Below are positions 1 through 64,000 of a DNA stretch of 64,000 nt, in pieces. The notes under the pieces were generated by a model. That model had not been told where the DNA came from and ran no database searches. It saw nothing but the letters and a program-made list of their open reading frames with translations. The translations under genes and the position numbers were made by a program. The DNA comes from Chloroflexi bacterium HGW-Chloroflexi-4 (GTDB taxonomy: Bacteria > Chloroflexota > Anaerolineae > Anaerolineales > Anaerolineaceae). Each line of letters begins with the position of its first letter. Within the stretch, counting starts at the first letter, position 1. The stretch covers positions 124,001-188,000 of the forward strand of contig PHBW01000006.1 of the NCBI GenBank assembly GCA_002840715.1. The letters run 5' to 3'.

Positions 1-1
1 G

Positions 2-703
2 GCTCTGCCGGTGGATTACGGCGATGTTTGCATCAACTATGACAAGGCTTACTTTGCCAGCCAAGCTCTTTTGCTGCCGCAAAGCCTGGATGACCTGCTC
101 AAGCCTGAATACGGCCAGGGCAGCGGCACAGAAGGACTGCTGGTGGTTGAAAACCCTGCCATTTCCTCCCCCGGGCTGGCATTTCTTTTGGCCACCATCG
201 CAGAATACGGCGAGGATGGCTATCTGGATTACTGGCAGGCGCTTAAAGACAACGGTCTGGTGGTGGTGAATGACTGGAGTACGGCTTATTACACCAACTT
301 CAGCGGAAGCTCAGGCAAGGGGGCTCAGCCAATGGTGGTGTCTTACGCTTCAAGCCCGGCAGTGGAGGTGGTATATGCGGCAACACCGATTACGGACGCT
401 CCGACTGCCTCACTGGTAGGCGATGGCATGTGCTTCAGGCAGATCGAGTTTGTGGGCATCCTAAAGGGGACCCAAAATGAAAAGATGGCGCAAAAATTTG
501 TGGATTTCATGCTGGGCAAGGATTTTCAAGAGGACATGCCCCTGCAAATGTTCGTTTACCCGGTCAACCCCGACGCAGTCTTGCCTGAAGTTTTTGTAAC
601 CTATAACCAAATACCTGAAACCACCGATGCACTTGACGCGCAGTTGATCGCTGAAAAACGCGATGTGTGGATCCAGGCCTGGACGGATACGGTCTTGAAA
701 TAA
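2..703 (+). CDS. thiB: thiamine ABC transporter substrate-binding protein ThiB (5'-truncated by window edge)
   Basis: The extracytoplasmic receptor of a thiamine importer; it captures thiamine or its phosphates and delivers them to the permease. The frame is open to the left edge, so the N-terminus and signal peptide lie outside the window; the 233 visible residues are about the C-terminal two thirds. ThiB-like traits include YGDVCINYDKAYF near the visible start, the stretch ending SSPGLAFLLATIAEYG, NDWSTAYYTNF and the SYASSPAVEV loop, then a C-terminal FVDFMLGKDFQE/MFVYPVNPDA segment. The stop overlaps the next start (TAATG), so it is translationally coupled to the permease. A ferric or other type 1 receptor is possible, but the motif order fits ThiB best. 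Confidence 0.85.
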   Translation, partial: ALPVDYGDVCINYDKAYFASQALLLPQSLDDLLKPEYGQGSGTEGLLVVENPAISSPGLAFLLATIAEYGEDGYLDYWQALKDNGLVVVNDWSTAYYTNFSGSSGKGAQPMVVSYASSPAVEVVYAATPITDAPTASLVGDGMCFRQIEFVGILKGTQNEKMAQKFVDFMLGKDFQEDMPLQMFVYPVNPDAVLPEVFVTYNQIPETTDALDAQLIAEKRDVWIQAWTDTVLK

Positions 704-2379
704 TGCCAAACCAAGGAAAGCCGCGAAACAGGTTTTTGTTTAGCAAAGCCCTTTGGGTATTGCCGGCGGCTTTCCTATTGTTTTTCTTTCTAGTGCCGCT
801 CGTAAAGATCCTGCTGGTGATGGTCTCACGCAGCGGCGTGTTGAGCGCCAATGCAATCTTGCAGCCATTGTTGTTTACTCTATGGCAGGCTGCACTTTCG
901 ATGCTGCTGACACTGGCGCTTGGGCTGCCGGCTGCTTACATCTTTGCACGCTATAACTTTACTGGCAAGGGCGCATTAAGACTTTTAACCACCCTGCCGT
1001 TCATTTTGCCCACTGTGGTGGTGGCGGCAGGTTTCAGCGCACTGCTCGGTCCGCGCGGGTTGCTGAACGGCTGGTTGATGCAGGCATTCGACCTGCAAAT
1101 TCCGCCGATTTCGTTTATGAATACGCTGGGTGCGATATTGATCGCACACGTTTTTTATAATACCTCGGTGGTAATTCGTATTGTGGGCAGCGCGCTGGTG
1201 CAGTTTGATCCGCGGATCGAAGAAGCCGGCAGAGTGCTGGGCGGATCGCGCTGGCGGGTCTTCCGCGAAGTGACACTACCCCTGTTGAGACCGTCCATTC
1301 TGGTGGCGGCGCTGATGGTCTTTTTGTTTGACTTCACCAGCTTCGGGGTGATCCTGCTGCTGGGCGGACCGAAGTTCGCAACCCTCGAAGTTTCGATTTA
1401 TACCCAAACGCTGTCGATGTTAAATTTGAAGATGGCCGGGCTGCTCTCTTTCATTCAACTGGCCTGCACCTTCGGTCTCACACTTTTGTATACGCGGTTG
1501 AACGGTAAACGCAGTGTTCCGTTAATGCCGCGATTGAAAGGTGAAGGCGTGCGTAAACCGCACGGTATTTTTGAAAAGGCAGCCATCGTTTTTCTAGTTA
1601 TCATCCTGATAGTGCTGATCGTTTCTCCTCTGGCTGCCCTGGCAATAAAATCAGTGCTTCAGATGGATGTCTCGACCCAAACGACCAGTCTGACACTGGC
1701 GCATTATCGCGAACTTTTCATCAACCGCAACGACGCTTTTTTCTACGTTCCACCGGCTAAAGCAGCCCTCAATTCGCTGTATTATGCAGCGGTCACTGTG
1801 CTGATCTCGGTCGGGCTTGGGTTGACTGCGTCATATGCATTGGTACGTCAGCAGGGATTGAAACGCTGGCTTGATCCGCTGATCATGCTGCCACTCGGCA
1901 CCTCCGCGGTGACGTTGGGGTTGGGTTTTTTGATCACTTTTAACCAACCGCCGCTGGATGTGAGCAGTTTTCCACTGTTAATTCCGCTGGCGCACAGCCT
2001 GGTGGCGCTGCCCTTCGTTGTGCGCACGATCCAACCAGCGCTTGCATCCATCCCGGCGTCGTTGGGTGAATCCGCGGCCAGTCTGGGCGCATCTCCGTGG
2101 CAGGTGTGGCGCAAGGTGGAACTTCCAATCATCCATCGTGCGATTATGGTGGGAGTTATCTTTTCATTCACGCTGTCACTGGGTGAGTTTGGCGCAACCA
2201 GCTTTTTAGCCCGGCCAGATACGCCCACTCTGCCGGTGGCGATTTACCGCTTCTTATCACAGCCCGGGGCAATGAATTACGGTCAGGCCATGGCTATGGC
2301 TACATTGTTGATGCTCGCCTGTGCCCTGGCAATCGGTCTGCTGGAAAAGCTTCAGGTGGAAGGAAGTGCGGAGATTTGA
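703..2379 (+). CDS. thiP: thiamine ABC transporter permease ThiP
   Basis: Inner-membrane permease of 558 residues with two fused transmembrane halves, as in ThiP/FbpB. Each half carries an EAA loop that docks on the ATPase: one near residues 175-200 (EEAGRVLGGSRWRV) and one near 465-490 (GESAASLGASPWQVW). About twelve hydrophobic segments are visible, starting with ALWVLPAAFLLFFFLVP at the N-terminus. An in-frame upstream start exists at 667, but the ATG at 703 overlaps the thiB stop and gives the usual short cytoplasmic N-terminus. The gene lies between the receptor and ATPase genes of the same importer. Confidence 0.88.
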   Translation: MPNQGKPRNRFLFSKALWVLPAAFLLFFFLVPLVKILLVMVSRSGVLSANAILQPLLFTLWQAALSMLLTLALGLPAAYIFARYNFTGKGALRLLTTLPFILPTVVVAAGFSALLGPRGLLNGWLMQAFDLQIPPISFMNTLGAILIAHVFYNTSVVIRIVGSALVQFDPRIEEAGRVLGGSRWRVFREVTLPLLRPSILVAALMVFLFDFTSFGVILLLGGPKFATLEVSIYTQTLSMLNLKMAGLLSFIQLACTFGLTLLYTRLNGKRSVPLMPRLKGEGVRKPHGIFEKAAIVFLVIILIVLIVSPLAALAIKSVLQMDVSTQTTSLTLAHYRELFINRNDAFFYVPPAKAALNSLYYAAVTVLISVGLGLTASYALVRQQGLKRWLDPLIMLPLGTSAVTLGLGFLITFNQPPLDVSSFPLLIPLAHSLVALPFVVRTIQPALASIPASLGESAASLGASPWQVWRKVELPIIHRAIMVGVIFSFTLSLGEFGATSFLARPDTPTLPVAIYRFLSQPGAMNYGQAMAMATLLMLACALAIGLLEKLQVEGSAEI

Positions 2380-2382
2380 GAG

Positions 2383-2431
2383 TAGAGAATAGAGAATAGA
2401 GAATCGGGATTAGTAATTAGTAATTAGGAAA
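2383..2431. repeat. heptanucleotide tandem repeat tract
   Basis: Seven consecutive 7-mers fill the gap between permease and ATPase: TAGAGAA three times, TCGGGAT, TAGTAAT twice, then TAGGAAA. The 7-bp phase is unbroken across the change of unit. It resembles the short tandemly repeated heptamers known from cyanobacteria and seen in other large environmental genomes. It sits inside an operon, so it is transcribed. Confidence 0.85.
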
Positions 2432-2454
2432 AAGAGTATTATTGAGATGAAATT

Positions 2455-3504
2455 ATGAATCTACTCGAAATCGTCGGCATCCACAAAAACTACGAAGGCA
2501 AGCCGCTGCTCAAGGGGATCAGCCTGAGCGTTTCAAGCGGTGAAACTTTATGTTTGTTGGGCCGCTCCGGCAGCGGTAAGAGTACGCTGCTGCGCATCGT
2601 TGCCGGGCTTGAAACCGCCGACAGCGGCGATGTGCGCTGGAACGGCGAGAGCGTTTGCGATGTGCCCACCTGGAAGCGGCAGTTCGGATTGATGTTTCAG
2701 GATTATGCGCTCTTTCCGCACATGAATGTGAGCGAGAATGTGGCTTTCGGGCTGCGTATGGCAGGGATGAAGAAGGCTGAGACTTCGTCTTTTGTGCATG
2801 AGGCACTTGAACTAGTCAACATGAGCGGATTTGCGACCCGCAGTGTAACAGATCTCTCAGGCGGTGAGCAGCAGCGCATCGCATTGGCGCGCGCACTGGC
2901 ACCCCATCCGCGGCTGCTGATGCTGGATGAACCTCTGGCGGCACTTGACCGCGCTCTGCGCATGGAACTGCAGGAGGAACTGCGCGAGCTGCTGCACAAG
3001 ACGGGCATCCCGGCAATTTATGTGACGCATGACCAGGAGGAAGCCTTCGTGTTGGGTGACCGCATAGCTGTTTTGTCTGACGGATTTGTCGAGCAAAGCG
3101 GCAGCCCGGAGGAAGTGTATAAAGCCCCCAAGAATCGCAGTGTCGCTGAATTTTTAGGGATGAGCAATTTTATTGAAGGCAAGGTGGTGTCCGTAAACCC
3201 CTTAGAGGTAAAAACTGAAATAGGATTGCTTTTGCCATCCAATTGTTTGAAACCTGATGTAAAGATTGGTGATCAATTATTGGTCTTAATCCAAACCACC
3301 GGTGCAAACCTTGCTACCAGGCAAGGTGGAATTAACAAAATCAATGGGGTTGTTAGCGAGTGTGTTTTCAGGGGGGATGATTTCAAAGTAACAATAAGCT
3401 GTCATGAAACGATTTATGTATTTTCACTGTCAGAACATTGTGAAATGGGGCAATCCATTACGATTCAAGTGCCTGATTCATCCATCGTTTGTCTGGAAGA
3501 ATAA
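2455..3504 (+). CDS. ABC transporter ATP-binding protein (ThiQ-like, with C-terminal TOBE-type extension)
   Basis: ATPase of the importer, 349 residues. Visible motifs are Walker A GRSGSGKST (about residue 37), Q-loop FQDYALFPHM, signature LSGGEQQR (about 137), Walker B RLLMLDEPLAALD and the switch His in YVTHDQEE. ThiQ proteins are usually about 230 residues. This one carries about 110 extra residues from 235 on, in the place of the TOBE regulatory domain of PotA/FbpC-type ATPases. That extension is visibly AT-richer than the ATPase core. It follows thiP by 75 bp, across the heptamer repeat. Thiamine as substrate is inferred from the neighbours; the ATPase alone would be called polyamine/iron type. 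Confidence 0.82.
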   Translation: MNLLEIVGIHKNYEGKPLLKGISLSVSSGETLCLLGRSGSGKSTLLRIVAGLETADSGDVRWNGESVCDVPTWKRQFGLMFQDYALFPHMNVSENVAFGLRMAGMKKAETSSFVHEALELVNMSGFATRSVTDLSGGEQQRIALARALAPHPRLLMLDEPLAALDRALRMELQEELRELLHKTGIPAIYVTHDQEEAFVLGDRIAVLSDGFVEQSGSPEEVYKAPKNRSVAEFLGMSNFIEGKVVSVNPLEVKTEIGLLLPSNCLKPDVKIGDQLLVLIQTTGANLATRQGGINKINGVVSECVFRGDDFKVTISCHETIYVFSLSEHCEMGQSITIQVPDSSIVCLEE

Positions 3505-3527
3505 TTGTTTGATTCAGATTAAGAGCT

Positions 3528-3563
3528 AACTCCCGCGGTTTTGAAAAACAGCGGGAGTTTTTC
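3528..3563 (+). terminator. rho-independent terminator of the thiamine ABC operon
   Basis: AACTCCCGC pairs with GCGGGAGTT around a 14-nt loop and is followed by a run of T. It lies 24 bp after the ATPase stop. Confidence 0.85.
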
Positions 3564-3633
3564 GGAGAGGTGTGCGTTTAGTCATGATAGATCCAAGAAA
3601 TCGAAGATTTCGAGATCTGCGGAAGCCCAACGA

Positions 3634-4209
3634 TTAACTTTTTACTTCGGGTTGTGTTTTCTTCTTCTTGAAGATCAGTTTGGTTACGACAATGGTGGTC
3701 AGGATGATCACCACGCAGACGGCTATAACCGGCACCACGACAGACAGGAAGGAAACCGCGGTTGAAGCGACGTCCTCAGCCATGCTGACAGGGACGTTAC
3801 CCACGCCGCCGGTGGCTGCCGTCACGGCCGGTCGCACGATCAAGGATTTGACGGTATGCACACTGCCGGCAACGAGCAAGCCAGCGATCAAACCGAGCGT
3901 TGGGTTGACGTCACCAATTTGATTTGCGGTGGCGGCAAAAACAATTGCGCCTGCGGTTGGACGCACAAAAGATTGAATGACATCATTGACGTGATTTACA
4001 GCAGGAATTTTATCCGCGAGAAATTCAACAATTGAAAGCACGATTAACACACCGATGGTCAACCAGGAGGTTAAAGCGCTCCAAGGTTCCTGTAAATGGA
4101 TCAGGTCGGTATATTTTGCCAGTAATGCGACCACCAATAATGGGATGTAGGCATTCAAGCCAGCGCTGGCCGACAAACCAAATGCCGAAAAAATGTTAAA
4201 TATTTCCAT
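3634..4209 (-). CDS. DUF4126 family membrane protein
   Basis: A 191-residue polytopic membrane protein of the DUF4126 family; function unknown. The N-terminal FGLSASAGLNAYIPLL and the Gly/Ala-rich helix with RPTAGAIVFAATAN are typical of the family. Four to five hydrophobic segments are visible and the C-terminus ends in a basic KKKKTQ tail. It is followed closely upstream (15 bp) by another membrane protein gene on the same strand, so the two may be co-transcribed. Confidence 0.8.
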   Translation of the reverse strand: MEIFNIFSAFGLSASAGLNAYIPLLVVALLAKYTDLIHLQEPWSALTSWLTIGVLIVLSIVEFLADKIPAVNHVNDVIQSFVRPTAGAIVFAATANQIGDVNPTLGLIAGLLVAGSVHTVKSLIVRPAVTAATGGVGNVPVSMAEDVASTAVSFLSVVVPVIAVCVVIILTTIVVTKLIFKKKKTQPEVKS

Positions 4210-4224
4210 GTTTCCTCTTCTACA

Positions 4225-5037
4225 CTAAATCTGGAATCCACTCCAGGATCCCGTCAGGCTCAACCGAATCAGGTCCATCAAGCCGATCTGCACGAGCGCG
4301 CAGATGACGCCCAACAAGTAAAAAGTGATGCCGTCTTTGAGCTTTTCGAGAGTGTTCTCCTTGTTTAGAATAATACTCCATAACAGGGTATAGACCATCC
4401 CCAGGATGACAAACACAGTACCTGTGGATAGGATGGCAATAGGATAGTAGAGCATGGGAATATCCAACCAAATTAAAACACCGACCACGATCATAAACAG
4501 CAATAAAAGAAAAAAACGCTTCCAGCTTTGCAGCACAGGGCGCGGATTGGATTCCTTCCAAAGTGTCTGGTTCCAAAGTGGCAGCAGGATATTGGCTAAA
4601 ACGACACCCATCAACAAGCCGGTGCCGAGGCGCAGCCAGTTGGAAGGCGGGTAAAGAGGAGATATTGAAAAGAAGGAAGCCAACATGGAGTTGACACCGT
4701 CCACAGTGAAAATGAGCAAAAAGAAAGCCAATACCATGATTTTTGCGGTAGAGGGTTTGCCTGACAAACGTTGGTTCGATTTGAGAATCGCTAAAGCCAG
4801 CAGTGTGCCGAGGTACATACCGGTACAGCGGGCGCAAAGAGGTAAAAGCTTGCCGCCAATCTCAATGGTATGGCTGGCGATTTGATGGCAGACGGCATAT
4901 CCTATGGCTTCCAATTTCCCATACACACCGTGCGGTGTTTCAATCGCCCAAATTGAAAAGAGCGCCAGCAGCAGCACCAGCAAGCTGATCTTGACCCATT
5001 TACGGTTCGTCCAATTGGAAAATTTCATTTGAGGCAT
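4225..5037 (-). CDS. DUF2085 family membrane protein
   Basis: A 270-residue integral membrane protein of the DUF2085 family. The diagnostic segment is near residues 46-75: VCHQIASHTIEIGG followed by LPLCARCTGMYLG, with conserved Cys, His and paired Cys that look like a metal or redox site at the membrane face. About seven hydrophobic segments follow. The biochemical role is unknown. The first ATG has a TGAGGT sequence about 13 nt upstream; a second ATG three codons in (MKFSNW) is an equally possible start. Confidence 0.78.
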   Translation of the reverse strand: MPQMKFSNWTNRKWVKISLLVLLLALFSIWAIETPHGVYGKLEAIGYAVCHQIASHTIEIGGKLLPLCARCTGMYLGTLLALAILKSNQRLSGKPSTAKIMVLAFFLLIFTVDGVNSMLASFFSISPLYPPSNWLRLGTGLLMGVVLANILLPLWNQTLWKESNPRPVLQSWKRFFLLLLFMIVVGVLIWLDIPMLYYPIAILSTGTVFVILGMVYTLLWSIILNKENTLEKLKDGITFYLLGVICALVQIGLMDLIRLSLTGSWSGFQI

Positions 5038-5112
5038 TATACGGGTGATTGAACCTCAAAGCAAGTTTTGCATTTCTTTCTTCTGTAAGGTTCTACAATA
5101 TTCGTTGCCATA

Positions 5113-5140
5113 TTGACTTTCATCTTCATTTAGTTATACT
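5113..5140 (+). promoter_or_regulatory. sigma70-type promoter for the leader/Rieske transcript
   Basis: TTGACT, a 16-bp spacer and TATACT form a good vegetative promoter. Transcription would start near 5147, giving a leader of about 190 nt before the Rieske gene. Confidence 0.6.
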
Positions 5141-5178
5141 TACGTTACCAGACAAAATAAGTTGTGCCATCCTAACGA

Positions 5179-5265
5179 TGAGGAGGTGGTGTCTATGATA
5201 GATAAGTATTTTGACCAACGCGCTGCGACATCCCTCCTCACGATGAGCTAGGGAAGTCGCAGCGC
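5179..5265 (+). promoter_or_regulatory. candidate leader RNA with two mutually exclusive folds
   Basis: The leader contains TGAGGAGG (5179-5186), the ribosome-binding site of a short ORF. An exact 8-nt complement, CCTCCTCA, lies at 5233-5240. A competing, much longer hairpin pairs 5220-5235 with 5250-5265: ten G/C-rich pairs, one A-A mismatch and five more pairs, with an inner CTCA/TGAG mini-stem. The two pairings share bases, so either the ribosome-binding site is sequestered or the long hairpin forms. This is the architecture of a translation- or attenuation-controlled leader. The ligand or trigger is unknown. Confidence 0.5.
5195..5251 (+). CDS. 18-residue leader peptide ORF (candidate)
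   Basis: ATG at 5195 lies 8 nt after a strong GAGGAGGT ribosome-binding site and reads MIDKYFDQRAATSLLTMS before TAG at 5249. The ORF runs into the long hairpin, so a translating or stalled ribosome would melt its left arm. No run of one amino acid marks it as a classical amino-acid attenuator. It may be a sensor of translation state, or a coincidence. It is too short for confident gene calling; the strong ribosome-binding site is the main support. Confidence 0.45.
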   Translation: MIDKYFDQRAATSLLTMS

Positions 5266-5271
5266 AAAACA

Positions 5272-5300
5272 CAAAGAGCCGTCCGCGTGACGGCTCTTTG
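5272..5300 (+). terminator. strong hairpin before the Rieske gene (possible attenuator)
   Basis: CAAAGAGCCGTC pairs perfectly over 12 bp with GACGGCTCTTTG around a 5-nt loop. The following U-tract is weak, so it may be a conditional terminator or a structural stem. It ends 36 bp before the Rieske start. Confidence 0.55.
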
Positions 5301-5336
5301 CATGCAGATCAACTATTATTTGGTGCCAGAGGATAG

Positions 5337-6311
5337 ATGATTCGAAATCAGTGGTATGTGGTTTTACAGGCAAAGGAACTAAAAAAGGGCAAAGTGCTGG
5401 GCGTGACACGTATGGGAGAGAAGATGATCTTCTGGCGGGATGCGACCGATAAGCCAGTTTGCCAGGCGGATTCTTGTCCGCACCGCGGCGTGGCGCTGAG
5501 CATCGGCTGCCTGGTTGAGGATCACATCCAATGTCCATTTCACGGTTTTGAATACGATGCCAGCGGTAAATGCGTGCTGGTTCCTGCCAATGGCAAAGCC
5601 TCAGAGCCGCCAAAAGCCTTGAAGGTTGGCACCTATCCGGCACGAGAGGCACACGGCTATATCTATATCTGGTGGGGAGAAGTACAGCAGAATTACCCTG
5701 AACTGCCCTGGTTTGATGATCTGGATGAAACATTTACCACCAGTGACTTGACGGACAACTGGACAGTGGATTATTCACGCGCCATTGAAAATCAAATGGA
5801 TGTATTCCACATTCCCTTTGTGCATGCTGACTCGATTGGACGCGGCAACCGGACCATTGCAGACGGTCCGCTGACTGAGTTAATAGAAGATACGATGGAG
5901 ATTTGGGTTTACAGCCGCCCTGATGACGGTATTTCAACAGCGAAGAGAGCCTCTGAGTTGGTAAAACCAAACAGGCAGCCATTTTTGAAATTCCGTTTTC
6001 CTAACTTATGGATGAACCGAATCTCAGAAGATGTGCGCATCACCGTTTTCTTTACCCCGATTGATGATGAAAACTGCAAGATCTACCTGCGAAGCTATCA
6101 GCGTTTTATGAATGTGCCTATTTTACGAAGCCTGATTGCCTGGACGTTCAATCCCGCAAACAGGCACATACTCAATCAGGATAAACGTGTTGTGCTCACC
6201 CAGCGTCCAAAGAAAACAGGGATGAGAATTGGCGAGGTACTGGTGCCGGCTGACGGACCCATTATTTTATACCGAAGAACACGAGAACAGTTACAAAAAC
6301 AACCCGATTAG
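5337..6311 (+). CDS. Rieske non-heme iron oxygenase (aromatic ring-hydroxylating oxygenase alpha-subunit type)
   Basis: An O2-dependent oxygenase component of 324 residues; substrate not recognisable. The N-terminal Rieske [2Fe-2S] ligands are C47-x-H49 and C66-x2-H69 (CPH and CPFH). The mononuclear iron site is visible as N152, D155, H158 and H163 in ENQMDVFHIPFVH. The layout resembles pheophorbide a oxygenase/VanA-like single-polypeptide oxygenases rather than alpha-beta dioxygenases. No reductase or ferredoxin partner is adjacent. It is expressed behind the structured leader at 5113-5300 and is convergent with the B12 photoreceptor gene. Confidence 0.85.
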   Translation: MIRNQWYVVLQAKELKKGKVLGVTRMGEKMIFWRDATDKPVCQADSCPHRGVALSIGCLVEDHIQCPFHGFEYDASGKCVLVPANGKASEPPKALKVGTYPAREAHGYIYIWWGEVQQNYPELPWFDDLDETFTTSDLTDNWTVDYSRAIENQMDVFHIPFVHADSIGRGNRTIADGPLTELIEDTMEIWVYSRPDDGISTAKRASELVKPNRQPFLKFRFPNLWMNRISEDVRITVFFTPIDDENCKIYLRSYQRFMNVPILRSLIAWTFNPANRHILNQDKRVVLTQRPKKTGMRIGEVLVPADGPIILYRRTREQLQKQPD

Positions 6312-6322
6312 GGTTGTTTTTT
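6295..6322. terminator. bidirectional terminator between Rieske and carH-like genes
   Basis: AAAAACAACCC pairs with GGGTTGTTTTTT. The hairpin includes the Rieske stop codon and has A- and T-tracts on both sides, suiting the two convergent genes. Confidence 0.75.
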
Positions 6323-6327
6323 GAAGA

Positions 6328-7302
6328 TCATCCTGCGAACGAATCGTGTTTCTTGCTCTCGAGAATGGTTTTAACCGTTTTGATGGATTGCGAGATCGTC
6401 TCACCAAGATAATAACCGGGAATTTTGTTGATCAATTCAGGGTTGCGATTAAAAGCAGAGCCGCCGAATCCGAAGATGGGTTTTGGCTTTACGCCGCTGA
6501 TCAGTTCATCAAAATTGAATAAGTCTTCGGTGGCTTCCTGAATAGTGGCAGCCAGAATGACCATTTTTGGTTTTTCAACTTTAATGTAATCCACCAGGTC
6601 ATCCATTGGTAAATCAGGGCCGAGATATTCAACATGGTAGCCTGCATCTCTTAACAGCATGGCAGTCACCAAAGAACCAATCTCGTGAAGTTCCCCAGGG
6701 GCACCACCCACCATAATATAAGAAATTCTGCGGTTCACGGGCAGAGCTTGATAAATGGCCAACAGCTTGGATCGTATGAATGCGCTGGCAAAATGTTCGA
6801 CAGCCACAAAGATTTTTCCGTTATACCAGGCTTCGCCGATTTCTCTGAGAGTAGGAAAAATCACCATCTCAACCAGCGGGAAAAGGTCAAATGATGCCAG
6901 TGCCTGGTTAAAAATTTTGCCCGCAGCCGCTTCATCTCGAGTCACCAGTGCGTTATAAAAAAGCTTTACAAATTCAGAGGCAGGCAGACTGGAATGTTTT
7001 GAAGGGGAAGGAGCCGGCGTGTTGATCACTGCTTCAGGTGATATACCTTTGCGAATATTCGAACGATAATCTGAGATCGCAGAACTGATGGAAACGCCTG
7101 TATCGACCTGATTCTTCAGCCACACTAGCAGCGCCACATCGCGTTCACTGTATAGACGGTAACCATTTTCAGCGCGGCTTGGCTCCAATATTTTATATCT
7201 GCGTTCCCAAGCCCTAAGTGTTACAGGTTGAACGCCTGTTCGCTGGCTGACAGATTTGATATTGTATTTTGCTTCGTCAGGGTAATCGACGATCTTGGGC
7301 AT
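6328..7302 (-). CDS. CarH/LitR-type B12-dependent photoreceptor transcriptional regulator
   Basis: A 324-residue MerR-type repressor fused to a cobalamin-binding light sensor. Residues 13-80 are the MerR winged helix (SVSQRTGVQPVTLRAWERRY). Residues 105-190 form the helical B12 cap, and 193-320 a Rossmann-like B12 fold. The photoreceptor signature W-x9-EH is exact: W159, E169, H170. The lower-axial-ligand motif E-x-H-x2-G is present as E204, H206, G209. In characterised CarH proteins adenosyl-B12 drives tetramer formation and DNA binding in the dark, and light breaks it. Tandem TnnTACA repeats upstream suggest autoregulation. A non-photic B12 sensor is possible, but the W-x9-EH motif argues for light. 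Confidence 0.85.
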   Translation of the reverse strand: MPKIVDYPDEAKYNIKSVSQRTGVQPVTLRAWERRYKILEPSRAENGYRLYSERDVALLVWLKNQVDTGVSISSAISDYRSNIRKGISPEAVINTPAPSPSKHSSLPASEFVKLFYNALVTRDEAAAGKIFNQALASFDLFPLVEMVIFPTLREIGEAWYNGKIFVAVEHFASAFIRSKLLAIYQALPVNRRISYIMVGGAPGELHEIGSLVTAMLLRDAGYHVEYLGPDLPMDDLVDYIKVEKPKMVILAATIQEATEDLFNFDELISGVKPKPIFGFGGSAFNRNPELINKIPGYYLGETISQSIKTVKTILESKKHDSFAG

Positions 7303-7339
7303 ATGTTTAATCCTAGGTGACCGGTAAAGAGCATTGTCA

Positions 7340-7361
7340 TTGTACAGGATTCATACAAGGG
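7340..7361. promoter_or_regulatory. tandem 11-bp operator-like repeats (CarH-type)
   Basis: TTGTACAGGAT and TCATACAAGGG abut exactly and share TnnTACAnnnn in 11-bp phase, the spacing described for CarH operators. They lie 38 bp upstream of the photoreceptor gene, between it and the divergent pepT, just upstream of the putative pepT promoter. Confidence 0.5.
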
Positions 7362-7367
7362 TTTCAA

Positions 7368-7397
7368 CTGACTTTCGTCTGTAATGGAGTTTATAAT
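7368..7397 (+). promoter_or_regulatory. putative promoter of pepT
   Basis: CTGACT and a perfect TATAAT are separated by 18 bp, giving a start near 7404 and a leader of about 22 nt that includes the GGAGGT ribosome-binding site. Confidence 0.45.
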
Positions 7398-7425
7398 ACT
7401 GTTAACTCATTTCATGGAGGTATGG

Positions 7426-8652
7426 ATGGCAACCGTTAAAGAAAGATTTCTCAGCTATGTTAAAGTTAACACGAAATCAGATCTGTCATCGGAAACAACC
7501 CCGAGCACCCCTGAACAGTTTAACCTGGCGCATATGCTGGTTGAAGAAATGAAAGCCATGGGATTGGAAGATATTACCCTTGATGAAAACTGTTACATCA
7601 TGGCAACCTTGCCGGCCAACACGACCAAAAAAATCCCGACCATGGGGCTGATCGCCCATATGGATACATCACCAGATATGAGCGGTGAGGGTGTCAATCC
7701 GCAGATTATTGCCAATTATGACGGCGGCGATATCGTGTTGAATAAAGAAGCCGGCATCGTGATGACGCTGGATATGTTCCCAGAATTAGCGAAGTATAAA
7801 GGGCAGGAGTTGATTACCACGGACGGCACCACCCTGCTTGGCGCAGATGACAAGGCTGGCATCGCCATCACGCTCAGCGCCGTGGAGTATTTGCTAAAAC
7901 ACCCAGAAATTGAACACGGCAAGATTAGAATCGCCTTTACTCCTGATGAAGAAGTCGGCAAAGGCGCGGACCATTTTGATGTAGAGAAATTCGGCGCAGA
8001 GTTTGCCTACACGGTGGATGGCGGCGAAATCGGGGAACTGGAATATGAGACCTTCAGTGCAGCGTGGGGATATGTGACGGTGAACGGGCGCAACGTGCAC
8101 CCGGGCAGCGCCAAGAATAAGATGTTAAATGCAATAATTGTGGCAATGGAGTTCAACGCCATGCTGCCAGTTAACGAGCGTCCGGAATTTACCGAAGGCC
8201 GCGAAGGGTTCTTCCATATCATGGAGATGCAGGCCATTGTAGAGCAAACCAAAATGCTTTACATCATCCGCGACCACGAAAAAGCCATTTTTGAAAAACG
8301 TAAAGAATTATTTGTTGAGACAGGCGCTTATTTGAATAAGAAATATGGTGACGGTGTGGTTCAAGCATCCACCAAGGATACATATTACAACATGCGCGAA
8401 AAGATCGAACCGGTGTATTGGATTGTGGAACTGGCAAGCAATGCGATGAAATCACTGGGGATTGAACCGAATATTGTGCCGGTGCGCGGAGGCACGGATG
8501 GTTCGCGTTTATCTTACATGGGTCTGCCGTGTCCGAACCTGTTCACTGGCGGGATGTATTATCATGGCAAGTATGAGTGCATTCCAACTCGTGCGATGGA
8601 GCTTTCAACGGAGATGGTGGTCAAGATCATTTCGATGTTGGCGAAGAGATAG
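7426..8652 (+). CDS. pepT: peptidase T (tripeptide aminopeptidase)
   Basis: A cytoplasmic M20-family zinc peptidase of 408 residues, the normal length for PepT; it removes the N-terminal residue from tripeptides. Metal and catalytic residues fall at the same numbers as in E. coli PepT: H78 and D80 in HMDTSPD, D140 in LLGADDKAG, E173-E174 in TPDEEVG and H379 in YYHGKYE. The start at 7426 (MATVKERF) is preceded by GGAGGT at the right spacing. In-frame upstream ATGs at 7384 and 7414 add residues foreign to the family. It is monocistronic, with a terminator behind it. Confidence 0.95.
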   Translation: MATVKERFLSYVKVNTKSDLSSETTPSTPEQFNLAHMLVEEMKAMGLEDITLDENCYIMATLPANTTKKIPTMGLIAHMDTSPDMSGEGVNPQIIANYDGGDIVLNKEAGIVMTLDMFPELAKYKGQELITTDGTTLLGADDKAGIAITLSAVEYLLKHPEIEHGKIRIAFTPDEEVGKGADHFDVEKFGAEFAYTVDGGEIGELEYETFSAAWGYVTVNGRNVHPGSAKNKMLNAIIVAMEFNAMLPVNERPEFTEGREGFFHIMEMQAIVEQTKMLYIIRDHEKAIFEKRKELFVETGAYLNKKYGDGVVQASTKDTYYNMREKIEPVYWIVELASNAMKSLGIEPNIVPVRGGTDGSRLSYMGLPCPNLFTGGMYYHGKYECIPTRAMELSTEMVVKIISMLAKR

Positions 8653-8695
8653 TTTTATGTGCTGTGAGAAATAAATTGTGAGTTTGTTAAAAAGA

Positions 8696-8742
8696 GCAAC
8701 CTTGGCAAGTTTTCAAACCTTGTCAAGGTCGCTTTGTTTTTT
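8696..8742 (+). terminator. rho-independent terminator after pepT
   Basis: GCAACCTTGGCAAG pairs with CTTGTCAAGGTCGC (with mismatches), followed by TTTGTTTTTT. Confidence 0.8.
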
Positions 8743-8779
8743 GGTTTAATTTTATGCAACTGTTTGCCGCGGCAACAAC

Positions 8780-9643
8780 TTATCTTTTTACAATCACTTT
8801 ATTAGTGAGCCATTCATTAAAGACCAACGAAGCAACCACGATCAAACCGCCGATCAAAAGTGTTACCCAATTGGTTTTTTCGCCGAAAACCACCAGCGAA
8901 ACTGCCACTGCCAGGGGAACTTTGAGATCGTTAAAAATGGCAAGCGCACCGGTGTTGACCTTGCGTGAGCCTATACCCCACAAGAAGAAGCAAACGCCTG
9001 AAGCAAATACGCCCAGGTAGACCAACGTCCAGATCTGTTTGGCGGTGAGGGTGACGTCAGCCAGCGGGGTGAAGATCAGTGTGGCGGCCAGTGTGACGGC
9101 CACTGCGCCGAAGTATAAAACGCCAAATACGTTTTGATCTTTCAATTCGTTATGTTCAGCCATTAAACGGCGGTAGTAAACCTGCCCGAAGGCGAAGGTT
9201 AAATTCGAGACCTGAACAAGCAAAAATCCACTCATGATGCCAGGAGAAAGCGGTTCGCCGCTTTTGATGATCCAGGTGCCGACCACAGCCAGCAGGGCAG
9301 TCACCAGGTAAAGGGGATTGAATTTTTTCCGGAAGGCATCATCAATCAGGGTGACGTAAATGGGGGTGAAAATTGTAAAGAGTGCCACTTCATAAGCCTT
9401 GAGTGTTTTAAACGAAGCAATGTAGGCAATATACATGATGCCGAACTGCATTACACCGGCCAAAGCTAATTTTAAGAAGAGTTTGCGGTCAATACGTTTG
9501 ATCTTAATGAAGGGTAAAAAGACCACAAACGAAATCGCCATACGGACGAAAGAGACAAAATTAGAATCCACGCCGGTCAGGTTGCCCTTAATCAGCCCGA
9601 ATGAAAAAGCCCAGGCAAGCGAAACAATAAAAAGCAGAAGCAT
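8780..9643 (-). CDS. EamA/DMT family transporter
   Basis: A 287-residue drug/metabolite transporter with ten predicted membrane helices in two EamA halves. The first half starts at the N-terminus (IVSLAWAFSFGLIKG) and the second near residue 155. Family helices such as FTIFTPIYVTLIDD and the C-terminal FGEKTNWVTLLIGGLIV are recognisable. Substrate cannot be assigned. GTGAGG lies upstream of the ATG. The gene is 29 bp downstream of an MFS gene on the same strand, so the two may form a transport operon. Confidence 0.85.
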   Translation of the reverse strand: MLLLFIVSLAWAFSFGLIKGNLTGVDSNFVSFVRMAISFVVFLPFIKIKRIDRKLFLKLALAGVMQFGIMYIAYIASFKTLKAYEVALFTIFTPIYVTLIDDAFRKKFNPLYLVTALLAVVGTWIIKSGEPLSPGIMSGFLLVQVSNLTFAFGQVYYRRLMAEHNELKDQNVFGVLYFGAVAVTLAATLIFTPLADVTLTAKQIWTLVYLGVFASGVCFFLWGIGSRKVNTGALAIFNDLKVPLAVAVSLVVFGEKTNWVTLLIGGLIVVASLVFNEWLTNKVIVKR

Positions 9644-9672
9644 TGAGACCTCACTCAGATCATATTTGAAAG

Positions 9673-10935
9673 TTAACTGGCCACTCCAGAAACTGGCGCT
9701 TCAATTTCAGAAGGGATTTCAGCAGGAAGCGCAGAAAAATCCGGATCTTTCAGGCGTAATGATACCAAGACACACAGAATCAGCAGTACGATGGAAAGCA
9801 CCAGTGAAGGCGTAAAACCTCCTGATTTGTCTTTCATGGCTTCCATAATGTAAACGAACACGACCGACGTTTGCCCAAAAAGCTGAAAAAGCCCGTTGGA
9901 AGTCCCCTCAGGGGTGGGTTGGGTGATTTCGGCGCCGAACTGCATGGTGATGGGGCTGGTGCTGACTAGAAAGAATCCCAAAGCGAATGAAGAAGCTATC
10001 AGAAGCCATAACGAATGCGCAAAGGTGAATCCAACCAGGCCGGGGATGGCACACAACAAACCGATGATCAGGTATTTTTGGCGTTTGTGTTCTTTGTCTG
10101 AAAAAGCGGGCAAAATAATGGCGCCGACGATACCACCGACCAACATCACCGCCCCCAAGGTGCCGGCTTCTTCAGGAGAGAATCCACGTGGGCGGACGAT
10201 GGACTCCACCCAGGTGGTCAAGCCGTTGAAAATGGCCATGCCCAAGAAAGCGACCAGCAAGATCAGCCAGAATTTGCGATTTGAAAGAGCATTTTTCAAT
10301 CCATCAAGCATGAGGGCGCGGGTTTGCATACCGTCAGGGCAGGGTGGGGTGGGAGGCGTTTCACGGGCGAGGATGACGAACAGGAGAGCTGATAGCGCCG
10401 CGATACCGCCATAAATTACTTGAATTTGATCGATGGGCAGGCTTTGATTGAGGATGGGGGTTAATACCATGCCGAGGGCTACACCGATCAATCCGGCCAG
10501 GGTCACGAGACCCACAGCCGTGGCGCGGAATTCCTGTTCAAACCACTTGGCAGGGACGGTGGTCCACGAATTCATCAAGAAGGGTTGGCCGATTGCGATG
10601 CCAATGGTACAAAGCATGGCCAGGTTGTAATTGGCGCCGGCGAATCCGCGCAGCAGGCCGAAAACACCCATCAAGATGGCACCCAGGCTGACCATCTTGC
10701 GGAATCCGAAGGTGTCAATCGCCCATGATTCGGGTATGGAAAGGGGGATGTAAACAATCATGAAAGCCATGGCGAGGAACCCTATGCCTTGATCGGTAAC
10801 GCCGTAGAATTTGGCTGAGGGTCCGGTGACTGGGGCATAAGAAATCCATAATAATTGCATCATTAAGTTCACGAACATAAAAACAGCCAACACGACCCAG
10901 CGGTAACGGTATGACTTAAAGGTCTGATCAATCAT
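9673..10935 (-). CDS. MFS transporter, FLVCR-like
   Basis: A 420-residue major facilitator with about twelve helices. The N-terminal RWVVLAVFMFVNLMMQLLWI resembles the FLVCR/DIRC2-like group, which includes heme and metabolite carriers in eukaryotes; bacterial members are mostly uncharacterised. A short central loop with PPTPPCPDG separates the two halves. The ATG at 10935 (MIDQTFKSYRYR) is chosen over an in-frame GTG three codons upstream; neither has a clear ribosome-binding site. It is the first gene of a probable pair with the EamA gene. Substrate is unknown. Confidence 0.8.
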   Translation of the reverse strand: MIDQTFKSYRYRWVVLAVFMFVNLMMQLLWISYAPVTGPSAKFYGVTDQGIGFLAMAFMIVYIPLSIPESWAIDTFGFRKMVSLGAILMGVFGLLRGFAGANYNLAMLCTIGIAIGQPFLMNSWTTVPAKWFEQEFRATAVGLVTLAGLIGVALGMVLTPILNQSLPIDQIQVIYGGIAALSALLFVILARETPPTPPCPDGMQTRALMLDGLKNALSNRKFWLILLVAFLGMAIFNGLTTWVESIVRPRGFSPEEAGTLGAVMLVGGIVGAIILPAFSDKEHKRQKYLIIGLLCAIPGLVGFTFAHSLWLLIASSFALGFFLVSTSPITMQFGAEITQPTPEGTSNGLFQLFGQTSVVFVYIMEAMKDKSGGFTPSLVLSIVLLILCVLVSLRLKDPDFSALPAEIPSEIEAPVSGVAS

Positions 10936-11069
10936 GGTATGCACACTTTCTTGGCGAGTTAAGTTACTTCATTCTGTTGTTATTCAAACACTTTGAGGTT
11001 GGTTTAGTTTCTGGGTTAAATCAATGATGAAAAACATTTTCTTTCTTGGATAGACAGTAAATTACTGAG

Positions 11070-11099
11070 AAAAACTCCCAAATTTGGGTTTGGGAGTTT
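11070..11099 (-). terminator. terminator for the 11.1-12.6 kb membrane-protein pair
   Basis: AAACTCCCAAA pairs with TTTGGGAGTTT around a 6-nt loop. Read on the minus strand it ends in a run of T. Confidence 0.75.
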
Positions 11100-11122
11100 G
11101 ATCAGCGAAATTTCAATTTGAC

Positions 11123-11959
11123 TTATTTCAAACGGTTGCCTTCACTGCAGGCGGGGATGATCAAAAAAAGGGCAGAATTGGTGGGGATAAGACAGGTCAG
11201 CCGGTAACCATCATCGAAACGGATGGTAACATCCACTGCGCCGATGGTTGAATTGGTTTGATGAACGATGTACTTGTATCCCGTGCCGAAATGCATACTG
11301 ACACTCTCTGTAATATCTTCAGGGAAGCGAACAGTTGAAGAAGAATCTTCACCTGCAACCTGAAGTCTTGAATCAAGGGCAGCCAGGCTGTCGGTGATCG
11401 AACGATCATATCGGGCAAATATGCCCAGCACCAACCCTGCGATCAGGATGGTTGTAAACAATTTTTGTGATTGCTTATTACGCAATTGTTTATTTTCTTC
11501 TCTTAGGTTCGCAATCTGGCGATTGATGCCCCAACGAAAAATTAAAACAATTAACACTGCCACGGCAATCAAGGGGACAGTCGTAACCAGAATGTTGAAA
11601 TAAGAATCTCTTGGTTGTGGTGCAGAAAGGTATGTGATGGTGTTTACCAGCAGGATTAACAATCCCATAAGTGTGCCGCCGCCCACAACCCCCACATGAT
11701 CGGCTGTTGCCCATCCCGCAATCGCGCCGGCGACGCACAAAACCGCTGATAATAACAGCCAATATGCAATCAGGTTGAGCCAATCGATGCCAATGGGGAT
11801 GTTGGGGAAGGAAATTGGGTTGATGAGGGATGCTGACAGCATATAAGCGGTTGTACCAAAAAAGCCAAACAAGACGCCCAGCTTAACCCGTTCAAGGCGA
11901 GCTGACAGGCTTTCTTGTTCGTAGGATGTAATTATGGAGTCCTTAAGCTTTGAAAACAT
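11123..11959 (-). CDS. hypothetical four- to five-helix membrane protein
   Basis: A 278-residue protein I do not recognise. The N-terminal 30 residues are charged and cytoplasmic (SYEQESLSARLERVKLG). Four hydrophobic stretches follow to about residue 155 (for example LIAYWLLLSAVLCVAGAIAG). Then comes a short basic coiled region (LREENKQLRNKQSQK), one more helix near 165-185 and an extracytoplasmic C-terminal domain of about 90 residues with a single Cys near the end. It lies 8 bp after the stop of another membrane protein gene on the same strand and is probably co-transcribed with it. Confidence 0.65.
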   Translation of the reverse strand: MFSKLKDSIITSYEQESLSARLERVKLGVLFGFFGTTAYMLSASLINPISFPNIPIGIDWLNLIAYWLLLSAVLCVAGAIAGWATADHVGVVGGGTLMGLLILLVNTITYLSAPQPRDSYFNILVTTVPLIAVAVLIVLIFRWGINRQIANLREENKQLRNKQSQKLFTTILIAGLVLGIFARYDRSITDSLAALDSRLQVAGEDSSSTVRFPEDITESVSMHFGTGYKYIVHQTNSTIGAVDVTIRFDDGYRLTCLIPTNSALFLIIPACSEGNRLK

Positions 11960-11967
11960 ATGATTCC

Positions 11968-12627
11968 TTATTTTTTACGGTTTTTATTAACACTGCCCAA
12001 AATTATACCCAAAAATACTGAAAGACCGGCGGCAAAGATCATGCGCCATTCCGATGGCAGCATGAAGGTGATGGTGTGTGCGGGGATCCAGAAGAAGGGG
12101 ATGGTTTTGGTGAAGACGAATCCCCACATACGATCCCAGTCAATGCCTTTGAGTGCGGCTAGCATATTGAACTGCCTGAGCGGAAGACGCCCATGGTTGG
12201 CGTTGATGAAGCTGTCTGCGAGGTGGTGGGTGGTCATAAAGATAGGTGAGAAGATAAAGTTGAGGAAGAGCGAGATGGCGAAGGCGGTCAGAATGTTGTG
12301 CCAGGGTTCGGGCAGATTAGCTAGAAAAGGAAAGACCTTTGGCACACCGCCACTGAAAATACCAAAAGCCCAATAGATGATGATGCCGAAGATACCCCAG
12401 AGGAAAATTTTGGGCAGCAGTCCAAAACCTTTAAGGTTGAAGGTTTTATGTTTGATGCGCCAGGCGAGGATCTCTCCACCGGTGGCGAGGATGGCGAATT
12501 TTATGAAGGCCAGCAGCACTGGTACGGCAGAATTGGCAGAGCTGTACAGTCCGCGGGTGGTCGGGATGGCAAAGAACGCGACAATTACCAGGGTGATTAC
12601 AACGGAAATGATATCGCCAATCAGCAT
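11968..12627 (-). CDS. hypothetical polytopic membrane protein
   Basis: A 219-residue integral membrane protein with about six hydrophobic segments; family not recognised. ATG at 12627 is chosen because GGAG lies six bases upstream. A TTG four codons earlier would place the ribosome-binding site inside the gene. A conserved-looking cytoplasmic stretch FMTTHHLADSFINANHGRL lies near residue 130. The C-terminus ends in a basic tail (SVNKNRKK). It is the first gene of a two-gene unit with the 11123-11959 gene. Confidence 0.65.
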   Translation of the reverse strand: MLIGDIISVVITLVIVAFFAIPTTRGLYSSANSAVPVLLAFIKFAILATGGEILAWRIKHKTFNLKGFGLLPKIFLWGIFGIIIYWAFGIFSGGVPKVFPFLANLPEPWHNILTAFAISLFLNFIFSPIFMTTHHLADSFINANHGRLPLRQFNMLAALKGIDWDRMWGFVFTKTIPFFWIPAHTITFMLPSEWRMIFAAGLSVFLGIILGSVNKNRKK

Positions 12628-13070
12628 AGAGGGCTCCAAATGAAGGGAATGTGTTAATTATAGTGCCTATGAATAAAAATTGATCCTTAATAGGAAAATT
12701 ACGGAACACTCATAATCTAAATTCTGAAAAAACAAGGTATTCCAAAAATATAGAGGAAGTCATTCTTTCAAAGCAAGTGACGACCTAAACAAGAATTATT
12801 CTAAAATGATAAGGTGTGCGAAAAACCAGAAGTGTGGCTTAGAACCAGGTTCACGTTCCGGTGATGAGACCGAAAAAGTCAATTGTTTTACTCAAAAAAA
12901 AGGATTACAATGCAATAAATCCTTACTGTTTTAATTTTTGGGTCTTAAAGATCGGGTTTTTTCCGTAAAGCGATAATCTAATATCAGACCATTATGGAAC
13001 TTTATAGCCTGGAACTTCGTCTGAATTGTGTGCAATTGTGTATTTTATTGTCTATAGGAGATTTCTAATT
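12628..13070. other. AT-rich intergenic region, no gene seen
   Basis: A divergent spacer between the 11968-12627 membrane protein and the first NBR1-Ig lipoprotein. Both promoters should lie here. I see no convincing RNA gene, riboswitch or long hairpin. Its right end (GTGCAATTGTGTATT) resembles the sequence in front of the paralogous lipoprotein at 15429 (GTGTAATTGTGCATT), so the two genes may share regulation. Confidence 0.5.
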
Positions 13071-13757
13071 ATGTTACGAAAACGAATTGTTGTTCCATCC
13101 ATTTTAATGATCATAGTCTTGCTGCTTTCGGGCTGCAACTACCAAATTCAACCCACCACACCGACCGTGGACCCTGTTGCTCTTCAAGCCACCGTGGATG
13201 CGTCTGTAGCGCAGGCAGTGTTGGCGACGGCACTCGCTCAAACCAGCACAGCAGCAGCCATGCCTACCAGCACTTTCACTGCCACGGCTACGCTTGAACC
13301 AACAGCAACAGAAACCGCGACCGCAACTTCGACGGCAACAGCCACTGCGGCAGTGGTTATTCCAACGGCCACCAATACATATGTTCCAACCGTTGCCAAA
13401 CCCACAGCCACCTCTACTCCGCTGCCATATACCTGTTCATTGGTGAGCACCTCACCTTCTGCAGGCACAAAAATGAGTGCCAATGCTGATTTTGACTCCT
13501 CATGGAAGATCAAAAATACCGGGTCAAAAGACTGGCAGGTTGGATATGTCGATCTAAGATATGTCAGTGGCACCAAGATGCAAACTTTGGCTGATGTTTT
13601 CGATGTTAACGTTGCTTTGGCTAGAGGTGCGGAACACACAATCATCATTGATATGAAAGCTCCCGGAACCGCAGGAAAGTACACTGCTTCATTTGCACTC
13701 GTGATGGAAGGAATTACAATGTGTACACTTCCTGTCAATATTGAGGTTACACCCTAG
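13071..13757 (+). CDS. NBR1-type Ig-like domain lipoprotein (copy 1)
   Basis: A 228-residue secreted lipoprotein. The signal peptide MLRKRIVVPSILMI runs into the lipobox LLSGC, so the protein is lipid-anchored at about Cys24. Residues 30-120 are a low-complexity linker rich in Thr, Ala and Pro. The C-terminal 100 residues are an Ig-like fold of the NBR1 type: WKIKNTGSKDW, DLRYVSG, DMKAPGTAGKYTASF and two Cys (TCSLVS, MCTLPV) placed for a disulfide. Such domains usually bind surfaces or partners. Start at 13071 follows GGAG. It is a close paralogue of 15429-16091. Confidence 0.85.
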   Translation: MLRKRIVVPSILMIIVLLLSGCNYQIQPTTPTVDPVALQATVDASVAQAVLATALAQTSTAAAMPTSTFTATATLEPTATETATATSTATATAAVVIPTATNTYVPTVAKPTATSTPLPYTCSLVSTSPSAGTKMSANADFDSSWKIKNTGSKDWQVGYVDLRYVSGTKMQTLADVFDVNVALARGAEHTIIIDMKAPGTAGKYTASFALVMEGITMCTLPVNIEVTP

Positions 13758-13788
13758 ATTAGAAATATTAGAATTTTTTGCTAGATCA

Positions 13789-13822
13789 ACACCCTGATTT
13801 CTACAGAAATCAGGGTGTTTTT
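13789..13822 (+). terminator. rho-independent terminator after lipoprotein copy 1
   Basis: ACACCCTGATTTCT pairs perfectly with AGAAATCAGGGTGT, followed by TTTTT. Confidence 0.88.
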
Positions 13823-13929
13823 AATGTGGTGTGATTTGGTTGTTTTGATTGTAGTAAACCTTTTTTCGAAAGATCGTTAATTAATCAGTCATCATTATTG
13901 ATATTATAAGAATGCGGATTAGATAATTA

Positions 13930-14427
13930 TTGGCCAATTTGTTACACTTTTTTGAATTAACAAGAAATGGTGATGGAGAGGTTGAAATAGCTGATTTCCT
14001 ATTACGTCCTGCTTTAGAAACAGATACGGTCAAGATACGCGACCTGATCCGCCGTGTGAAGATCAACCCATTTGATTTGAAATGGCAGCACTTTATCGTG
14101 GCTGAAACGCTTCAGAGTGTTTTTTTGGGATGCGCACAGTTAAAACATCATAAAGACGGATCTGTGGAATTGGCCTCCCTCGCTGTGGAAGAGGACTTTC
14201 GCAGAAAGGGTGTGGCGAAAGCTTTGATTGAGCAACTTTTGACTCAAAGCCCAAGACCGTTGTATCTAATGTGCCGGCCGGAGCTTGGCATTTTCTATAG
14301 GCCTTTTGGGTTTAATGCCATTGAAGCGGACGAAATGCCTCCTTATTTTCGACGCATGGTCAGATTGATAAAGGTGTTCGTCTTTTTTAGCAGGCGCGAG
14401 GGTCCTCTGATTATGCGATTGGATTAA
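13930..14427 (+). CDS. GNAT family N-acetyltransferase
   Basis: A 165-residue acetyl-CoA-dependent N-acetyltransferase; substrate unknown. Motif A is clear at about residues 90-110: VELASLAVEEDFRRKGVA, where RRKGVA binds the CoA pyrophosphate. A later YRPFGFNAIE segment matches motif B. The start is uncertain: the TTG at 13930 lacks a good ribosome-binding site, and the fold itself begins near VEIADFLLRPAL about 17 residues in. It precedes the PPOX gene by 34 bp and may be co-transcribed with it. Confidence 0.78.
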   Translation: MANLLHFFELTRNGDGEVEIADFLLRPALETDTVKIRDLIRRVKINPFDLKWQHFIVAETLQSVFLGCAQLKHHKDGSVELASLAVEEDFRRKGVAKALIEQLLTQSPRPLYLMCRPELGIFYRPFGFNAIEADEMPPYFRRMVRLIKVFVFFSRREGPLIMRLD

Positions 14428-14461
14428 AGGTGATTTACCTGACAATAGTGGAGGATGTTTA

Positions 14462-14986
14462 ATGACCGAACGAACCCCAATTGAAACCAAAAACCTTGAT
14501 ATTTATGGTCACGAAGCTCTGCCGTGGAGCAGGCCGCGTGATCTGCTGGCAGCCGGTGTCTTTTTTGGCAGACCAGCCTTTCTCGGCACGGTGCGTCCGG
14601 AGGGTATCCCGCACTCTGCCGGGATCGGCGCTATCTGGATGGAGGGTGATATCTATTTCACCAGCGGACCGGGAACACGCAAGGCACGAAACCTGGCTGA
14701 AAACCCGGCTTGCACGATCTCTGCCAAACTGGAGACGATCGATATCGTTTTTGAAGGCGAAGCAGCCCGGGTGACTGACGTGGTGATCCTTGAGAAGGTG
14801 GCTGCGATGTGCCGTGATACCGGCTGGCCGGTACATGTTGAAAAGGGTGCTTTCACCGGTCCGTTTAATGCGCCAAGCGCCGGCCCTGCGCCGTGGAATC
14901 TCTACCGTTTCACCTTTCACACTGCCATTGGCAATGCCACAACCGAACCCCACGGCGCAACAAGATGGAAGTTTGAACGGAATTAA
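14462..14986 (+). CDS. pyridoxamine 5'-phosphate oxidase-fold (PPOX) family protein
   Basis: A 174-residue split-barrel flavin/F420 or heme-binding family protein. The core FLGTVRPEGIPHSAGIGAIW, followed by IYFTSGPGTRKARNL, is typical: small strand-turn-strand, then the basic phosphate-binding TRKARN segment. The partner cofactor (FMN or F420) and the substrate cannot be set from sequence. ATG at 14462 follows GGAGG by 7 bp. It lies just after the GNAT gene and between the two paralogous lipoproteins. Confidence 0.8.
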   Translation: MTERTPIETKNLDIYGHEALPWSRPRDLLAAGVFFGRPAFLGTVRPEGIPHSAGIGAIWMEGDIYFTSGPGTRKARNLAENPACTISAKLETIDIVFEGEAARVTDVVILEKVAAMCRDTGWPVHVEKGAFTGPFNAPSAGPAPWNLYRFTFHTAIGNATTEPHGATRWKFERN

Positions 14987-15428
14987 AACCAATTTTGTTG
15001 TTGTATATGGTTCGCATACATGCGTCGCAAATCCTAAATAAACAGGCTAAGCGTAATAAATCCGCGCCAGGCTTGTTAACAGTAGGAGAAGCGGCTCTTT
15101 TTTTTATGTTGCTTCACGACACAATATTAAGGGCAAGATGAATTAACAAAAAGAAAAGTAAATTTTTACTAATTCTTATTTTTCATATCTATACTCATCT
15201 TTTTCCAACAAAAAATATTCAGAATATATTCAGGAGTTTTTCAGGCGGAATATCTGCCATGCGAATTACAATGCTATTAAGTGCTTATTGTTTAAACAAT
15301 AGGTTGAAACACATGGGGTTTAATGTTGCAAGATAGTTCATATTATCCAACTTTTCAAATAACTATGGACGCGTGGACTCCATTTGGATTACGTGTAATT
15401 GTGCATTGATTTGCAAAGGAGAATAAAG
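14987..15428. other. AT-rich intergenic region with a T8 tract, no gene seen
   Basis: About 440 bp without a supportable gene. A run of eight T at 15098-15105 follows a weak, bulged CC/GCTT-AAGC/GG stem, so a poor terminator for the PPOX gene is possible. The rest is AT-rich and should hold the promoter of the second lipoprotein. Confidence 0.45.
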
Positions 15429-16091
15429 ATGTTACGAAAACGATTTGCTGTTCTTTGTTTAATTTTGGTTTCAGGTTTGATGCTTTCTGCATGCAACTTA
15501 ACAGGTCAGGCGGCTGCCCCTACCATGGACCCCATTGCCCTGCAAGCAACCGTGGATGAAGGAGTTGCCAGAGCAATGAAAACGGAGGCTTCAATGCTGA
15601 CCAGTACGGCTGCAGCACTGCCCTCAAGCACTTTCACCGCCACTGCAACCCTTGAGCCTAAGGCAACGGTTACCGCGACGGTGACGATGGTGCCCCCGAC
15701 TGCAACCAAGACGGTGGTGCCCGCCACGCAAAAACCATCCGCAACATCAACACCTCTGGGATATGCCTGTACAGTGGTTAGCACCTCGCCAGCAACTGGC
15801 GTTAAGATGGGAATCAACGCTGATTTTGACGCGGTATGGAAGGTGAAAAATACCGGCTCCAAGGATTGGGAATCAGGTTTTGTGGATCTCACCTATATCA
15901 GCGGCACCAAAATGCAAACCGGTGCAGATGTTTATGACGTCAATTCTGCTCTCGCAAAAAATGCAGAAACCACACTGACCGTGGATATGAAAGCCCCGTC
16001 CACCGCCGGTAAATACACCACGACTTTTGCCCTGGTCATGGAAGGCAAGACCATGTGCACGTTGGTTGTGTCTATAGAGGCTACGCCCTAA
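15429..16091 (+). CDS. NBR1-type Ig-like domain lipoprotein (copy 2)
   Basis: A 220-residue paralogue of the 13071-13757 protein with the same layout: signal peptide MLRKRFAVLCLILV, lipobox LMLSAC, a Thr/Ala/Pro linker (about 30-115) and a C-terminal NBR1-type Ig domain with WKVKNTGSKDW, KAPSTAGKYTTTF and the paired Cys. Both genes encode the same MLRKR start and the same PIALQATVDE/PVALQATVDA segment, so they arose by duplication. The GNAT and PPOX genes lie between them. ATG at 15429 follows AAAGGAG. Confidence 0.85.
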   Translation: MLRKRFAVLCLILVSGLMLSACNLTGQAAAPTMDPIALQATVDEGVARAMKTEASMLTSTAAALPSSTFTATATLEPKATVTATVTMVPPTATKTVVPATQKPSATSTPLGYACTVVSTSPATGVKMGINADFDAVWKVKNTGSKDWESGFVDLTYISGTKMQTGADVYDVNSALAKNAETTLTVDMKAPSTAGKYTTTFALVMEGKTMCTLVVSIEATP

Positions 16092-16118
16092 CAGGGTGAA
16101 AAAAGCCATATGTTGATT

Positions 16119-16155
16119 AACTCCCCGGTTTCAATTGTGAGACCGGGGAGTTTTT
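16119..16155 (+). terminator. rho-independent terminator after lipoprotein copy 2
   Basis: AACTCCCCGGT pairs with ACCGGGGAGTT, followed by TTTTT. Confidence 0.88.
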
Positions 16156-16495
16156 GTTGTTGAAAGGGTAAAAAAAACCTTTTTAACCACGAAATACACG
16201 CAAAGCAAGAAATAACAAGTGCAGAAAAAATGAATATTTGCCTTTTAATGGTGCATATTCCAGGTGTTTGCAAATAGTGAGATTCTATGTGAGTAATCGC
16301 GAATAAGAGAAGAACTGCAATTTATTACGTATTGATATCTATTTTTTAAAAAAATATTTGATCTGTACCTGAATCTATGCTCAGCAAATGGGTTATTACC
16401 ATCAAATGGTTTTGGAATCATATTGATTAGATTTATAGTTACCGATTTGTTATACTTTTATCCGTGGAGTCGGGTTACAACCAACCCTCAGTCTG
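16156..16495. other. AT-rich intergenic region, no gene seen
   Basis: About 340 bp of AT-rich sequence before the AAC(3) gene. It contains runs such as TTTTTTAAAAAAATATT and short TATACT-like boxes (TTATACTTTTATCC near 16450) that could serve as promoter, but nothing is decisive. Confidence 0.4.
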
Positions 16496-17233
16496 ATGAA
16501 TAATTTGAATGAACAGCTTCGACAATTGGGAATTCAATGCAATGACACGGTCATGGTGCATGCTTCTTTTAAATCATTAGGCATCAACGACCCCGAAGTA
16601 TTTATTCTGGATTTGCTCGAAGTGCTGGGTGAGGATGGCACACTGCTGATGCCTGCTCTGTCTGACGAGCAAGATCCACCTCATGTTCACAACAACCTGA
16701 CCACACCTTCAAACGTCGGCTATCTGGCGGAGTTTTTTCGCAACCGCCCAGGAACACTGAGAAGCCTGCACCCCACGCACTCAGTATGCGGCGTTGGCGG
16801 TCAAGCCCTTGATATTTTAGAAAGACATGCGCAAGACACCACTCCCTGCGGACCAAACTCACCCTTCAATCAACTCTTCAATCGGCGGGGCAAGATATTG
16901 ATGGTCGGCTGCGGCCTGGAACCCAACACTTCAATACACGCCATCGAAGAATATGTCAAACCGCCCTATTTGTTCGGTCCGCCTGTGGTTTACACCCTCA
17001 CGGATGCAAAGGGAAATACCTTCGACAAGACCTACACGCCGCATGATTTTGAAGGTTACACCCAGCGCTACGACCGGGTTGAGACCTTGCTGGGTACTGA
17101 AGGTCTGATAACCGGCAAGGTTGGTCAGGCAAAATCTTACTTGATGCGCAGCGAGATATTGTTTGATCGGGTGCTGGAGATGCTGAAGAAGGATCCTTTT
17201 TACTTCGTTGAGCTCGATGTTGACGATGATTAA
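16496..17233 (+). CDS. AAC(3) family N-acetyltransferase (aminoglycoside 3-N-acetyltransferase fold)
   Basis: A 245-residue antibiotic N-acetyltransferase. Family landmarks in order are MVHASFKSLG (about 18-27), GTLLMPALS, LHPTHSVCGVGG (about 97-108) with the active-site-type His, CGPNSPF, MVGCGLEPNTSIHAIEE and a C-terminal region shortened relative to plasmid-borne AAC(3) enzymes (about 270). It could acetylate aminoglycosides, but many chromosomal homologues act on other amines, so resistance is not implied. No mobile element is adjacent. The ATG lacks a strong ribosome-binding site. Confidence 0.85.
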   Translation: MNNLNEQLRQLGIQCNDTVMVHASFKSLGINDPEVFILDLLEVLGEDGTLLMPALSDEQDPPHVHNNLTTPSNVGYLAEFFRNRPGTLRSLHPTHSVCGVGGQALDILERHAQDTTPCGPNSPFNQLFNRRGKILMVGCGLEPNTSIHAIEEYVKPPYLFGPPVVYTLTDAKGNTFDKTYTPHDFEGYTQRYDRVETLLGTEGLITGKVGQAKSYLMRSEILFDRVLEMLKKDPFYFVELDVDDD

Positions 17234-17280
17234 TTATTGAGAGGGCATGGACTCTCACTATTCATAAAGGCAGGTGACCT

Positions 17281-17670
17281 GTGACCAAAACCCATCAAGA
17301 ATTCATGCAGCAGTTTGAAGACGTACGCAAGCCGCTGGTGGAGGCGATGCTTGCGTCCATTATCGAAGTCTGTCCAACTTTAACCGAATCGATCAAATGG
17401 AATGCGCCGAACTTCAGCGATGACGGCAACGACCGAATGACGCTAATGCTGCACAAAAAAGAGTTGGTCAGTTTGATTCTACACACCGGCGCACGCCCCA
17501 AAGAAGATAAGAAAGCACCTCACATGTTCACGGATGAAAGCGGCTTGCTTGAGTGGAACTCCAACATCCGTGCGACGGTGAGTTTTGCTGACCTGGATGA
17601 GTTTTGGGCCAAGAAGTCGCTGTTTCAGGCGGCTGTGACGCGGTGGGTGGAGGAGACAAAGGGGTTGTGA
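17281..17670 (+). CDS. DUF1801 family protein
   Basis: A 129-residue small cytoplasmic protein of the DUF1801 (YdhG-like) fold. It shows the family's ESIKWNAPNFS segment (about residues 36-46) and a C-terminal FADLDEFWAKKSLFQAAVTRWVEE helix. Molecular function is not established. GTG start at 17281 with AGGTGACC just upstream. It lies 47 bp after the AAC(3) gene. Confidence 0.8.
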   Translation: MTKTHQEFMQQFEDVRKPLVEAMLASIIEVCPTLTESIKWNAPNFSDDGNDRMTLMLHKKELVSLILHTGARPKEDKKAPHMFTDESGLLEWNSNIRATVSFADLDEFWAKKSLFQAAVTRWVEETKGL

Positions 17671-17802
17671 AAAAACCTATCTCACGCAGAGCCGCGGAGT
17701 ACGCAGAGAAAACCTAGAACTTAACACTAGCCACGCGAAATTATTTAAATATAAAAATAAGGCAAAAGCACAAAAAGTGCAAGGCACCTCTATAACGCCA
17801 GC

Positions 17803-17949
17803 GGGGGTAAGGGAAGGTAATTCCGATTGGTTTATGAGTGGCAATTAGCTTTACTAAATCCCATTTATGGTGGGAATGAGAATTGGTATATCACCCAAAT
17901 GAAATCGGAGCTGGCGGATACACCTTGCGACAACTACTTCTTTGTTTAA
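17803..17949 (+). pseudogene. decayed coding relic, copy 1
   Basis: An open stretch from 17827 to the TAA at 17947 reads LVYEWQLALLNPIYGG, then W and MKSELADTP. It has no start codon with a ribosome-binding site and an in-frame stop at 17818. It ends 5 bp from the convergent HEAT gene stop. The same protein pattern recurs in copy 2 at 20086-20212 (LVYG, stop, EFAILNPINGRN, MKLG, stop, ADAP). The agreement at protein level points to the 3' end of a former gene. The family is not recognised. Confidence 0.5.
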
Positions 17950-17954
17950 AATAA

Positions 17955-19895
17955 TTAATGGTTACTTCCCCAAATGGGATTATCATTTACATATGAGGAG
18001 GTTATGACCGGGTAATTGTGTTCGGCAGCCCATTTGATACCTGCTTCGTCAAGAAGTTGATTGCCGCAGTTAAGGAAATCCTCCGCCATTTGCGTATCGC
18101 CATATTTGTTTAATGCTTCAATCAGCAATGGTTCTGACCCGTTTTCACCTCGTTTAATAAAATAGGCATATGCTCCGGCAATTATTTCCAGTTTTTCATC
18201 TCTATATCCGTTGATCAAGGTGTCCGCGGCGCGAGGATCGTTGAAACGCGCCAAAGCTTCGGCTGCAGCCATTTGCGCAATAGGCTCTTCAAAACTCAAA
18301 ACAGCAATAAGGGGCTCTATGGCTTGACCATCTTGAATTTCTGCAAGCGCCCGTGCAGCCTGCCTTATGACATAAGGGTCATCATCCACCAGGGCGGAAA
18401 TTAAAGGTTTCACCGACCTTGCGTCTTTAATAATTGACAGTGCATCGGCAGCAGCCATGCGAACCGCGGACCATTTGTCTTGCAGCGAAGAGATCAAGGG
18501 TTCAACGACACGTGGATCATTGAATTGAGCCAATGCCTGGGGAACCCGCTGCCGAACGTAAAAATCTTCGTCTTGTAACATTGCAATGAGCGGTTCCACT
18601 GCCCGGGGGTCTTTGATTTCGGCTAATGATAATACTGAATACTCCCTTATCCCCGCATCTTCGTTTTTCAACGCTTCAATCAGGGGGTCAACCGCCGGCA
18701 GGCCGATTTTTACCAGGCTGTTTTTAGCTTCATTTTGGATGGCCTGATTGTAGCCCTTCAAGGAGGCTATTAAAGGTTCGATCGCACGCTCATCCTTGAT
18801 CTCACCCAAAGCAATCGCAGCCCAATAATTGTAATAAAAGTCTTCATCCTGTAAAACTTTAATGAGAGGATCAATGGCTCGGGCATCTTTGATCCCACCC
18901 AGAGCTCTCACTGCATAAGCTCGTAACTCAGTATTTTCATCTTCCAGGGCCGCAACCAATGGTTCGACTGCCGGTTCTCCAATCATTACCAGCGCAGCAC
19001 ACACTGAATAGCGATCATTATAGGTTTCAAGCTTCATATATTCTATCAAGGGCTCCACAGCCCGAGAATCCTTGATCTCGCCTAGGGCGGCTACTGCCTG
19101 TGCTCGAATCTCATTATCATCATCTTTTAACGCTGAGATGATACCATCCACCGCCGGCGCACCGATCATGACCAAAGCTTGTTTCGCATATCTTTTATCA
19201 TAAGTTTCTTCAGCTAGAAAAACTTTCATCAAGGGTTCAACCGCACGCGCGTCCTTGATCTTTCCCAGGGCGATGATGGCATTTTGGCTGACAAATGGGT
19301 CGTCGGAAAACATCGCTTCGATAAGAGATTCAACCGCGCTAGGATCTCCAATTTCTCCCAGCGCTTTAGCCCCCTTCTCACCTACACTCGATTCTTTATC
19401 ATTTAAAGCAGCGATCAAAGGTCCGACCGCTCGTTTATCCTGAATCAGCCCAAGTGCTTCTACCGCATCTTCTCGAACAAATGAATATTCATCCTGCAGG
19501 GCTAAGATCAAAGGTTCAACAGCGCGGATATCTTTAATCTGACCAAGTGCCTGGGCAGCAACCCTTTTGGCGGTATAGTCACCTTGTTGAAGTGTAATAA
19601 TGAGTGGCTCGACTGCAGGGGAGCCCAACTCCACCAGCTTATCTATGATTTCATTGCGGTTGTCAATTCCACCGATTTCGATGGCATTTAGTAAAGATTC
19701 AACCATTTTCTCTGAAGAATTAGTAGTTTCAATTACTGGATTCTCAAAAATGGACTCCCCTGTAGCGATAATCGATGTGTCATTTTCAACAGGCATTTGC
19801 TGGGAACAGCCTGAGAAAAACAAGCAACAGGCGAGAAGTAATACCCCTGTAACAACGATTCTAAAATGGTTTGGTGTGTTCAGTTGAGATTTCAT
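17955..19895 (-). CDS. HEAT-repeat lipoprotein
   Basis: A 646-residue exported lipoprotein: N-terminal hydrophobic segment with lipobox FFSGC (Cys30), a short acidic linker, then about sixteen HEAT/PBS-lyase-type repeats of 31 residues from about 75 to 590. The unit is close to AVEPLIAALQDEDxxVR followed by ALGEIKDxR. Some units are paired with a variant ending VMIGAPAVD. The repeats are very regular, which suggests recent internal duplication. Such solenoids usually bind proteins; the lyase activity of phycobilisome relatives is not implied. The gene is flanked by two relic copies of another coding sequence. Confidence 0.88.
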   Translation of the reverse strand: MKSQLNTPNHFRIVVTGVLLLACCLFFSGCSQQMPVENDTSIIATGESIFENPVIETTNSSEKMVESLLNAIEIGGIDNRNEIIDKLVELGSPAVEPLIITLQQGDYTAKRVAAQALGQIKDIRAVEPLILALQDEYSFVREDAVEALGLIQDKRAVGPLIAALNDKESSVGEKGAKALGEIGDPSAVESLIEAMFSDDPFVSQNAIIALGKIKDARAVEPLMKVFLAEETYDKRYAKQALVMIGAPAVDGIISALKDDDNEIRAQAVAALGEIKDSRAVEPLIEYMKLETYNDRYSVCAALVMIGEPAVEPLVAALEDENTELRAYAVRALGGIKDARAIDPLIKVLQDEDFYYNYWAAIALGEIKDERAIEPLIASLKGYNQAIQNEAKNSLVKIGLPAVDPLIEALKNEDAGIREYSVLSLAEIKDPRAVEPLIAMLQDEDFYVRQRVPQALAQFNDPRVVEPLISSLQDKWSAVRMAAADALSIIKDARSVKPLISALVDDDPYVIRQAARALAEIQDGQAIEPLIAVLSFEEPIAQMAAAEALARFNDPRAADTLINGYRDEKLEIIAGAYAYFIKRGENGSEPLLIEALNKYGDTQMAEDFLNCGNQLLDEAGIKWAAEHNYPVITSSYVNDNPIWGSNH

Positions 19896-20085
19896 AATAG
19901 GTCCTGGAGGAAATTCTTTTTTTTAGTCAGCCCAATAATTCATATAAATGGTGTCTATTAAAATACTGAAAAATCAAACCATAAATAAAGGATTCAAAAG
20001 AGTTATTTTTATTATAGAGAGAATTATGAAGATAACCATCCCCTAAAAAGGACGTATTAACAATAAAAGTCCGTCATTTTTTTGG

Positions 20086-20212
20086 GTGCGGTAAGGTAAA
20101 ACCAGTTGGTTTATGGGTGAGAATTTGCTATTTTAAATCCAATTAACGGTAGGAATGGCAAATGGTGCAATAGCCCAATGAAGCTGGGGTAGGCTGATGC
20201 ACCCTATGCTTT
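20086..20212 (+). pseudogene. decayed coding relic, copy 2
   Basis: About 125 bp that aligns with 17803-17935 over its whole length, with identical islands such as TTGGTTTATG. In the matching frame it keeps LVYG, EFAILNPINGRN and ADAP but has stops at 20118 and again before ADAP. It lies upstream of the HEAT gene, so the two copies bracket that gene in the same orientation. A conserved untranslated RNA is a less likely alternative. Confidence 0.5.
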
Positions 20213-20286
20213 CAATCTAAAAAATCTCTGATGATTGACTTTTGAAAACAGTGGATTATATAATTATTAAAAGAGAGAAGGTGATT

Positions 20287-20946
20287 ATGTTTGTCAAGCC
20301 ATCACTCTGTTTATTGGTAATGTGTGTTTTATTATTATCCGTTGGATGTAAAAAATCCCCTGGTGTTCCTGTAGGTGATATCCCATATTCAGGCGATGAG
20401 ATTTTGCTTGAAGAAGAAGTATTTGATTCAGAGGATGAGAAAGAATTAGGATCAATTTCTCTGAATGTTATTAATACTTTTTCTGACGGGGTCTCGTCAA
20501 TGAATTGTGATACAACCCATACAGTTTATATGTTGTTTTATTCGTGGAATCCAAAATTAGTAACCAATATTGAAACACTTTCAGAAGAAGTAGTATGCGA
20601 GACTGTGCTTTTCCGTTCAGGAGGAGGCGGTACAGCAGATACTACCGCTACTATTCCTATCACCTATAATTTTCATACGAAATTCTTACCTTATCCACAA
20701 TGCCATTTCTTGGTACAGGTTGATGTATTAATGCAGTTTTCTCAAGTTAAAGTGCTTCACGATAGTGTTTTGGGAGATATTCCACTCCCTGAAGGACTAG
20801 GTGATGATTTGTTAACTGTTCTGCCAGAAAAGGTTTTCAAAACGCAGGGAGAAACCCAAACGATAAGTGAAGGATTGCTAACATTAACAATTACACCGGA
20901 TGATTATGTCGTCCCATTTTTTACTAGATGTAAATATGTTGAGTAA
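20287..20946 (+). CDS. hypothetical AT-rich lipoprotein
   Basis: A 219-residue lipoprotein of unknown family. Signal peptide MFVKPSLCLLVMCV leads to the lipobox LLSVGC; then an acidic stretch (LLEEEVFDSEDEKELG) and a beta-rich domain with several Cys (SMNCDT, VVCETV, YPQCHF, FTRCKYVE) that may form disulfides. ATG at 20287 follows AGAAGG. GC content is clearly lower than in the operon to the right. The next gene is 77 bp downstream on the same strand. Confidence 0.7.
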   Translation: MFVKPSLCLLVMCVLLLSVGCKKSPGVPVGDIPYSGDEILLEEEVFDSEDEKELGSISLNVINTFSDGVSSMNCDTTHTVYMLFYSWNPKLVTNIETLSEEVVCETVLFRSGGGGTADTTATIPITYNFHTKFLPYPQCHFLVQVDVLMQFSQVKVLHDSVLGDIPLPEGLGDDLLTVLPEKVFKTQGETQTISEGLLTLTITPDDYVVPFFTRCKYVE

Positions 20947-21023
20947 GTGGTTCGATGCTTTGGCAGGCTGCAAGCAATGACCCGATATTGGTACAGGGAA
21001 GTTGATAAATAGGAGTAGATAAA

Positions 21024-21479
21024 ATGTCGCCGATTGTTTCAGGTGTTTTTGTAATTTTTGGAATAGTTTTTTTGATTGTGTGGATCACGTCGAAAAAAAA
21101 GGCCGAAGCCTCACAAAAATGGCCTACTGTTCCTGGTTTGATTCTTTCAACGCGAATTGATATCCATAACAGTACTGATAACGATGGAGGTACAAGTACT
21201 AGTTATAAGCCTGTGGTTAGTTATTCATATTCAATTATGGGTCAAGAATATACAGCAAATAGAATAGCCTTTGGGGCAAATACTTTTTCCCGCAAAAAGT
21301 GTGACAGCATAATTGCACGTTATCCTGTTAACCAACAGGTGATTGTGCATTACAATCCAGAAGAACTCGAAGACGCTGTTCTTGAGACTCAAGCACAGGG
21401 AGGATTATTGAGTTTGGTTCTTGGTTGTATTTTGATTGGGGTTGGATTATTTTTCCTGGTGATTTCATTTATTTTATAG
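21024..21479 (+). CDS. DUF3592 family membrane protein
   Basis: A 151-residue protein with a helix at each end (about 5-25 and 128-150) enclosing a soluble beta-rich domain. WPTVPGLILSTRID, VSYSYSIMGQEYTANRI, IIARYPVNQQVIVHYNPEE and the terminal GGLLSLVLGCILIGVG are typical of DUF3592. Function unknown. ATAGGAG lies before the ATG. Like its neighbour it is AT-rich. Confidence 0.82.
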   Translation: MSPIVSGVFVIFGIVFLIVWITSKKKAEASQKWPTVPGLILSTRIDIHNSTDNDGGTSTSYKPVVSYSYSIMGQEYTANRIAFGANTFSRKKCDSIIARYPVNQQVIVHYNPEELEDAVLETQAQGGLLSLVLGCILIGVGLFFLVISFIL

Positions 21480-21695
21480 CTGTTGGTGAAGTAACACTAA
21501 TCAATCAATGTAATCAAGAAATCAATCAAGCATTTTTTGATTTTGTTTAATTCTCAATCAATATGATTGTATGTCGCTTTTCCTAGCTTTCATTAAAAAT
21601 CAATTTTTTGGTTGGAATGACACTGATTTTTATTCGATTAACAATGACTTGGATACGTTCGAAAGATTCCCTAGTTTCATTGTTGTGTATTGATG
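21480..21695. other. AT-rich spacer with AATCAATCAA-type repeats
   Basis: No gene seen. Between 21496 and 21573 short units of ATCAATCAA/AATCAA recur (ATCAATCAATG, AATCAAG, AATCAATCAAGC, CTCAATCAATATG). They read as a loose, degenerate direct-repeat patch. Confidence 0.5.
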
Positions 21696-21718
21696 CTCCG
21701 CCCACGCGGAGTTTTTTT
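21696..21718 (+). terminator. rho-independent terminator upstream of the IclR operon
   Basis: CTCCGC, a 4-nt loop, GCGGAG and seven T. It insulates the sugar operon from the AT-rich genes to the left. Confidence 0.85.
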
Positions 21719-21752
21719 GTTTTCCACATACCGCCATCCAGTCACGACCTTG

Positions 21753-21787
21753 TTGCATATTACGCAATATAGTTGTATTATATGCAA
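21753..21787. promoter_or_regulatory. tandem 15-bp palindromic operators overlapping a promoter
   Basis: TTGCATATTACGCAA (21753-21767) and TTGTATTATATGCAA (21773-21787) are two imperfect 15-bp palindromes whose centres are 20 bp apart, two helical turns. Outer arms TTGCATAT and ATATGCAA also form a perfect inverted repeat. A promoter TTGCAT-17 bp-TATTAT fits with its -35 in the first site and its -10 in the second. This is the expected layout for repression by the adjacent IclR regulator. Confidence 0.6.
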
Positions 21788-21820
21788 AACATCACTACAA
21801 TCTATGCTAATGAGGTTCTC

Positions 21821-22570
21821 ATGACTGAAATTCAATCCCTGGCACGCGGACTCAGGATTCTCGACATTTTGGGCGAGTCGCCCAACGGTGTTTCGGTGAC
21901 GGAACTGGCCGAGCAGCTTAATCTCGACAAGGGCAGCGCCTCAAGGCTGGTGGCGACGCTTGCCAATTACGCCTACGCTGAAAAAGATCCCGTCAGCCGG
22001 CGCTATTCTTTGGGTCCGCAGGTGGTGACGCTCAGCCGCAGCCTGCTGGCCAAACTGCCGCTGCGCGACGTGGCCAAGCCCTTTTTGCGCGAGCTGATGG
22101 AAAAATCCGGGGAGTGCTCGCACGTGGGGATCCTGTCGCAAGGCAGGGTGCTCTACATTGACCAGGTTGAATCCGCGGCGTCGCTGCGGGTGAACGCCGA
22201 GGTCGGGTCGCTCTCTCCACTGCACTGCACGGCACTGGGCAAGGCCATGCTAGCCTTCGGGCGCACACCGCTGCCGCAGAAGCTGGAACGCTTCACCGAC
22301 AACACGCTCACCAGCATTGATTCGCTAAAGAAGAATCTCGAACTGGTGCGCGAGCAGGGATACGCCACAGATGACGAAGAATTCGACCTGGGGGTTCGCT
22401 GCATTGCCGCCCCGGTCTTTGACTATCGCGACAAGGTGATCGGCAGCATTGGCATCTCGGGCCCGATCACGCGCATGACGACCAAGGCCATGCCGCACTT
22501 CGCCGAACTGGTGATCAAGGTCAGCCAGGCTCTATCAGAAAAGATGCGCTTCACCGCGCACCGCACCTAG
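21821..22570 (+). CDS. IclR family transcriptional regulator
   Basis: A 249-residue regulator with an N-terminal winged helix (about 5-65: SLARGLRILDILG, GVSVTELAEQLNLDKGSASRLV) and a C-terminal IclR effector domain (about 80-249: SPLHCTALGKAMLAF, YATDDEEFDLGVRCIAAPV). The effector is probably a sugar or sugar acid of the pathway encoded downstream. ATG at 21821 has TGAGG six bases ahead; an upstream in-frame ATG at 21773 would place the second operator inside the gene. It is the first gene of the 21.8-29.3 kb operon and likely represses it through the tandem palindromes. Confidence 0.9.
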   Translation: MTEIQSLARGLRILDILGESPNGVSVTELAEQLNLDKGSASRLVATLANYAYAEKDPVSRRYSLGPQVVTLSRSLLAKLPLRDVAKPFLRELMEKSGECSHVGILSQGRVLYIDQVESAASLRVNAEVGSLSPLHCTALGKAMLAFGRTPLPQKLERFTDNTLTSIDSLKKNLELVREQGYATDDEEFDLGVRCIAAPVFDYRDKVIGSIGISGPITRMTTKAMPHFAELVIKVSQALSEKMRFTAHRT

Positions 22571-22588
22571 ACACACATTTGGAGGGAT

Positions 22589-24445
22589 ATGCCCAGACCA
22601 AGCGATGAAGCAATTCGAGCCGCGCGAGAACAGCGCGCCGCAGCCATCCAGCAAAACGGCCTGCCGCAAGGCAAGGCGGATCTGACCCTCTCTGAAGCGC
22701 TGGTGCTGGGTTTGCTCAAGCAGGGGGTGAAGGTTTTCTTAACCGTTTTCGGGCACGGCTCCACCGAAGTGGGAGAGGTTCTGCGCATTTACCAGGAGGC
22801 AGGGCTGGTTCGGGTTTACGGACTGCGCAGCGAGATTGAGGCTTCGCACGCCGCCTCCGCGCTGAGGTGGATCACCGGCGAAAAAGCGGCCGTGGTCACT
22901 TCCATTGGCCCCGGCGCCTTGCAGGCGCTGGCGGCTTCAATCATGCCCGCTTCGGATGGATTGGGGGTGTATTACCTTTTTGGTGATGAAACGACCGAGG
23001 ATGAAGGCTACAACATGCAGCAGATTCCACGCTACGAACAGGGCGGGTTTCTCAAGATGATGTCTGCCATGGGGAAGGCGTACAGCCTGCATACGCCGCT
23101 GGCGCTTTCCTCCGCTTTGCAGGCGGGGGCGGTCGCGGTAGATCATCCCTACAAACCGTCGCCTTTCTATTTACTCATGCCGATGAACACCCAGGCTGCC
23201 TGGCTGGAAGGCTTCAACCTGGATGAACTGCCCACTGCCGTTGAAACGCAGCTTTCTGCCGCCGCCGGGGACTATCAAGCCGCAGTGGAGGCGATCAGAT
23301 CCGCCAAACGAGTGCTGGTTAAGGCTGGCGGTGGGGCGGTAGGCGCAGGCGAAGAACTTATTACTTTACTTGAGCTGACGCGCGGGGTGCTGGTGCATAC
23401 CCCGATTGCCACCGGCTGCATCTCCTTTTCGCACCCGGCCAATATGGGCGTGGGTGGCAGCAAGGGGTCACTGTGCGGCAACTTCGCCATGGAGCAGGCC
23501 GATTTGCTGATTGCGGTGGGCACACGGGCGGTCTGTCAGTCTGATTGTTCGCGCACGGGTTATCCTTTGGTGAAACAAGTGATTAACATCAACTCTGACC
23601 CCGAAGATGCACTGCATTACAACCACACCCTTGCGCTAACCGGAGATGCGGCATCCACATTAAGGTTATTGAACCAGGCACTGGCGCAGCAGCCGGTCAG
23701 AAGCGATGACACCTGGCGCACCCAGTGCACAGAGCAGAAAAATCAGTGGCTGGTGCTGAAGGAAGTGCGCCGCCAGGTGCCAACCCTGCACGATGATTAT
23801 TGGCAGCGCGAAGTGCTGACCCAGCCCGCGGCGATCCTCACCGCGCTGGATTGGGCTAAAGCCAACGCCGTGGTCAGCATTTTTGACGCGGGCGATGTGC
23901 AGGCAAACGGCTTTCAAATTGTTGAGGATGAAGCGCCAGGCTTGACCATCACCGAAACCGGCGCCAGTTACATGGGTTTTGCGGTCAGTGCGCTATTGGC
24001 CACCGGCACGGCCTCCAAACCGTTTTACGGGCTGGCTTTCACCGGTGACGGTTCCTTCACCATGAATCCGCAGGTCTTGATCGACGGCGCGGAGCACGGC
24101 GCGCGCGGCTGCATTTTATTGATGGATAACGGCCGCATGGGCGCCATCAGCGGATTGCAGAATGACCAGTACCAGCGCGAGTTCGCCACAGCCAACCGTC
24201 TGCAGATTGATTACCTGGGTTGGGCGCGTGCCATCCCCGGCGTGAAGGCGCTGGACGGCGGCACGACGACCACCCAATTGATTGCGGCGCTCAACGCAGC
24301 CAGACGGCATGAAGGACTTTCGCTCATCCATGTGCAGGTCTATTACGGCGCGGATGCGCTGGGCGGCATGGGCGTTTACGGCCGCTGGAACGTGGGCAAT
24401 TGGTGCGACAAGGTTCAAGCCTTGCGTCACGAGATCGGATTATAG
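22589..24445 (+). CDS. ThDP-dependent enzyme, IolD/acetolactate synthase-like
   Basis: A 618-residue enzyme of the acetolactate synthase superfamily. The N-terminal domain carries the ThDP-activating Glu in LRSEIEASHAA (about residue 83). The C-terminal domain carries the Mg-ThDP motif GDGSFTMN (about 486) ending in DNGRMGAIS. The FGHGSTEVGEVL start recalls the FGHGN of IolD, which hydrolyses a cyclic diketone in inositol breakdown; the overall match looks distant. It follows the IclR gene by 18 bp and is first in line for substrate cleavage. Alternatives are a 2-oxoacid decarboxylase or a ligase-type carboligase. Confidence 0.75.
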   Translation: MPRPSDEAIRAAREQRAAAIQQNGLPQGKADLTLSEALVLGLLKQGVKVFLTVFGHGSTEVGEVLRIYQEAGLVRVYGLRSEIEASHAASALRWITGEKAAVVTSIGPGALQALAASIMPASDGLGVYYLFGDETTEDEGYNMQQIPRYEQGGFLKMMSAMGKAYSLHTPLALSSALQAGAVAVDHPYKPSPFYLLMPMNTQAAWLEGFNLDELPTAVETQLSAAAGDYQAAVEAIRSAKRVLVKAGGGAVGAGEELITLLELTRGVLVHTPIATGCISFSHPANMGVGGSKGSLCGNFAMEQADLLIAVGTRAVCQSDCSRTGYPLVKQVININSDPEDALHYNHTLALTGDAASTLRLLNQALAQQPVRSDDTWRTQCTEQKNQWLVLKEVRRQVPTLHDDYWQREVLTQPAAILTALDWAKANAVVSIFDAGDVQANGFQIVEDEAPGLTITETGASYMGFAVSALLATGTASKPFYGLAFTGDGSFTMNPQVLIDGAEHGARGCILLMDNGRMGAISGLQNDQYQREFATANRLQIDYLGWARAIPGVKALDGGTTTTQLIAALNAARRHEGLSLIHVQVYYGADALGGMGVYGRWNVGNWCDKVQALRHEIGL

Positions 24446-24453
24446 GAGAAGGC

Positions 24454-25293
24454 ATGATGTGTTTAACCGAAAAGCAAATCATTGCGCTTGAAGACAAGGC
24501 GCGCAGCATCCGTGCGGATAGTTTGCGCTTTATCCACACCCGCGGTGCAGGGCACCCTGGCGGGGCGCTCTCGGCGGCCGAGATTCTGGCGGTGCTTTAT
24601 TTTCACACCCTGAGGATTGATCCAAAGAATCCGTCGCTTGAGACGCGCGACCGCTTCATCCTCAGCAAGGGGCATGCCTCGGCAGCATTGTATGCTGCCC
24701 TTTCGCGGCGCGGCTATTTTGACGCGCGTGAACTGGATAATTGGGGCGAGGTGGATTGCCCGCACCAGGGGCATCCGGACCGCTTCAAAACGCCGGGCGT
24801 CGAGATGAACAGCGGCATCCTTGGGCATGGGGTGGCGGTGGGCGCCGGTCTGACGCTGGCGGCGCGCATGAGCAAGAATCCCTGCCGCACCTATGTGCTG
24901 TTGGGCGACGGTGAATGCCAGGCGGGTATCGTCTGGGAGGGTGCGGCGACGGCGGCCAAATATCACCTCAACAGCCTGGTGGCGATTGTCGATCTCAATG
25001 ATGTGCAGCTTGATGGACCCGTGCACGAGATCATGCCGATGGAGCACATGGCTGACCGCTGGAAGGCCTGCGGCTGGCAGGTGATCGAGATCAACGGACA
25101 TAACGTGAGGCAGATAGCGGAGGCTTTTGACCTGGCGCTTGAGATCCACGACAAGCCGGTGTGCGTGATTGCGCGCACCACCAAGGGTAAGGGTGTTTCG
25201 TTCATGGAAAATGACTCCAACTGGCATGGCAATGTGCCCAATGCGGAGCAGCTTAAGCAGGCGCTGCACGAACTCGGCGCGGAGGTGAACTGA
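24454..25293 (+). CDS. transketolase, N-terminal subunit (split enzyme)
   Basis: A 279-residue ThDP-binding half of a two-subunit transketolase. FIHTRGAGHPGGALSAAEIL (about 25-45) and the cofactor motif GDGECQAGIVWEGA ending in VDLNDVQLDG (about 150-190) are present. ATG at 24454 follows AGGAG, which itself overlaps the previous stop. The stop overlaps the start of the C-terminal half (TGATG), so the two are made in equal amount. Split transketolases in catabolic operons often act on unusual sugar phosphates, such as apulose-4-phosphate (AptAB) or sulfofructose (SqwGH), rather than in the central pathway. Confidence 0.9.
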   Translation: MMCLTEKQIIALEDKARSIRADSLRFIHTRGAGHPGGALSAAEILAVLYFHTLRIDPKNPSLETRDRFILSKGHASAALYAALSRRGYFDARELDNWGEVDCPHQGHPDRFKTPGVEMNSGILGHGVAVGAGLTLAARMSKNPCRTYVLLGDGECQAGIVWEGAATAAKYHLNSLVAIVDLNDVQLDGPVHEIMPMEHMADRWKACGWQVIEINGHNVRQIAEAFDLALEIHDKPVCVIARTTKGKGVSFMENDSNWHGNVPNAEQLKQALHELGAEVN

Positions 25294-26231
25294 TGGGCGA
25301 ACTTTCAATGCGTGAAAGCTACGGCAGGGCGCTGGCAGACTATGCGGCGCTCAATCCCAAGGTGGTGGCCGTGGATGTGGATACCTCCATGTCAACCTTG
25401 ACCCACTTCTTCGCGGCCAAATACCCCGAACGCTTTTTCAACGTGGGTATCGCCGAACCCTGCGCCGTGGATGTGGGCGCCGGGCTGGCGCTGGGCGGCT
25501 ACATTCCCTTTGTGAACGCGTTTGCGGCGCTGCTGGCGCTGCGCTCGCTGGAGCAAATCCGCACCTGCGTTTGCTACACGCGAACCAACGTTAAAATCGC
25601 GGCCAGCTACGCCGGCATCTCAGACTTCAAAGATGGTCCGACCCATTTCGCGGTGACAGATATCGCCAATGTGAGGGCGCTGCCCAACATGACGGTGATC
25701 GTACCGGCGGACGCCAACGAGGCGGCGCAGTTCGTGCCGCTGGTGGCCGAGTATGAAGGCCCGGTTTACCTGCGCATCAGCAGAGGCAACACGCTGCCGG
25801 TGCACACTTTGGGCGCGCCGCTGCAGATTGGCAAGGGCATTCTGCGGCGCGAGGGCGGGGATGTGACGCTGGTGGCAACCGGCTCGATGGTCGGACGCTC
25901 ACTGCAAGCCGCGGAGTTATTGGCTGCGCAAGGTGTAAACGCCCGCGTGGTTGAGATCCACACCATCAAACCGCTGGATGTTGACCTGTTGGTGGAATCT
26001 GCAAAGCTGACAGGCGCGCTGGTGACGGTGGAGGAACACGCCAAAATTGGCGGGCTGGGCAGCGCGGTGGCTGAAGCGCTGGCCGAGATCCACCCCGTGC
26101 CAATGCAGCGGGTGGGGCTGGCAGATGAATTTTGCGTCACCGGGCGCACAGTTGAAGGTCTGTTGGATCATTCCGGTTTGGCGGTGGCGGATATTGTCAG
26201 CGCCGTACAGCAGGTTTTGAAACGCAAGTAG
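25293..26231 (+). CDS. transketolase, C-terminal subunit (split enzyme)
   Basis: A 312-residue subunit with the pyrimidine-binding domain (about 1-165) and the C-terminal transketolase domain (about 180-312). The cofactor-activating Glu is in FFNVGIAEPCAVDVGAG (about 58). DFKDGPTHFAVTDIANVRAL corresponds to DGPTHQ of standard transketolases, with Phe in place of the usual Gln after His. Start overlaps the partner's stop by one base. Together with 24454-25293 it would move a two-carbon ketol unit. Confidence 0.9.
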   Translation: MGELSMRESYGRALADYAALNPKVVAVDVDTSMSTLTHFFAAKYPERFFNVGIAEPCAVDVGAGLALGGYIPFVNAFAALLALRSLEQIRTCVCYTRTNVKIAASYAGISDFKDGPTHFAVTDIANVRALPNMTVIVPADANEAAQFVPLVAEYEGPVYLRISRGNTLPVHTLGAPLQIGKGILRREGGDVTLVATGSMVGRSLQAAELLAAQGVNARVVEIHTIKPLDVDLLVESAKLTGALVTVEEHAKIGGLGSAVAEALAEIHPVPMQRVGLADEFCVTGRTVEGLLDHSGLAVADIVSAVQQVLKRK

Positions 26232-26243
26232 AAGGAGATCAAC

Positions 26244-26867
26244 ATGCGTGTAGCAGTAATTAATGAAACAAGTGCGGCGGCCAAAAACGCAGATATTCTG
26301 AAGGCGCTCGAAGGCCGCGGATTGAAAGTGTTCAACCTGGGCAACACTGGCGTGGAGGGTGAAGCGCCGCTGCAGTACATCCACACCGGGTTGATGAGCG
26401 CGCTGTTATTGCACCTGGGCGCGGTGGATTTCGTGGTAGGCGGCTGCGGCACCGGGCTGGGCTACCTCAACTCGGTTTTGCAGTACCCGGGTGTGTCGTG
26501 CGGGCATATTCTCTCGCCGTTGGACGCCTGGTTGTTTGCGCGCATCAATGCGGGTAACTGCGTCTCGCTGGCCTTGAATCAGGGCTATGGCTGGGCAGGG
26601 GATGTCAACTTGAAGATGATCTTCGACGCGCTCTTCACCCCCGAAACCGCGAGCGGATACCCTGCCCACAGGGCAGAACCGCAGCGCAATTCGCGCGAGA
26701 TGCTCAAGCAGATCTCAACGCTGACGCACCGTCCGTTTGTTGAAATTCTCAAATCCCTGCCGGCAGAAGTGACCCAGCCGGCGTTGTGCTATCCCGCTTT
26801 CAGACCGGTGGCTTTCGCGGCTGCCGGAAAAGAACCTGAACTCCTGACCGTACTCAATCAAATTTAG
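26244..26867 (+). CDS. RpiB/LacA/LacB family sugar-phosphate isomerase, long form
   Basis: A 207-residue relative of ribose-5-phosphate isomerase B. The family core is visible: ADxx-like DFVVGGCGTGLGYLNSVL (about 70-90) with the catalytic-type Cys, and the later NAGNCVSLALNQGYGWAG. RpiB proteins are usually about 150 residues. This one has an extra C-terminal region of about 55 residues (RPFVEILKSLPAEV onward), as in some specialised isomerases. It probably interconverts an aldose- and ketose-phosphate made or used by the transketolase. AAGGAG precedes the ATG. Confidence 0.8.
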   Translation: MRVAVINETSAAAKNADILKALEGRGLKVFNLGNTGVEGEAPLQYIHTGLMSALLLHLGAVDFVVGGCGTGLGYLNSVLQYPGVSCGHILSPLDAWLFARINAGNCVSLALNQGYGWAGDVNLKMIFDALFTPETASGYPAHRAEPQRNSREMLKQISTLTHRPFVEILKSLPAEVTQPALCYPAFRPVAFAAAGKEPELLTVLNQI

Positions 26868-26885
26868 CCGCAAAGGGAGGGTGTC

Positions 26886-28259
26886 ATGTCTGTCTCAAGC
26901 ACTGTGCAAAAAATGAAGGCGCGTACCAAATGGCTTTATGGCCTCGGCGATATCGGTAATGCCACAGTCAATTCGGCCATCCAGTTCTTCTTGATGAAGT
27001 TCTATACCGATGCGGCATTGATCCTGCCGGCGCTGGCTGGCAACGCGCTGTTGATCGGTAAGATCTGGGACGCCGTCAACGATCCGCTGTTCGGATGGCT
27101 GACCGACAGCACGAAATCCAAGCTGGGCAAGCGGCGCGTGTATATGCTTTTTGGCGCCATCCCGCTGGGGATTTCGATTGCGCTGTTGTGGTTTGTCCCG
27201 GCCGGCATGAGTCAGGTGTTGACCTTTGTGTGGATCGCAGGCACTTTCATCCTTTTTGACACCTTGTGGACCATGACCAACGTGCCCTATTATGCGCTGA
27301 CATCGGAGCTGACCGACGATTATGACGAGCGCAGCAGCTTGACGGTTTACCGCATGGTGTTGGCCGTGCCGTTTTACCTGGTGGGTGCAGCGCTGACCCC
27401 CATGATCGTGGGCTTTTTTGCCGTGCAGCGCACCGGTTTTGGTTTTGTTGGCATTATTTACGGTGCATTAGCAGCCGCAGCTTTAATGATCTCGGCTGGC
27501 GGATTGCGCGAACGCAAGAACGTGATCGAAGCCAAGGGTGAAGAAAACCCTGGTAAATCGCTCAAACTGGCGTTTGCCAACAAGAAATTCGTCTATTTAT
27601 GCGTGATCTACTTTATTGTCAATATTTCCTTTGCGTTTGCCAAGACCCTGATGGCTTATTTTATTGAGTATCAACTGCTGATGAAAGACCTGATTTCGGT
27701 GGCGATGGGCTTAATGCTGGTGTGCGTGACCATCTCACTGCCGATTTGGAAGAAAATCGCCGAGAAATGGGATAAAGGACCTGCTTACGGCGTGGGTATG
27801 GGCATGGGTGCGGTGGCGCTGCTGGGGCTGTTCTTTTTGCCGCACGCGCCAACCTTCTGGATCTATCCGATCATGGTGCTGGCAGGGTTCGGGTTCGGCG
27901 CCAACTGGGTCTTCCCGTGGGCAATGATCGCGGATGTCTCGGATTATGACCGGGTCGAGACGGGTCAGTTCCGCAGCGGCATATATTATGGCGTGTGGGG
28001 GCTGGCGACCAAAATATCCGAGGCGCTGGCGCTGGCCGGTGTGGGCTGGATGTTAACCGGTTTCGGCTACGTCGCCAATGTGGAGCAGAGTGCCCAGTCC
28101 CTTTTGGGCATCCGGCTTTTCTTCGCAATTGTGCCCGCGGTGTGCATCCTGGCAGCTTTGCCGCTTTTGTTCAAGTATCCCATCACACGCAAGGGGCACG
28201 CCGAGGTGAGAGCCAGGCTTGAGCAGATGGATGCAGAACTTGCAGAAAGAAAAGGCTAA
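26886..28259 (+). CDS. GPH (MelB-like) sugar:cation symporter
   Basis: A 457-residue MFS transporter of the glycoside-pentoside-hexuronide group with twelve helices. KWLYGLGDIGNATVNS at the start, KIWDAVNDPLFGWLTD (cation-binding Asp pair, about 60-75) and LTSELTDDYDERSSLTVYR in the middle are characteristic. It should import the operon's substrate with Na+ or H+. GGAGGG precedes the ATG; 2 bp separate it from the dehydrogenase gene. Substrate could be a free sugar, a glycoside, a uronate or a cyclitol. Confidence 0.88.
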   Translation: MSVSSTVQKMKARTKWLYGLGDIGNATVNSAIQFFLMKFYTDAALILPALAGNALLIGKIWDAVNDPLFGWLTDSTKSKLGKRRVYMLFGAIPLGISIALLWFVPAGMSQVLTFVWIAGTFILFDTLWTMTNVPYYALTSELTDDYDERSSLTVYRMVLAVPFYLVGAALTPMIVGFFAVQRTGFGFVGIIYGALAAAALMISAGGLRERKNVIEAKGEENPGKSLKLAFANKKFVYLCVIYFIVNISFAFAKTLMAYFIEYQLLMKDLISVAMGLMLVCVTISLPIWKKIAEKWDKGPAYGVGMGMGAVALLGLFFLPHAPTFWIYPIMVLAGFGFGANWVFPWAMIADVSDYDRVETGQFRSGIYYGVWGLATKISEALALAGVGWMLTGFGYVANVEQSAQSLLGIRLFFAIVPAVCILAALPLLFKYPITRKGHAEVRARLEQMDAELAERKG

Positions 28260-28261
28260 GT

Positions 28262-29344
28262 ATGAGCAAACCCATCCGTGTGGCGATTGTGGGCTGCGGC
28301 AGAATTGCCGACCTGCACCAATTGGGTTACCGCGACAACCCTGATGCGGAATTAGCGGCGGTGTGCGACACCAACAAGGCGACGGCCAAAAAGCGCGCTA
28401 AAGAATGGGGCGTGGCCAAGGTTTACTCTGATTATCAGCAGGTGCTGGAAGATAAAGACATTGATGTAGTCGAACTACTGACGCCGCATCATCTGCACTG
28501 CCCGATGACGATTGACGCCTGCGCGGCAGGCAAGCACGTCTCCGTGCAGAAACCGATGGCGCTTTCAGCGGCCGAGGCGGACCAGATGATCGGGGCGGCG
28601 CAGCGGGCTGGCGTGATCCTGCGCGTGTATGAGAATTTCGTCTATTACGCGCCAGCGGTGAAGGCCAAACAAATGATCGAGGCAGGCGAGATCGGCGAAA
28701 TCCGCGCGGTGAGGATGCACGTGTCTACCGGTAATTCAGCCAGTGCGTGGAAGGTGCCGCTCTCAGCCTGGTTGTGGCGTTTCAATGAAAAGCAGTGCGG
28801 CGGCGGGCCGCTGGTGTTTGATCACGGCTTCCATCTGTTCTCGCTGGGTTATTACCTGGGCGGACCCGTTGAAAAGGTGTTCGCCTGGATTGACAAGACG
28901 CCGGTCAAGGAAGCCGGAAACCTGGTACAGATCGACGCGCCGGCCATGATCATGTTCAAGTACAAGGCGCCGCGCTGCTACGGCAACCTGGATATCGAGT
29001 ACACACCCAAGATGCACGTGGATTCGCAGTATTACGCCGACGACGATCGCATTGAGGTGATTGGCGAAAAAGGTATTTTGTTCATCAACCGCTACACGGC
29101 TAAAACCATTGACCTGCCCGAGTTGATGTTGTTCAAAGATGGCAAGACCACGCCCGTCCACGTAGAGGGTGTGGAGTGGCATGACAGTTTCATCGCGGCC
29201 ACGCGCGACATGGTGCAGATGATGAAGACCGGCCGCCAACCGCGGCTCGACGGTCCCACCGGCAAGGCGGTGCTGCAGTTTACGCTGGCGGCGCTGCAAT
29301 CCTCCGAGACGGGTAAAGAGGTGAGACCGGAGGATGTGGGGTAG
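28262..29344 (+). CDS. Gfo/Idh/MocA family NAD(P)-dependent dehydrogenase
   Basis: A 360-residue oxidoreductase. The Rossmann motif is VGCGRIADLHQLGY (about 10-22). The substrate Lys sits in VQKPMAL (about residue 94), where the family usually has EKP. VFDHGFHLFSLGYYLGG (about 185-200) gives the conserved Asp and His of the catalytic site. Inositol dehydrogenases belong to this family, which fits a ring oxidation ahead of the IolD-like enzyme. Sugar oxidation is equally possible. It is the last gene of the operon and is followed by several hairpins. Confidence 0.88.
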   Translation: MSKPIRVAIVGCGRIADLHQLGYRDNPDAELAAVCDTNKATAKKRAKEWGVAKVYSDYQQVLEDKDIDVVELLTPHHLHCPMTIDACAAGKHVSVQKPMALSAAEADQMIGAAQRAGVILRVYENFVYYAPAVKAKQMIEAGEIGEIRAVRMHVSTGNSASAWKVPLSAWLWRFNEKQCGGGPLVFDHGFHLFSLGYYLGGPVEKVFAWIDKTPVKEAGNLVQIDAPAMIMFKYKAPRCYGNLDIEYTPKMHVDSQYYADDDRIEVIGEKGILFINRYTAKTIDLPELMLFKDGKTTPVHVEGVEWHDSFIAATRDMVQMMKTGRQPRLDGPTGKAVLQFTLAALQSSETGKEVRPEDVG

Positions 29345-29356
29345 AGTAGGAAGAAT

Positions 29357-29388
29357 ATCCCGGGGATTTGCTCTTGAATCCCCGGGAT
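29357..29388 (+). terminator. terminator hairpin 1 after the sugar operon
   Basis: ATCCCGGGGATT pairs perfectly with AATCCCCGGGAT around an 8-nt loop; the following GGGGTTGTTTGTT is only moderately T-rich. Confidence 0.75.
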
Positions 29389-29442
29389 CTGGGGTTGTTT
29401 GTTAGGATTTTTAAAGGTAACTAAGAGTAAATTTACCCCCAG

Positions 29443-29485
29443 ACACCGGGAATCTAAAAAACCAAGATTCCCGGTGTTCTCTTTA
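29443..29485 (+). terminator. terminator hairpin 2 after the sugar operon
   Basis: ACACCGGGAATCT pairs perfectly over 13 bp with AGATTCCCGGTGT, followed by TCTCTTT. It would back up hairpin 1. Confidence 0.75.
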
Positions 29486-29493
29486 GGTCAAGA

Positions 29494-29531
29494 CCCCCGC
29501 GGTTTTGATCCATGGAGGAAAACCGCGGGGG
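29494..29531. terminator. hairpin 3 (13-bp perfect stem, no T-tract)
   Basis: CCCCCGCGGTTTT pairs perfectly with AAAACCGCGGGGG around a 12-nt loop. The strand that ends in GGGGG lacks a T-run; the minus strand also lacks one. It shares CCCGCGGTTTTGA with the terminator at 3528-3563. Confidence 0.6.
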
Positions 29532-29573
29532 TATGTATTAAACGTGTTTGTAAATTGCTATTGATGTTTGAAT

Positions 29574-29756
29574 GGGGAGGGTCACGGACCTTCCCCGACG
29601 GATATCGGTTTGGGGCACGTTGCCCCTCACGCAAAAAAGGCTCGCCCTCAAAGAACGAGGGTCATGAGAGGCGCAAAATTCGCGTGAACCGCCTCTACGA
29701 ATTTCGGTTTGGCATAGCACGCACCCAAGTATGGGCACGGCGCGCCATGCCCGTAC
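29574..29756. repeat. highly structured intergenic element
   Basis: Five stem-loops in 183 bp: GGGGAGGGTC/GACCTTCCCC (29574-29596), GGGGCA/TGCCCC (29612-29626), CCCTC/GAGGG (29645-29661), AGAGGCG/CGCCTCT (29667-29696) and a near-perfect 28-bp palindrome centred on GGCGCGCC (29729-29756). No ORF in it resembles a protein. It looks like a REP- or MITE-like dispersed element, or a structured RNA. It ends 6 bp before the stop of the kinase gene. Confidence 0.55.
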
Positions 29757-29762
29757 AATATG

Positions 29763-31148
29763 TTATTTAATTGCCGGGGTGGGGAGGGTGATGGTGACTT
29801 CGAGGCCGCCTTCGGGGCGGTTGGCAGCCGAGATTTGGCCGCCCTGGGCTTCAATGAGCTGTTTGGAGATGGCGAGACCCAGGCCGGCGCCGCCAGAGAC
29901 GCGCGCGCGGGATTTCTCTCCGCGCCAGAAGCGGTCGAAGATGAAGGGCAGCTCGGCGACGGGCACACCCGGGCCGTTATCGCTTACCTTTACCAGGGTT
30001 GCATCATCAGTTTTGATCAGTTTCAACAAGATCACCCCGCCGGCCTGGGCGTAGCGCAGGGCGTTGCCGATGAGGTTGCCGATGACCTGCTCAAAGCGCT
30101 GCGAATCCACCAGAACGAGGGCTTCAGTTTCATCGGTCTCAAGCTCAATCTGTGCGGATTTAGCGGCCGCCTGTGGTTCAAACAGGGTGCGTGATTTGTT
30201 GAGTAATTCCACCAGGTCGGTGTCTTTGAGTTCAAAATGGAGCTGGCGGGTTTCGGCCAGAGTGAGCAGACGCAAATCTTCGACCAGTCTTTCAAGCAAA
30301 TAGGTTTCTTCAAGCACCTGGGCGATATTGACCTCATTGGGTTTATAAACGCCGTCCACAATGCCTTCGAGCCTGCCGCGCAGCACGGAGAGCGGCGTAC
30401 GCAGTTCGTGGGCGATGTCGGCCAGCATGCCTCGGCGTTCGTTGTCGTTCTTTTCGAGGGTTTCGGTCATGTGGTTGAAATGGTCGATCAGCGAGGCTAG
30501 ATCATCCTGAGACTTGCTTTTTTTGATGCGGGTCTTGAAGTTGCCTGATGACACGCTCTCGGCGGCGGCGATGACCTCAGAGAGCGGATTGACGATACGG
30601 CGCATGAGCAGAATACCGAGCAGCAAGGTGATGAGGGCACACACCAAACTGATCCATAAAATTGGGTTAAGCACATTAAAAGCGAGGCGTACCGGGTGGG
30701 GCAGGTCGCGGTTATCCTGGATCATGGTGCCAACCATGCGCCCCTGCACAATAATGGGCATTTGATTCACTTCCACTGGCATTGCGAAAGAGGCTGCCGG
30801 TCTGGCTGGAACAGCCTTGCCGTAATACATGATGACATCTCCATTTTGGTCCAACAAAATGGATCTTTGTAATTCAAGGTCTGTAAATCCGGCTTGACCC
30901 CCTGCGCTGGATTGAAATACCTGATCCAACCCTCCCCAATCTCCGCGACCAAGGTAATAGGCTTCTAGAATGGTGGCGCTGGGTGATTTGTAAAATGGAT
31001 TGCGACCGGTATTGGAACTGATCTCATACAGCGTTGAACCCATCAAAACGATGATTAGAAAGGCTGTGACAATCAGAAACACCCTGATCAGCGTCCAGAC
31101 CAGGCGGCGCTTTATGGTTTTCATTGAATTGGAAGAGGGAAGGCTCAT
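29763..31148 (-). CDS. sensor histidine kinase (BaeS/PhoR-like) of the exporter locus
   Basis: A 461-residue membrane kinase. One helix near residues 15-40, an extracytoplasmic sensor to about 160, a second helix near 170-190, then HAMP (RRIVNPLSEVIAAAESV). The phosphorylated His is in DIAHELRTPLSVL (about 248). The ATP-binding domain has N-box GNLIGNALRYA, G1 VSDNGPGVP, F-box FDRFWRGEKSR and G2 GGAGLGLAIS. It follows the response regulator by 2 bp and is the last gene of the exporter operon. It probably senses the compound, or envelope stress, that the exporter deals with. Confidence 0.92.
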   Translation of the reverse strand: MSLPSSNSMKTIKRRLVWTLIRVFLIVTAFLIIVLMGSTLYEISSNTGRNPFYKSPSATILEAYYLGRGDWGGLDQVFQSSAGGQAGFTDLELQRSILLDQNGDVIMYYGKAVPARPAASFAMPVEVNQMPIIVQGRMVGTMIQDNRDLPHPVRLAFNVLNPILWISLVCALITLLLGILLMRRIVNPLSEVIAAAESVSSGNFKTRIKKSKSQDDLASLIDHFNHMTETLEKNDNERRGMLADIAHELRTPLSVLRGRLEGIVDGVYKPNEVNIAQVLEETYLLERLVEDLRLLTLAETRQLHFELKDTDLVELLNKSRTLFEPQAAAKSAQIELETDETEALVLVDSQRFEQVIGNLIGNALRYAQAGGVILLKLIKTDDATLVKVSDNGPGVPVAELPFIFDRFWRGEKSRARVSGGAGLGLAISKQLIEAQGGQISAANRPEGGLEVTITLPTPAIK

Positions 31149-31150
31149 AT

Positions 31151-31831
31151 TTATAATCCAATAAATTTGTATCCGACGCCGTGGACGGTGGTGATCAAGT
31201 CACGCTCAAGGCCGGTGGGATTGAGTTTTTTTCTAAGGTTGCGCATATGAGAGTCAATGGCGCGTTCGTAACTTTCAAAAGCCACACCGCGGACGGAGAT
31301 GAGCAGCTGCGAGCGAGAAAAGATGCGTCCGGGCTGACTGGCCAGGGTGGCCAAAATTTCAAATTCGGTGGGTGTAAGGGCAATTTCACGGTCTTCGATG
31401 GACACCATAAAACGGTTGCGATCGAGGGTGATGCCCCCGGCGCGGATGACCTCGGCTGTGGCATCCCCCTGCACACGGCGCAAGACGGTGCGCACCCTGG
31501 CCACCAACTCACGCGGGCTGAAGGGTTTAGTGATGTAATCATCCGCGCCGAGTTCGAGGCCGATCAGTTTGTCTGATTCTTCGACGCGCGCGGTGAGCAT
31601 GATGATGGGGGTTTTGCTGTCTTTGCGGATTTGGCGGCAGACATCCAGGCCGTCAATGCCAGGCAGCATGAGATCGAGGATGATCAGATCCGGTTTTTCG
31701 CGCCGATTCTTTTCAAGACCGGTGGTGCCGTCAAGGGCGCTGACCACATCAAAACCGGCTGCTTTCAGGTAATCCTGGCAGATTTCTGCGATCTTGGGTT
31801 CATCATCGATGATCAATATTTTCTTTGACAT
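31151..31831 (-). CDS. OmpR/PhoB-family response regulator
   Basis: A 226-residue regulator: receiver domain (about 1-120) with ILIIDDEPKIAE, phospho-acceptor Asp in LIILDLMLPGIDG and Lys in YITKPFSPREL; then the winged-helix DNA-binding domain with ALTPTEFEILATLASQPG, SYERAIDSHMRNLRKKL and the terminal GVGYKFIGL. ATG at 31831 (MSKKILIIDDE) is chosen; an in-frame upstream extension lacks domain similarity. It pairs with the adjacent kinase and probably controls the exporter genes upstream of it. Confidence 0.93.
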   Translation of the reverse strand: MSKKILIIDDEPKIAEICQDYLKAAGFDVVSALDGTTGLEKNRREKPDLIILDLMLPGIDGLDVCRQIRKDSKTPIIMLTARVEESDKLIGLELGADDYITKPFSPRELVARVRTVLRRVQGDATAEVIRAGGITLDRNRFMVSIEDREIALTPTEFEILATLASQPGRIFSRSQLLISVRGVAFESYERAIDSHMRNLRKKLNPTGLERDLITTVHGVGYKFIGL

Positions 31832-31874
31832 GTTTACCTGATTATGACACAAAAAAAGTGGGATGGAAATATTC

Positions 31875-31909
31875 CAGGGGCTGCACACTTATGGAGGCGG
31901 CAGCCCCTG
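31875..31909 (-). terminator. hairpin between exporter genes and two-component genes
   Basis: CAGGGGCTG pairs with CAGCCCCTG. On the minus strand a T-rich stretch follows only after about 20 nt, so it may act as a partial terminator that lowers read-through into the regulator genes. Confidence 0.5.
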
Positions 31910-31920
31910 ATGACAACAAC

Positions 31921-32508
31921 TCAGGCCTCGGCAGGAGCCTGTTTGGATGTGGGAATGAAGCAAAGCACCAACACAGCAGCGGCCAGAGCCAATTTGAGCA
32001 GGGTGATGATGAGTGTCGATCCGAAACGCATCATGAAAAAGGAGGGGATGAGCGCCACAAGCGAAAAAATGGCGGCGGCGATGGCCCACTTACGGCCCCA
32101 GGCTTTGGATAAGAGCATGCCCACCACCGAGAGAATGCCTAACAGGGCAATTAAAATGGCCGCGCCAATTTGAACGCCGCGCAGCAACTGCAACAGTTTC
32201 ATGGTGGTGCTGCTGCCATTAAAGCCTACCCGCATGCCGGTAAAGTTCCCTTGCACATCAGAACCGGGTTGAAAATCTCCATTTCCAGAAGGAGGCATTC
32301 CGCCTTCCGGAGGTGTAAATCCTTCAGGAAGATTGGCACCGTCTGGTATCTGTCCGGGCTGGAAGTCTCCACGGCTGCCGCCGGGTCCGCCGCCGGGCAT
32401 GCCGAACTGGATTGATCCTCCAACGAATTGGAACACCATCGTCAACACGATCAGCACGACCATTAAAGCGGATGCAATCAAAAGGGTTACAGGTTTATTT
32501 TTAAACAT
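31921..32508 (-). CDS. hypothetical membrane protein with Gly/Pro-rich loop
   Basis: A 195-residue protein, family not recognised. The first helix is near residues 8-28. A Gly/Pro/Gln-rich extracytoplasmic loop follows (about 32-85: GMPGGGPGGSRGDFQPGQ and repeats of PPEGGMPPSGNGDFQPG). Three C-terminal helices complete it (about 100-190). Similar Gly/Pro-rich tails end both adaptor proteins of this operon, so it may be an accessory part of the exporter. ATG at 32508 follows GGAGA; it lies 20 bp after the permease gene. Confidence 0.7.
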   Translation of the reverse strand: MFKNKPVTLLIASALMVVLIVLTMVFQFVGGSIQFGMPGGGPGGSRGDFQPGQIPDGANLPEGFTPPEGGMPPSGNGDFQPGSDVQGNFTGMRVGFNGSSTTMKLLQLLRGVQIGAAILIALLGILSVVGMLLSKAWGRKWAIAAAIFSLVALIPSFFMMRFGSTLIITLLKLALAAAVLVLCFIPTSKQAPAEA

Positions 32509-32527
32509 AGTTATCTCCATTAGTCTG

Positions 32528-33757
32528 TTATTCGTAACGCAGTGCTTCAATCGGGTTGAGTTTGGAAGCCTGCCAGGCAGGATAAATGCCAAAGAACAGG
32601 CCGATCAAGGCCGAGAAAGTGAAGGAAAGCACGAGAACATCAAGTGTGATCGAAGCTGTAATAAGCCCCAGGAAGGTGACAATGCCGGCAATGGCCGAAC
32701 CCAGCGCTATACCAAGTACGCCGCCGATCAGTGACAGAGTGACCGTCTCAACCAGAAACTGAAAGAGGATGGCTTTGCGCGGCGCCCCCACGGCCTTGCG
32801 CAAGCCAATTTCACGGGTTCTTTCGGTGACCGAGACCAGGGTGATGTTCATGATACCGATGCCGCCCACCAGCAGAGAGATGCCCGCGATGGCGCCCAAA
32901 AGTGCTGTCAGCGTGGAGGTGATGCTGCTCAAAGAAGAAAGCATCTGCGCCTGGCTGGAGACACTAAAGCCGAGATCGTCATTCAGGCCGAGACCGTGCT
33001 GAGAACGCAAGACGGTTTCCACCTGGCTGATGACCGTATCGGTAGATTCGGCGGTGGCTGCCGAGATGGAAATGCCAGAAAGCGTATATTTGCTGTTGCT
33101 GCGGGCGCGCATGCCAAACACTTTGGCATAGCCGGTTTCGAGCGGGATGAGCACGTTCGAGTCGCCGCTCATGAATCCGCTGGTGCCCTTGGAAGCCAGC
33201 ACACCGACCACTTCAAAATCGACATTGTTGATCTTGATGGTGCGGCCAATGGGGTTCAAGCCTTGAAAAAGATCACTTGAAACGGTGGCACCGATGACGG
33301 CCACCCGTTTTTTGGTTAGGCCGTCTGACGAGGTCAGAAAGCGCCCCAAATCGATGGATTGAAGCGTGACCGACTCATAAGAGGGGGTGATGCCAATCAC
33401 GCTGTAGGTTGAAGTGCGATTCGAGGTGGCAACCGATTCCTGGGTCTGATAATAGGGAGCGATGCCGGCGATGTTATCCACTTTGGCGGCGATGGCTTCA
33501 TAATCTGAATAGAGAAGGGTTGCTGAAGAAGAGGTGACGCCGCCGGGTCTGAACATGCGGCTGGAAGAAACGGTCACCAGGTTGGTACCCATGCCTTCCA
33601 CCTGGCTGGTGATGCCCTGGGTGGCGCCTTTGCCAATGGAGAGCAAAGCGACCACTGCGGCTACACCAATGACAATGCCCAGCACGGTCAGAGATGATCT
33701 CAGCTTGTTGGCTTTTAAAGCCCGCAAGGCGATGCGAATATTATTCAGTATGCTCAT
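32528..33757 (-). CDS. MacB-like ABC transporter permease (FtsX fold)
   Basis: A 409-residue permease with the MacB/FtsX layout: one N-terminal helix (about 20-45: GIVIGVAAVVALLSIGKGA), a MacB-type periplasmic domain (about 50-270) and three C-terminal helices (about 280-400) including NITLVSVTERTREIGLRKAVGA. Type VII ABC systems of this kind transmit ATPase motion across the membrane to drive export from the periplasm or outer leaflet. Start overlaps the ATPase stop by 4 bp (ATGA). Confidence 0.9.
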   Translation of the reverse strand: MSILNNIRIALRALKANKLRSSLTVLGIVIGVAAVVALLSIGKGATQGITSQVEGMGTNLVTVSSSRMFRPGGVTSSSATLLYSDYEAIAAKVDNIAGIAPYYQTQESVATSNRTSTYSVIGITPSYESVTLQSIDLGRFLTSSDGLTKKRVAVIGATVSSDLFQGLNPIGRTIKINNVDFEVVGVLASKGTSGFMSGDSNVLIPLETGYAKVFGMRARSNSKYTLSGISISAATAESTDTVISQVETVLRSQHGLGLNDDLGFSVSSQAQMLSSLSSITSTLTALLGAIAGISLLVGGIGIMNITLVSVTERTREIGLRKAVGAPRKAILFQFLVETVTLSLIGGVLGIALGSAIAGIVTFLGLITASITLDVLVLSFTFSALIGLFFGIYPAWQASKLNPIEALRYE

Positions 33758-34515
33758 TGCAGCACCTCCGCGCCGTGATTACCGTTACTGTTTGTAATTA
33801 ACTCATCTGGCCGCGGCGTGCCGGCCTTGATGGGGTTTTTATTGATTTCGTCTCTTAAAACTTTGCCATCCATCAGGGTGATGATGCGATTTGTGTGGCG
33901 TGCGATAAAGGAATCGTGGGTGACATAGACCACGGTTTGTTTCTTGGAGCAGTGCAAGGTTTGAAAGAGGGCCATAATTTCAGCGCCGGTCTTGCTATCA
34001 AGGTTGCCGGTGGGTTCATCCGCCAAAAGAATGGCGGGGTCATTCACCAGGGCGCGGGCAATCGCCACACGCTGCTGCTGACCGCCCGAGAGCTGGTTGG
34101 GATGGTGTTTCATGCGGTCTTTAAGACCGACGGTCTCAAGTGCTTCTTCAGCCCGGGTGATGCGGTCTTTGATCTTGGTGCCGTCATAAGTTAATGGCAG
34201 CATCACGTTTTCAAGGGCACTGGTGCGCGGCAGCAGGTTGAACTGCTGAAACACAAATCCGATCTTGTGGGCGCGCAGGCTGGCAAGCTGGCTTTCTTTC
34301 AAGCCGGCTGCAGGCTGATCATCCACCAGGTATTCGCCGCTGGTGGGGGTGTCGAGACAGCCCAAAATGGCCATGAGCGTACTTTTGCCCGAACCGGACG
34401 GCCCCATGATGGCGACCATTTCTCCGTCGTTGATCTTGAGGGATACGCCATCCAGCGCGTGCACCTCGTCATCTCCGAGTTTGTAAATCTTGGTAATTGC
34501 TTTTGCTTCAATCAT
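33754..34515 (-). CDS. MacB/LolD-like ABC transporter ATP-binding protein
   Basis: A 253-residue ATPase: Walker [10 protein letters not shown] (about 37), Q-loop [18 protein letters not shown], signature LSGGQQQR (about 143), Walker [14 protein letters not shown] and switch His in YVTHDS. The order and spacing are those of the LolD/MacB group. It pairs with the downstream FtsX-type permease and the two upstream HlyD-type adaptors. Confidence 0.93.
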
Positions 34516-34540
34516 TCGATTGCCTCATTTTCCATTAATC

Positions 34541-36007
34541 TTAAGGTGCTGGAGGTCCACCGGCTGGCGCTGCTGCTCCGCCTTCACTTGAAATGATCAT
34601 GCCTCCTTCCATGCCGCCGGGACCGGCATTTTCTTCAGAGGTTGTTGATGAAGTGGAGGTAAAGAGCTGAACCACATCACCCTTGTGTAAATCACCCACA
34701 ACGATCACGGTCTGATCCACGATTTGACCGCTGATCACGCTGACGCGCTCGGACAAGCCATTTTTGACGCGCATCACATATTCACCCTGGGCATCACTTA
34801 AGACAGCGGTGACGGGCACAAAGAGAACACTCTGCGGTTCGCCGATATTGATCACGACAGTGGCGGTGGCGCCGATCAAAACCTGCGGATCGGATTTATC
34901 CAATTCGACACGCACGGTGTAGTTGACCACACCCGAAGTGGATGAACCGATGGGGTCGATCATGGTGACTTTACCGGTGGCAGCCAGACCATTGTGGGCG
35001 TCAAAGGTGATGTCTGCGGTGTTGCCAACTTTGACATTGGCTATTGAGGTTTCGTCCACCTGAACATCCACATACAGTTTGGAACGGTCCACCAGTGCCA
35101 GGGCTTCGGTGCCGGCTGAGACAACATCACCGACCTGCGAGTAGATCACGGCGACTTCGCCGTCGAAAGGCGCAATAATGCTGAGTTTGTTGACGGTGGC
35201 CTGGGCGGCATCCACGGCGGCCTGGGCGCTGGCAATGGCATCAGAGTTGTCGCCATTCTTGATCAGATCGTATGCGCGCTGGGCGTCATCCATTTGTGCC
35301 TTGGCAAGATTAAGGTTGCCGATGATTTCGGCTGAATCCATGGCGTTGGGGGTGCTGGTGTAATAGTTGTAGATAGAAGTGGCTTTTTTCAGGTCAAGTG
35401 TGGCCTGGGCGAGGCTGGCGCGCGCTTCTGCCTTGCGGGTATCGGAATCCGCGGCTTCTGAATAGCCGTCGTAGTTGTCTTTGGCTTTGTCGTAGTCTGC
35501 CTGGGCGTTGATGACATTGACGCGCAAAATAGCGTTGTAATCTTCAGAGCCGACTGTTTTGCCCAGCGTGTAAGACTGGCCTAATGCTTTGTAATAGGCG
35601 TCTTTGGCGGTGTTTAAGGCAACTTCGGCTTCAGCCAGCGAAGTATCAGATTCTTTGGCGTTGGTCAGGTTCTGTTGGGCGGTGATGAGGGTCGAAATCG
35701 CCTGAATGACATCCGCTGGGGCGGTGGTTGAGTTCAGTTTCATCAAAATGTCGCCGTCACTTGCCTTATCATTGGTGGCAACGTTGACTTCCTGCACGGT
35801 GCCGCTGGTTTCCCAGGCGATGACGGCCAGTTGTTTGGCGCTGACCGAACCCGAGGATTCGACGGTATCGGTCATGGTGGTTTCGGTCACGACGCCGGTG
35901 CCTGCATCCGCAGACGCCTTGTTTTGGGCGGAACAGCCTGTGATCATCATCACACTCAGGATGATGGGGACGATCATGGTTAATTTGAAGTGCTTTTTTT
36001 GATACAT
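34541..36007 (-). CDS. HlyD/MacA-like adaptor lipoprotein (copy 2)
   Basis: A 488-residue periplasmic adaptor. The signal peptide ends in the lipobox MITGC (about Cys25). It is followed by a first barrel/lipoyl half (SGSVSAKQLAVIAWETSGTV), a long alpha-helical hairpin (about 110-280), the second lipoyl half (IIAPFDGEVAVIYSQVGD) and a beta-barrel (VGNTADITFDAHN). The C-terminus is Gly/Met/Pro-rich (GPGGMEGG). It is clearly paralogous to the adaptor encoded just upstream. AAGGAG precedes the ATG. It should couple the MacB-like permease to export across the envelope. Confidence 0.9.
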   Translation of the reverse strand: MYQKKHFKLTMIVPIILSVMMITGCSAQNKASADAGTGVVTETTMTDTVESSGSVSAKQLAVIAWETSGTVQEVNVATNDKASDGDILMKLNSTTAPADVIQAISTLITAQQNLTNAKESDTSLAEAEVALNTAKDAYYKALGQSYTLGKTVGSEDYNAILRVNVINAQADYDKAKDNYDGYSEAADSDTRKAEARASLAQATLDLKKATSIYNYYTSTPNAMDSAEIIGNLNLAKAQMDDAQRAYDLIKNGDNSDAIASAQAAVDAAQATVNKLSIIAPFDGEVAVIYSQVGDVVSAGTEALALVDRSKLYVDVQVDETSIANVKVGNTADITFDAHNGLAATGKVTMIDPIGSSTSGVVNYTVRVELDKSDPQVLIGATATVVINIGEPQSVLFVPVTAVLSDAQGEYVMRVKNGLSERVSVISGQIVDQTVIVVGDLHKGDVVQLFTSTSSTTSEENAGPGGMEGGMIISSEGGAAAPAGGPPAP

Positions 36008-36069
36008 GTTAAATCTCCTTATTTTTATGATTTCATTTTTTGATCAGACAACTGACAAACGGATGATTT

Positions 36070-37497
36070 TTATCTCAAGTCGACGCCCATCCCGCCAAAC
36101 GGACCGCCGCGCATCTGATCTGTGGTGGTGGATGACGTGTCTGAGGCGCTGGTGAAGACCTGAATCTGATCACCGTTGGCTAATGCGCCTGTGACGACGA
36201 CCGTTTTATCAGAAATATCGCCGGTGACCACTGCAACCCGCTCAATGCTGCCGGTGTTATTGACGCGCATCACATATTCACCCTTGTCATCATTCAAAAC
36301 TGCACCCACTGGTACGAAAAGCTTGTTTTTGGGGTCGCTGGTGGTGATGACCACTGTGGCTGTGGCGCCAATGTAGATATGCTCGTCAGGCTCATCCAGC
36401 TCGACCCGGACGGTGTAGTTGACAACCCCTGATGAACTGACGCCAATGGGGTCGATCAAGACAACCTTGCCGGTGGTTTCAAATTCGAGCCCGGTGAATG
36501 AGACTGCGGCCTGGTTGCCCACTTTGACGGCAGCGATGGCGTTTTCAGTCACCAAAACATCAACATACATTTGTGATCGGTCATATAACACCACCGCCTT
36601 GGTGCCGGCTGTGACTTTGTCTCCGGGTTGGGCGTAAACCATGGCAACCTGTCCGTTTATGGGGGCGGTGATGCCCAGTTTGTTGACGGTGGCCTGGGCG
36701 GAATTTAATGCTGCCTGGGCTTGATTAATGGCGTCAAGGTTGCCAGAGCTGGCGGCAGTGTAATCCCTTTGGGCTTCAGCTAATTGAGATTTGGCGAGGT
36801 TGTAATCCGAGGTGATGAGGGCTGCCGCCACGGCATCAGGGGGATTGCTGAAATGGTTGAGCGTGATGAGGGCGTCATTTTCAGCGATTTTGGCTTTGGA
36901 TAAATTTGCCAGGGCGTTTGCCCTTTGGGTGCTGGTTTCAGCATAATCGGCATAGCGGTTGTAATTGCCTGTGGCGCGCAGGGTTTGAGATTGGGCATTG
37001 AGATAATTTTTTTGCAGGATGGCAATATATTCTTCGCTGCCGACCGGTTGATTTAATGCGTTATAAGCCACTAACGCTTCATCATAAGTTTTTTGAGCTT
37101 CAACGAGGGCGACTTCTGCTGTGGCGAGGTCGGTTGACGATTGTTGAATATCGGCAAGTTTTTGATTCGCAGTGATCAGCGTGGAGATGGCTTTAATAAC
37201 ATCGGAAGGCGCGGTCTTTGGGTCCAGGCTCATTAATTCCGCACCGCTGGCGACTGCATCCGCATTTTGGATGTTAACCTGTTCCACAATGCCGCTGGTT
37301 GCCCAGGAGAGCGTCACCAGTTGTTTGGCTGAAACAGAGCCAGAGGTTTCAATGGTGTTGGAGACTGAGGCTTCAGTGACAAACCCAGTTGTGCTGGATA
37401 TAGCGGAGGAATTTGAGCTGGAGCAACCTGCTGCCAAGATTGGCAAAAGAAAGAGGCATAAGAAAACGGCAAGCTTGCGGTGCAAAATTTGTTGCAT
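36070..37497 (-). CDS. HlyD/MacA-like adaptor lipoprotein (copy 1)
   Basis: A 475-residue adaptor with the same plan as its neighbour: lipobox LAAGC (about Cys25), SGSVSAKQLVTLSWATSGIV, helical hairpin (about 105-275), ITAPINGQVAMVYAQPGD and a C-terminal GGPFGGMGV tail. Both copies share the IKAISTLITA/IQAISTLITA hairpin start, so they come from a tandem duplication and may form mixed adaptors. AGGAG precedes the ATG. It is the first gene of the seven-gene minus-strand operon ending at 29763. Confidence 0.9.
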   Translation of the reverse strand: MQQILHRKLAVFLCLFLLPILAAGCSSSNSSAISSTTGFVTEASVSNTIETSGSVSAKQLVTLSWATSGIVEQVNIQNADAVASGAELMSLDPKTAPSDVIKAISTLITANQKLADIQQSSTDLATAEVALVEAQKTYDEALVAYNALNQPVGSEEYIAILQKNYLNAQSQTLRATGNYNRYADYAETSTQRANALANLSKAKIAENDALITLNHFSNPPDAVAAALITSDYNLAKSQLAEAQRDYTAASSGNLDAINQAQAALNSAQATVNKLGITAPINGQVAMVYAQPGDKVTAGTKAVVLYDRSQMYVDVLVTENAIAAVKVGNQAAVSFTGLEFETTGKVVLIDPIGVSSSGVVNYTVRVELDEPDEHIYIGATATVVITTSDPKNKLFVPVGAVLNDDKGEYVMRVNNTGSIERVAVVTGDISDKTVVVTGALANGDQIQVFTSASDTSSTTTDQMRGGPFGGMGVDLR

Positions 37498-37618
37498 GGT
37501 TCACTCCTGGCATTTATTGAATAATCAAAAGATACACTTCAAATGTGCAGAAATTGTGCAGAAGACGTTGATGATTGTGGAAACAGCAAAATGCAGGTTG
37601 GAAGGAATTTAAAGCATA

Positions 37619-39058
37619 ATGAATATCCAACTTCACAGGTTTTATGGTTTAATAAAATTTATGGATAAAACACGATATGATTTATTTGTAGAGCGGTACC
37701 CTGAATTTCTCGAAACACTGGAACTTGATGATTTGCGCAAGCGGGATTACACCCGGCTTGAAAAAACCGGCCAAGTCTATCTGGATTACACCGGCGGCGG
37801 GTTGTATGCAGAATCACAAGTGAAGACGCATCAGTCTATGCTGCTGGAGGGGGTGTTTGGCAATCCGCATTCAACAAACCCTTCATCACTGCACGCAACA
37901 GAATTGGTCGAAAGCGCGCGCGACGCCGTCATGACCTTTTTCAGAGCAGATCCAAATGAATATGTAGTGATCTTTACTTCAAATGCCAGCGGAGCGCTCA
38001 AGCTGGTGGGAGAATCGTATCCGTTTGCAAAAAACAGCCGCTACCTGTTAACTTTTGACAATCACAATTCGGTCAACGGCATTCGCGAGTATGCACTGGC
38101 CAAAGGCGCGAGTGTTACTTATATTCCGGTGATGCCGCCATTTATGCGGGTGGATGAAAGCAAGCTGCCCGGTTATCTTGACGGACTCGACGGCGGCAAT
38201 AATCTTTTTGCCTATCCAGCGCAATCCAATTTTTCGGCTGTGCAGCATCCGCTGGAGTGGATAGAGTTGGCGCACCAAAAAGGCTGGGATGTGCTGCTGG
38301 ATGCGGCAGCGTTTTCGCCCTCCAACCGGCTGGATTTGAGTCTATATAAACCCGATTTTGTGCCCATCTCGTTTTACAAAATGTTTGGCTACCCGACCGG
38401 GGTGGGAGCATTGATTGCCAGACGTAAAGCTCTTACCAAGTTGCAGCGTCCGTGGTTTGCGGGGGGCACCATCACGGTGGCATCCGTGCAGGCTGAAAAA
38501 CATTATCTGGCCGAAGCGCCGATGGCCTTTGAAGACGGCACTCTGGATTATTTGAATATCCCGGCAGTCGAAATTGGATTGAAACATTTGGAATCCATCG
38601 GTATGGAGAAGATCCATCAACGCGTCTTATGTTTGACGGGTTGGCTGATCCAAAATCTTCTTGAGGTTAAACATCCCAACGGCACACCGCTGGTCAGGTT
38701 CTACGGTCCGTTGGATACTGAAAAACGAGGCGGTGCGCTGGCCATGAACTTTGTGGATGAGGCAGGCCGGGTGGTGGATCACCGCTGGATTGAAGAGCGC
38801 GCCAATACCGTGGATGTTTCGCTGCGCACAGGCTGTTTCTGCAACCCGGGGGCAGGTGAATTGGCGCTCGGAATTTCATCTTCAGAGCTGACCTCCTGTT
38901 TCAATCAACCGGTACACGAACAACGACTGACTTACAATGAATTCCGCTTGTGTATTGACGGTAAAGCGTCTGGCGCGGTGAGGGTTTCGGTGGGGTTGGT
39001 GAGCACCTTTGACGATGTTGAAGCATTTATCCGCTTTGCCCAGAGCCTGGTTAAGTAA
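37619..39058 (+). CDS. class V aminotransferase-fold PLP protein, MOCOS-like
   Basis: A PLP enzyme of 479 residues resembling the N-terminal sulfurase domain of molybdenum-cofactor sulfurase. Residues of note are DYTGGGLYAESQV near 56, FGNPHSTNPSS, the PLP-binding Lys in FVPISFYKMFGYPTG (about 250) and the sulfur-carrying-type Cys in RTGCFCNPGAGE (about 405). It lacks the C-terminal MOSC domain of eukaryotic MOCOS. ATG at 37619 has GGAAGGAA upstream; ATG at 37661 (MDKTRYDLF) is an alternative start. It may sulfurate a molybdo-enzyme cofactor or act as a cysteine desulfurase; no molybdo-enzyme is nearby. Confidence 0.8.
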   Translation: MNIQLHRFYGLIKFMDKTRYDLFVERYPEFLETLELDDLRKRDYTRLEKTGQVYLDYTGGGLYAESQVKTHQSMLLEGVFGNPHSTNPSSLHATELVESARDAVMTFFRADPNEYVVIFTSNASGALKLVGESYPFAKNSRYLLTFDNHNSVNGIREYALAKGASVTYIPVMPPFMRVDESKLPGYLDGLDGGNNLFAYPAQSNFSAVQHPLEWIELAHQKGWDVLLDAAAFSPSNRLDLSLYKPDFVPISFYKMFGYPTGVGALIARRKALTKLQRPWFAGGTITVASVQAEKHYLAEAPMAFEDGTLDYLNIPAVEIGLKHLESIGMEKIHQRVLCLTGWLIQNLLEVKHPNGTPLVRFYGPLDTEKRGGALAMNFVDEAGRVVDHRWIEERANTVDVSLRTGCFCNPGAGELALGISSSELTSCFNQPVHEQRLTYNEFRLCIDGKASGAVRVSVGLVSTFDDVEAFIRFAQSLVK

Positions 39059-39070
39059 GGGGAGATTAAA

Positions 39071-39640
39071 TTGAAAAAATTGTCCGCCTTTTTCTATCGT
39101 GTTTCGACTGGTTGGGTGGCTCTGTTGGGGGTGGTTGGTTTTGTGGTGTTCAGCGTGTTGGTGCTGCCCGTTGAATCCGCGCGTGCGGAGGTATTCTCGC
39201 AAGGCATGGGCGGACCAGACACAAGTTTCTTTTATGATGGCAAAACACTGGTGCAAATGGCGGAGGTTTATGGTGAAGCAGGGCGGGCTGCATTCTTGAA
39301 GGCGCGCTGGGGATTTGACCTGGCTTTTCCGCTGATATATACCTTTTTCTTTATCACCTCAACCAGTTTTGTGTACCGAAAAGCATTTGCAAGATCGGCT
39401 CAATTGCCGTTAGTAAATTTGATCCCGATCTTGGGATTTGTTTTTGACCTGGCTGAAAACACGGCCACCTCGGTGGTGATGGCTATGTATCCTCGGAGTG
39501 GAACTTGGGGGCAGTTATTAGCTCCCGTGTTCACACCCATAAAGTGGATATTCGTCTCAGGCAGCATGGTTTTAATGGGTATTGGGTTATTATTATGGTT
39601 AAAGAATAGTTTAAATTTAAGAAAAAGAAAAAATCAATAA
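39071..39640 (+). CDS. hypothetical four-helix membrane protein
   Basis: A 189-residue membrane protein with helices near 12-32, 85-105, 115-135 and 155-178. An extracytoplasmic loop between the first two holds FSQGMGGPDTSFFYDG. I do not recognise a named family. TTG start at 39071 is supported by GGGGAG seven bases ahead. It follows the PLP gene by 12 bp and is probably co-transcribed with it. Confidence 0.65.
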   Translation: MKKLSAFFYRVSTGWVALLGVVGFVVFSVLVLPVESARAEVFSQGMGGPDTSFFYDGKTLVQMAEVYGEAGRAAFLKARWGFDLAFPLIYTFFFITSTSFVYRKAFARSAQLPLVNLIPILGFVFDLAENTATSVVMAMYPRSGTWGQLLAPVFTPIKWIFVSGSMVLMGIGLLLWLKNSLNLRKRKNQ

Positions 39641-39780
39641 CTTCAGTTATCATCCAAAAATATCTGTTTTTTTGATGTGGAACACATTTATACATGTGGG
39701 TTATGTCAATAATTGATCCAAAATCTAATTGATATATGTTGTGGATGAGGGAAACAATTAACGGATTTTTATATTTTCCA

Positions 39781-39811
39781 TAAAAGATGGATGGCTTGTG
39801 AGCCATCCATC
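39781..39811 (-). terminator. terminator of the DoxX gene
   Basis: GATGGATGGCT pairs perfectly with AGCCATCCATC around a 4-nt loop; on the minus strand it is followed by TTTT. Confidence 0.8.
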
Positions 39812-39849
39812 TCTATTAATCTATTGTTGAATTTCAGACACGTGATTGC

Positions 39850-40422
39850 TTAAGCTTTTTTCTTTTGGAACCAAAGACCGGGTTTCCAGGGAGCGCCGAC
39901 ATATTTGAAGAAAAGGCGATCCAAACCATAGTAGCCGGCGGTCTTCCATGCGATCAGCAGGAGGATTTCGAGAACAAGAAGCACTGGTCCAGAGCTGAGG
40001 CTGCCAGCGAGCAGGAAGTTGAAATTCATCAATCCGCCAAAGAAGGCTGCCAAACCGACAAAAATACCGAGGATGAGGGCTAGACCAACCAAAAATTCTC
40101 CCACGGCGATCAATTTGGCAAACCAAACGTATGACTCACCATCCAAAAGAGATTGGATGAAGTTTCTATACCATTCATAATTGATGGGAGGTCTTGCTGG
40201 AGCTTCTGGAATTGATACAGCGCGTGTCCAATATCCTTTGAGAGCTTCACCGCCCTGCATCCAGGCAGGATCCTCAAGTTTGTGAAGGCCTGCAGTGATC
40301 CACTGGTAACCAACATAGACACGAACAATCAACCATAACCAGGCGAATTTCGTGCTATTGAAGAGTGCCTTGAAGAATGGGGCATCTTCCATATAAGTTT
40401 CACCGAACAGAAAGTTTTTCAT
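39850..40422 (-). CDS. DoxX family membrane protein
   Basis: A 190-residue DoxX-type protein with four helices. WLWLIVRVYVGYQWITAGLHKL near residues 29-50 is the family hallmark. LIAVGEFLVGLALILGIFVGLAAFFGG follows near 105-130, and the C-terminal RLFFKYVGAPWKPG closes the protein. The name comes from the archaeal thiosulfate:quinone oxidoreductase, but bacterial members mostly lack a known role. AGGAG lies upstream of the ATG. It is monocistronic. Confidence 0.85.
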   Translation of the reverse strand: MKNFLFGETYMEDAPFFKALFNSTKFAWLWLIVRVYVGYQWITAGLHKLEDPAWMQGGEALKGYWTRAVSIPEAPARPPINYEWYRNFIQSLLDGESYVWFAKLIAVGEFLVGLALILGIFVGLAAFFGGLMNFNFLLAGSLSSGPVLLVLEILLLIAWKTAGYYGLDRLFFKYVGAPWKPGLWFQKKKA

Positions 40423-40624
40423 GTAACTCCTTTTTTATTTATGCAGTATTTTTAATAAAGATACCTGTATTATGATAAATAATACCAAATTTATCATAAA
40501 AATTCAATAAATTATCACTAAAAATATAACCAAATACGATGCAATTAGTCATATATTTCTTGATATCAAAACCCAAATAACTTCACATGGTTACTATTAT
40601 TAGAAAAGATTAATGAAATAGAAG

Positions 40625-40660
40625 AAAAAACCGCATGCTTGAATTTAGCCATGCGGTTTT
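40625..40660 (-). terminator. terminator of the HerA-like ATPase gene
   Basis: AAAACCGCATG pairs with CATGCGGTTTT around a 12-nt loop; on the minus strand it ends in TTTTTT. Confidence 0.85.
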
Positions 40661-40678
40661 CAAAGTATGAGATCAGGT

Positions 40679-43153
40679 CTAAAAAGCCGTTACTTCAATC
40701 GAGATTCCGTCGTTCTCAGTTAAATAGTAGGGCAGCCAACCAACCCCATATAGCTCCGAAAATATGTCACTTTTGGCTGGCGAGATTGAAACTTCGCTTA
40801 CTTTGGCTGCTACATCTGACCATTTTTCAGTTACCGTTTTTATCGCCTTTTCTTTTTGAAGCAGCAGTTCTTTCATCTGGTCATTGAGTGCTTCAAGATC
40901 AAGTTCCTCTGCCTGTCTTTTATCTTTGGCCGCTTCGGTCATACGCACTTTTGACATGGTGCTCGAGAGACTGCGTTTTCTGCCGGTAAGCATGCCCAAC
41001 AAAGCGCTGCCGCCTGTTGCCAGGCTTTCAAGGTTGCGTTGATTGACAGCGTTTTGAGCTGCCTTAACATCCAATTCCTGGGCATCAATTTTTCGTTGCA
41101 GAGCGGCGATTTTTGTTTCGAGCGCACCGATTACTTTTTCCAATTCAGTATTCATCAAGTCTTTAGCGGTTTCAGTACAGCGGGTAAGAAAATCTGCCTG
41201 AGTCATCTCGGGAGTTGAATAAACTTTCAAAGACGTATTCGATTTGAGTTTAATTGTACCGGTTCTATAAATCCATTCGAGGAAATCTTTTTGTGTATCA
41301 GCCGTTTTCTTCGCGTCACCCAGCCAGCCTGGCACAGGGTGGAATTGTGCATTGGGCATTGGCTGGGATTCAAGCTTCTGAAGATCGAACGCGTCGAAGG
41401 TGTGGTTTTCCCATTTGACCAGACCGGACCCTGAGGATTCCAATACAGCAGCCACCTTTTTGGAAGTTTCAAGGTTGTATTGTCTAGAAATGTAACGTAC
41501 CTCGGCTTGAAGCAGTAGGGCTGCTTTGTAAACCAGTCCTTTGGCGGCTAAACCAGCCGGTAGATTGGCTTCACTGGCGGCTTTATTGAAGCCTTTGCTG
41601 GCCGGGACAAAGTATTCATTAATATTGCCTGGTACGGCTGGGCGGCTGGCAGTTGCCCCAGTAGATTTAGAAACAGCTACTGCAGTTTTTACTCCACCTG
41701 TACCTGCGTCTGCGGTTGTGGTGGTTTTGGGTTCAGATTTCTTGCCTTTTTCAACACCGACCAGTTTGTTGGCGGCCGGTATCTGGTCGCGGGTCATAGG
41801 TCCAGCTAAAAAGTTGAGCGTCCAGCGAGTGGTGAAGGTAACGGGCGCAGGTTTGTAAATGCTGTGAAATAGAAATACCCTTTTCTGCAACCCCGAGATC
41901 AGTTTATCGAAGGTGGCCACACTAGTGCTGCCGCCGGCCGAGGTGAGTCCGTCCAACAGCCGTTGTTTATCCTGGTCGGTTTGCAAGCGGCCGATCATCC
42001 AGGTGCCGGCGTTGGAGAGTGCCTTGTAATCGACATCCACCGGGTTTTGAGTGGCCAGCACCAAACCGACGCCAAAGGCGCGCGCCTGTTTGAGCATGCG
42101 CATCATGACCGTTTTTGAAGCCGGATTAGCCACCGGGGGCAGATAGCCCATGATCTCGTCAAAGTAAACCAAAGCCCTCAAGTTTCCTGTGCCGCGCTGG
42201 CTCCGCATCCATGATTCCACGGCTGCGAAAAGCAGAGTAACAAAGAACATGCGTTCGTTTTCACTCAAATGCGCCAGGTAGAAGATGGAATGGCGCGGTT
42301 TACCAGATTTGGGATAAAGCAGTTCGCCAATATCCAGGGTTTGACCCTGCTGCCAGACTTGAAAAGAAGGGGCAGCCAGGAAGTTGTTTAATAAGATAGC
42401 CAGAGAGAAACGCTCTTTTTCGGGGAAAAAGGATTCCATCGGGAAAGCGCCCAGGCGTTCCATGGGCGGATTTTGCACCTGCAAGATGAGATCGGTGAGG
42501 GTGAGCGATTGTTTGTTGACCCAGGCGGTCTCGATTAAATTGGATAGCAGAATGTGTTCTCTTGAACGCAATGGATCAATATCGCTGAGCCCGATCAACC
42601 CCAACAGGGCTGTGACCGTGCTTGAAATGCGTTCGCGCAGCATTTCAGAGTTGGCTTCCCAATCCAACTCATGCGCTTGGAAGGAAGACAGAATATTGAC
42701 CGACACGCCTGAAGAAGAACCTGGAGTAAAAATGGTGTAATCGGCGGTGTCGCCGAGCGCCTTGAGTTGTTCCGGTCCGAGCCCAGACCCTTCAAGACCT
42801 TTTTTCCATTTTTCTGCAGTTTCTGCAGCAGATTGTTCCACTGTTTTACCGCTTTGACGCGCGATTTCAGGGTCAATCCAGGGTTCAAAATCCGTGGGCA
42901 GCAATGAGGGGAAGTGCAGCAGCATATTGGTCAGATCGCCTTTGGGGTCGATGATGATGGCGGGAATGCCGTGCAGGGCGGCTTCTTCCAACAACCCAAT
43001 GCAGAGACCGGTCTTGCCAGAGCCTGTCATGCCTGTGACTACAGCATGGGTGGTGAGGTTGGAAGGATCAAGCAATACCTGCTCGGTTGTGGGGGCATTT
43101 GTCTTTAGATCAAAGAGCTTGCCAAGATAGTAACCTGGATTGGAGGGAGCCAT
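40679..43153 (-). CDS. HerA/VirB4-like P-loop ATPase
   Basis: An 824-residue ATPase of the HerA-FtsK superfamily. Walker A is GMTGSGKTGLC (about 40), with IDPKGDLTNM just after; Walker B is LVYFDEIMGYLPP (about 330); the sensor segment ALSNAGTWMIGRLQTDQDK follows. Residues 480-660 are a less conserved middle with a Ser/Ala/Thr-rich linker. Residues 690-780 are a coiled coil (ETKIAALQRKIDAQELDVKAAQ). Function is not known; DNA translocation or surface-complex assembly are options. GAGGTG precedes the ATG. It is divergent from the 43311 gene. Confidence 0.82.
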   Translation of the reverse strand: MAPSNPGYYLGKLFDLKTNAPTTEQVLLDPSNLTTHAVVTGMTGSGKTGLCIGLLEEAALHGIPAIIIDPKGDLTNMLLHFPSLLPTDFEPWIDPEIARQSGKTVEQSAAETAEKWKKGLEGSGLGPEQLKALGDTADYTIFTPGSSSGVSVNILSSFQAHELDWEANSEMLRERISSTVTALLGLIGLSDIDPLRSREHILLSNLIETAWVNKQSLTLTDLILQVQNPPMERLGAFPMESFFPEKERFSLAILLNNFLAAPSFQVWQQGQTLDIGELLYPKSGKPRHSIFYLAHLSENERMFFVTLLFAAVESWMRSQRGTGNLRALVYFDEIMGYLPPVANPASKTVMMRMLKQARAFGVGLVLATQNPVDVDYKALSNAGTWMIGRLQTDQDKQRLLDGLTSAGGSTSVATFDKLISGLQKRVFLFHSIYKPAPVTFTTRWTLNFLAGPMTRDQIPAANKLVGVEKGKKSEPKTTTTADAGTGGVKTAVAVSKSTGATASRPAVPGNINEYFVPASKGFNKAASEANLPAGLAAKGLVYKAALLLQAEVRYISRQYNLETSKKVAAVLESSGSGLVKWENHTFDAFDLQKLESQPMPNAQFHPVPGWLGDAKKTADTQKDFLEWIYRTGTIKLKSNTSLKVYSTPEMTQADFLTRCTETAKDLMNTELEKVIGALETKIAALQRKIDAQELDVKAAQNAVNQRNLESLATGGSALLGMLTGRKRSLSSTMSKVRMTEAAKDKRQAEELDLEALNDQMKELLLQKEKAIKTVTEKWSDVAAKVSEVSISPAKSDIFSELYGVGWLPYYLTENDGISIEVTAF

Positions 43154-43310
43154 TTTTCACCTCTATATAAATTTTCTATTGTCTAAATTATAGACCATCC
43201 TGGGCGGAAGTACCATTTTAAACTTTGGCCTCAATCTTGTATCTAACAATTTGTATGTTTTGCTTCATCAAATTACCAAAATTAACCAATCACGACACGA
43301 GGATAGAAGA

Positions 43311-45683
43311 TTGTTTGATATCAATTTATTCCCTATAAATATTGAACAAGGTGTGGAACAAAACTCCCTGCCGGGTTTGGCTGCATTGACGCCGCCCCGA
43401 AAAACAGCGCGCGGACGTGAAAATGACGTAGTCATTGCCATGATCCAAATCAGCGGGTCTTCTGCCTTTTACGTTGAAAACTTCAATGGCTGGTTGGTAA
43501 AGAAACTTGAAAATTACTATAAAACCGCTGGGACCGTCACCTTTGCGATGAAAAGCCTAGTGGATTCATTGAATTCAGACCTGTTGGAACGCAACTTGAA
43601 AGGGATCAAGGAAGGCATCCGCATGTCTGGGGCGCTCAACCTGGTCGTGCTCAGACGTGAGTCTTTATATTTGGTAAACATTGGTCCTGCTAAAACCTGG
43701 TTTGCGGGAAGTACGGAAGCGCTTGAAATTGCTGATTCTGACAATCAAGGGCGCGGACTCGGTGTTGACCAGAATCTGGTGTGCAGATTTTCTACCTGTG
43801 AGCTTAATGAAAATGATACACTGACTCTTTCTTGTCTACCCCCGGAAATTTGGAAAGTGGATACTTTTGCCGGATGCAACACACTCACCAATGAAGCCGT
43901 CAGCAGACGCATCTACAGTCAGATGGGGTCAGATTTGAAAGCTGTGCTTCTCCGCTTTACCAACGGCAAAGGTCAAATAAGGCAAGAAAAATTACCGGGA
44001 AGAGCCCCTGTTAAAATGACCAATGAAAAAGAAGAGCCAGAGACGGTCATCCCTGAAATCAGGGTAGAACCCAGAAAACCCGCTGCCCAGGTTGAACCTT
44101 CAATTCAGACTGAACCAGAGCCTATGCCCAATGTTGATTGGAGCATACCAACATCCGAACCAGAAGAAAGCGACCAGGTTTACAGTCAGACCTACAGTGT
44201 GGAGGTCTCGGACAATAGTTATTTTGAACCGTCGACAGAACCTGTTCAAATTGAAGATAATGAGGCACCGGCAAGTTTAACGCTCAGGCGGCGTACCGGA
44301 ACACATCAGCAACCCACCAAACCCGTGCGGCTGAAACCCGAAGGTCCATCAGAGGCACAGGTGGCGGCGGGCAAGGTGACCAAGGGAATGGTTACAGGTG
44401 CCAAGGCGATCGGGTCTTCTGTCTCTAGTTTTACTCAAAAAGTACTGCCCGGTTTGGCGGATGAACCTTTAAAACTTGGCCGGGGCACATTAATTGCGAT
44501 TGCCATCGCCGTTCCCATGCTGATTGCATTACTGGCCGGAGCGGTTTATGCGCGATCAGGCAAAAGCAAACAATTTAATCAAAATTTGATTTTGGCGCAA
44601 CAGTATGCCATGCAGGCAGAGCTGCAAGTGAACGATCCGCCAGTCTACCTGGCTAGTTTGCAGCAATCCATGTTTTGGCTGGATAAAGCCGAATCTTATG
44701 GACAAACTGATTCATCGGCATCTTTGCGGGTCAAAGTGCAAGGTGAGCTTGATATTTTACAAGGCGTGCAGCGACTTGAAATGGTTGAGGTGATCCCTGG
44801 CGGTTTGCCGGCAGGTTCTGTGGTCAGCCAAATTTTGGCGACTGCCACAGATCTTTACCTGCTCGATTCAACCAGCGGCACGGTAAAACGCTACTCAATG
44901 GGCAGTTCAGGCTATCAACTTGATGAAGCCTTCAATTGCGGACCTGATGAAAAGAATCCGCTCAATAATCTGGGCAAGATTGTAGATATGGCTGCGGTGG
45001 ATGTTAACAACACGTTTAAAGCCACCATTCTGGCAGTGGATGGATCAGGCAACATCGAATTTTGTGTGCCAGGCACGGCTGGCATCACCAGTGCGTTAAC
45101 TCAACCCGATCAGGGTTGGAAGAGTTTGAAATCCATCTCCATTTTTAATAATTATTTATATGTTCTGGATATAGCCGGAAACGCGGTCTATCGCTATGAA
45201 GGCAACGGTGTGCAGTTTGAAAACAAACCGACGCTATATTTTGACAACCAGATTCCAGCCTTGACCGAAGCCATTGATATTGAGGTCAACGGCGACGAGT
45301 TATACATTTTGCGCAGCAACGGTCAAATGGTTGAATGCACATACAGCCACATGAAAGATTACAAACTGACCGAGTGTCTCGACCCTGCTCCTTACGGCGA
45401 TATGCGCACCGGCCAGGAGCCTGCGGCGATTAATTTTCCTGAGGCAAAATTTGTCCAAATGCGCATGACTGCCGCTCCGGATTCTTCAATTTATCTGTTG
45501 GACGCCACAGGCAAAGCCATGTACCACTTCAGTTTGCAGCGCAACCTGCAAAAGATTCTGCATCCGCGGTTCGTGGACGGTGTCAATCTTGACCGGGTCA
45601 CCCCTACGGCAGTAGCAGTTTCTTCTGCGAGGATTGTCTTTCTGGCATTTGGCAGTCAGATCTACTACGCACCTCTACCCTAA
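43311..45683 (+). CDS. large single-pass membrane protein with PP2C-like N-terminus
   Basis: A 790-residue protein. Residues 1-220 resemble a degenerate PPM/PP2C-type fold (NDVVIAMIQISGSSAFYVE, GALNLVVLRRESLYLVNIGPAKTW, ENDTLTLSCLPPEIW) without the usual metal-binding Asp residues. Residues 230-390 are an acidic, Pro-rich linker. One helix follows at about 393-413. The C-terminal 375 residues lie outside and show repeated beta-hairpin units (LYLLDSTSGTVKRYSM, LYVLDIAGNAVYRYEG, IYLLDATGKAMYHFSL) typical of a beta-propeller. The TTG at 43311 with GAGGA is preferred to a TTG at 43251. It is divergent from the HerA-like gene and probably works with it. Confidence 0.72.
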   Translation: MFDINLFPINIEQGVEQNSLPGLAALTPPRKTARGRENDVVIAMIQISGSSAFYVENFNGWLVKKLENYYKTAGTVTFAMKSLVDSLNSDLLERNLKGIKEGIRMSGALNLVVLRRESLYLVNIGPAKTWFAGSTEALEIADSDNQGRGLGVDQNLVCRFSTCELNENDTLTLSCLPPEIWKVDTFAGCNTLTNEAVSRRIYSQMGSDLKAVLLRFTNGKGQIRQEKLPGRAPVKMTNEKEEPETVIPEIRVEPRKPAAQVEPSIQTEPEPMPNVDWSIPTSEPEESDQVYSQTYSVEVSDNSYFEPSTEPVQIEDNEAPASLTLRRRTGTHQQPTKPVRLKPEGPSEAQVAAGKVTKGMVTGAKAIGSSVSSFTQKVLPGLADEPLKLGRGTLIAIAIAVPMLIALLAGAVYARSGKSKQFNQNLILAQQYAMQAELQVNDPPVYLASLQQSMFWLDKAESYGQTDSSASLRVKVQGELDILQGVQRLEMVEVIPGGLPAGSVVSQILATATDLYLLDSTSGTVKRYSMGSSGYQLDEAFNCGPDEKNPLNNLGKIVDMAAVDVNNTFKATILAVDGSGNIEFCVPGTAGITSALTQPDQGWKSLKSISIFNNYLYVLDIAGNAVYRYEGNGVQFENKPTLYFDNQIPALTEAIDIEVNGDELYILRSNGQMVECTYSHMKDYKLTECLDPAPYGDMRTGQEPAAINFPEAKFVQMRMTAAPDSSIYLLDATGKAMYHFSLQRNLQKILHPRFVDGVNLDRVTPTAVAVSSARIVFLAFGSQIYYAPLP

Positions 45684-45706
45684 GCTGAGTTATCGAAAGG
45701 TCGCTT

Positions 45707-46822
45707 ATGTCTGTTTGGGAACAGATTGACCAGCCAGTTTTGCTGATTGATGAAGCCATTGCGCGTGCTAATATAGAGCGCATGGCGGAACGGGCAAAAG
45801 AAAGAGCCGTTACATTTCGGCCACATTTCAAAACCCATCAATCTGCACAAATCGGCGAGTGGTTCCGCGAAGCGGGAGTGGAAAAGATTACCGTTTCATC
45901 TGTTGAGATGGCTGAATATTTTGCCAATCACGGCTGGAAAGATATTTTGATCGCCTTTTCAATGAATCCGCGTCAAACCAAACGCATCAATGCGCTGGCC
46001 AGACGGGTTCATCTAGGCATCTTAATCGAAAACATGGATGTACTGCCGCCGATTTATTTGTTTGGCGTGGAACCATTGGATGTATGGCTCAAGGTGGATG
46101 TTGGCAATGGCCGCACCGGGGTAGATTGGCAGGATAAAAAAGGACTTCACGAGATTTGTGAAGTGGTTACAAGAATTCCGCGCTTGAGATTGACAGGCTT
46201 ATTAACCCATTCGGGACATTCATACCATGCCGGCAGCCCTGAAGTTGTGAACATTATCTTCCGTGAGGGTGTTGACCGCTTGAACCAACTGAGGGATGAT
46301 CTTGAAGCGGCAGGATTTAGCGGATTAAAGGTTTCGGTGGGGGATACTCCTGGCTGTTCGCTATGTGAAGATTGGTCAGGCATTGATGAGGTCAGACCCG
46401 GCAATTTTGTTTTGTATGATGCTCAACAAGCCAATGAGGGGTCGTGTGAAATTGAGAATATTGCCGTCGCACTGGCGTGCCCGGTGGTGGCAAAACACCC
46501 CACTCGACGTGAGGTGGTGGTTTACGGCGGCGCGATCCATTTATCGAAAGATTATCTGGAAGTGGAAGGAATTATTTCTTACGGTTTGCCAGCATTGGTT
46601 AGAAATGATTGTTGGGGTGATCCCATACCGTACGCGAGAGTGGACAGGCTGTCTCAGGAACATGGTATCTTATGGATCCCCGGACCTGAGTTTGAGCAGA
46701 TCGCGGTAGGCGACCTGGTGTGTATCCTGCCGGCGCACTCGTGTTTGACCGTGCAGTCAATGGGGGATTATTTGAGCTTAAATGGTGAAAAAATTACCAC
46801 TTTCAACAAAAAAGCAGCCTAA
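45707..46822 (+). CDS. D-threonine aldolase/D-serine dehydratase-type PLP enzyme
   Basis: A 371-residue fold-type III PLP enzyme. The cofactor Lys is in FRPHFKTHQSAQIG (about 47), followed by the alanine-racemase-type barrel and a C-terminal beta domain. LPAHSCLTVQ (about 346) provides the His and Cys that bind a divalent metal in this family. DVGNGRTGV and GLLTHSGHSYHA are conserved neighbours. It likely cleaves or dehydrates a D-amino acid with a beta-hydroxyl; the exact substrate is open. It starts 23 bp after the membrane protein gene. Confidence 0.88.
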   Translation: MSVWEQIDQPVLLIDEAIARANIERMAERAKERAVTFRPHFKTHQSAQIGEWFREAGVEKITVSSVEMAEYFANHGWKDILIAFSMNPRQTKRINALARRVHLGILIENMDVLPPIYLFGVEPLDVWLKVDVGNGRTGVDWQDKKGLHEICEVVTRIPRLRLTGLLTHSGHSYHAGSPEVVNIIFREGVDRLNQLRDDLEAAGFSGLKVSVGDTPGCSLCEDWSGIDEVRPGNFVLYDAQQANEGSCEIENIAVALACPVVAKHPTRREVVVYGGAIHLSKDYLEVEGIISYGLPALVRNDCWGDPIPYARVDRLSQEHGILWIPGPEFEQIAVGDLVCILPAHSCLTVQSMGDYLSLNGEKITTFNKKAA

Positions 46823-46824
46823 GA

Positions 46825-48024
46825 TTAGCCGCTGATGAGGGTGATTGGCACCGTTGAAAAGGTAACTAAAAAGATAATTAGCGTAATAATGCCCAAGAAT
46901 TTTCGGAGAGGGTCCAGTTCTGTGATCTGGTCTTTGGGTTCAGCATAAGCCCTGCCAAACAAGAAAATGATGCCCGCCCAAAGCCACCAGCCTGACCATA
47001 AAAATCCAAGACCTGCGAGCGCTGCGATGATGAAAGGCAGCAATTGAGCTGCTTTTTTCTTACCAAAAAGCAGGTAGAAAACGTGACCACCATCCAATTG
47101 ACCGGCGGGGATCAGGTTTAGTGAAGTAATCAACAAGCCTGCCCAACCTGCCCAGGCGACAGGGTGGATCATAACATCCAGTCCACCAAGGGGAAAAGGA
47201 TGTGCGGTAAAGAAATATTTAATCCAGTAAAGCCAGGGTTCAGTTTCGCCATAACTAAGGGGCTGCGGCAGGACTTGACCGAAGCGCAGGTATTTCAGCA
47301 GCAGATAAGTGATTGAATTGCCCTCAATTTGGAATCCCTGACCAGCGGTTAGTATTGTTGGAATCCTGTCCAACTGGGAAAGGGAAAGACCGATCATGAT
47401 CACAACCAGCGATACGATATAACCTGCTATCGGACCAGCTACGGCAATATCCATCAATGAGCGTTTGTTCTTGGGTGCGTCTTTCATGCTAATAAATGCG
47501 CCCATGGTGCCGAAGGCAGTGAATGGCATGGGGATGAAAAATGGCAAGGTTACTTTGCTGCCGTGGGCGCGTCCGGCCAGGTAATGGCCAAACTCGTGGG
47601 TGGCTAAAATGGCAAGAAAGCTGACCGCAAACGGCCAACCAGTGTTAAGGATCAGCAAAACCGCTTGTATGGGGTCGGATGGTAGAGTTTCAATATTGGT
47701 TAATGCCCCCGAGGCGATCACGCTTATCAAGGTCAAGATAAACATAACCAGGTTAATCAAAGGACGATTGGATTTTGGTTCGGGGGCAGATTTGATGATC
47801 AAAATGATGTGCTGACCGTCTTCCACACGGAAGAGGGGGGTTAAGCCCATGGGTTGCAGCGATGCAGCAAGTTGGTCGTAAGCTTGCGCGGAATCAGGCG
47901 CGATGAGGCGTCCGCGGTAGCGCATGAGATATGGTTCTTTGGCTGAACCGATGGTGAAATCCTCAATGGCGAAAATCCGTCTGATGAAGGTATCCCAAAC
48001 TGTGTAATCAGGGGTGCTATCCAT
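46825..48024 (-). CDS. site-2 protease family (M50) membrane metalloprotease
   Basis: A 399-residue intramembrane zinc protease. The N-terminal 80 residues are cytoplasmic. The zinc motif HEFGH is in LATHEFGHYLAGRAHG (about 142). The third metal ligand is in LIPAGQLDGGHVFYLLFG (about 307), a form of the NPDG motif. About eight helices are visible. The domain layout resembles plant EGY and bacterial EGY-like proteases rather than RseP, since no PDZ domain is seen. It is convergent with the D-amino-acid enzyme gene, with 2 bp between the stops. Confidence 0.9.
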   Translation of the reverse strand: MDSTPDYTVWDTFIRRIFAIEDFTIGSAKEPYLMRYRGRLIAPDSAQAYDQLAASLQPMGLTPLFRVEDGQHIILIIKSAPEPKSNRPLINLVMFILTLISVIASGALTNIETLPSDPIQAVLLILNTGWPFAVSFLAILATHEFGHYLAGRAHGSKVTLPFFIPMPFTAFGTMGAFISMKDAPKNKRSLMDIAVAGPIAGYIVSLVVIMIGLSLSQLDRIPTILTAGQGFQIEGNSITYLLLKYLRFGQVLPQPLSYGETEPWLYWIKYFFTAHPFPLGGLDVMIHPVAWAGWAGLLITSLNLIPAGQLDGGHVFYLLFGKKKAAQLLPFIIAALAGLGFLWSGWWLWAGIIFLFGRAYAEPKDQITELDPLRKFLGIITLIIFLVTFSTVPITLISG

Positions 48025-48206
48025 AGTTCTCCAGCGCTTTCTTTGTCATAAGGATTAAAGAATACCCTTGCCGAAGGTTTTTGGCAAGACACAAAAAAGA
48101 TATCAACCAGGAATATTCAATAAAATATATAATATTGGAAATGTCATTTATGAACCATATAATTATGACTTATTGGCAAGTTTGGAAAAAATTCAGGTAA
48201 TAATAA

Positions 48207-50900
48207 ATGAATTTTCAATTATACAAATCAAAATTGGCAATTCCCATTACAAGGGCGCGATTGATAGCCCGCCCCCGATTGATGAGCATCATGGATGAAC
48301 TTTGGGGTTCAGGAGTCAAAGCAGCTTTAATCTCTGCTCCGGCTGGTTTTGGAAAAACAACCCTGGTTGCCCAATGGTTGAAAACGCAACCTGGGCTTGC
48401 ATCTGTTTGGCTTTCTTTGGATGAAGAAGATAATCAGGCTGACCGTTTTTTTCAATACTTTTTTTCAGCAATTGACTCTTTGTTTCCAAGTGTTGCAGAG
48501 AGAGCCCAACAACTTGTCAATTTGCCTGGTTTAAGCCTTGAAGAAATAATGATGTCATTGAGTAATGAGTTGTTGAAGTTGTCTGTTCCATTTGTCTTGA
48601 TTCTTGATGATTTGCATGTCATCACGAATCAACATCTCCATCGGGCTTTAGTAAGTTTACTCAATACTCTTCCATCACATATGCGGGTCATAATATTGTG
48701 CCGAGAAGACCCGCCTATCCAAATTTCCCGACTCCGTTCTCGAAACCAATTGATTGAAATACGACAACAGGATTTGAGGTTTTCTCAACCAGAAGCTACG
48801 GATTTTCTAAATCAATGCATGAAATTGCAGCTAAGCCCAATACAGGTGGATTTACTGGAGAACAGAACAGAGGGATGGATTGGCGGACTTCAGATGGCTG
48901 GGTTATCACTTCAGAAAACAAAAGACAATGACAAGTTCATTCGTGATTTCTCGGGTTCTAATTATTACATCATGGATTACTTGCTGGATGAAGTATTTAA
49001 TACCCAATCCGAAAATTTGAGAGGTTTTTTACTTAAGACAAGTGTTTTAGATCGTATGACTGCAGAATTATGCTCTGCTGTCACTCAAAAAACAATAAAA
49101 GAATCACAAGATCTATTGGATCAACTTATCAATAATAATATATTCATTTTTGCATTGGATGATGAGAGGCAATGGTATCGATATCATCACCTGTTTAAAG
49201 ATTTATTGTTTTCAAGGTTGTGTGAAGATGAACATTATTCCCGGTCTCAATTACTTCTGTCAGCCTCTCACTGGTATGAAAATAAAGGCGATTCATTGTC
49301 CGCGGTGGAATATGCTTTTAAGGCGAATGATTTTCAACGGGTGGCAGATCTAATTGAACAAAATATCTCAGAACACTGGCAAATTTCTAACAGACATTTC
49401 ATGTTTTTTGTGAATCGATTGCCAAACGAAATTATTATTAGCCGTCCAGCGTTAAGTCTTCAGAAAGCCTGGACTTGTGTTTTAAGTTCAAAAATGCATG
49501 AAGCACAACAATTTATTGAAGCAGCTGATAAACAACTTAGCGCTCGCAACCGATTTGAAGAACCCGGTGATGATACAAATCGTGGATTTGTAAAAATATT
49601 AAAAGCTTATTTGTCTGATTATTTCAACTATCCCGTGGTAATGGATAAGAATCTACTATCCGCCATCGATTTAATTCCTGAAAGTAACATTGGTATGCGC
49701 AATAGTGTTGAAGTTGTTATGGGAACAATTTGCTACATGGAGGGAGATTTTCAAAAAGCCTTAAGATTTTTTGAAAGTGCAATTTCGAGAGATAAAAAGC
49801 ACAATGGCACGAACGCTATTCCAGTATCAGTTTGGCGTATGGTTTGGGTGTTGCAAAAGAAGGGAAACCTTAGCCAAGCATTGATGATCATAACCGAAAG
49901 TGAAAAATATCTTTCGCAACACGGAAAAAGAAGGTTTTATATTGGTGGTGTAATTTATCTCTTATGGGCGGAAATTCTTATTGAATGGAATAGATTGGAT
50001 GAGGCCCAAGCCCAGATATCCGAAGGAATGCGGTTGTTGGAGGACTGGCCGTTACCACACGCATTATGCTTTGGATATTGTTTGCTTGCCCGCCTTCAAA
50101 TAGCCCGAAATAATTTTATTGAAGCACGAGCAACCTTATCTATTGCAGAAGATTTGGAAATTAAAAATGAGTTACATCCTGAAATCAGGAATATTCTGGA
50201 GCGAACTCAAATCCAACTATGGCGATGTGAGCGAAACTTGATTGCATTGAATCAATATATGCAAAAATTCACCAGCGAAAATGCATTTAATTACCATTCC
50301 CGGAATGTTTCACATCTCCTTCAAATATCCAAAGCCTGTTTAATATTAGGCAAATCAGACCTTGCGATTATTCTGTTAGGGCAGTTGCTGGATTTGGAAG
50401 CGAATCACAAAGGCACATTAATTGAAATATTAATCTTACATTCAGTCGCCACCAAAAATGATGTAAATTTGGCTCTTCAATCTCTTGATCGGGCTTTGAA
50501 TTTGGCACAGCCAGAAGATTATTATCGAGTTTTCATTGATGAAGGTGAACCTCTAAAAATATTGCTTCAAAACTGGCTCAGCAAATATTCAAAAGATAAC
50601 AATGGACCGTTCGTAAAATATGTTCGAAATCTTCTGAAAGGGTTTAACATCACTCATTTGAAGAGTAATCAAAGAAGCCAAGTTCATAATTTAATTGAAC
50701 CTTTAAGTAAACGCGAACTTGAGGTATTACGTCTTCTAGCAGAGGGTTTGACTAATCAACAAATTGCGAATAAATTGTTTATTTCAATCCGCACAGTAAA
50801 AAAACATGTTGAGAATATCCATGGAAAGCTTAATGTGCAAAACCGGACACAAGCTGTTTCGACTGCACTTTCGTTGGGGTTATTAGATTCTCCCAGATAA
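48207..50900 (+). CDS. MalT-like LuxR family ATPase regulator (LAL)
   Basis: An 897-residue transcriptional activator of the STAND/LAL type. N-terminal NTPase: Walker A SAPAGFGKTTLVAQW (about 46-60), Walker B VPFVLILDDLHVI (about 130). A central TPR-like solenoid spans about 350-800. The C-terminal LuxR helix-turn-helix is at about 832-893 (LSKRELEVLRLLAEGLTNQQIA, TVKKHVENIHGKL). It probably binds a small inducer through the solenoid. The gene is much AT-richer than those around it, as are the next two small genes. Confidence 0.92.
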   Translation: MNFQLYKSKLAIPITRARLIARPRLMSIMDELWGSGVKAALISAPAGFGKTTLVAQWLKTQPGLASVWLSLDEEDNQADRFFQYFFSAIDSLFPSVAERAQQLVNLPGLSLEEIMMSLSNELLKLSVPFVLILDDLHVITNQHLHRALVSLLNTLPSHMRVIILCREDPPIQISRLRSRNQLIEIRQQDLRFSQPEATDFLNQCMKLQLSPIQVDLLENRTEGWIGGLQMAGLSLQKTKDNDKFIRDFSGSNYYIMDYLLDEVFNTQSENLRGFLLKTSVLDRMTAELCSAVTQKTIKESQDLLDQLINNNIFIFALDDERQWYRYHHLFKDLLFSRLCEDEHYSRSQLLLSASHWYENKGDSLSAVEYAFKANDFQRVADLIEQNISEHWQISNRHFMFFVNRLPNEIIISRPALSLQKAWTCVLSSKMHEAQQFIEAADKQLSARNRFEEPGDDTNRGFVKILKAYLSDYFNYPVVMDKNLLSAIDLIPESNIGMRNSVEVVMGTICYMEGDFQKALRFFESAISRDKKHNGTNAIPVSVWRMVWVLQKKGNLSQALMIITESEKYLSQHGKRRFYIGGVIYLLWAEILIEWNRLDEAQAQISEGMRLLEDWPLPHALCFGYCLLARLQIARNNFIEARATLSIAEDLEIKNELHPEIRNILERTQIQLWRCERNLIALNQYMQKFTSENAFNYHSRNVSHLLQISKACLILGKSDLAIILLGQLLDLEANHKGTLIEILILHSVATKNDVNLALQSLDRALNLAQPEDYYRVFIDEGEPLKILLQNWLSKYSKDNNGPFVKYVRNLLKGFNITHLKSNQRSQVHNLIEPLSKRELEVLRLLAEGLTNQQIANKLFISIRTVKKHVENIHGKLNVQNRTQAVSTALSLGLLDSPR

Positions 50901-50998
50901 ATCTTAAACACAATAGAAAAAATACGCCTTTTGGACACTGCCTTTACGCCCTCCAATAGGCTATGCTGTTGTTAACATTTTTTGTTCAGGAGAATAAA

Positions 50999-51391
50999 AT
51001 GAAAGGAAAAACAATGAACACTTTTTCACACCTTATTTTGCCCCTCTTGCTGGGGTTGGTTGTTGCAGTTATCGTTTTTGCGGCAATCTACGAGAAAAAC
51101 CTTCCGCTGATCAGCACACCACGCGCAAGTTTAATCGCACTGTTAGTCGTTGGAATGGCAATGTGTATGGGAGGTATCGGCCAGGTTGGAATAAGCGGGC
51201 GATGGGCATCACCACTTGCGTTTGTTGGAATGGTTTTAGGAATAATCCTTTTGGTAATTATAATTTCTGGCTTAGCAGGGTGGAAACTACCTTTGATTGC
51301 CAATCAAATTCAAGCCATAAAGGCTGTGGGAATATTAATTGCTGTAAAGTTTGTTATTGGTACGGCAGGATTCTTTTTTCATTGGCTGTAA
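50999..51391 (+). CDS. small four-helix membrane protein
   Basis: A 130-residue membrane protein with four hydrophobic segments covering most of the chain (LILPLLLGLVVAVIVFAAIY, IALLVVGMAMCMGGIGQVG, PLAFVGMVLGIILLVIIISG and a last one near 108-128). No named family is recognised. ATG at 50999 follows CAGGAG; an internal ATG five codons later is possible. It may be the target of the LAL regulator upstream and is tightly linked to the next small gene. Confidence 0.7.
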   Translation: MKGKTMNTFSHLILPLLLGLVVAVIVFAAIYEKNLPLISTPRASLIALLVVGMAMCMGGIGQVGISGRWASPLAFVGMVLGIILLVIIISGLAGWKLPLIANQIQAIKAVGILIAVKFVIGTAGFFFHWL

Positions 51392-51393
51392 CC

Positions 51394-51612
51394 ATGATTA
51401 ATTATGAGATCATCATAAAAGAATCACTGGATGCAAGCTGGTCACACTGGTTCGAGGGGTTGAATGTTCAACCCCTCAACATTGGAAATGAACTGATCGG
51501 CACTGTCATACAAGGAAGCTTACCAGACCAGGCTGCACTGTTTGGAGTATTAAGTCAGGTACGCGATCTAAACTTAACTCTTTTGGAAGTAAAAACGAAG
51601 AAAAATCCCTAA
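51394..51612 (+). CDS. small conserved protein of 72 residues
   Basis: The ATG at 51394 lies 2 bp after the preceding stop. The product is acidic to neutral and soluble: MINYEIIIKESLDASWSHWF at the start, then GTVIQGSLPDQAALFGVL and a C-terminal RDLNLTLLEVK. The pattern GxLPDQAALxGLLxxxRDLxLxLLEV is one I know from many small proteins encoded in environmental genomes, but no function is assigned. It is translated from the same message as the membrane protein upstream. Confidence 0.7.
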   Translation: MINYEIIIKESLDASWSHWFEGLNVQPLNIGNELIGTVIQGSLPDQAALFGVLSQVRDLNLTLLEVKTKKNP

Positions 51613-51652
51613 GAGAAAGATAATATAGAGTAAATGCTTATTGGGGTTACTT

Positions 51653-52198
51653 TTAAAAAAGGAAAGGCAGCCAGGCAGAGACAGCAGGCGCCAGGGCAAA
51701 AAAGCCAAATGCAGCCAGGATGCCCAAAAGGATGCCGGCCAGAACGTCTGAGAAATAATGTACGCCCATGGCTACTCTGGCGAGGCTCACCAGCGGTGCC
51801 CAAATGATCAAGGCGATGGCAAACCACAATGGACCGATTAACGCGGCCAGGGTGGCCAGCATGGCGGTACGGGCGGCGTGACCGGAGGGGAAAGAATGCG
51901 GATCGCTCTTGCGATAAATGGCGCCCCATTCGCCTTCAGGGCGGCGGCGTTTGAAACTGAACTTAATGATCAGAACCAACACGGCAAGGGCGATGGTGCT
52001 GGCGGCCATGACGGCCATGGTGTGGTGCCATGCATCTCGTCTGACCAGCCAAACGACGAACAAGACTGCCAAAATGAACCATGAATCACCCGAATGGGCA
52101 AAAAAGATGCCCACAGGTCGAATCTTGTTGCCAGATTCTTTTAAACGTAAGGCAGACGTAATTTTCTCGTCAAGCGAGATGATATTTTTCCAAAGCAT
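51653..52198 (-). CDS. PAP2 family phosphatase
   Basis: A 181-residue membrane phosphatase. The three family motifs are KFSFKRRRPEG (KxxxxxxRP, about 82-90), PSGHAART (about 109-116) and SLARVAMGVHYFSDVLAG (SRx5Hx3D, about 147-165; the usual Ser-Arg is spaced as Leu-Ala-Arg here). Likely substrates are undecaprenyl diphosphate or phosphatidic-acid-like lipids in the membrane. It lies just downstream of the nucleotidyltransferase gene on the same strand (10 bp). Confidence 0.9.
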   Translation of the reverse strand: MLWKNIISLDEKITSALRLKESGNKIRPVGIFFAHSGDSWFILAVLFVVWLVRRDAWHHTMAVMAASTIALAVLVLIIKFSFKRRRPEGEWGAIYRKSDPHSFPSGHAARTAMLATLAALIGPLWFAIALIIWAPLVSLARVAMGVHYFSDVLAGILLGILAAFGFFALAPAVSAWLPFLF

Positions 52199-52208
52199 GG
52201 GGTCTATT

Positions 52209-52970
52209 TTACCTCAAGAGATCGGCTTCAACCATTTCAAACTGGAAGGGCTTATCCACATCCATGCCGACCTCGGCGAAGGGCACACGCACTGCCTTGC
52301 CGGTAATACCCAGGCGCTTGCAGACGCGTGAAGCCACCTGATCGAGATTGAGGAAACCTAGCATTAGTCCCAACAGGCTGTCAATCCCAATCATTCCGGC
52401 TTGCTTGAGCGGATTTTTGCGGGCTTTGATCAATTCTTTCCAGAGTGCGTCGGGCTGCAACACGGCTCGTTTGCTGAAAGCATTGAGATCCCCGCCGCAG
52501 ACTTCTTCATTTTTGACTTTGATGTAGGTGCGTTTTGAACCCGGAAATCGTTTTTCCATCACGGCGCGTCCAACCACACCGTAGTAGATATCAAATTCTG
52601 CTTTTTGATAAATTGAAACCAGATGATCAATGATTTCGGGGGTGATTGCGGGAATATCCGCCGAGAAAGAGGCTACATGTGTCTGATTGGGATGGACTTC
52701 ATTCAATTTTTGCGAACCGCGTTGAATGTTGCCAATTAATGTGCCTTCATCCGGCAGGGTGATGAGTGGCTTGCTGCATTGCAGGGCAGATGTGTCTTCA
52801 ATGCCTATTAACACTACTGTGTCAATTAACTTTGACGCCGAGATGGCATCCAGCACCCACTGCACCATGGGTTTGCCCGCGATGGGGAGCATCGATTTCA
52901 ATCCGCCTTCGGAAAGGGCGCTTAAGGGGTCGTCGGTGGATTTTCCGCCAGCTAGTACAATGGCATCCAT
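52209..52970 (-). CDS. MobA-like/NDP-sugar-type nucleotidyltransferase
   Basis: A 253-residue NTP-transferase fold. The N-terminal LAGGKSTDDPLSALSEGG followed by KSMLPIAGKPMVQWVLDAI is the nucleotide-binding signature with the activating Lys. SFSADIPAITPEII (about 97-110) carries the metal-binding Asp. The motif is closest to MobA/CofC-like transferases, but the substrate is not clear. It is 2 bp after the unknown gene at 52973, and the pair may act together. Confidence 0.82.
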   Translation of the reverse strand: MDAIVLAGGKSTDDPLSALSEGGLKSMLPIAGKPMVQWVLDAISASKLIDTVVLIGIEDTSALQCSKPLITLPDEGTLIGNIQRGSQKLNEVHPNQTHVASFSADIPAITPEIIDHLVSIYQKAEFDIYYGVVGRAVMEKRFPGSKRTYIKVKNEEVCGGDLNAFSKRAVLQPDALWKELIKARKNPLKQAGMIGIDSLLGLMLGFLNLDQVASRVCKRLGITGKAVRVPFAEVGMDVDKPFQFEMVEADLLR

Positions 52971-52972
52971 GT

Positions 52973-53890
52973 TTAAAACTCCTGTACCTGGGGTCTAAAG
53001 GGTACGGCTTTAATGGCGGCTTCCATTTCGGCGAAATAGGTACCGGGGTGGGCATAATCCACCGCTTGTTTGCGTCCGAGCGCGGCCACAATGGCGGCTT
53101 CCATCATGTTCGTGCCAAACGAACGGCCGTCCAGCACGGGAGTGGTGGTGATGAGATACTTGATGCCTGCGTTTTTGAAGAATTCCTGATCAGAGGTGGT
53201 GGTGGTATTTGTGACGACCACCCGGCCGGGAAGACGCTCAGGCATATGGCGCCAAAGGTAGTGGCAATCCCCGGCAACAACGGTGGCCCATTGGAATTCC
53301 CTTTCAAATTTTGGCTCGCGCTGATTTTGTTTTTCACCAGTGGGATAGATCCAGCTAAACGGCGCACGGCTCATTACTGGCAGCAAAGCGGCTGCCACAT
53401 TGCGGATGGCACGTTCAGATTTAAGGGGGATGGACATGCCCATGGCGAACATCAGATCACCAAAGATGCAGTCATAACCGGCATCCAAAAAAGCACGGGC
53501 AGTGCCCCAGCGGTCAAGGGCAACAGCCACCAGGGCGCGTTTTTCTTTGACATAACCGTGCAAGTCTTCATCTATTACTTGCGTGACCTGTTTCTCGAGG
53601 GTCATCTTAAGCCCGGTGCCATCCACCACGGGGGTGGTCTTCACGTATTTGATCAGCGATTGTACGGAATGCATGGTGGACCATTTGTCTTCGATCATGA
53701 TGCCAAGCAAGGCACCGCCCACGCCGAATGCATCCACTTTGCCGTCCAGTTCGCCGTAGAGCCTGGCGGCTTTATCCATATCACCATCGGTGCCAATACG
53801 TTCAAGAGAGACGGTTTCTCCCAATAAGTTGATTTCCACTTTTTTATCGCGGCTTGATGATCCGATGCTGATGCTGACTGCACGTTTCAT
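52973..53890 (-). CDS. conserved protein of unknown function, linked to the nucleotidyltransferase
   Basis: A 305-residue soluble protein I cannot place in a characterised family with confidence. It has a beta-strand start (AVSISIGSSSRDKKVEINLLG), a Gly-rich DAFGVGGALLGI near 55, TPVVDGTGLKMTLE, FGDLMFAMGMSIPL and a C-terminal NTTTTSDQEFFKNAGIKYLITTTPVLDGR. The pattern suggests a phosphate- or nucleotide-binding alpha/beta fold. ATG at 53890 is preferred because AAGGAG lies six bases ahead; an ATG two codons upstream overlaps that site. It heads a unit with the nucleotidyltransferase and PAP2 genes. Confidence 0.7.
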   Translation of the reverse strand: MKRAVSISIGSSSRDKKVEINLLGETVSLERIGTDGDMDKAARLYGELDGKVDAFGVGGALLGIMIEDKWSTMHSVQSLIKYVKTTPVVDGTGLKMTLEKQVTQVIDEDLHGYVKEKRALVAVALDRWGTARAFLDAGYDCIFGDLMFAMGMSIPLKSERAIRNVAAALLPVMSRAPFSWIYPTGEKQNQREPKFEREFQWATVVAGDCHYLWRHMPERLPGRVVVTNTTTTSDQEFFKNAGIKYLITTTPVLDGRSFGTNMMEAAIVAALGRKQAVDYAHPGTYFAEMEAAIKAVPFRPQVQEF

Positions 53891-54073
53891 TGACATCTCC
53901 TTGATACAGTTGTATGGGCTGCAATAATTTATCAGAAAAGCAAAACTTTTTCTGTAACTAATAAATCCCGATAATAGGAAGAACCCTGAAATTGGGAAAT
54001 AGTAATGACCATGAATAAATTTTTTGTGAAATTGATATTACTATAAATTGATAATTCTTGCATCTCTGGCAAA

Positions 54074-54108
54074 TAAAAAAAACCGGCAGCCTCTTTTTAG
54101 ACTACCGG
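54074..54108 (-). terminator. terminator of the ATP-grasp ligase gene
   Basis: On the minus strand CCGGTAGTCT pairs with AGGCTGCCGG through two G-U pairs, followed by a run of eight T. Confidence 0.8.
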
Positions 54109-54126
54109 AATACTTGTGACGAAGTG

Positions 54127-55098
54127 TTATTGAAGGTGCCAGCGTTTGACAGCGGATTCGATGATCTTGCGGACGATATCCGTGTAGGTGTAGCCGGCAG
54201 CATCTGCAGCGTAGATCAGCGAAGCCTGTTTGGGATCAGGATACATCAAGGGGATGGGGTTGACTTCCAAAATGTAGGGGTTGCCGGCATTATCCATGCG
54301 CATGTCCATGCGGCAGACGTCCTCCAGGTTGAGCACTTTCTTGGCGCGCAGCGCAAGGTTTTGAAATTCTTTGGTCTGAATATAAGAGAGTTCCGCCGGA
54401 CAGACGCGGTAAACCTCGCTGGCAAAATCCTCTTTCTGCGAGTTGGAGTAATATCCTGTGGGCGAGAAGATTTCAACGATGGGCAGGGCTTCATCACCCA
54501 AAATGCCAATCGTAAATTCACGGCCTTCGATGTATTCTTCAACCAAAACAAGGGTGTCTAGGGTGTCGATGACCCAAGAGACTTGATTCACCAATTCATC
54601 ATAATTATTCACAACAGCAGACTCATTAATCCCTATCGAAGAACCTTCAAAGGCAGGTTTGACGAACATGGGGTAACGCAAGTTGCTTTCGGGGATGTTG
54701 TTGGCGTCTTCAACCACCATAAATCTGGCGGTCGGCAAGCCAGCCATATTGAATTGACTTTTGGCGATATGTTTGTTGTGTGAGAGCATCATCCCCAGCA
54801 CACCTGCACAGGTGTAGGGGATGCCCAGCATATCCAATACGGCGGGCATTTGAGCTTCACGAGAATTACCATAATGACCTTCTGAAAAATTGAAACACAA
54901 GTCAGGGGCAAATCTTTTTATATCTTCAATTGAGTCAATTACGCCGGGGAAATATTTTGGTTCGTGTCCGAGGTCAATCAGCGAGGTAAGGGTAGCCTCG
55001 ACGGTTTTCAGGTCGTCCAGGTCATCCCATCGCCCGGGAGGGTCTTCAAGGGAGACAGGTGCATCTTCTTTAACATTAGCCAGCACTGCTATTTTCAT
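54127..55098 (-). CDS. D-alanine-D-alanine ligase-like ATP-grasp enzyme
   Basis: A 323-residue ATP-grasp ligase. The N-domain shows FNFSEGHYGNSREAQMPAVLDMLGIPYTC (family ExxxGxxGED-like region). The ATP-grasp core has MFVKPAFEGSSIGI (about 150), VEEYIEGREFTIGILG and RMDMRMDNAGNPYILEVNPIP, which supplies the metal ligands. The second half is more divergent than in true Ddl, so it may join other amino-acid-like substrates. AGGAG lies 12 bases before the ATG. It is divergent from the hydrogenase operon. Confidence 0.82.
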   Translation of the reverse strand: MKIAVLANVKEDAPVSLEDPPGRWDDLDDLKTVEATLTSLIDLGHEPKYFPGVIDSIEDIKRFAPDLCFNFSEGHYGNSREAQMPAVLDMLGIPYTCAGVLGMMLSHNKHIAKSQFNMAGLPTARFMVVEDANNIPESNLRYPMFVKPAFEGSSIGINESAVVNNYDELVNQVSWVIDTLDTLVLVEEYIEGREFTIGILGDEALPIVEIFSPTGYYSNSQKEDFASEVYRVCPAELSYIQTKEFQNLALRAKKVLNLEDVCRMDMRMDNAGNPYILEVNPIPLMYPDPKQASLIYAADAAGYTYTDIVRKIIESAVKRWHLQ

Positions 55099-55347
55099 CT
55101 TTGGGTGTTTCTCCTATTACCTAAAATTAAACGAGGTTGATTATAATTACTATTGACTGCACTGCAAGAGGTCAATTTCTCAAGGGTTATCGATTTAATG
55201 TAGAGAATTATCAACTGGTAAGAATTACCTGTAATTAATTACGTCTACTCCCGTGACATTTGACCCGTTGAATGATATAAAAAGAAGTCGAATAATAAAG
55301 AACATAATCAACAAATGTAAGACAAAAACTCTGCGAGGAGGAAATCC

Positions 55348-55839
55348 ATGTGGTATGTCTTGATCGCTGTGGGGATTCTAGCATGCGCGATTTTGGCTAT
55401 CTCAGCAAAAAGATTATTGATCTCCGCCATCTGGCTGGCCATAACCAGCGCTCTGGTGGCTCTCATGCTCTTTTTGCTGGGTGCGCCTCAAATCGCGGTG
55501 ATTGAGTTAAGCGTAGGCGCTGGACTGGTCACCGTTCTTTTTGTGTTTGCCATCAACATTGCTGGCGAAGAAGTGATAGGGCTGCGCTCGGCGCTGCCGC
55601 TGCCATTAGTGTGGACGAGCATCGTACTGGCCGCCGGACTAGTCATCTTCTTTATTATCCGGTCGCTGGGATTCGTCCAGTTCCCTGAACTCACCGGCGA
55701 ACTTGCAGCCAGCGTCTTGTGGCAGGAACGCTACCTTGATTTTCTGCTTCAGGTGGTTCTGATTCTGGCAGGCGTTTTGGGAGTGATCGGTTTGCTTTCG
55801 CATTCCAAAGATGTACACCGCATGGAGAATAAAGCATGA
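55348..55839 (+). CDS. hydrogenase membrane subunit, MbhD/DUF4040-like (NuoJ-like)
   Basis: A 163-residue membrane protein with five helices, first gene of the hydrogenase operon. The stretch LLISAIWLAITSALVALMLFLLGAPQ ending with ELSVGAGLVTVLFVFAINI matches the MrpB/MbhD-NuoJ type fold, which lines the ion path next to the antiporter-like subunits. AGGAGGAAATCC precedes the ATG. Its stop overlaps the next start by 4 bp. Pyrococcus Mbh has additional MrpE, F and G subunits upstream; none is seen here. Confidence 0.82.
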   Translation: MWYVLIAVGILACAILAISAKRLLISAIWLAITSALVALMLFLLGAPQIAVIELSVGAGLVTVLFVFAINIAGEEVIGLRSALPLPLVWTSIVLAAGLVIFFIIRSLGFVQFPELTGELAASVLWQERYLDFLLQVVLILAGVLGVIGLLSHSKDVHRMENKA

Positions 55840-56147
55840 ACCTTCCCATCCCATTTATTGTGCTGCTTGCGGTTTTATCTTTGGCCGGGACGGGTTTCTA
55901 CTGCCTGTTGTTCACACGCAATTTGATCAAGGTCGTGGTGGCCTTGCAGTTGATCGTCAAAGGCGTGGTCCTGGCTTTTGTGTTGGCCGGCCACCTGGTG
56001 CAGAATGAAAGCCTGGCTCAAACCATGGCAATCACGGTGATTGTGGCAGATACCATCGTGGCAGTGATTGGCCTGGCGTTGGCTGTGCAGATTCGTCTGC
56101 ACACCGGCAGCCTGGATCTCAAAGCACTCTCCAATTTGAAGAGGTAA
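55836..56147 (+). CDS. hydrogenase membrane subunit, MnhC/MbhG (NuoK-like)
   Basis: A 103-residue subunit with three helices. FYCLLFTRNLIKVVVALQLIVKGVVLAFVLAG and the later ITVIVADTIVAVIGLALAVQI match the MrpC/NuoK family, in which buried carboxylates carry protons. ATGA overlap with the preceding gene and a 3-bp gap to the next show tight translational coupling. Confidence 0.88.
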   Translation: MNLPIPFIVLLAVLSLAGTGFYCLLFTRNLIKVVVALQLIVKGVVLAFVLAGHLVQNESLAQTMAITVIVADTIVAVIGLALAVQIRLHTGSLDLKALSNLKR

Positions 56148-56150
56148 ACC

Positions 56151-57899
56151 ATGATCAATATCTTGATTGCTTGTTCCATTGGTTTACCATGGCTTGGCGC
56201 CCTTCTGGTTTGGCTGATTGGCGATAAACGCGAGAAAGCCCAGCATTGGGCCGCCATCCTCTTTTCTGTGGCTGCCGGTGCTGCCGCAGTATTGATGCTC
56301 TGGCACACTTCCGCTGAATCTGGTTTGACCATCACGATGGGTGGGGTTTTCGGTGATTTCACCTTCATCCCTGACGGACTTGGGGTTTTTCTCAGTGTCA
56401 TCGCCACCGTGATCGGTTCACTGGCAGTGATCTTCTCCACAAGCTACATGAAGGGTGAGACTCAAATCGGCCGTTATTATGCCTTTGTGCTCTTCTTCAT
56501 CGGCGCCATGGTGGGGTTGGTTCTGACCAGCAATATCATGCTCATGTTCTTCTTCTGGGAAATCACAGCGCTGTGTTCTTACGCTTTAATCGCCTTCCAC
56601 AACGACGATCCCAAGGCGGTGAAGGGCGGCATCAAAGCGCTGATCATCACTTCCATCGGCGGCATTGGTTTGCTGTTAGGCGCATTGATCTTGTATGTTT
56701 ACACCGGTACTTTTGACATTAGTGTTTTTATCGCTGCGCCGTCTGCCGTTCCGGCAGGCATGCTGGCAGTGCTGGCTTTCGGTTTCTTGATCGCCGCAGC
56801 CGCCAAATCTGCGCAGTTTCCGTTTCAGACCTGGCTGCCCGACGCCATGGAAGCACCGTCTCCCATCAGCGCCTTGATTCATGCAGCCACGATGGTCAAT
56901 GCCGGCGTTTATTTGTTGGCAAGATTCTTCCCCGCTTTCAAAGATGTTCCTTACTGGTGTGAGGCGGTCATGATCGTGGGCATGCTTTCAGCATTGCTCG
57001 CAGCCATCATGGCCTTGACCTCCATGGACCTCAAAAGAGTGCTGGCTTACTCCACCGTCAGCCAATTGGGATACATGGTTTATGCAGTCGGCGCCGGCGG
57101 CGTGTTTGCCAGTCAATTCCATCTTTTCAGCCATTCCATTTTCAAAGCGCTGCTCTTTTTGGCGGCCGGTGCAGTGATCCACTCAGTCGGCACCCGTGAT
57201 ATGGAAAAAATGGGCGGCGTCGGAAAACACATGCCTTTTGTAAAATGGGTCTTCCTGATCGGTGCACTTGCACTTAGCGGCATCCCCGTCTTGAACGGAT
57301 TCTGGAGCAAGGAAGTTGTGCTCGAAGCCGGTCTGGCTGGCGGACCAAGCTGGATTTACGGCGTCATGGTGTTGGTGGCCGGCTTAACCGCGCTTTACAC
57401 CATCCGCTGTGTGTGGAAGGTCTTCTTTGGCGAGGCTCGTTCAGATTACCATGCCCACAAGGTGGAAATGGCCATGAAAGTGGCGCTGGCTCCTCTGGCG
57501 CTGGCAGCCTTAGTCTCATGGCTGGCCGTTGGACCTTTCTCGACGTTGTTAGGGACAGCTTCGCTGCCTCAGCATCACATTGAATCTCTGAATATTGCAG
57601 AATTGGTGCATGAAGTGCTCACACTGCCCACTTTGATTGCATTGGCAGCCATTGCCATTGGCGTAGTTCTCTGGCTGCTGCGGGCGAAACTTGAAGGGTT
57701 TGTTGAAGGGCTGAGAGGCCTCAGATGGGCTGCTGATCACAGTTTCGGATTTGAAGCCATCAACAGCGCGGTCGTGCGAGTAACCAACAGCCTGGCTGAA
57801 ACTTTACGCAACACCCAAACAGGTCTCTTGAACTGGAACGTGTTGGGAATTCTGGCTGCCGTGATCATTCTCATCGCAGCAATTTCATTGGGAGCCTGA
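56151..57899 (+). CDS. proton/ion-translocating subunit, MrpD/NuoL-like
   Basis: A 582-residue antiporter-like subunit with about sixteen helices. The conserved Glu of TM5 is in MFFFWEITALCSYALIAF (about 131), and the broken-helix Lys region is in KSAQFPFQTWLPDAMEAPSPISALIHAATMV (about 215-245; AAAAKSAQFPFQTW). KRVLAYSTVSQLGYM (about 295) is the next conserved Lys segment. It couples electron flow in the hydrogenase core to H+ or Na+ movement. Confidence 0.92.
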   Translation: MINILIACSIGLPWLGALLVWLIGDKREKAQHWAAILFSVAAGAAAVLMLWHTSAESGLTITMGGVFGDFTFIPDGLGVFLSVIATVIGSLAVIFSTSYMKGETQIGRYYAFVLFFIGAMVGLVLTSNIMLMFFFWEITALCSYALIAFHNDDPKAVKGGIKALIITSIGGIGLLLGALILYVYTGTFDISVFIAAPSAVPAGMLAVLAFGFLIAAAAKSAQFPFQTWLPDAMEAPSPISALIHAATMVNAGVYLLARFFPAFKDVPYWCEAVMIVGMLSALLAAIMALTSMDLKRVLAYSTVSQLGYMVYAVGAGGVFASQFHLFSHSIFKALLFLAAGAVIHSVGTRDMEKMGGVGKHMPFVKWVFLIGALALSGIPVLNGFWSKEVVLEAGLAGGPSWIYGVMVLVAGLTALYTIRCVWKVFFGEARSDYHAHKVEMAMKVALAPLALAALVSWLAVGPFSTLLGTASLPQHHIESLNIAELVHEVLTLPTLIALAAIAIGVVLWLLRAKLEGFVEGLRGLRWAADHSFGFEAINSAVVRVTNSLAETLRNTQTGLLNWNVLGILAAVIILIAAISLGA

Positions 57900-57900
57900 C

Positions 57901-59415
57901 ATGATTGATCAACCTCTTTTCACAAGCTTACTCTTACTGCCTTTTCTGTCTGCTCCCTTGATTTATTTGCTCGGCCGACTTTCTGTACGGAAGGGGCAAG
58001 ACTCGGGAATGAAGGCTGCCCGCCTTCTCACCCTGGCCGCACTCATGGCGGAGATCGTCTTGCTGGTCTTGACAGTCAAAGGCGCCATAGGCGGCGGCAG
58101 CGTTCAGATTTTGGTCGGTCTCGAAGCGATGCGTTTCGACGGCATCGGCCTGATTCTGACGGGTCTCGTGCTGGTTTTGGGCGTGTGTGTCACGCTCTTC
58201 TCCATCCCCTATATGAACAAAGAAAAAGGCGAAGAAAAATTCTACGCGCTCTTGATGATGACCATCGGTTCCATCATCGGGCTCGGCTTCTCTTATGACC
58301 TTTTCAATTTGTGGATCTGGTTTGAAGCCATGGCCATCAGTACCTATTTTTTGGTGGCGTTCTATAACGAACAATCGGCTTCATTGGAAGCCGGCATCAA
58401 GTACCTGGTGCAATCCTCCATTGGGTCTGCATTGGTGTTATTTGGCATCGCTGCCATTTTCGCCACACAGGGTACCGTCAGCCTGGAAGATATCTGGCAA
58501 TACGCTGACCAACTCGGAACGCTCGGCGCACTTGGAATGGTCTTGATGATCGTCGGTTTTGGTGTCAAGGCGGCATTGGTTCCCATGCACACCTGGCTGC
58601 CCGACGCGCATTCACAAGCGCCCTCTGGAATCAGCGCGATGTTGTCAGGTGTTGTGATCGAAGCAGGTCTGATCGCCATGCTGCGTGTTGTCAGTATGAC
58701 CGGCAAAATGAATGGCAACTGGGCTTACATACTGATCATTTTTGCGTTGATCAACATTTTGGTGGGCAACCTGATGGCGCTACGACAGACAGAAATCAAA
58801 CGCATGCTGGCCTACTCCAGCCTGGCCCACATGGGTTACATGCTGTTCGGTTTTGGCATTGGTTTCGGCTTTGGCTCGGGCACCGGCGCGGAAGGTGGTT
58901 TCTTCCATATGCTGACCCATGGTTTGATGAAAGGCCTGGCCTTTATGAGCGTTGGAGCACTGCTTTATGTGCTTAAACTGGTTAAAGGCGATCATTCATC
59001 ATTGAAGCTGGATGATCTGAACGGCGCTTCACGCAAATATCCATTGATCGCGATCTGTTTGAGTGTGGCAGTGCTGGCATTGGGCGGGCTTCCTCCGTTT
59101 GCCGGTTTCATGTCCAAATGGATGATCCTGGTGGCGGGTGTTGAGACGAAAAACATCTGGATGCTGGTTGCCGTCGGTTTTGTGGGATTAAACAGTGTCT
59201 TGTCGCTGGGATATTACGCACCAATCGTCAACCGCTTGTTCAAACGTGAACAATCTGAAGTGGTGGCGGCTGCCTATACGCGTGTCTCCTGGATGATGTC
59301 TCTTCCAATTATGGTGTTGACCCTGGCAGTCATTCTCATCGGCGTTTGGCCGCTGCTGACTGACTTCATTCTCTATAATGGTCAATACTTCCTCTTAGGT
59401 TATTTCTTTAATTAG
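57901..59415 (+). CDS. proton/ion-translocating subunit, MrpD/NuoN-like
   Basis: A 504-residue second antiporter-like subunit with about fourteen helices. The TM5 Glu is in LFNLWIWFEAMAISTYFLVAF (about 140), GVKAALVPMHTWLPDAHSQAPSG follows at 221 and KRMLAYSSLAHMGYM at about 300. It starts 1 bp after the NuoL-like gene. Two such subunits in series imply more than one ion moved per electron pair. Confidence 0.92.
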   Translation: MIDQPLFTSLLLLPFLSAPLIYLLGRLSVRKGQDSGMKAARLLTLAALMAEIVLLVLTVKGAIGGGSVQILVGLEAMRFDGIGLILTGLVLVLGVCVTLFSIPYMNKEKGEEKFYALLMMTIGSIIGLGFSYDLFNLWIWFEAMAISTYFLVAFYNEQSASLEAGIKYLVQSSIGSALVLFGIAAIFATQGTVSLEDIWQYADQLGTLGALGMVLMIVGFGVKAALVPMHTWLPDAHSQAPSGISAMLSGVVIEAGLIAMLRVVSMTGKMNGNWAYILIIFALINILVGNLMALRQTEIKRMLAYSSLAHMGYMLFGFGIGFGFGSGTGAEGGFFHMLTHGLMKGLAFMSVGALLYVLKLVKGDHSSLKLDDLNGASRKYPLIAICLSVAVLALGGLPPFAGFMSKWMILVAGVETKNIWMLVAVGFVGLNSVLSLGYYAPIVNRLFKREQSEVVAAAYTRVSWMMSLPIMVLTLAVILIGVWPLLTDFILYNGQYFLLGYFFN

Positions 59416-59430
59416 GAGAAACAAAAAGCG

Positions 59431-59742
59431 ATGAATATCCTTTTATCCCCTCCTCTTGCGTTCTTGATCTACCTCCCGCTGGTGTTTGCGATCTATTTCC
59501 TTGGCAAAGGGCTGGCTGGAAAATCCTCCCCTTCAGCCGAAAAATCCAGTCTTTACGGCAGTGGTGAAGAAGCCGCAACTTCAATGGCAAGCCCCGGTTA
59601 CAAACCCTTTTTCTTGATCGCATTCTTCTTTGCGATCTTGCATCTGGGAATGCTGGTGATCGGCAGCGGTACATTCAGCGTCAATATGCTGCCTTACATC
59701 ATCGGCTTGATGATGGCCTTAATCGCCTTGATCCTGGGTTAG
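59431..59742 (+). CDS. small hydrogenase membrane subunit (NuoA-like)
   Basis: A 103-residue protein with three helices (about 8-28, 55-75, 80-102) and a cytoplasmic loop SLYGSGEEAATSMAS after the first. PGYKPFFLIAFFFAILHLGMLVIG occupies the place of the NuoA second helix. Its position between the antiporter-like subunits and the hydrogenase core, where Mbh has MbhI, supports a linking role. AGGAG precedes the ATG. Confidence 0.72.
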   Translation: MNILLSPPLAFLIYLPLVFAIYFLGKGLAGKSSPSAEKSSLYGSGEEAATSMASPGYKPFFLIAFFFAILHLGMLVIGSGTFSVNMLPYIIGLMMALIALILG

Positions 59743-59757
59743 CAAAGGAGCAATACA

Positions 59758-60204
59758 ATGGAAAACATGATGCAAGGCGTGATGAATAAGGTGAAAACCT
59801 GGGCGCGGATCAATTCGCCCTGGGCGATTCACTATAACAGCGGTTCATGCAACGGCTGTGACATTGAAATTTTAGCCACCCTGACCCCGCGTTTTGATGT
59901 AGAACGTTTCGGCATCAAATTGCAAGGCAGCCCCCGGCATGCAGATGTGTTGATCTGCACCGGTCCGGTCACTTTGCAGTCTCGCGACCGATTGGTGCGT
60001 ATTTATAATCAAATGCCCGAGCCCAAATTTGTGGTGGCTGTGGGTTCCTGCGGCATTTCAGGCGGCGTTTTTCAGGGCTGCTACAACGTGGTGGGTGACA
60101 TCAGTGAAGTCATCCCTGTGAACGTTTATATCCCCGGCTGCCCGCCCCGACCTGAAGCCATCATTCACGGTGTTGTTGAGCTCTTAAAGAGCCTTCAGCC
60201 TTAA
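59758..60204 (+). CDS. [NiFe] hydrogenase small subunit (NuoB/MbhJ-like)
   Basis: A 148-residue small subunit that holds only the proximal [4Fe-4S] cluster, as in group 4 enzymes. Ligand Cys are C31 and C34 (GSCNGCDIE), C98 (VAVGSCGIS) and C128 (IPGCPPRPE). GDI/VYIPGCPPRPEAI is the usual C-terminal signature. It passes electrons between the NuoI-type ferredoxin subunit and the Ni-Fe site. GGAGC precedes the ATG. Confidence 0.93.
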   Translation: MENMMQGVMNKVKTWARINSPWAIHYNSGSCNGCDIEILATLTPRFDVERFGIKLQGSPRHADVLICTGPVTLQSRDRLVRIYNQMPEPKFVVAVGSCGISGGVFQGCYNVVGDISEVIPVNVYIPGCPPRPEAIIHGVVELLKSLQP

Positions 60205-60225
60205 GATTCGCGAAGAGAGGAAAAT

Positions 60226-60735
60226 ATGGAAACTGAAAAAGCCCTGGAACTCGCTGAATCCCTGCTCAAGGATTTTGCCATCTCAACCAACCACCCAGAA
60301 GCAAACCGGGTGGATTTTGTGATTGACCGAAAGGATCTCAAAGCGGCTGTCAACACCATTTTGGTAAACAAACATTGGGGATACTTATCTGCCATCACAG
60401 CCCTTGACAACGCCCTCTGGAAAGTTGATGAAACCACCAAACAAAAGAGTATTGACCCGAGCGGCGGAAGCCTTGAACTTCTTTACCATTTCTGTCAGGC
60501 GGCGGCTGTGGCTACCTTGAGAGTCAGCATCCCTTACAATGACCCCAAAGTAGATTCCATTTGTGATTTGATCAGTTCAGTCTCTTTGTATGAACGCGAA
60601 GCTGCTGAATTGTTTGGGATTGAATTTGTTGGCGCACCCAACACAGATAAACTACTGCTGCCAGATAATTGGCCGGCGGGGGTTTATCCGCTGCGCAAAA
60701 CATTTACCAGTTTAGAAGATTCAGCGAAAGGATAG
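60226..60735 (+). CDS. hydrogenase 30-kDa subunit (NuoC/MbhK-like)
   Basis: A 169-residue subunit with the complex I 30-kDa signature SLYEREAAELFGIEFVGA, LLLPDNWPAGVYPLRK in the last third. It has no cofactor and stabilises the interface between large and small subunits. AGAGAGGAAA precedes the ATG; it is 5 bp from the large-subunit gene. Confidence 0.92.
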   Translation: METEKALELAESLLKDFAISTNHPEANRVDFVIDRKDLKAAVNTILVNKHWGYLSAITALDNALWKVDETTKQKSIDPSGGSLELLYHFCQAAAVATLRVSIPYNDPKVDSICDLISSVSLYEREAAELFGIEFVGAPNTDKLLLPDNWPAGVYPLRKTFTSLEDSAKG

Positions 60736-60740
60736 CAGAG

Positions 60741-61922
60741 ATGGAACCCAAAACTGCTCCCGAAAAATTTATCGTCCCGATTGGTCCGCAACACCCTGCT
60801 TTAAAGGAACCCGGTCACTTCGAATTCACGGTTGAAGGTGAAGTTGTCACGAATGCCACCGCTCGGCTCGGATTCGTACACCGCGGCATGGAAAAAGGCG
60901 CCGAGAACCGTACCTGGATTCAGGACCTGTATTTGATGGAACGTGTCTGCGGCATCTGCTCTCACGTGCATGCACTGGCATTTGCGTTGGGCGTCGAAAA
61001 ATTGGCCGGAGTGCAGGCGCCTCCGCGCGCCCAAGCCATCCGCGAGCTGGTCTCTGAACTCGAACGCATTCACAGCCATTTGCTTTGGTTGGGTGTAGCT
61101 GCACATGAAGGCGGTTTTGATACTCTCTTCATGTTCTCATGGCGCGACCGTGAAACCGTGATGGATTTGCTTGAAACCATCAGCGGCAACCGTGTAAATT
61201 ACTCAGCCAACGTTCTGGGCGGCGTCAAAATTGACATTAGCGAAAAACAAGCCGATGCCATCCGCAAAGGCATGGATTTTCTTGAAGAACGCACCAAGCA
61301 TTATCTCAAGGTCGTAACGGAGGATGAAACCTTCCTCGGTCGTACACGCAATATCGGCGTGATGACTTTTGAACAGGCAGACTTTTTGGGCGCCATCGGA
61401 CCCACCGGACGCGCATCCGGCGTCAAGCGTGACGTGCGTGTGGACAGCCCCTACACGGCCTACAATGACTTCCCGGTCAAATTAGTCACTCATACCCACG
61501 GCGACCTTGAAGCGCGCTTTATTGTGCGTATCCAGGAGCTTTACGAGAGCTATCGTTTGGTGCGTGAACTGGTCGACAAAATGCCTACTGGCGATCTGAC
61601 GGTGAGAGTACCGAGAAGAATCCCAGAAGGCGAAGTGATAAGCCGGGTTGAAGCACCCCGCGGCGAACTGCTTTACTTCCTCAAGAGTAACGGGTCAGAT
61701 ACCCCCGAGCGCGTCAAAGTGCGAACCCCAAGCCTGTGCAACTGGTCTTCTGTGCTGGTGACGGCCGTTGGTCACAACCTGGCCGACATGCCGATGATAT
61801 TGGCGGGTATTGACCCCTGCTTCTCATGCAATGATCGAATTGTGACTGTCAACCGCAAAACGGATTCCACCCAGATGGATTGGGAAGACCTGCGGCAATA
61901 TGGAATCGAGTATTACAAATGA
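60741..61922 (+). CDS. [NiFe] hydrogenase large subunit, group 4 (MbhL/EchE-like)
   Basis: A 393-residue catalytic subunit. All four Ni-binding Cys are present: RVCGICSHVH (C70, C73) and DPCFSCNDR (C360, C363). This separates it from NuoD of complex I. After R366 there are 27 more residues, the C-terminal extension removed by a maturation protease, which is encoded at the end of the same operon. GPQHPALKEPGHFEF and the later MPTGDLTVRVPRRIPEGE are typical of energy-converting hydrogenases. ATG at 60741 follows AAAGGAT. Predicted reaction: 2 H+ plus reduced ferredoxin to H2, coupled to ion export. Confidence 0.95.
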   Translation: MEPKTAPEKFIVPIGPQHPALKEPGHFEFTVEGEVVTNATARLGFVHRGMEKGAENRTWIQDLYLMERVCGICSHVHALAFALGVEKLAGVQAPPRAQAIRELVSELERIHSHLLWLGVAAHEGGFDTLFMFSWRDRETVMDLLETISGNRVNYSANVLGGVKIDISEKQADAIRKGMDFLEERTKHYLKVVTEDETFLGRTRNIGVMTFEQADFLGAIGPTGRASGVKRDVRVDSPYTAYNDFPVKLVTHTHGDLEARFIVRIQELYESYRLVRELVDKMPTGDLTVRVPRRIPEGEVISRVEAPRGELLYFLKSNGSDTPERVKVRTPSLCNWSSVLVTAVGHNLADMPMILAGIDPCFSCNDRIVTVNRKTDSTQMDWEDLRQYGIEYYK

Positions 61923-62884
61923 ATATAAACTTTCCTCCCCTCGTTGCATTGCTACTATTCCCAGGCGGAGCCTTTCTGCTCTTCAGTGGATTGGTGTTTG
62001 AATACATCGACCGAAAGCTGGTGGCTCGCTTTCAAAACCGCTACGGTCCACGCTGGTTTCAACCCCTGGCTGATGTGGTCAAACTGCTGGCCAAGGAAGA
62101 GATCATCCCCACTGGCGTGGTAAAGAGTTTGTTTGTAGCCCTGCCGGTGATTGCGCTGACGGCTGCTCTAACTTCTGCACTGTATGTGCCCCTGTTTGGG
62201 TTCAAACCGGTATTCAGTTTTCAGGGTGATTTGATCGTAACCCTTTACCTGTTGAGTATGATGACCTTGTGCATTGGCCTGGCAGGCGCCAACACCGAAG
62301 ACCGCTTTTCTTTGATCGGCGCAACCCGTGCCCTGACTCAGTTGTTTTCTTACGAAGCACCTTTCCTGCTGGCGCTTTTAGGTCCGGCCATCGCCCTCCA
62401 CACCTGGAACATCGGCGAGATCAATGCCGGCGCTGGCAATGGACTGTGGTTCATCATCGCGCAGCCGATCGGTTTTGTGGTGGCTCTGGTAGGCTTGATG
62501 GGCAAGTTGGAACTGCCCCCGTTTGACGCCCCAGAAGCAGAGACCGAGATCGTGGCGGGTGCCTTCACCGAATACAGCGGACGCGGTTTTGCCATCTTTA
62601 AAATCGGCCGTGATGTTGAATTGGTGATCGGCTTAACACTTGTTGCTTCATTCTACCTGGGCGGTTTCAATTCTCCACTTGATTTCTTGTGGAAAACCCT
62701 GCTGTTATTGTTTGTGACGGCTGCCCTGCAAAGTATGTTCGCCCGGCTGCGCATTGATCAAACTGTTGGCATGTGGTGGCGCGTTGGCGTACTCATGGTG
62801 CTGTTACAATTGGTGGTGATCATCATCGGCCAGCAATTTGCACCGGTCGTGCAACCTGCACTGCAGTCGTTATTCGGAGGCTAA
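61919..62884 (+). CDS. hydrogenase membrane anchor subunit (NuoH/HycD/MbhM-like)
   Basis: A 321-residue membrane subunit with eight helices that joins the soluble hydrogenase arm to the ion pump. Conserved segments are DRKLVARFQNRYGPRWFQPLADVVKLLAKEE (cut here as FQNRYGPRWFQPLADVVKL, about 33-51) and PPFDAPEAETEIVAG with FTEYSGRGFAIFKI (about 200-225). ATG at 61919 overlaps the large-subunit stop (ATGA), which rejects a longer frame starting at 61880. Confidence 0.93.
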   Translation: MNINFPPLVALLLFPGGAFLLFSGLVFEYIDRKLVARFQNRYGPRWFQPLADVVKLLAKEEIIPTGVVKSLFVALPVIALTAALTSALYVPLFGFKPVFSFQGDLIVTLYLLSMMTLCIGLAGANTEDRFSLIGATRALTQLFSYEAPFLLALLGPAIALHTWNIGEINAGAGNGLWFIIAQPIGFVVALVGLMGKLELPPFDAPEAETEIVAGAFTEYSGRGFAIFKIGRDVELVIGLTLVASFYLGGFNSPLDFLWKTLLLLFVTAALQSMFARLRIDQTVGMWWRVGVLMVLLQLVVIIIGQQFAPVVQPALQSLFGG

Positions 62885-62888
62885 CCCC

Positions 62889-63308
62889 ATGACCATTGGA
62901 TCAATGTTCGGCGATATCTTCAAGTCACTTTTCAAAAAACCAAGTACGGAGCAATATCCGTTTGTAAAAACTGAAGCTCCAGAGAACTTGCGCGGTAAAC
63001 TTGTTTGGGACCCAGAAAAATGCACAGGTTGTATGCTGTGCATAAAGGACTGCCCTTCAAATGGTATCGAATTGTTAGTGGTGGATAAAGTAAACAAGAA
63101 GTTCGTAATGCGTTACAATATTGACCGCTGCACTTTCTGTGCACAATGTGTAGAAAGCTGCAGGTTTGGCTGCATCGAGATGTCAGATGAGATGTGGGAG
63201 CTGGCATCAATCAAGAAAGAGCCTTTTGAAGTTTTTTATGGAAGAGACGAAGACATCCAGTTCTTGTTGGACAACGCAGCTAAAGGAGAAACTGAAGCTC
63301 CTTGCTGA
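62889..63308 (+). CDS. hydrogenase 2x[4Fe-4S] subunit (NuoI/HycF/MbhN-like)
   Basis: A 139-residue ferredoxin-like subunit. Cluster motifs are CTGCMLCIKDCP (about 45-56) and CTFCAQCVESCRFGC (about 83-97); the fourth Cys of the second motif is followed by Arg instead of the usual Pro. It takes electrons from soluble ferredoxin and hands them to the small subunit. It starts 4 bp after the NuoH-like gene and overlaps the protease reading frame. Confidence 0.92.
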   Translation: MTIGSMFGDIFKSLFKKPSTEQYPFVKTEAPENLRGKLVWDPEKCTGCMLCIKDCPSNGIELLVVDKVNKKFVMRYNIDRCTFCAQCVESCRFGCIEMSDEMWELASIKKEPFEVFYGRDEDIQFLLDNAAKGETEAPC

Positions 63309-63762
63309 TAACCCTCACAGCCGGTTGGCTGTGCTTGGGATAGGTAATGAATTGAATGGAGATGATTCGGCTGGTAATTGGGTTGCCCGCAAATTGAGCG
63401 AGCGCCTGAAAGACCAGCCGAATTTATTAATAATGGATTGCGGTACCATTCCTGAAAATGCATCAGGTCCGCTGAGGCGATTTCAGCCCCAATTGATTCT
63501 AATGATTGATGCGGCTGATCTGGGTGAACCGCCCGGAACCATTCAATTTGTAGATCTTGACCAGGTGCGGGGATTCAGCGCCTCAAGCCATTCACTGCCG
63601 TTGTCAGTCTTCGCCGGTTTTTTGGTTCAGGAATTTCACTGCGAGGTAGCATTGTGCTGCATACAACCGTTAAGTCTCGAATTTGAAGCAGAATTATCCA
63701 AACCTGTAAAAGGTGTTGTAAAATCTTTGGTTGAAGAAATTGCATCATATTATCTCGCATAA
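63238..63762 (+). CDS. HycI-type hydrogenase maturation protease
   Basis: The endopeptidase that trims the large-subunit C-terminus after Ni insertion. The core begins RLAVLGIGNELNGDDSAG with the Ni-sensing Asp in the NELNGDD motif; LMIDAADLGEPPGT gives a second Asp and SASSHSLPLSVFAGFL carries the conserved His. The start is uncertain: ATG at 63238 overlaps the ferredoxin subunit by 71 bp, while the natural N-terminus (LKEKLKLLAD) begins near 63280 just after AAAGGAG with no standard start codon. TTG at 63325 is another option. Confidence 0.85.
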   Translation: MEETKTSSSCWTTQLKEKLKLLADNPHSRLAVLGIGNELNGDDSAGNWVARKLSERLKDQPNLLIMDCGTIPENASGPLRRFQPQLILMIDAADLGEPPGTIQFVDLDQVRGFSASSHSLPLSVFAGFLVQEFHCEVALCCIQPLSLEFEAELSKPVKGVVKSLVEEIASYYLA

Positions 63763-63779
63763 AAAGGGTGAATTGAATA

Positions 63780-64000
63780 ATGACGGTGAATACCAACTCC
63801 AACGATAATCATGAAAAAAACAAGGCGGCACTCTCTTCGGTAATTGCTGCAGTCGGATTAACCTTGATGAAGATAGTGGTTGGCGTATTAACCGGCTCAC
63901 TGGGCATCCTGGCTGAAGCTGCCCATTCTGGTCTTGATTTGGTGGCGGCCCTGGTTACATTGTTTGCAGTAAAAATATCTGGCAAGGCGCCTGATAAACA
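63780..64000 (+). CDS. cation diffusion facilitator family transporter (3'-truncated by window edge)
   Basis: The first 73 residues of a CDF/CzcD-type metal efflux protein; the rest is outside the window. After a polar N-terminus (about 18 residues) two helices are visible: SSVIAAVGLTLMKIVVGVL and LDLVAALVTLFAVKI. The loop LTGSLGILAEAAHSGLD is the family hallmark, with the Asp of the HSGLD motif in place of the usual HSxxD; it is the intramembrane metal site. ATG at 63780 has AAGGGTG about 11 bases upstream. It follows the protease gene by 17 bp. Confidence 0.88.
   Translation, partial: MTVNTNSNDNHEKNKAALSSVIAAVGLTLMKIVVGVLTGSLGILAEAAHSGLDLVAALVTLFAVKISGKAPDK

Follow-up and report, generated by a model that had tools for sequence, protein, structure and literature searches.

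Probable breakdown of a sugar-like compound by a seven-gene operon with an undescribed thiamine-dependent enzyme

Analysis of a 64,000-nucleotide stretch of the genome of Chloroflexi bacterium HGW-Chloroflexi-4 (hereafter, the window) revealed an operon of seven genes, the products of which probably degrade a sugar-like compound with the help of an undescribed thiamine-dependent (ThDP) enzyme. Around relatives of this enzyme, the second half of the operon has been exchanged repeatedly between two mutually exclusive modules, and this repeated exchange points to one particular hidden intermediate. We tentatively propose, at a little less than an even chance, that the two modules are exclusive exits from one shared C5 semialdehyde.

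The operon is real: all seven genes stand head to tail behind the operator (Table 1), separated, with the IclR start at ATG 21821 and the TktN start at ATG 24454 (each giving a shorter gene than the automatically called ORF), by 18, 8, -1, 12, 18 and 2 bases. Relatives fit this IclR start (MTEIQSLARGL); a frame from TTG 21773 is unlikely, as its start falls within the operator. A preliminary description of this DNA had reported seven tightly packed genes under IclR-type control, all of which were found in place on the plus strand with their broad families right; the start that it gave, 21753, coincides with the operator's first base, and the IclR gene itself begins at the ATG named above. The search for the same neighbourhood in other genomes, which it had suggested, returned the identical seven genes in identical order in 5 of the 80 fetched loci (L011, L012, L014, L015, L017), a recurrence that places the set beyond chance. 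Operator boxes (at least 10/13) lie near the IclR start in all six window-clade loci (L011-L015, L017), four of which have them in tandem with a 20-base spacing; among four more distant loci, boxes are present in L040 and L049, a single weak box in L038, and no operator box was found in L030. The 35-base operator pattern has one match in the window and 0/100 in shuffles, but it was derived from this same site, so that the relatives, not the shuffles, are the real test.

Table 1. Features of the operon (positions within the window)
Feature	Position	Strand	Remarks
Operator, tandem	21753..21787	+	TTGCATATTACGCAA - 5 bp - TTGTATTATATGCAA; 5' of IclR gene
IclR-family regulator	21821..22570	+	Start set by comparison with relatives
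ThDP-dependent enzyme, undescribed family, acetolactate synthase / IolD superfamily	22589..24445	+	
Split transketolase, N-terminal subunit (TktN)	24454..25293	+	
Split transketolase, C-terminal subunit (TktC)	25293..26231	+	Lys for Glu in GEDG, Tyr for a His
DhuI-family (PRK09273) aldose-ketose isomerase	26244..26867	+	
GPH-family sugar:cation symporter	26886..28259	+	TIGR00792, 279 bits, cut-off 231
Gfo/Idh/MocA dehydrogenase	28262..29344	+	Subfamily occurring with both operon types

By its sequence, the ThDP enzyme is a member of an undescribed family spread over many phyla (356 candidate loci, of which the best 80 were read), which those annotated plasmid records that were examined call merely "thiamine pyrophosphate-dependent enzyme". 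It had been called IolD-like, a kinship that is distant at most: IolD (TIGR04377) is its best NCBIfam match at 153 bits against a cut-off of 715, and the true IolD of the window genome (G000:C44, 923 bits) is encoded elsewhere, inside an iol operon. In the tree with IolD, as had been recommended, the family is parted by a starred branch (100) from six reference rows, five of which exceed the IolD cut-off and one of which (L107) is a long-branched 312-bit match, doubtful as IolD. The score, the tree and the separate true IolD together rule out an assignment as IolD. A structure model (pLDDT 90) broadly matches the acetolactate synthase superfamily, with 18-22% identity among the 50 matches listed.

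The isomerase, previously given as RpiB-type, instead belongs to the PRK09273/DhuI family: it scores 195.6 bits with the PRK09273 model (curated cut-off 137) and at most 17 bits with the RpiB and LacAB models (cut-offs at least 135). Its closest solved structure is the DhuI-family protein 4u8e (gbs1892, which we take to be DhuI), and the comparison of 160.7 bits for the latter vs. 18 bits for RpiB rules out the RpiB assignment. The split transketolase, in contrast to the isomerase, proved as described, with N- and C-terminal halves in separate genes that carry the ThDP motif and what is presumably the catalytic Glu. Its signature is a Lys at the GEDG position (16/16 operon TktC rows vs. 0/29 background transketolase/DXS-type homologues) and an aromatic residue at the His position (16/16 vs. 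3/29), two of the 16 rows (L009 and L045) appearing to be one record. The AU test does not reject one common origin for the transketolases of these operons (p 0.17).

Module counts refer to 84 ThDP rows, window included, on fetched stretches cut by contig ends, for which reason absences are partly a matter of sampling. A module is present in 58 of these rows, as an IlvD-type dehydratase in 39 and a DhuI-type isomerase in 19; no row has both, and 26 have neither in the stretch. The split transketolase accompanies the DhuI-type isomerase in 15/19 rows, the remaining four having no transketolase in the stretch. Where a dehydrogenase could be typed in the stretch (39 module rows), its type follows the module, with 31 rows combining IlvD with SSADH, 8 combining DhuI with MMSDH and none crossed, although only three independent phylogenetic pairs on supported branches bear on this pairing (sign test p 0.25); no SSADH was found in the stretches of L013, L018 and L078. 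The MMSDH gene of L017 runs divergent from the operon. MMSDH orthologues (61-74%) occur in 4/10 related genomes, namely in L014, L017, L020 (a contig-edge fragment) and L013, and strict pairing is weakened by L013, which is IlvD-type. At the level of whole genomes, a DhuI homologue (E<=1e-10) is present in 0/18 IlvD-type and 4/4 DhuI-type cases. On quick trees supported by SH-aLRT only, the module changes 8-9 times along the ThDP tree (at least 5 changes being forced by starred branches) and at least 4 times along the Gfo tree. L013 illustrates such a swap, combining a window-like IclR regulator, operator boxes, ThDP enzyme and Gfo dehydrogenase with a canonical DHAD in place of Tkt/DhuI. The alternative module has a dehydratase similar to L-arabinonate dehydratase (662 bits, cut-off 882).

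We infer every metabolite named below from genes: for the exit encoded in the window, from enzyme families, module exclusivity and operon parallels. The scheme sketched earlier (import, oxidation, ThDP chemistry, isomerisation and C2 transfer, with no kinase) is supported as the likeliest reading; by family assignment, none of the seven genes encodes a kinase. The GPH symporter would import the substrate, the Gfo dehydrogenase would oxidise a secondary alcohol, and the ThDP enzyme would cleave the C-C bond beside the new ketone to give the C5 semialdehyde 3,4-dihydroxy-5-oxopentanoate (OHC-CHOH-CHOH-CH2-COO-). In the proposed window exit, the DhuI-type isomerase would convert this semialdehyde to the ketose CH2OH-CO-CHOH-CH2-COO-, from which the split transketolase would pass a C2 ketol unit to an acceptor, e.g., glyceraldehyde 3-phosphate (giving xylulose 5-phosphate), with release of malonate semialdehyde, which a CoA-acylating dehydrogenase, adjoining or elsewhere in the genome, would turn into acetyl-CoA or malonyl-CoA. 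In the other exit, predicted for the majority of the remaining loci in which a module was recognised, the SSADH type would oxidise this semialdehyde to 2,3-dihydroxyglutarate, and the IlvD type would dehydrate the latter to 2-oxoglutarate. Among compounds of the form OHC-(CHOH)n-CH2-COO-, our reasoning favours n=2, since only then would both modules reach central metabolites without extra enzymes.

Malonate semialdehyde as the product finds support in the last gene of the L049 operon: the CoA-acylating dehydrogenase that it encodes shares 73% identity with the one from the iol operon of the window genome, in which malonate semialdehyde is to be expected. None of the seven genes described here encodes a malonate-semialdehyde dehydrogenase, and the window genome (86% complete) lacks an MMSDH orthologue, having a single 30% relative along with two SauS-like genes. 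SauS-like genes also adjoin an aminotransferase-like gene in the window genome and two related genomes (L139-L141), so that membership in this family does not by itself signal malonate semialdehyde. The earlier statement that none of the pathways compared there uses this exact set agrees with the open-access titles and abstract openings, as, among the matches listed, none describes it. We assign a low probability to a hexuronate-type variant, an undescribed and widespread route in which a sugar acid would be oxidised beside its carboxylate to a 3-hydroxy-2-keto acid; the ThDP enzyme would then decarboxylate it, expel the neighbouring hydroxyl and hydrolyse the acyl intermediate (phosphoketolase-like), leading to a 2-deoxypenturonate hub with exits to 2-oxoglutarate or to malonate semialdehyde plus C2.

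Neighbouring genes did not serve as guides to the substrate. Transporters vary among relatives (GPH in the window, CUT1 ABC in L093, TRAP in L094, tripartite in L091), and the solute-binding proteins of three related operons give matches too general to be of use (AcbH and other sugar-binding, many TRAP and Bug-type proteins). Glycosidase genes near L040 (GH94 and GH1) and L049 (GH31) stand outside the operon. Upstream alternatives, a Zn-dehydrogenase with a molybdenum hydroxylase in L080, L085, L089 and L091 vs. a beta-hydroxyacid dehydrogenase in L094 (best match tartronate semialdehyde reductase, 145 bits, followed by L-threonate dehydrogenase, 137; both far under cut-off), could not be brought together under one substrate. 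L080 also contains a KduD-like SDR (275 bits, cut-off 369).

Other pathways can be envisaged for the same enzymes. A cyclitol route would proceed through a C6 intermediate, with the Gfo enzyme forming an inosose, the ThDP enzyme opening the ring to 5-deoxyglucuronate, the isomerase standing in IolB's place and the transketolase giving malate semialdehyde and, further, malate. Its sequence of roles mirrors iol, and IolD and IolG are the best NCBIfam matches of the ThDP enzyme and the Gfo dehydrogenase, albeit far below cut-off (153/715 and 127/355 bits); we nevertheless consider it unlikely. The IlvD module would then yield 4-hydroxy-2-oxoadipate and require an aldolase, none of which was recognised in the operonic neighbours, mostly read by eye and in some cases scanned; MMSDH and SauS-like enzymes suit malonate, not malate, semialdehyde; and the window genome already carries an iol operon (L138), where the true IolD is accompanied by IolB (over cut-off) and an IolE-like protein (230/290 bits), with neither IolC nor IolJ seen in the 18-kb stretch. 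The classical iol pathway is rejected for the window operon on account of this separate operon and the lack of IolD membership; by family assignment, IolE, IolB, IolC and IolJ are all missing from its seven genes, as the preliminary description had noted.

Less probable still is a route from an unsaturated uronate (DHU), whose structure has the same aldehyde-diol-CH2 pattern: the isomerase would act on DHU, the transketolase would cleave the diketo acid, and the ThDP enzyme would decarboxylate a product. The isomerase is by sequence of the DhuI family, and DHU is the known substrate of DhuI (PMC12838403), but a KduD/DhuD-type reductase is absent among the seven genes, the Gfo-type oxidation would be left without a role, and the ThDP enzyme would be placed downstream although it is what stays constant between the two modules. 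The lowest probability falls to a sulfo-TK-like sulfosugar route, with the isomerase as SqwI, a member of the RpiB/LacAB superfamily, the transketolase as SqwGH, and sulfoacetaldehyde passing to a SauS-type dehydrogenase. It was raised by the L049 operon, which ends with a SauS-like dehydrogenase (575.7 bits, cut-off 600) adjoined by a TauE-family gene on the other strand, and lowered by the 73% identical SauS-like gene and a TauE-family gene in the inositol operon of the window genome, for which a sulfonate would not be expected. By our reasoning, the IlvD module would yield 2-oxo-4-sulfobutyrate; the ThDP enzyme scores only 71 bits with sulfoacetaldehyde acetyltransferase (cut-off 620); and the seven genes include no sulfite/sulfonate transporter family. 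The enzyme pair is nonetheless the same as in sulfo-TK (PMC12890257). As to SqvD, SqwF and SqwD, general family models, none of them a Sqw model, place none of the seven genes in an alcohol- or aldehyde-dehydrogenase family.

If the two-exit proposal is true, a ThDP enzyme family of many phyla would open an unrecognised carbon-source route, and a carboxylate counterpart of transketolase sulfoglycolysis would exist. Relatives in which whole modules have been exchanged while the ThDP enzyme, and often the Gfo subfamily too, stayed the same would then amount to a natural experiment, one that pins the hidden intermediate down to a single formula.

Overall, the operon shares with the myo-inositol pathway a Gfo dehydrogenase, an IolD-superfamily ThDP enzyme, an aldose-ketose isomerase and the proposed end product, and differs from it in the absent Iol partners and the separate iol operon noted above. 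With the DhuI pathway it has in common an isomerase of the same family, whereas DhuD/KduD is absent from the window operon and the product, in our proposal, undergoes transketolase cleavage instead of reduction. The relatives' alternative dehydratase recalls the L-arabinonate and IlvD-EDD routes to 2-oxoglutarate but, unlike there, is accompanied by the ThDP enzyme and an SSADH-type dehydrogenase. The comparison with Sqw enzymes drawn in the preliminary description holds well as an analogy for the pair of isomerase and transketolase: in sulfo-TK (PMC12890257), SqwI and SqwGH carry SE via SEu to sulfoacetaldehyde, the same two steps on a sulfonate isostere and likewise on unphosphorylated acid-bearing sugars. 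The operon would depart from sulfo-TK in a carboxylate in place of the sulfonate, and does so in its upstream ThDP enzyme and Gfo dehydrogenase and in the IlvD alternative of its relatives.

The operon stands as the preliminary description had it, a tightly packed set of seven genes under an IclR-type control region: the head-to-tail genes are separated by gaps of at most 18 bases (with ATG 21821 taken as the start of IclR and ATG 24454 as that of the transketolase N half), and the identical set and order recurs in five (L011, L012, L014, L015, L017) of 80 fetched loci. These 80 are the best (52–71% identity) of 356 candidate loci from a GTDB genome scan with five members of the ThDP enzyme family (tblastn E≤1e-3); a plasmid search added seven records, four of which were examined. 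Among the open-access papers listed by literature searches, no title or abstract opening describes the gene set. The operator was compared across ten loci bearing an IclR gene. Boxes of at least 10 of 13 lie at the IclR start in the six loci nearest the window (L011–L015, L017), in tandem and with the spacing of the window in four of the six; among the more distant loci, L040 and L049 have boxes, L038 a single weak one and L030 none. The six nearest loci together contain 31 boxes this strong in 113,523 bases, so a single box is weak evidence, and the case for the operator rests on box position and spacing. The G+C content of the operon blocks stands apart from that of the rest of the window, which may point to acquisition of the operon.

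Features of the window and of related loci (window coordinates unless a locus is named)
Feature	Coordinates	Strand	Description
Tandem operator	21753-21787		Two TTG-N9-CAA boxes 20 bases apart
Seven-gene operon	21821-29344	+	IclR regulator, ThDP enzyme, transketolase N half, C half, isomerase (RpiB/LacAB superfamily), GPH symporter, Gfo/Idh/MocA dehydrogenase
Operon G+C blocks	22001-30000		Four 2-kb blocks, G+C 0.56-0.61 vs 0.37-0.55 in all other window blocks
Repeat protein	17955-19895	minus	646 aa, mostly HEAT/PBS-lyase-like repeats, lipoprotein-like start (read by eye)
iol operon of the window genome (L138; G000:C44:138500-156500)	5612-14710	minus	
Second SauS-like gene of the window genome (L139)	7064-8449		64% identical to that of L049; follows an aminotransferase-like gene (neighbours by eye)
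Variant operon (L091)	797-13983		

Two of the enzyme assignments have to be revised. The ThDP enzyme, previously likened to IolD, reaches 153 bits against the IolD model (cut-off 715) and 122 bits against acetolactate synthase, and the true IolD of this genome (923 bits) stands elsewhere; solved relatives of the ThDP enzyme score at most 69 bits by sequence, with fold matches at 18–22% identity among the 50 matches listed. The isomerase, taken earlier as RpiB-type, gives at most 17 bits with the RpiB and LacB models vs. 195.6 bits with PRK09273 (cut-off 137), and its solved relatives 4u8e, 2ppw, 3ono and 3c5y score 146–161 bits vs. 17.7 for the best RpiB-type entry. The entry 4u8e (gbs1892) is the DHU isomerase DhuI. 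In Streptococcus agalactiae the DhuI gene accompanies that of DhuD, and the enzyme is assigned to the RpiB/LacA/LacB family (PMC12838403).

The transketolase halves resemble the Carboxydothermus split transketolase (C half, 299 bits) and retain the GDG motif and the catalytic Glu. In place of the Glu of the ordinary-transketolase GEDG, Lys is present in all 16 operon C-half rows (of which L009 and L045 seem to represent a single record) vs. none of 29 background homologues. The background was drawn from 31 genomes of the phylum, where 35 homologous places lie outside the window operon; 29 of these were used, some of them DXS-like. At a second site the operon proteins carry Tyr or Phe, whereas the background has Arg in 14 proteins, His in 11, Tyr in 3 and Leu in 1; by E. 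coli numbering, this His contacts the sugar phosphate. The transketolases of L025 and L029 carry the Lys too, though placed in a different region of the tree, which favors two origins of the operon transketolases, although the AU test does not reject a single one (p 0.17).

Comparison of the ThDP loci revealed two alternative modules. The ThDP tree comprises 84 rows, window included, and omits eight duplicate or partial loci (L001, L004–L010) and L016 (split ThDP frame). An IlvD-type dehydratase is found in the stretches of 39 rows, a DhuI-type isomerase in 19 (window included) and neither in 26, while both together occur in none of the 84 stretches read. Split transketolase accompanies 15 of the 19 DhuI-type isomerases (exceptions: L022, L058, L080, L085). 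A typed aldehyde dehydrogenase shares the stretch with a module in 39 rows, as 31 IlvD/SSADH and 8 DhuI/MMSDH pairs and no crossed pair, although supported branches provide only 3 independent contrasts (p 0.25); both scanned MMSDH-type proteins (L038, 503 bits; L025, 490) pass the cut-off of 448.5. Genome-wide, DhuI homologues at E≤1e-10 are present in 4/4 DhuI-type vs. 0/18 IlvD-type genomes. On quick trees containing some long rows, the module label changes 8–9 times for ThDP, starred branches requiring 5 or more of these changes, and 4 or more times for Gfo, in whose tree 35 rows form a clade (98*) uniting 17 IlvD and 13 DhuI. The labels are also clustered on both trees (0/500 shuffles as low), and the module is therefore usually inherited and occasionally swapped. 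The clearest swap is L013, which resembles the window in IclR (64%), operator boxes, ThDP enzyme (68%) and Gfo (79%), with a canonical DHAD (676 bits, ilvD cut-off 618) where the window has its transketolase-isomerase block; the dehydratases are thus of more than one kind, as that of L074 is of PRK06131 type (792 bits, cut-off 539). Among the 26 rows with neither module, L033 and L036 have a dehydratase-like gene before the ThDP gene, that of L033 scoring 107 and 103 bits, far below cut-off, against arabinonate and talarate/galactarate dehydratases. A conserved SGNH hydrolase-like gene (family by eye) stands just before the ThDP gene in L032, L044 (with an intervening frame), L047, L051, L052, L054, L055 and L064, from Latescibacterota, Gemmatimonadota and one further genome; neither module was found in these eight stretches.

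Modules that interchange downstream of shared ThDP and Gfo enzymes would be expected to have one starting product in common. As a matter of chemical reasoning and not a result, among aldehyde acids OHC-(CHOH)n-CH2-COO- only n=2, the C5 semialdehyde 3,4-dihydroxy-5-oxopentanoate, would take both modules to central metabolites with just these enzymes. Its oxidation and dehydration in the IlvD exit would yield 2-oxoglutarate; in the DhuI exit, isomerization followed by transketolase would yield a C2 unit and malonate semialdehyde, a substrate of the MMSDH type. The operons differ in transporters (GPH, CUT1 ABC, TRAP, tripartite) and in upstream dehydrogenases (Gfo, Zn-dehydrogenase plus molybdenum hydroxylase, or, in L094, a beta-hydroxyacid dehydrogenase). 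Variant operons of L091, L079, L089, L080 and L085 join the ThDP enzyme to a Zn-dependent dehydrogenase, similar below cut-off to threonine dehydrogenase and IolM, and to a xanthine dehydrogenase-family molybdenum hydroxylase; that of L091 also has a tripartite tricarboxylate transporter. The L094 enzyme (best models tartronate semialdehyde reductase, 145 bits, and L-threonate dehydrogenase, 137, both below cut-off) hints that the ThDP enzyme may act on a 3-hydroxy-2-keto acid; decarboxylation of such an acid with loss of the adjacent hydroxyl would yield the C5 semialdehyde, which is our boldest and a thinly supported reading.

The proposed C5 semialdehyde hub is weakened by the small number (3) of independent contrasts for the dehydrogenase pairing and by the distribution of MMSDH: no orthologue was found in the window genome, and among ten related genomes searched they occur (61–74%) in those of L014, L017, L020 (fragment) and the IlvD-type L013 and were not found in the other six. 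The last gene of the L049 operon encodes a CoA-acylating dehydrogenase that scores 575.7 bits with the SauS model (cut-off 600) and has 73% identity to a protein of the iol operon (L138) in the window genome. This iol operon contains IolB, a transaldolase-family protein (PF00923), IolD, two IolG and a protein resembling IolE (230 bits against a cut-off of 290), and at its end the SauS-like dehydrogenase with a permease of the TauE family; neither IolC nor IolJ was seen within the 18-kb stretch. As malonate semialdehyde is the expected product of this iol operon, the L049-type dehydrogenase is linked to that compound, though relatives of the SauS-like enzyme also adjoin an aminotransferase-like gene (L139–L141), and the L139 gene perhaps serves beta-alanine, taurine or GABA.

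The aldehyde-diol-CH2 pattern of the proposed C5 semialdehyde is also present in DHU. In the iol operon, the transaldolase perhaps cleaves 2-deoxy-5-ketogluconate to malonate semialdehyde, a route that would run parallel to sulfo-TAL. In sulfo-TK, 4-deoxy-4-sulfoerythrose, the sulfonate isostere of the proposed C5 semialdehyde, is taken by SqwI and SqwGH to sulfoacetaldehyde through the same pair of isomerase and transketolase steps (PMC12890257).
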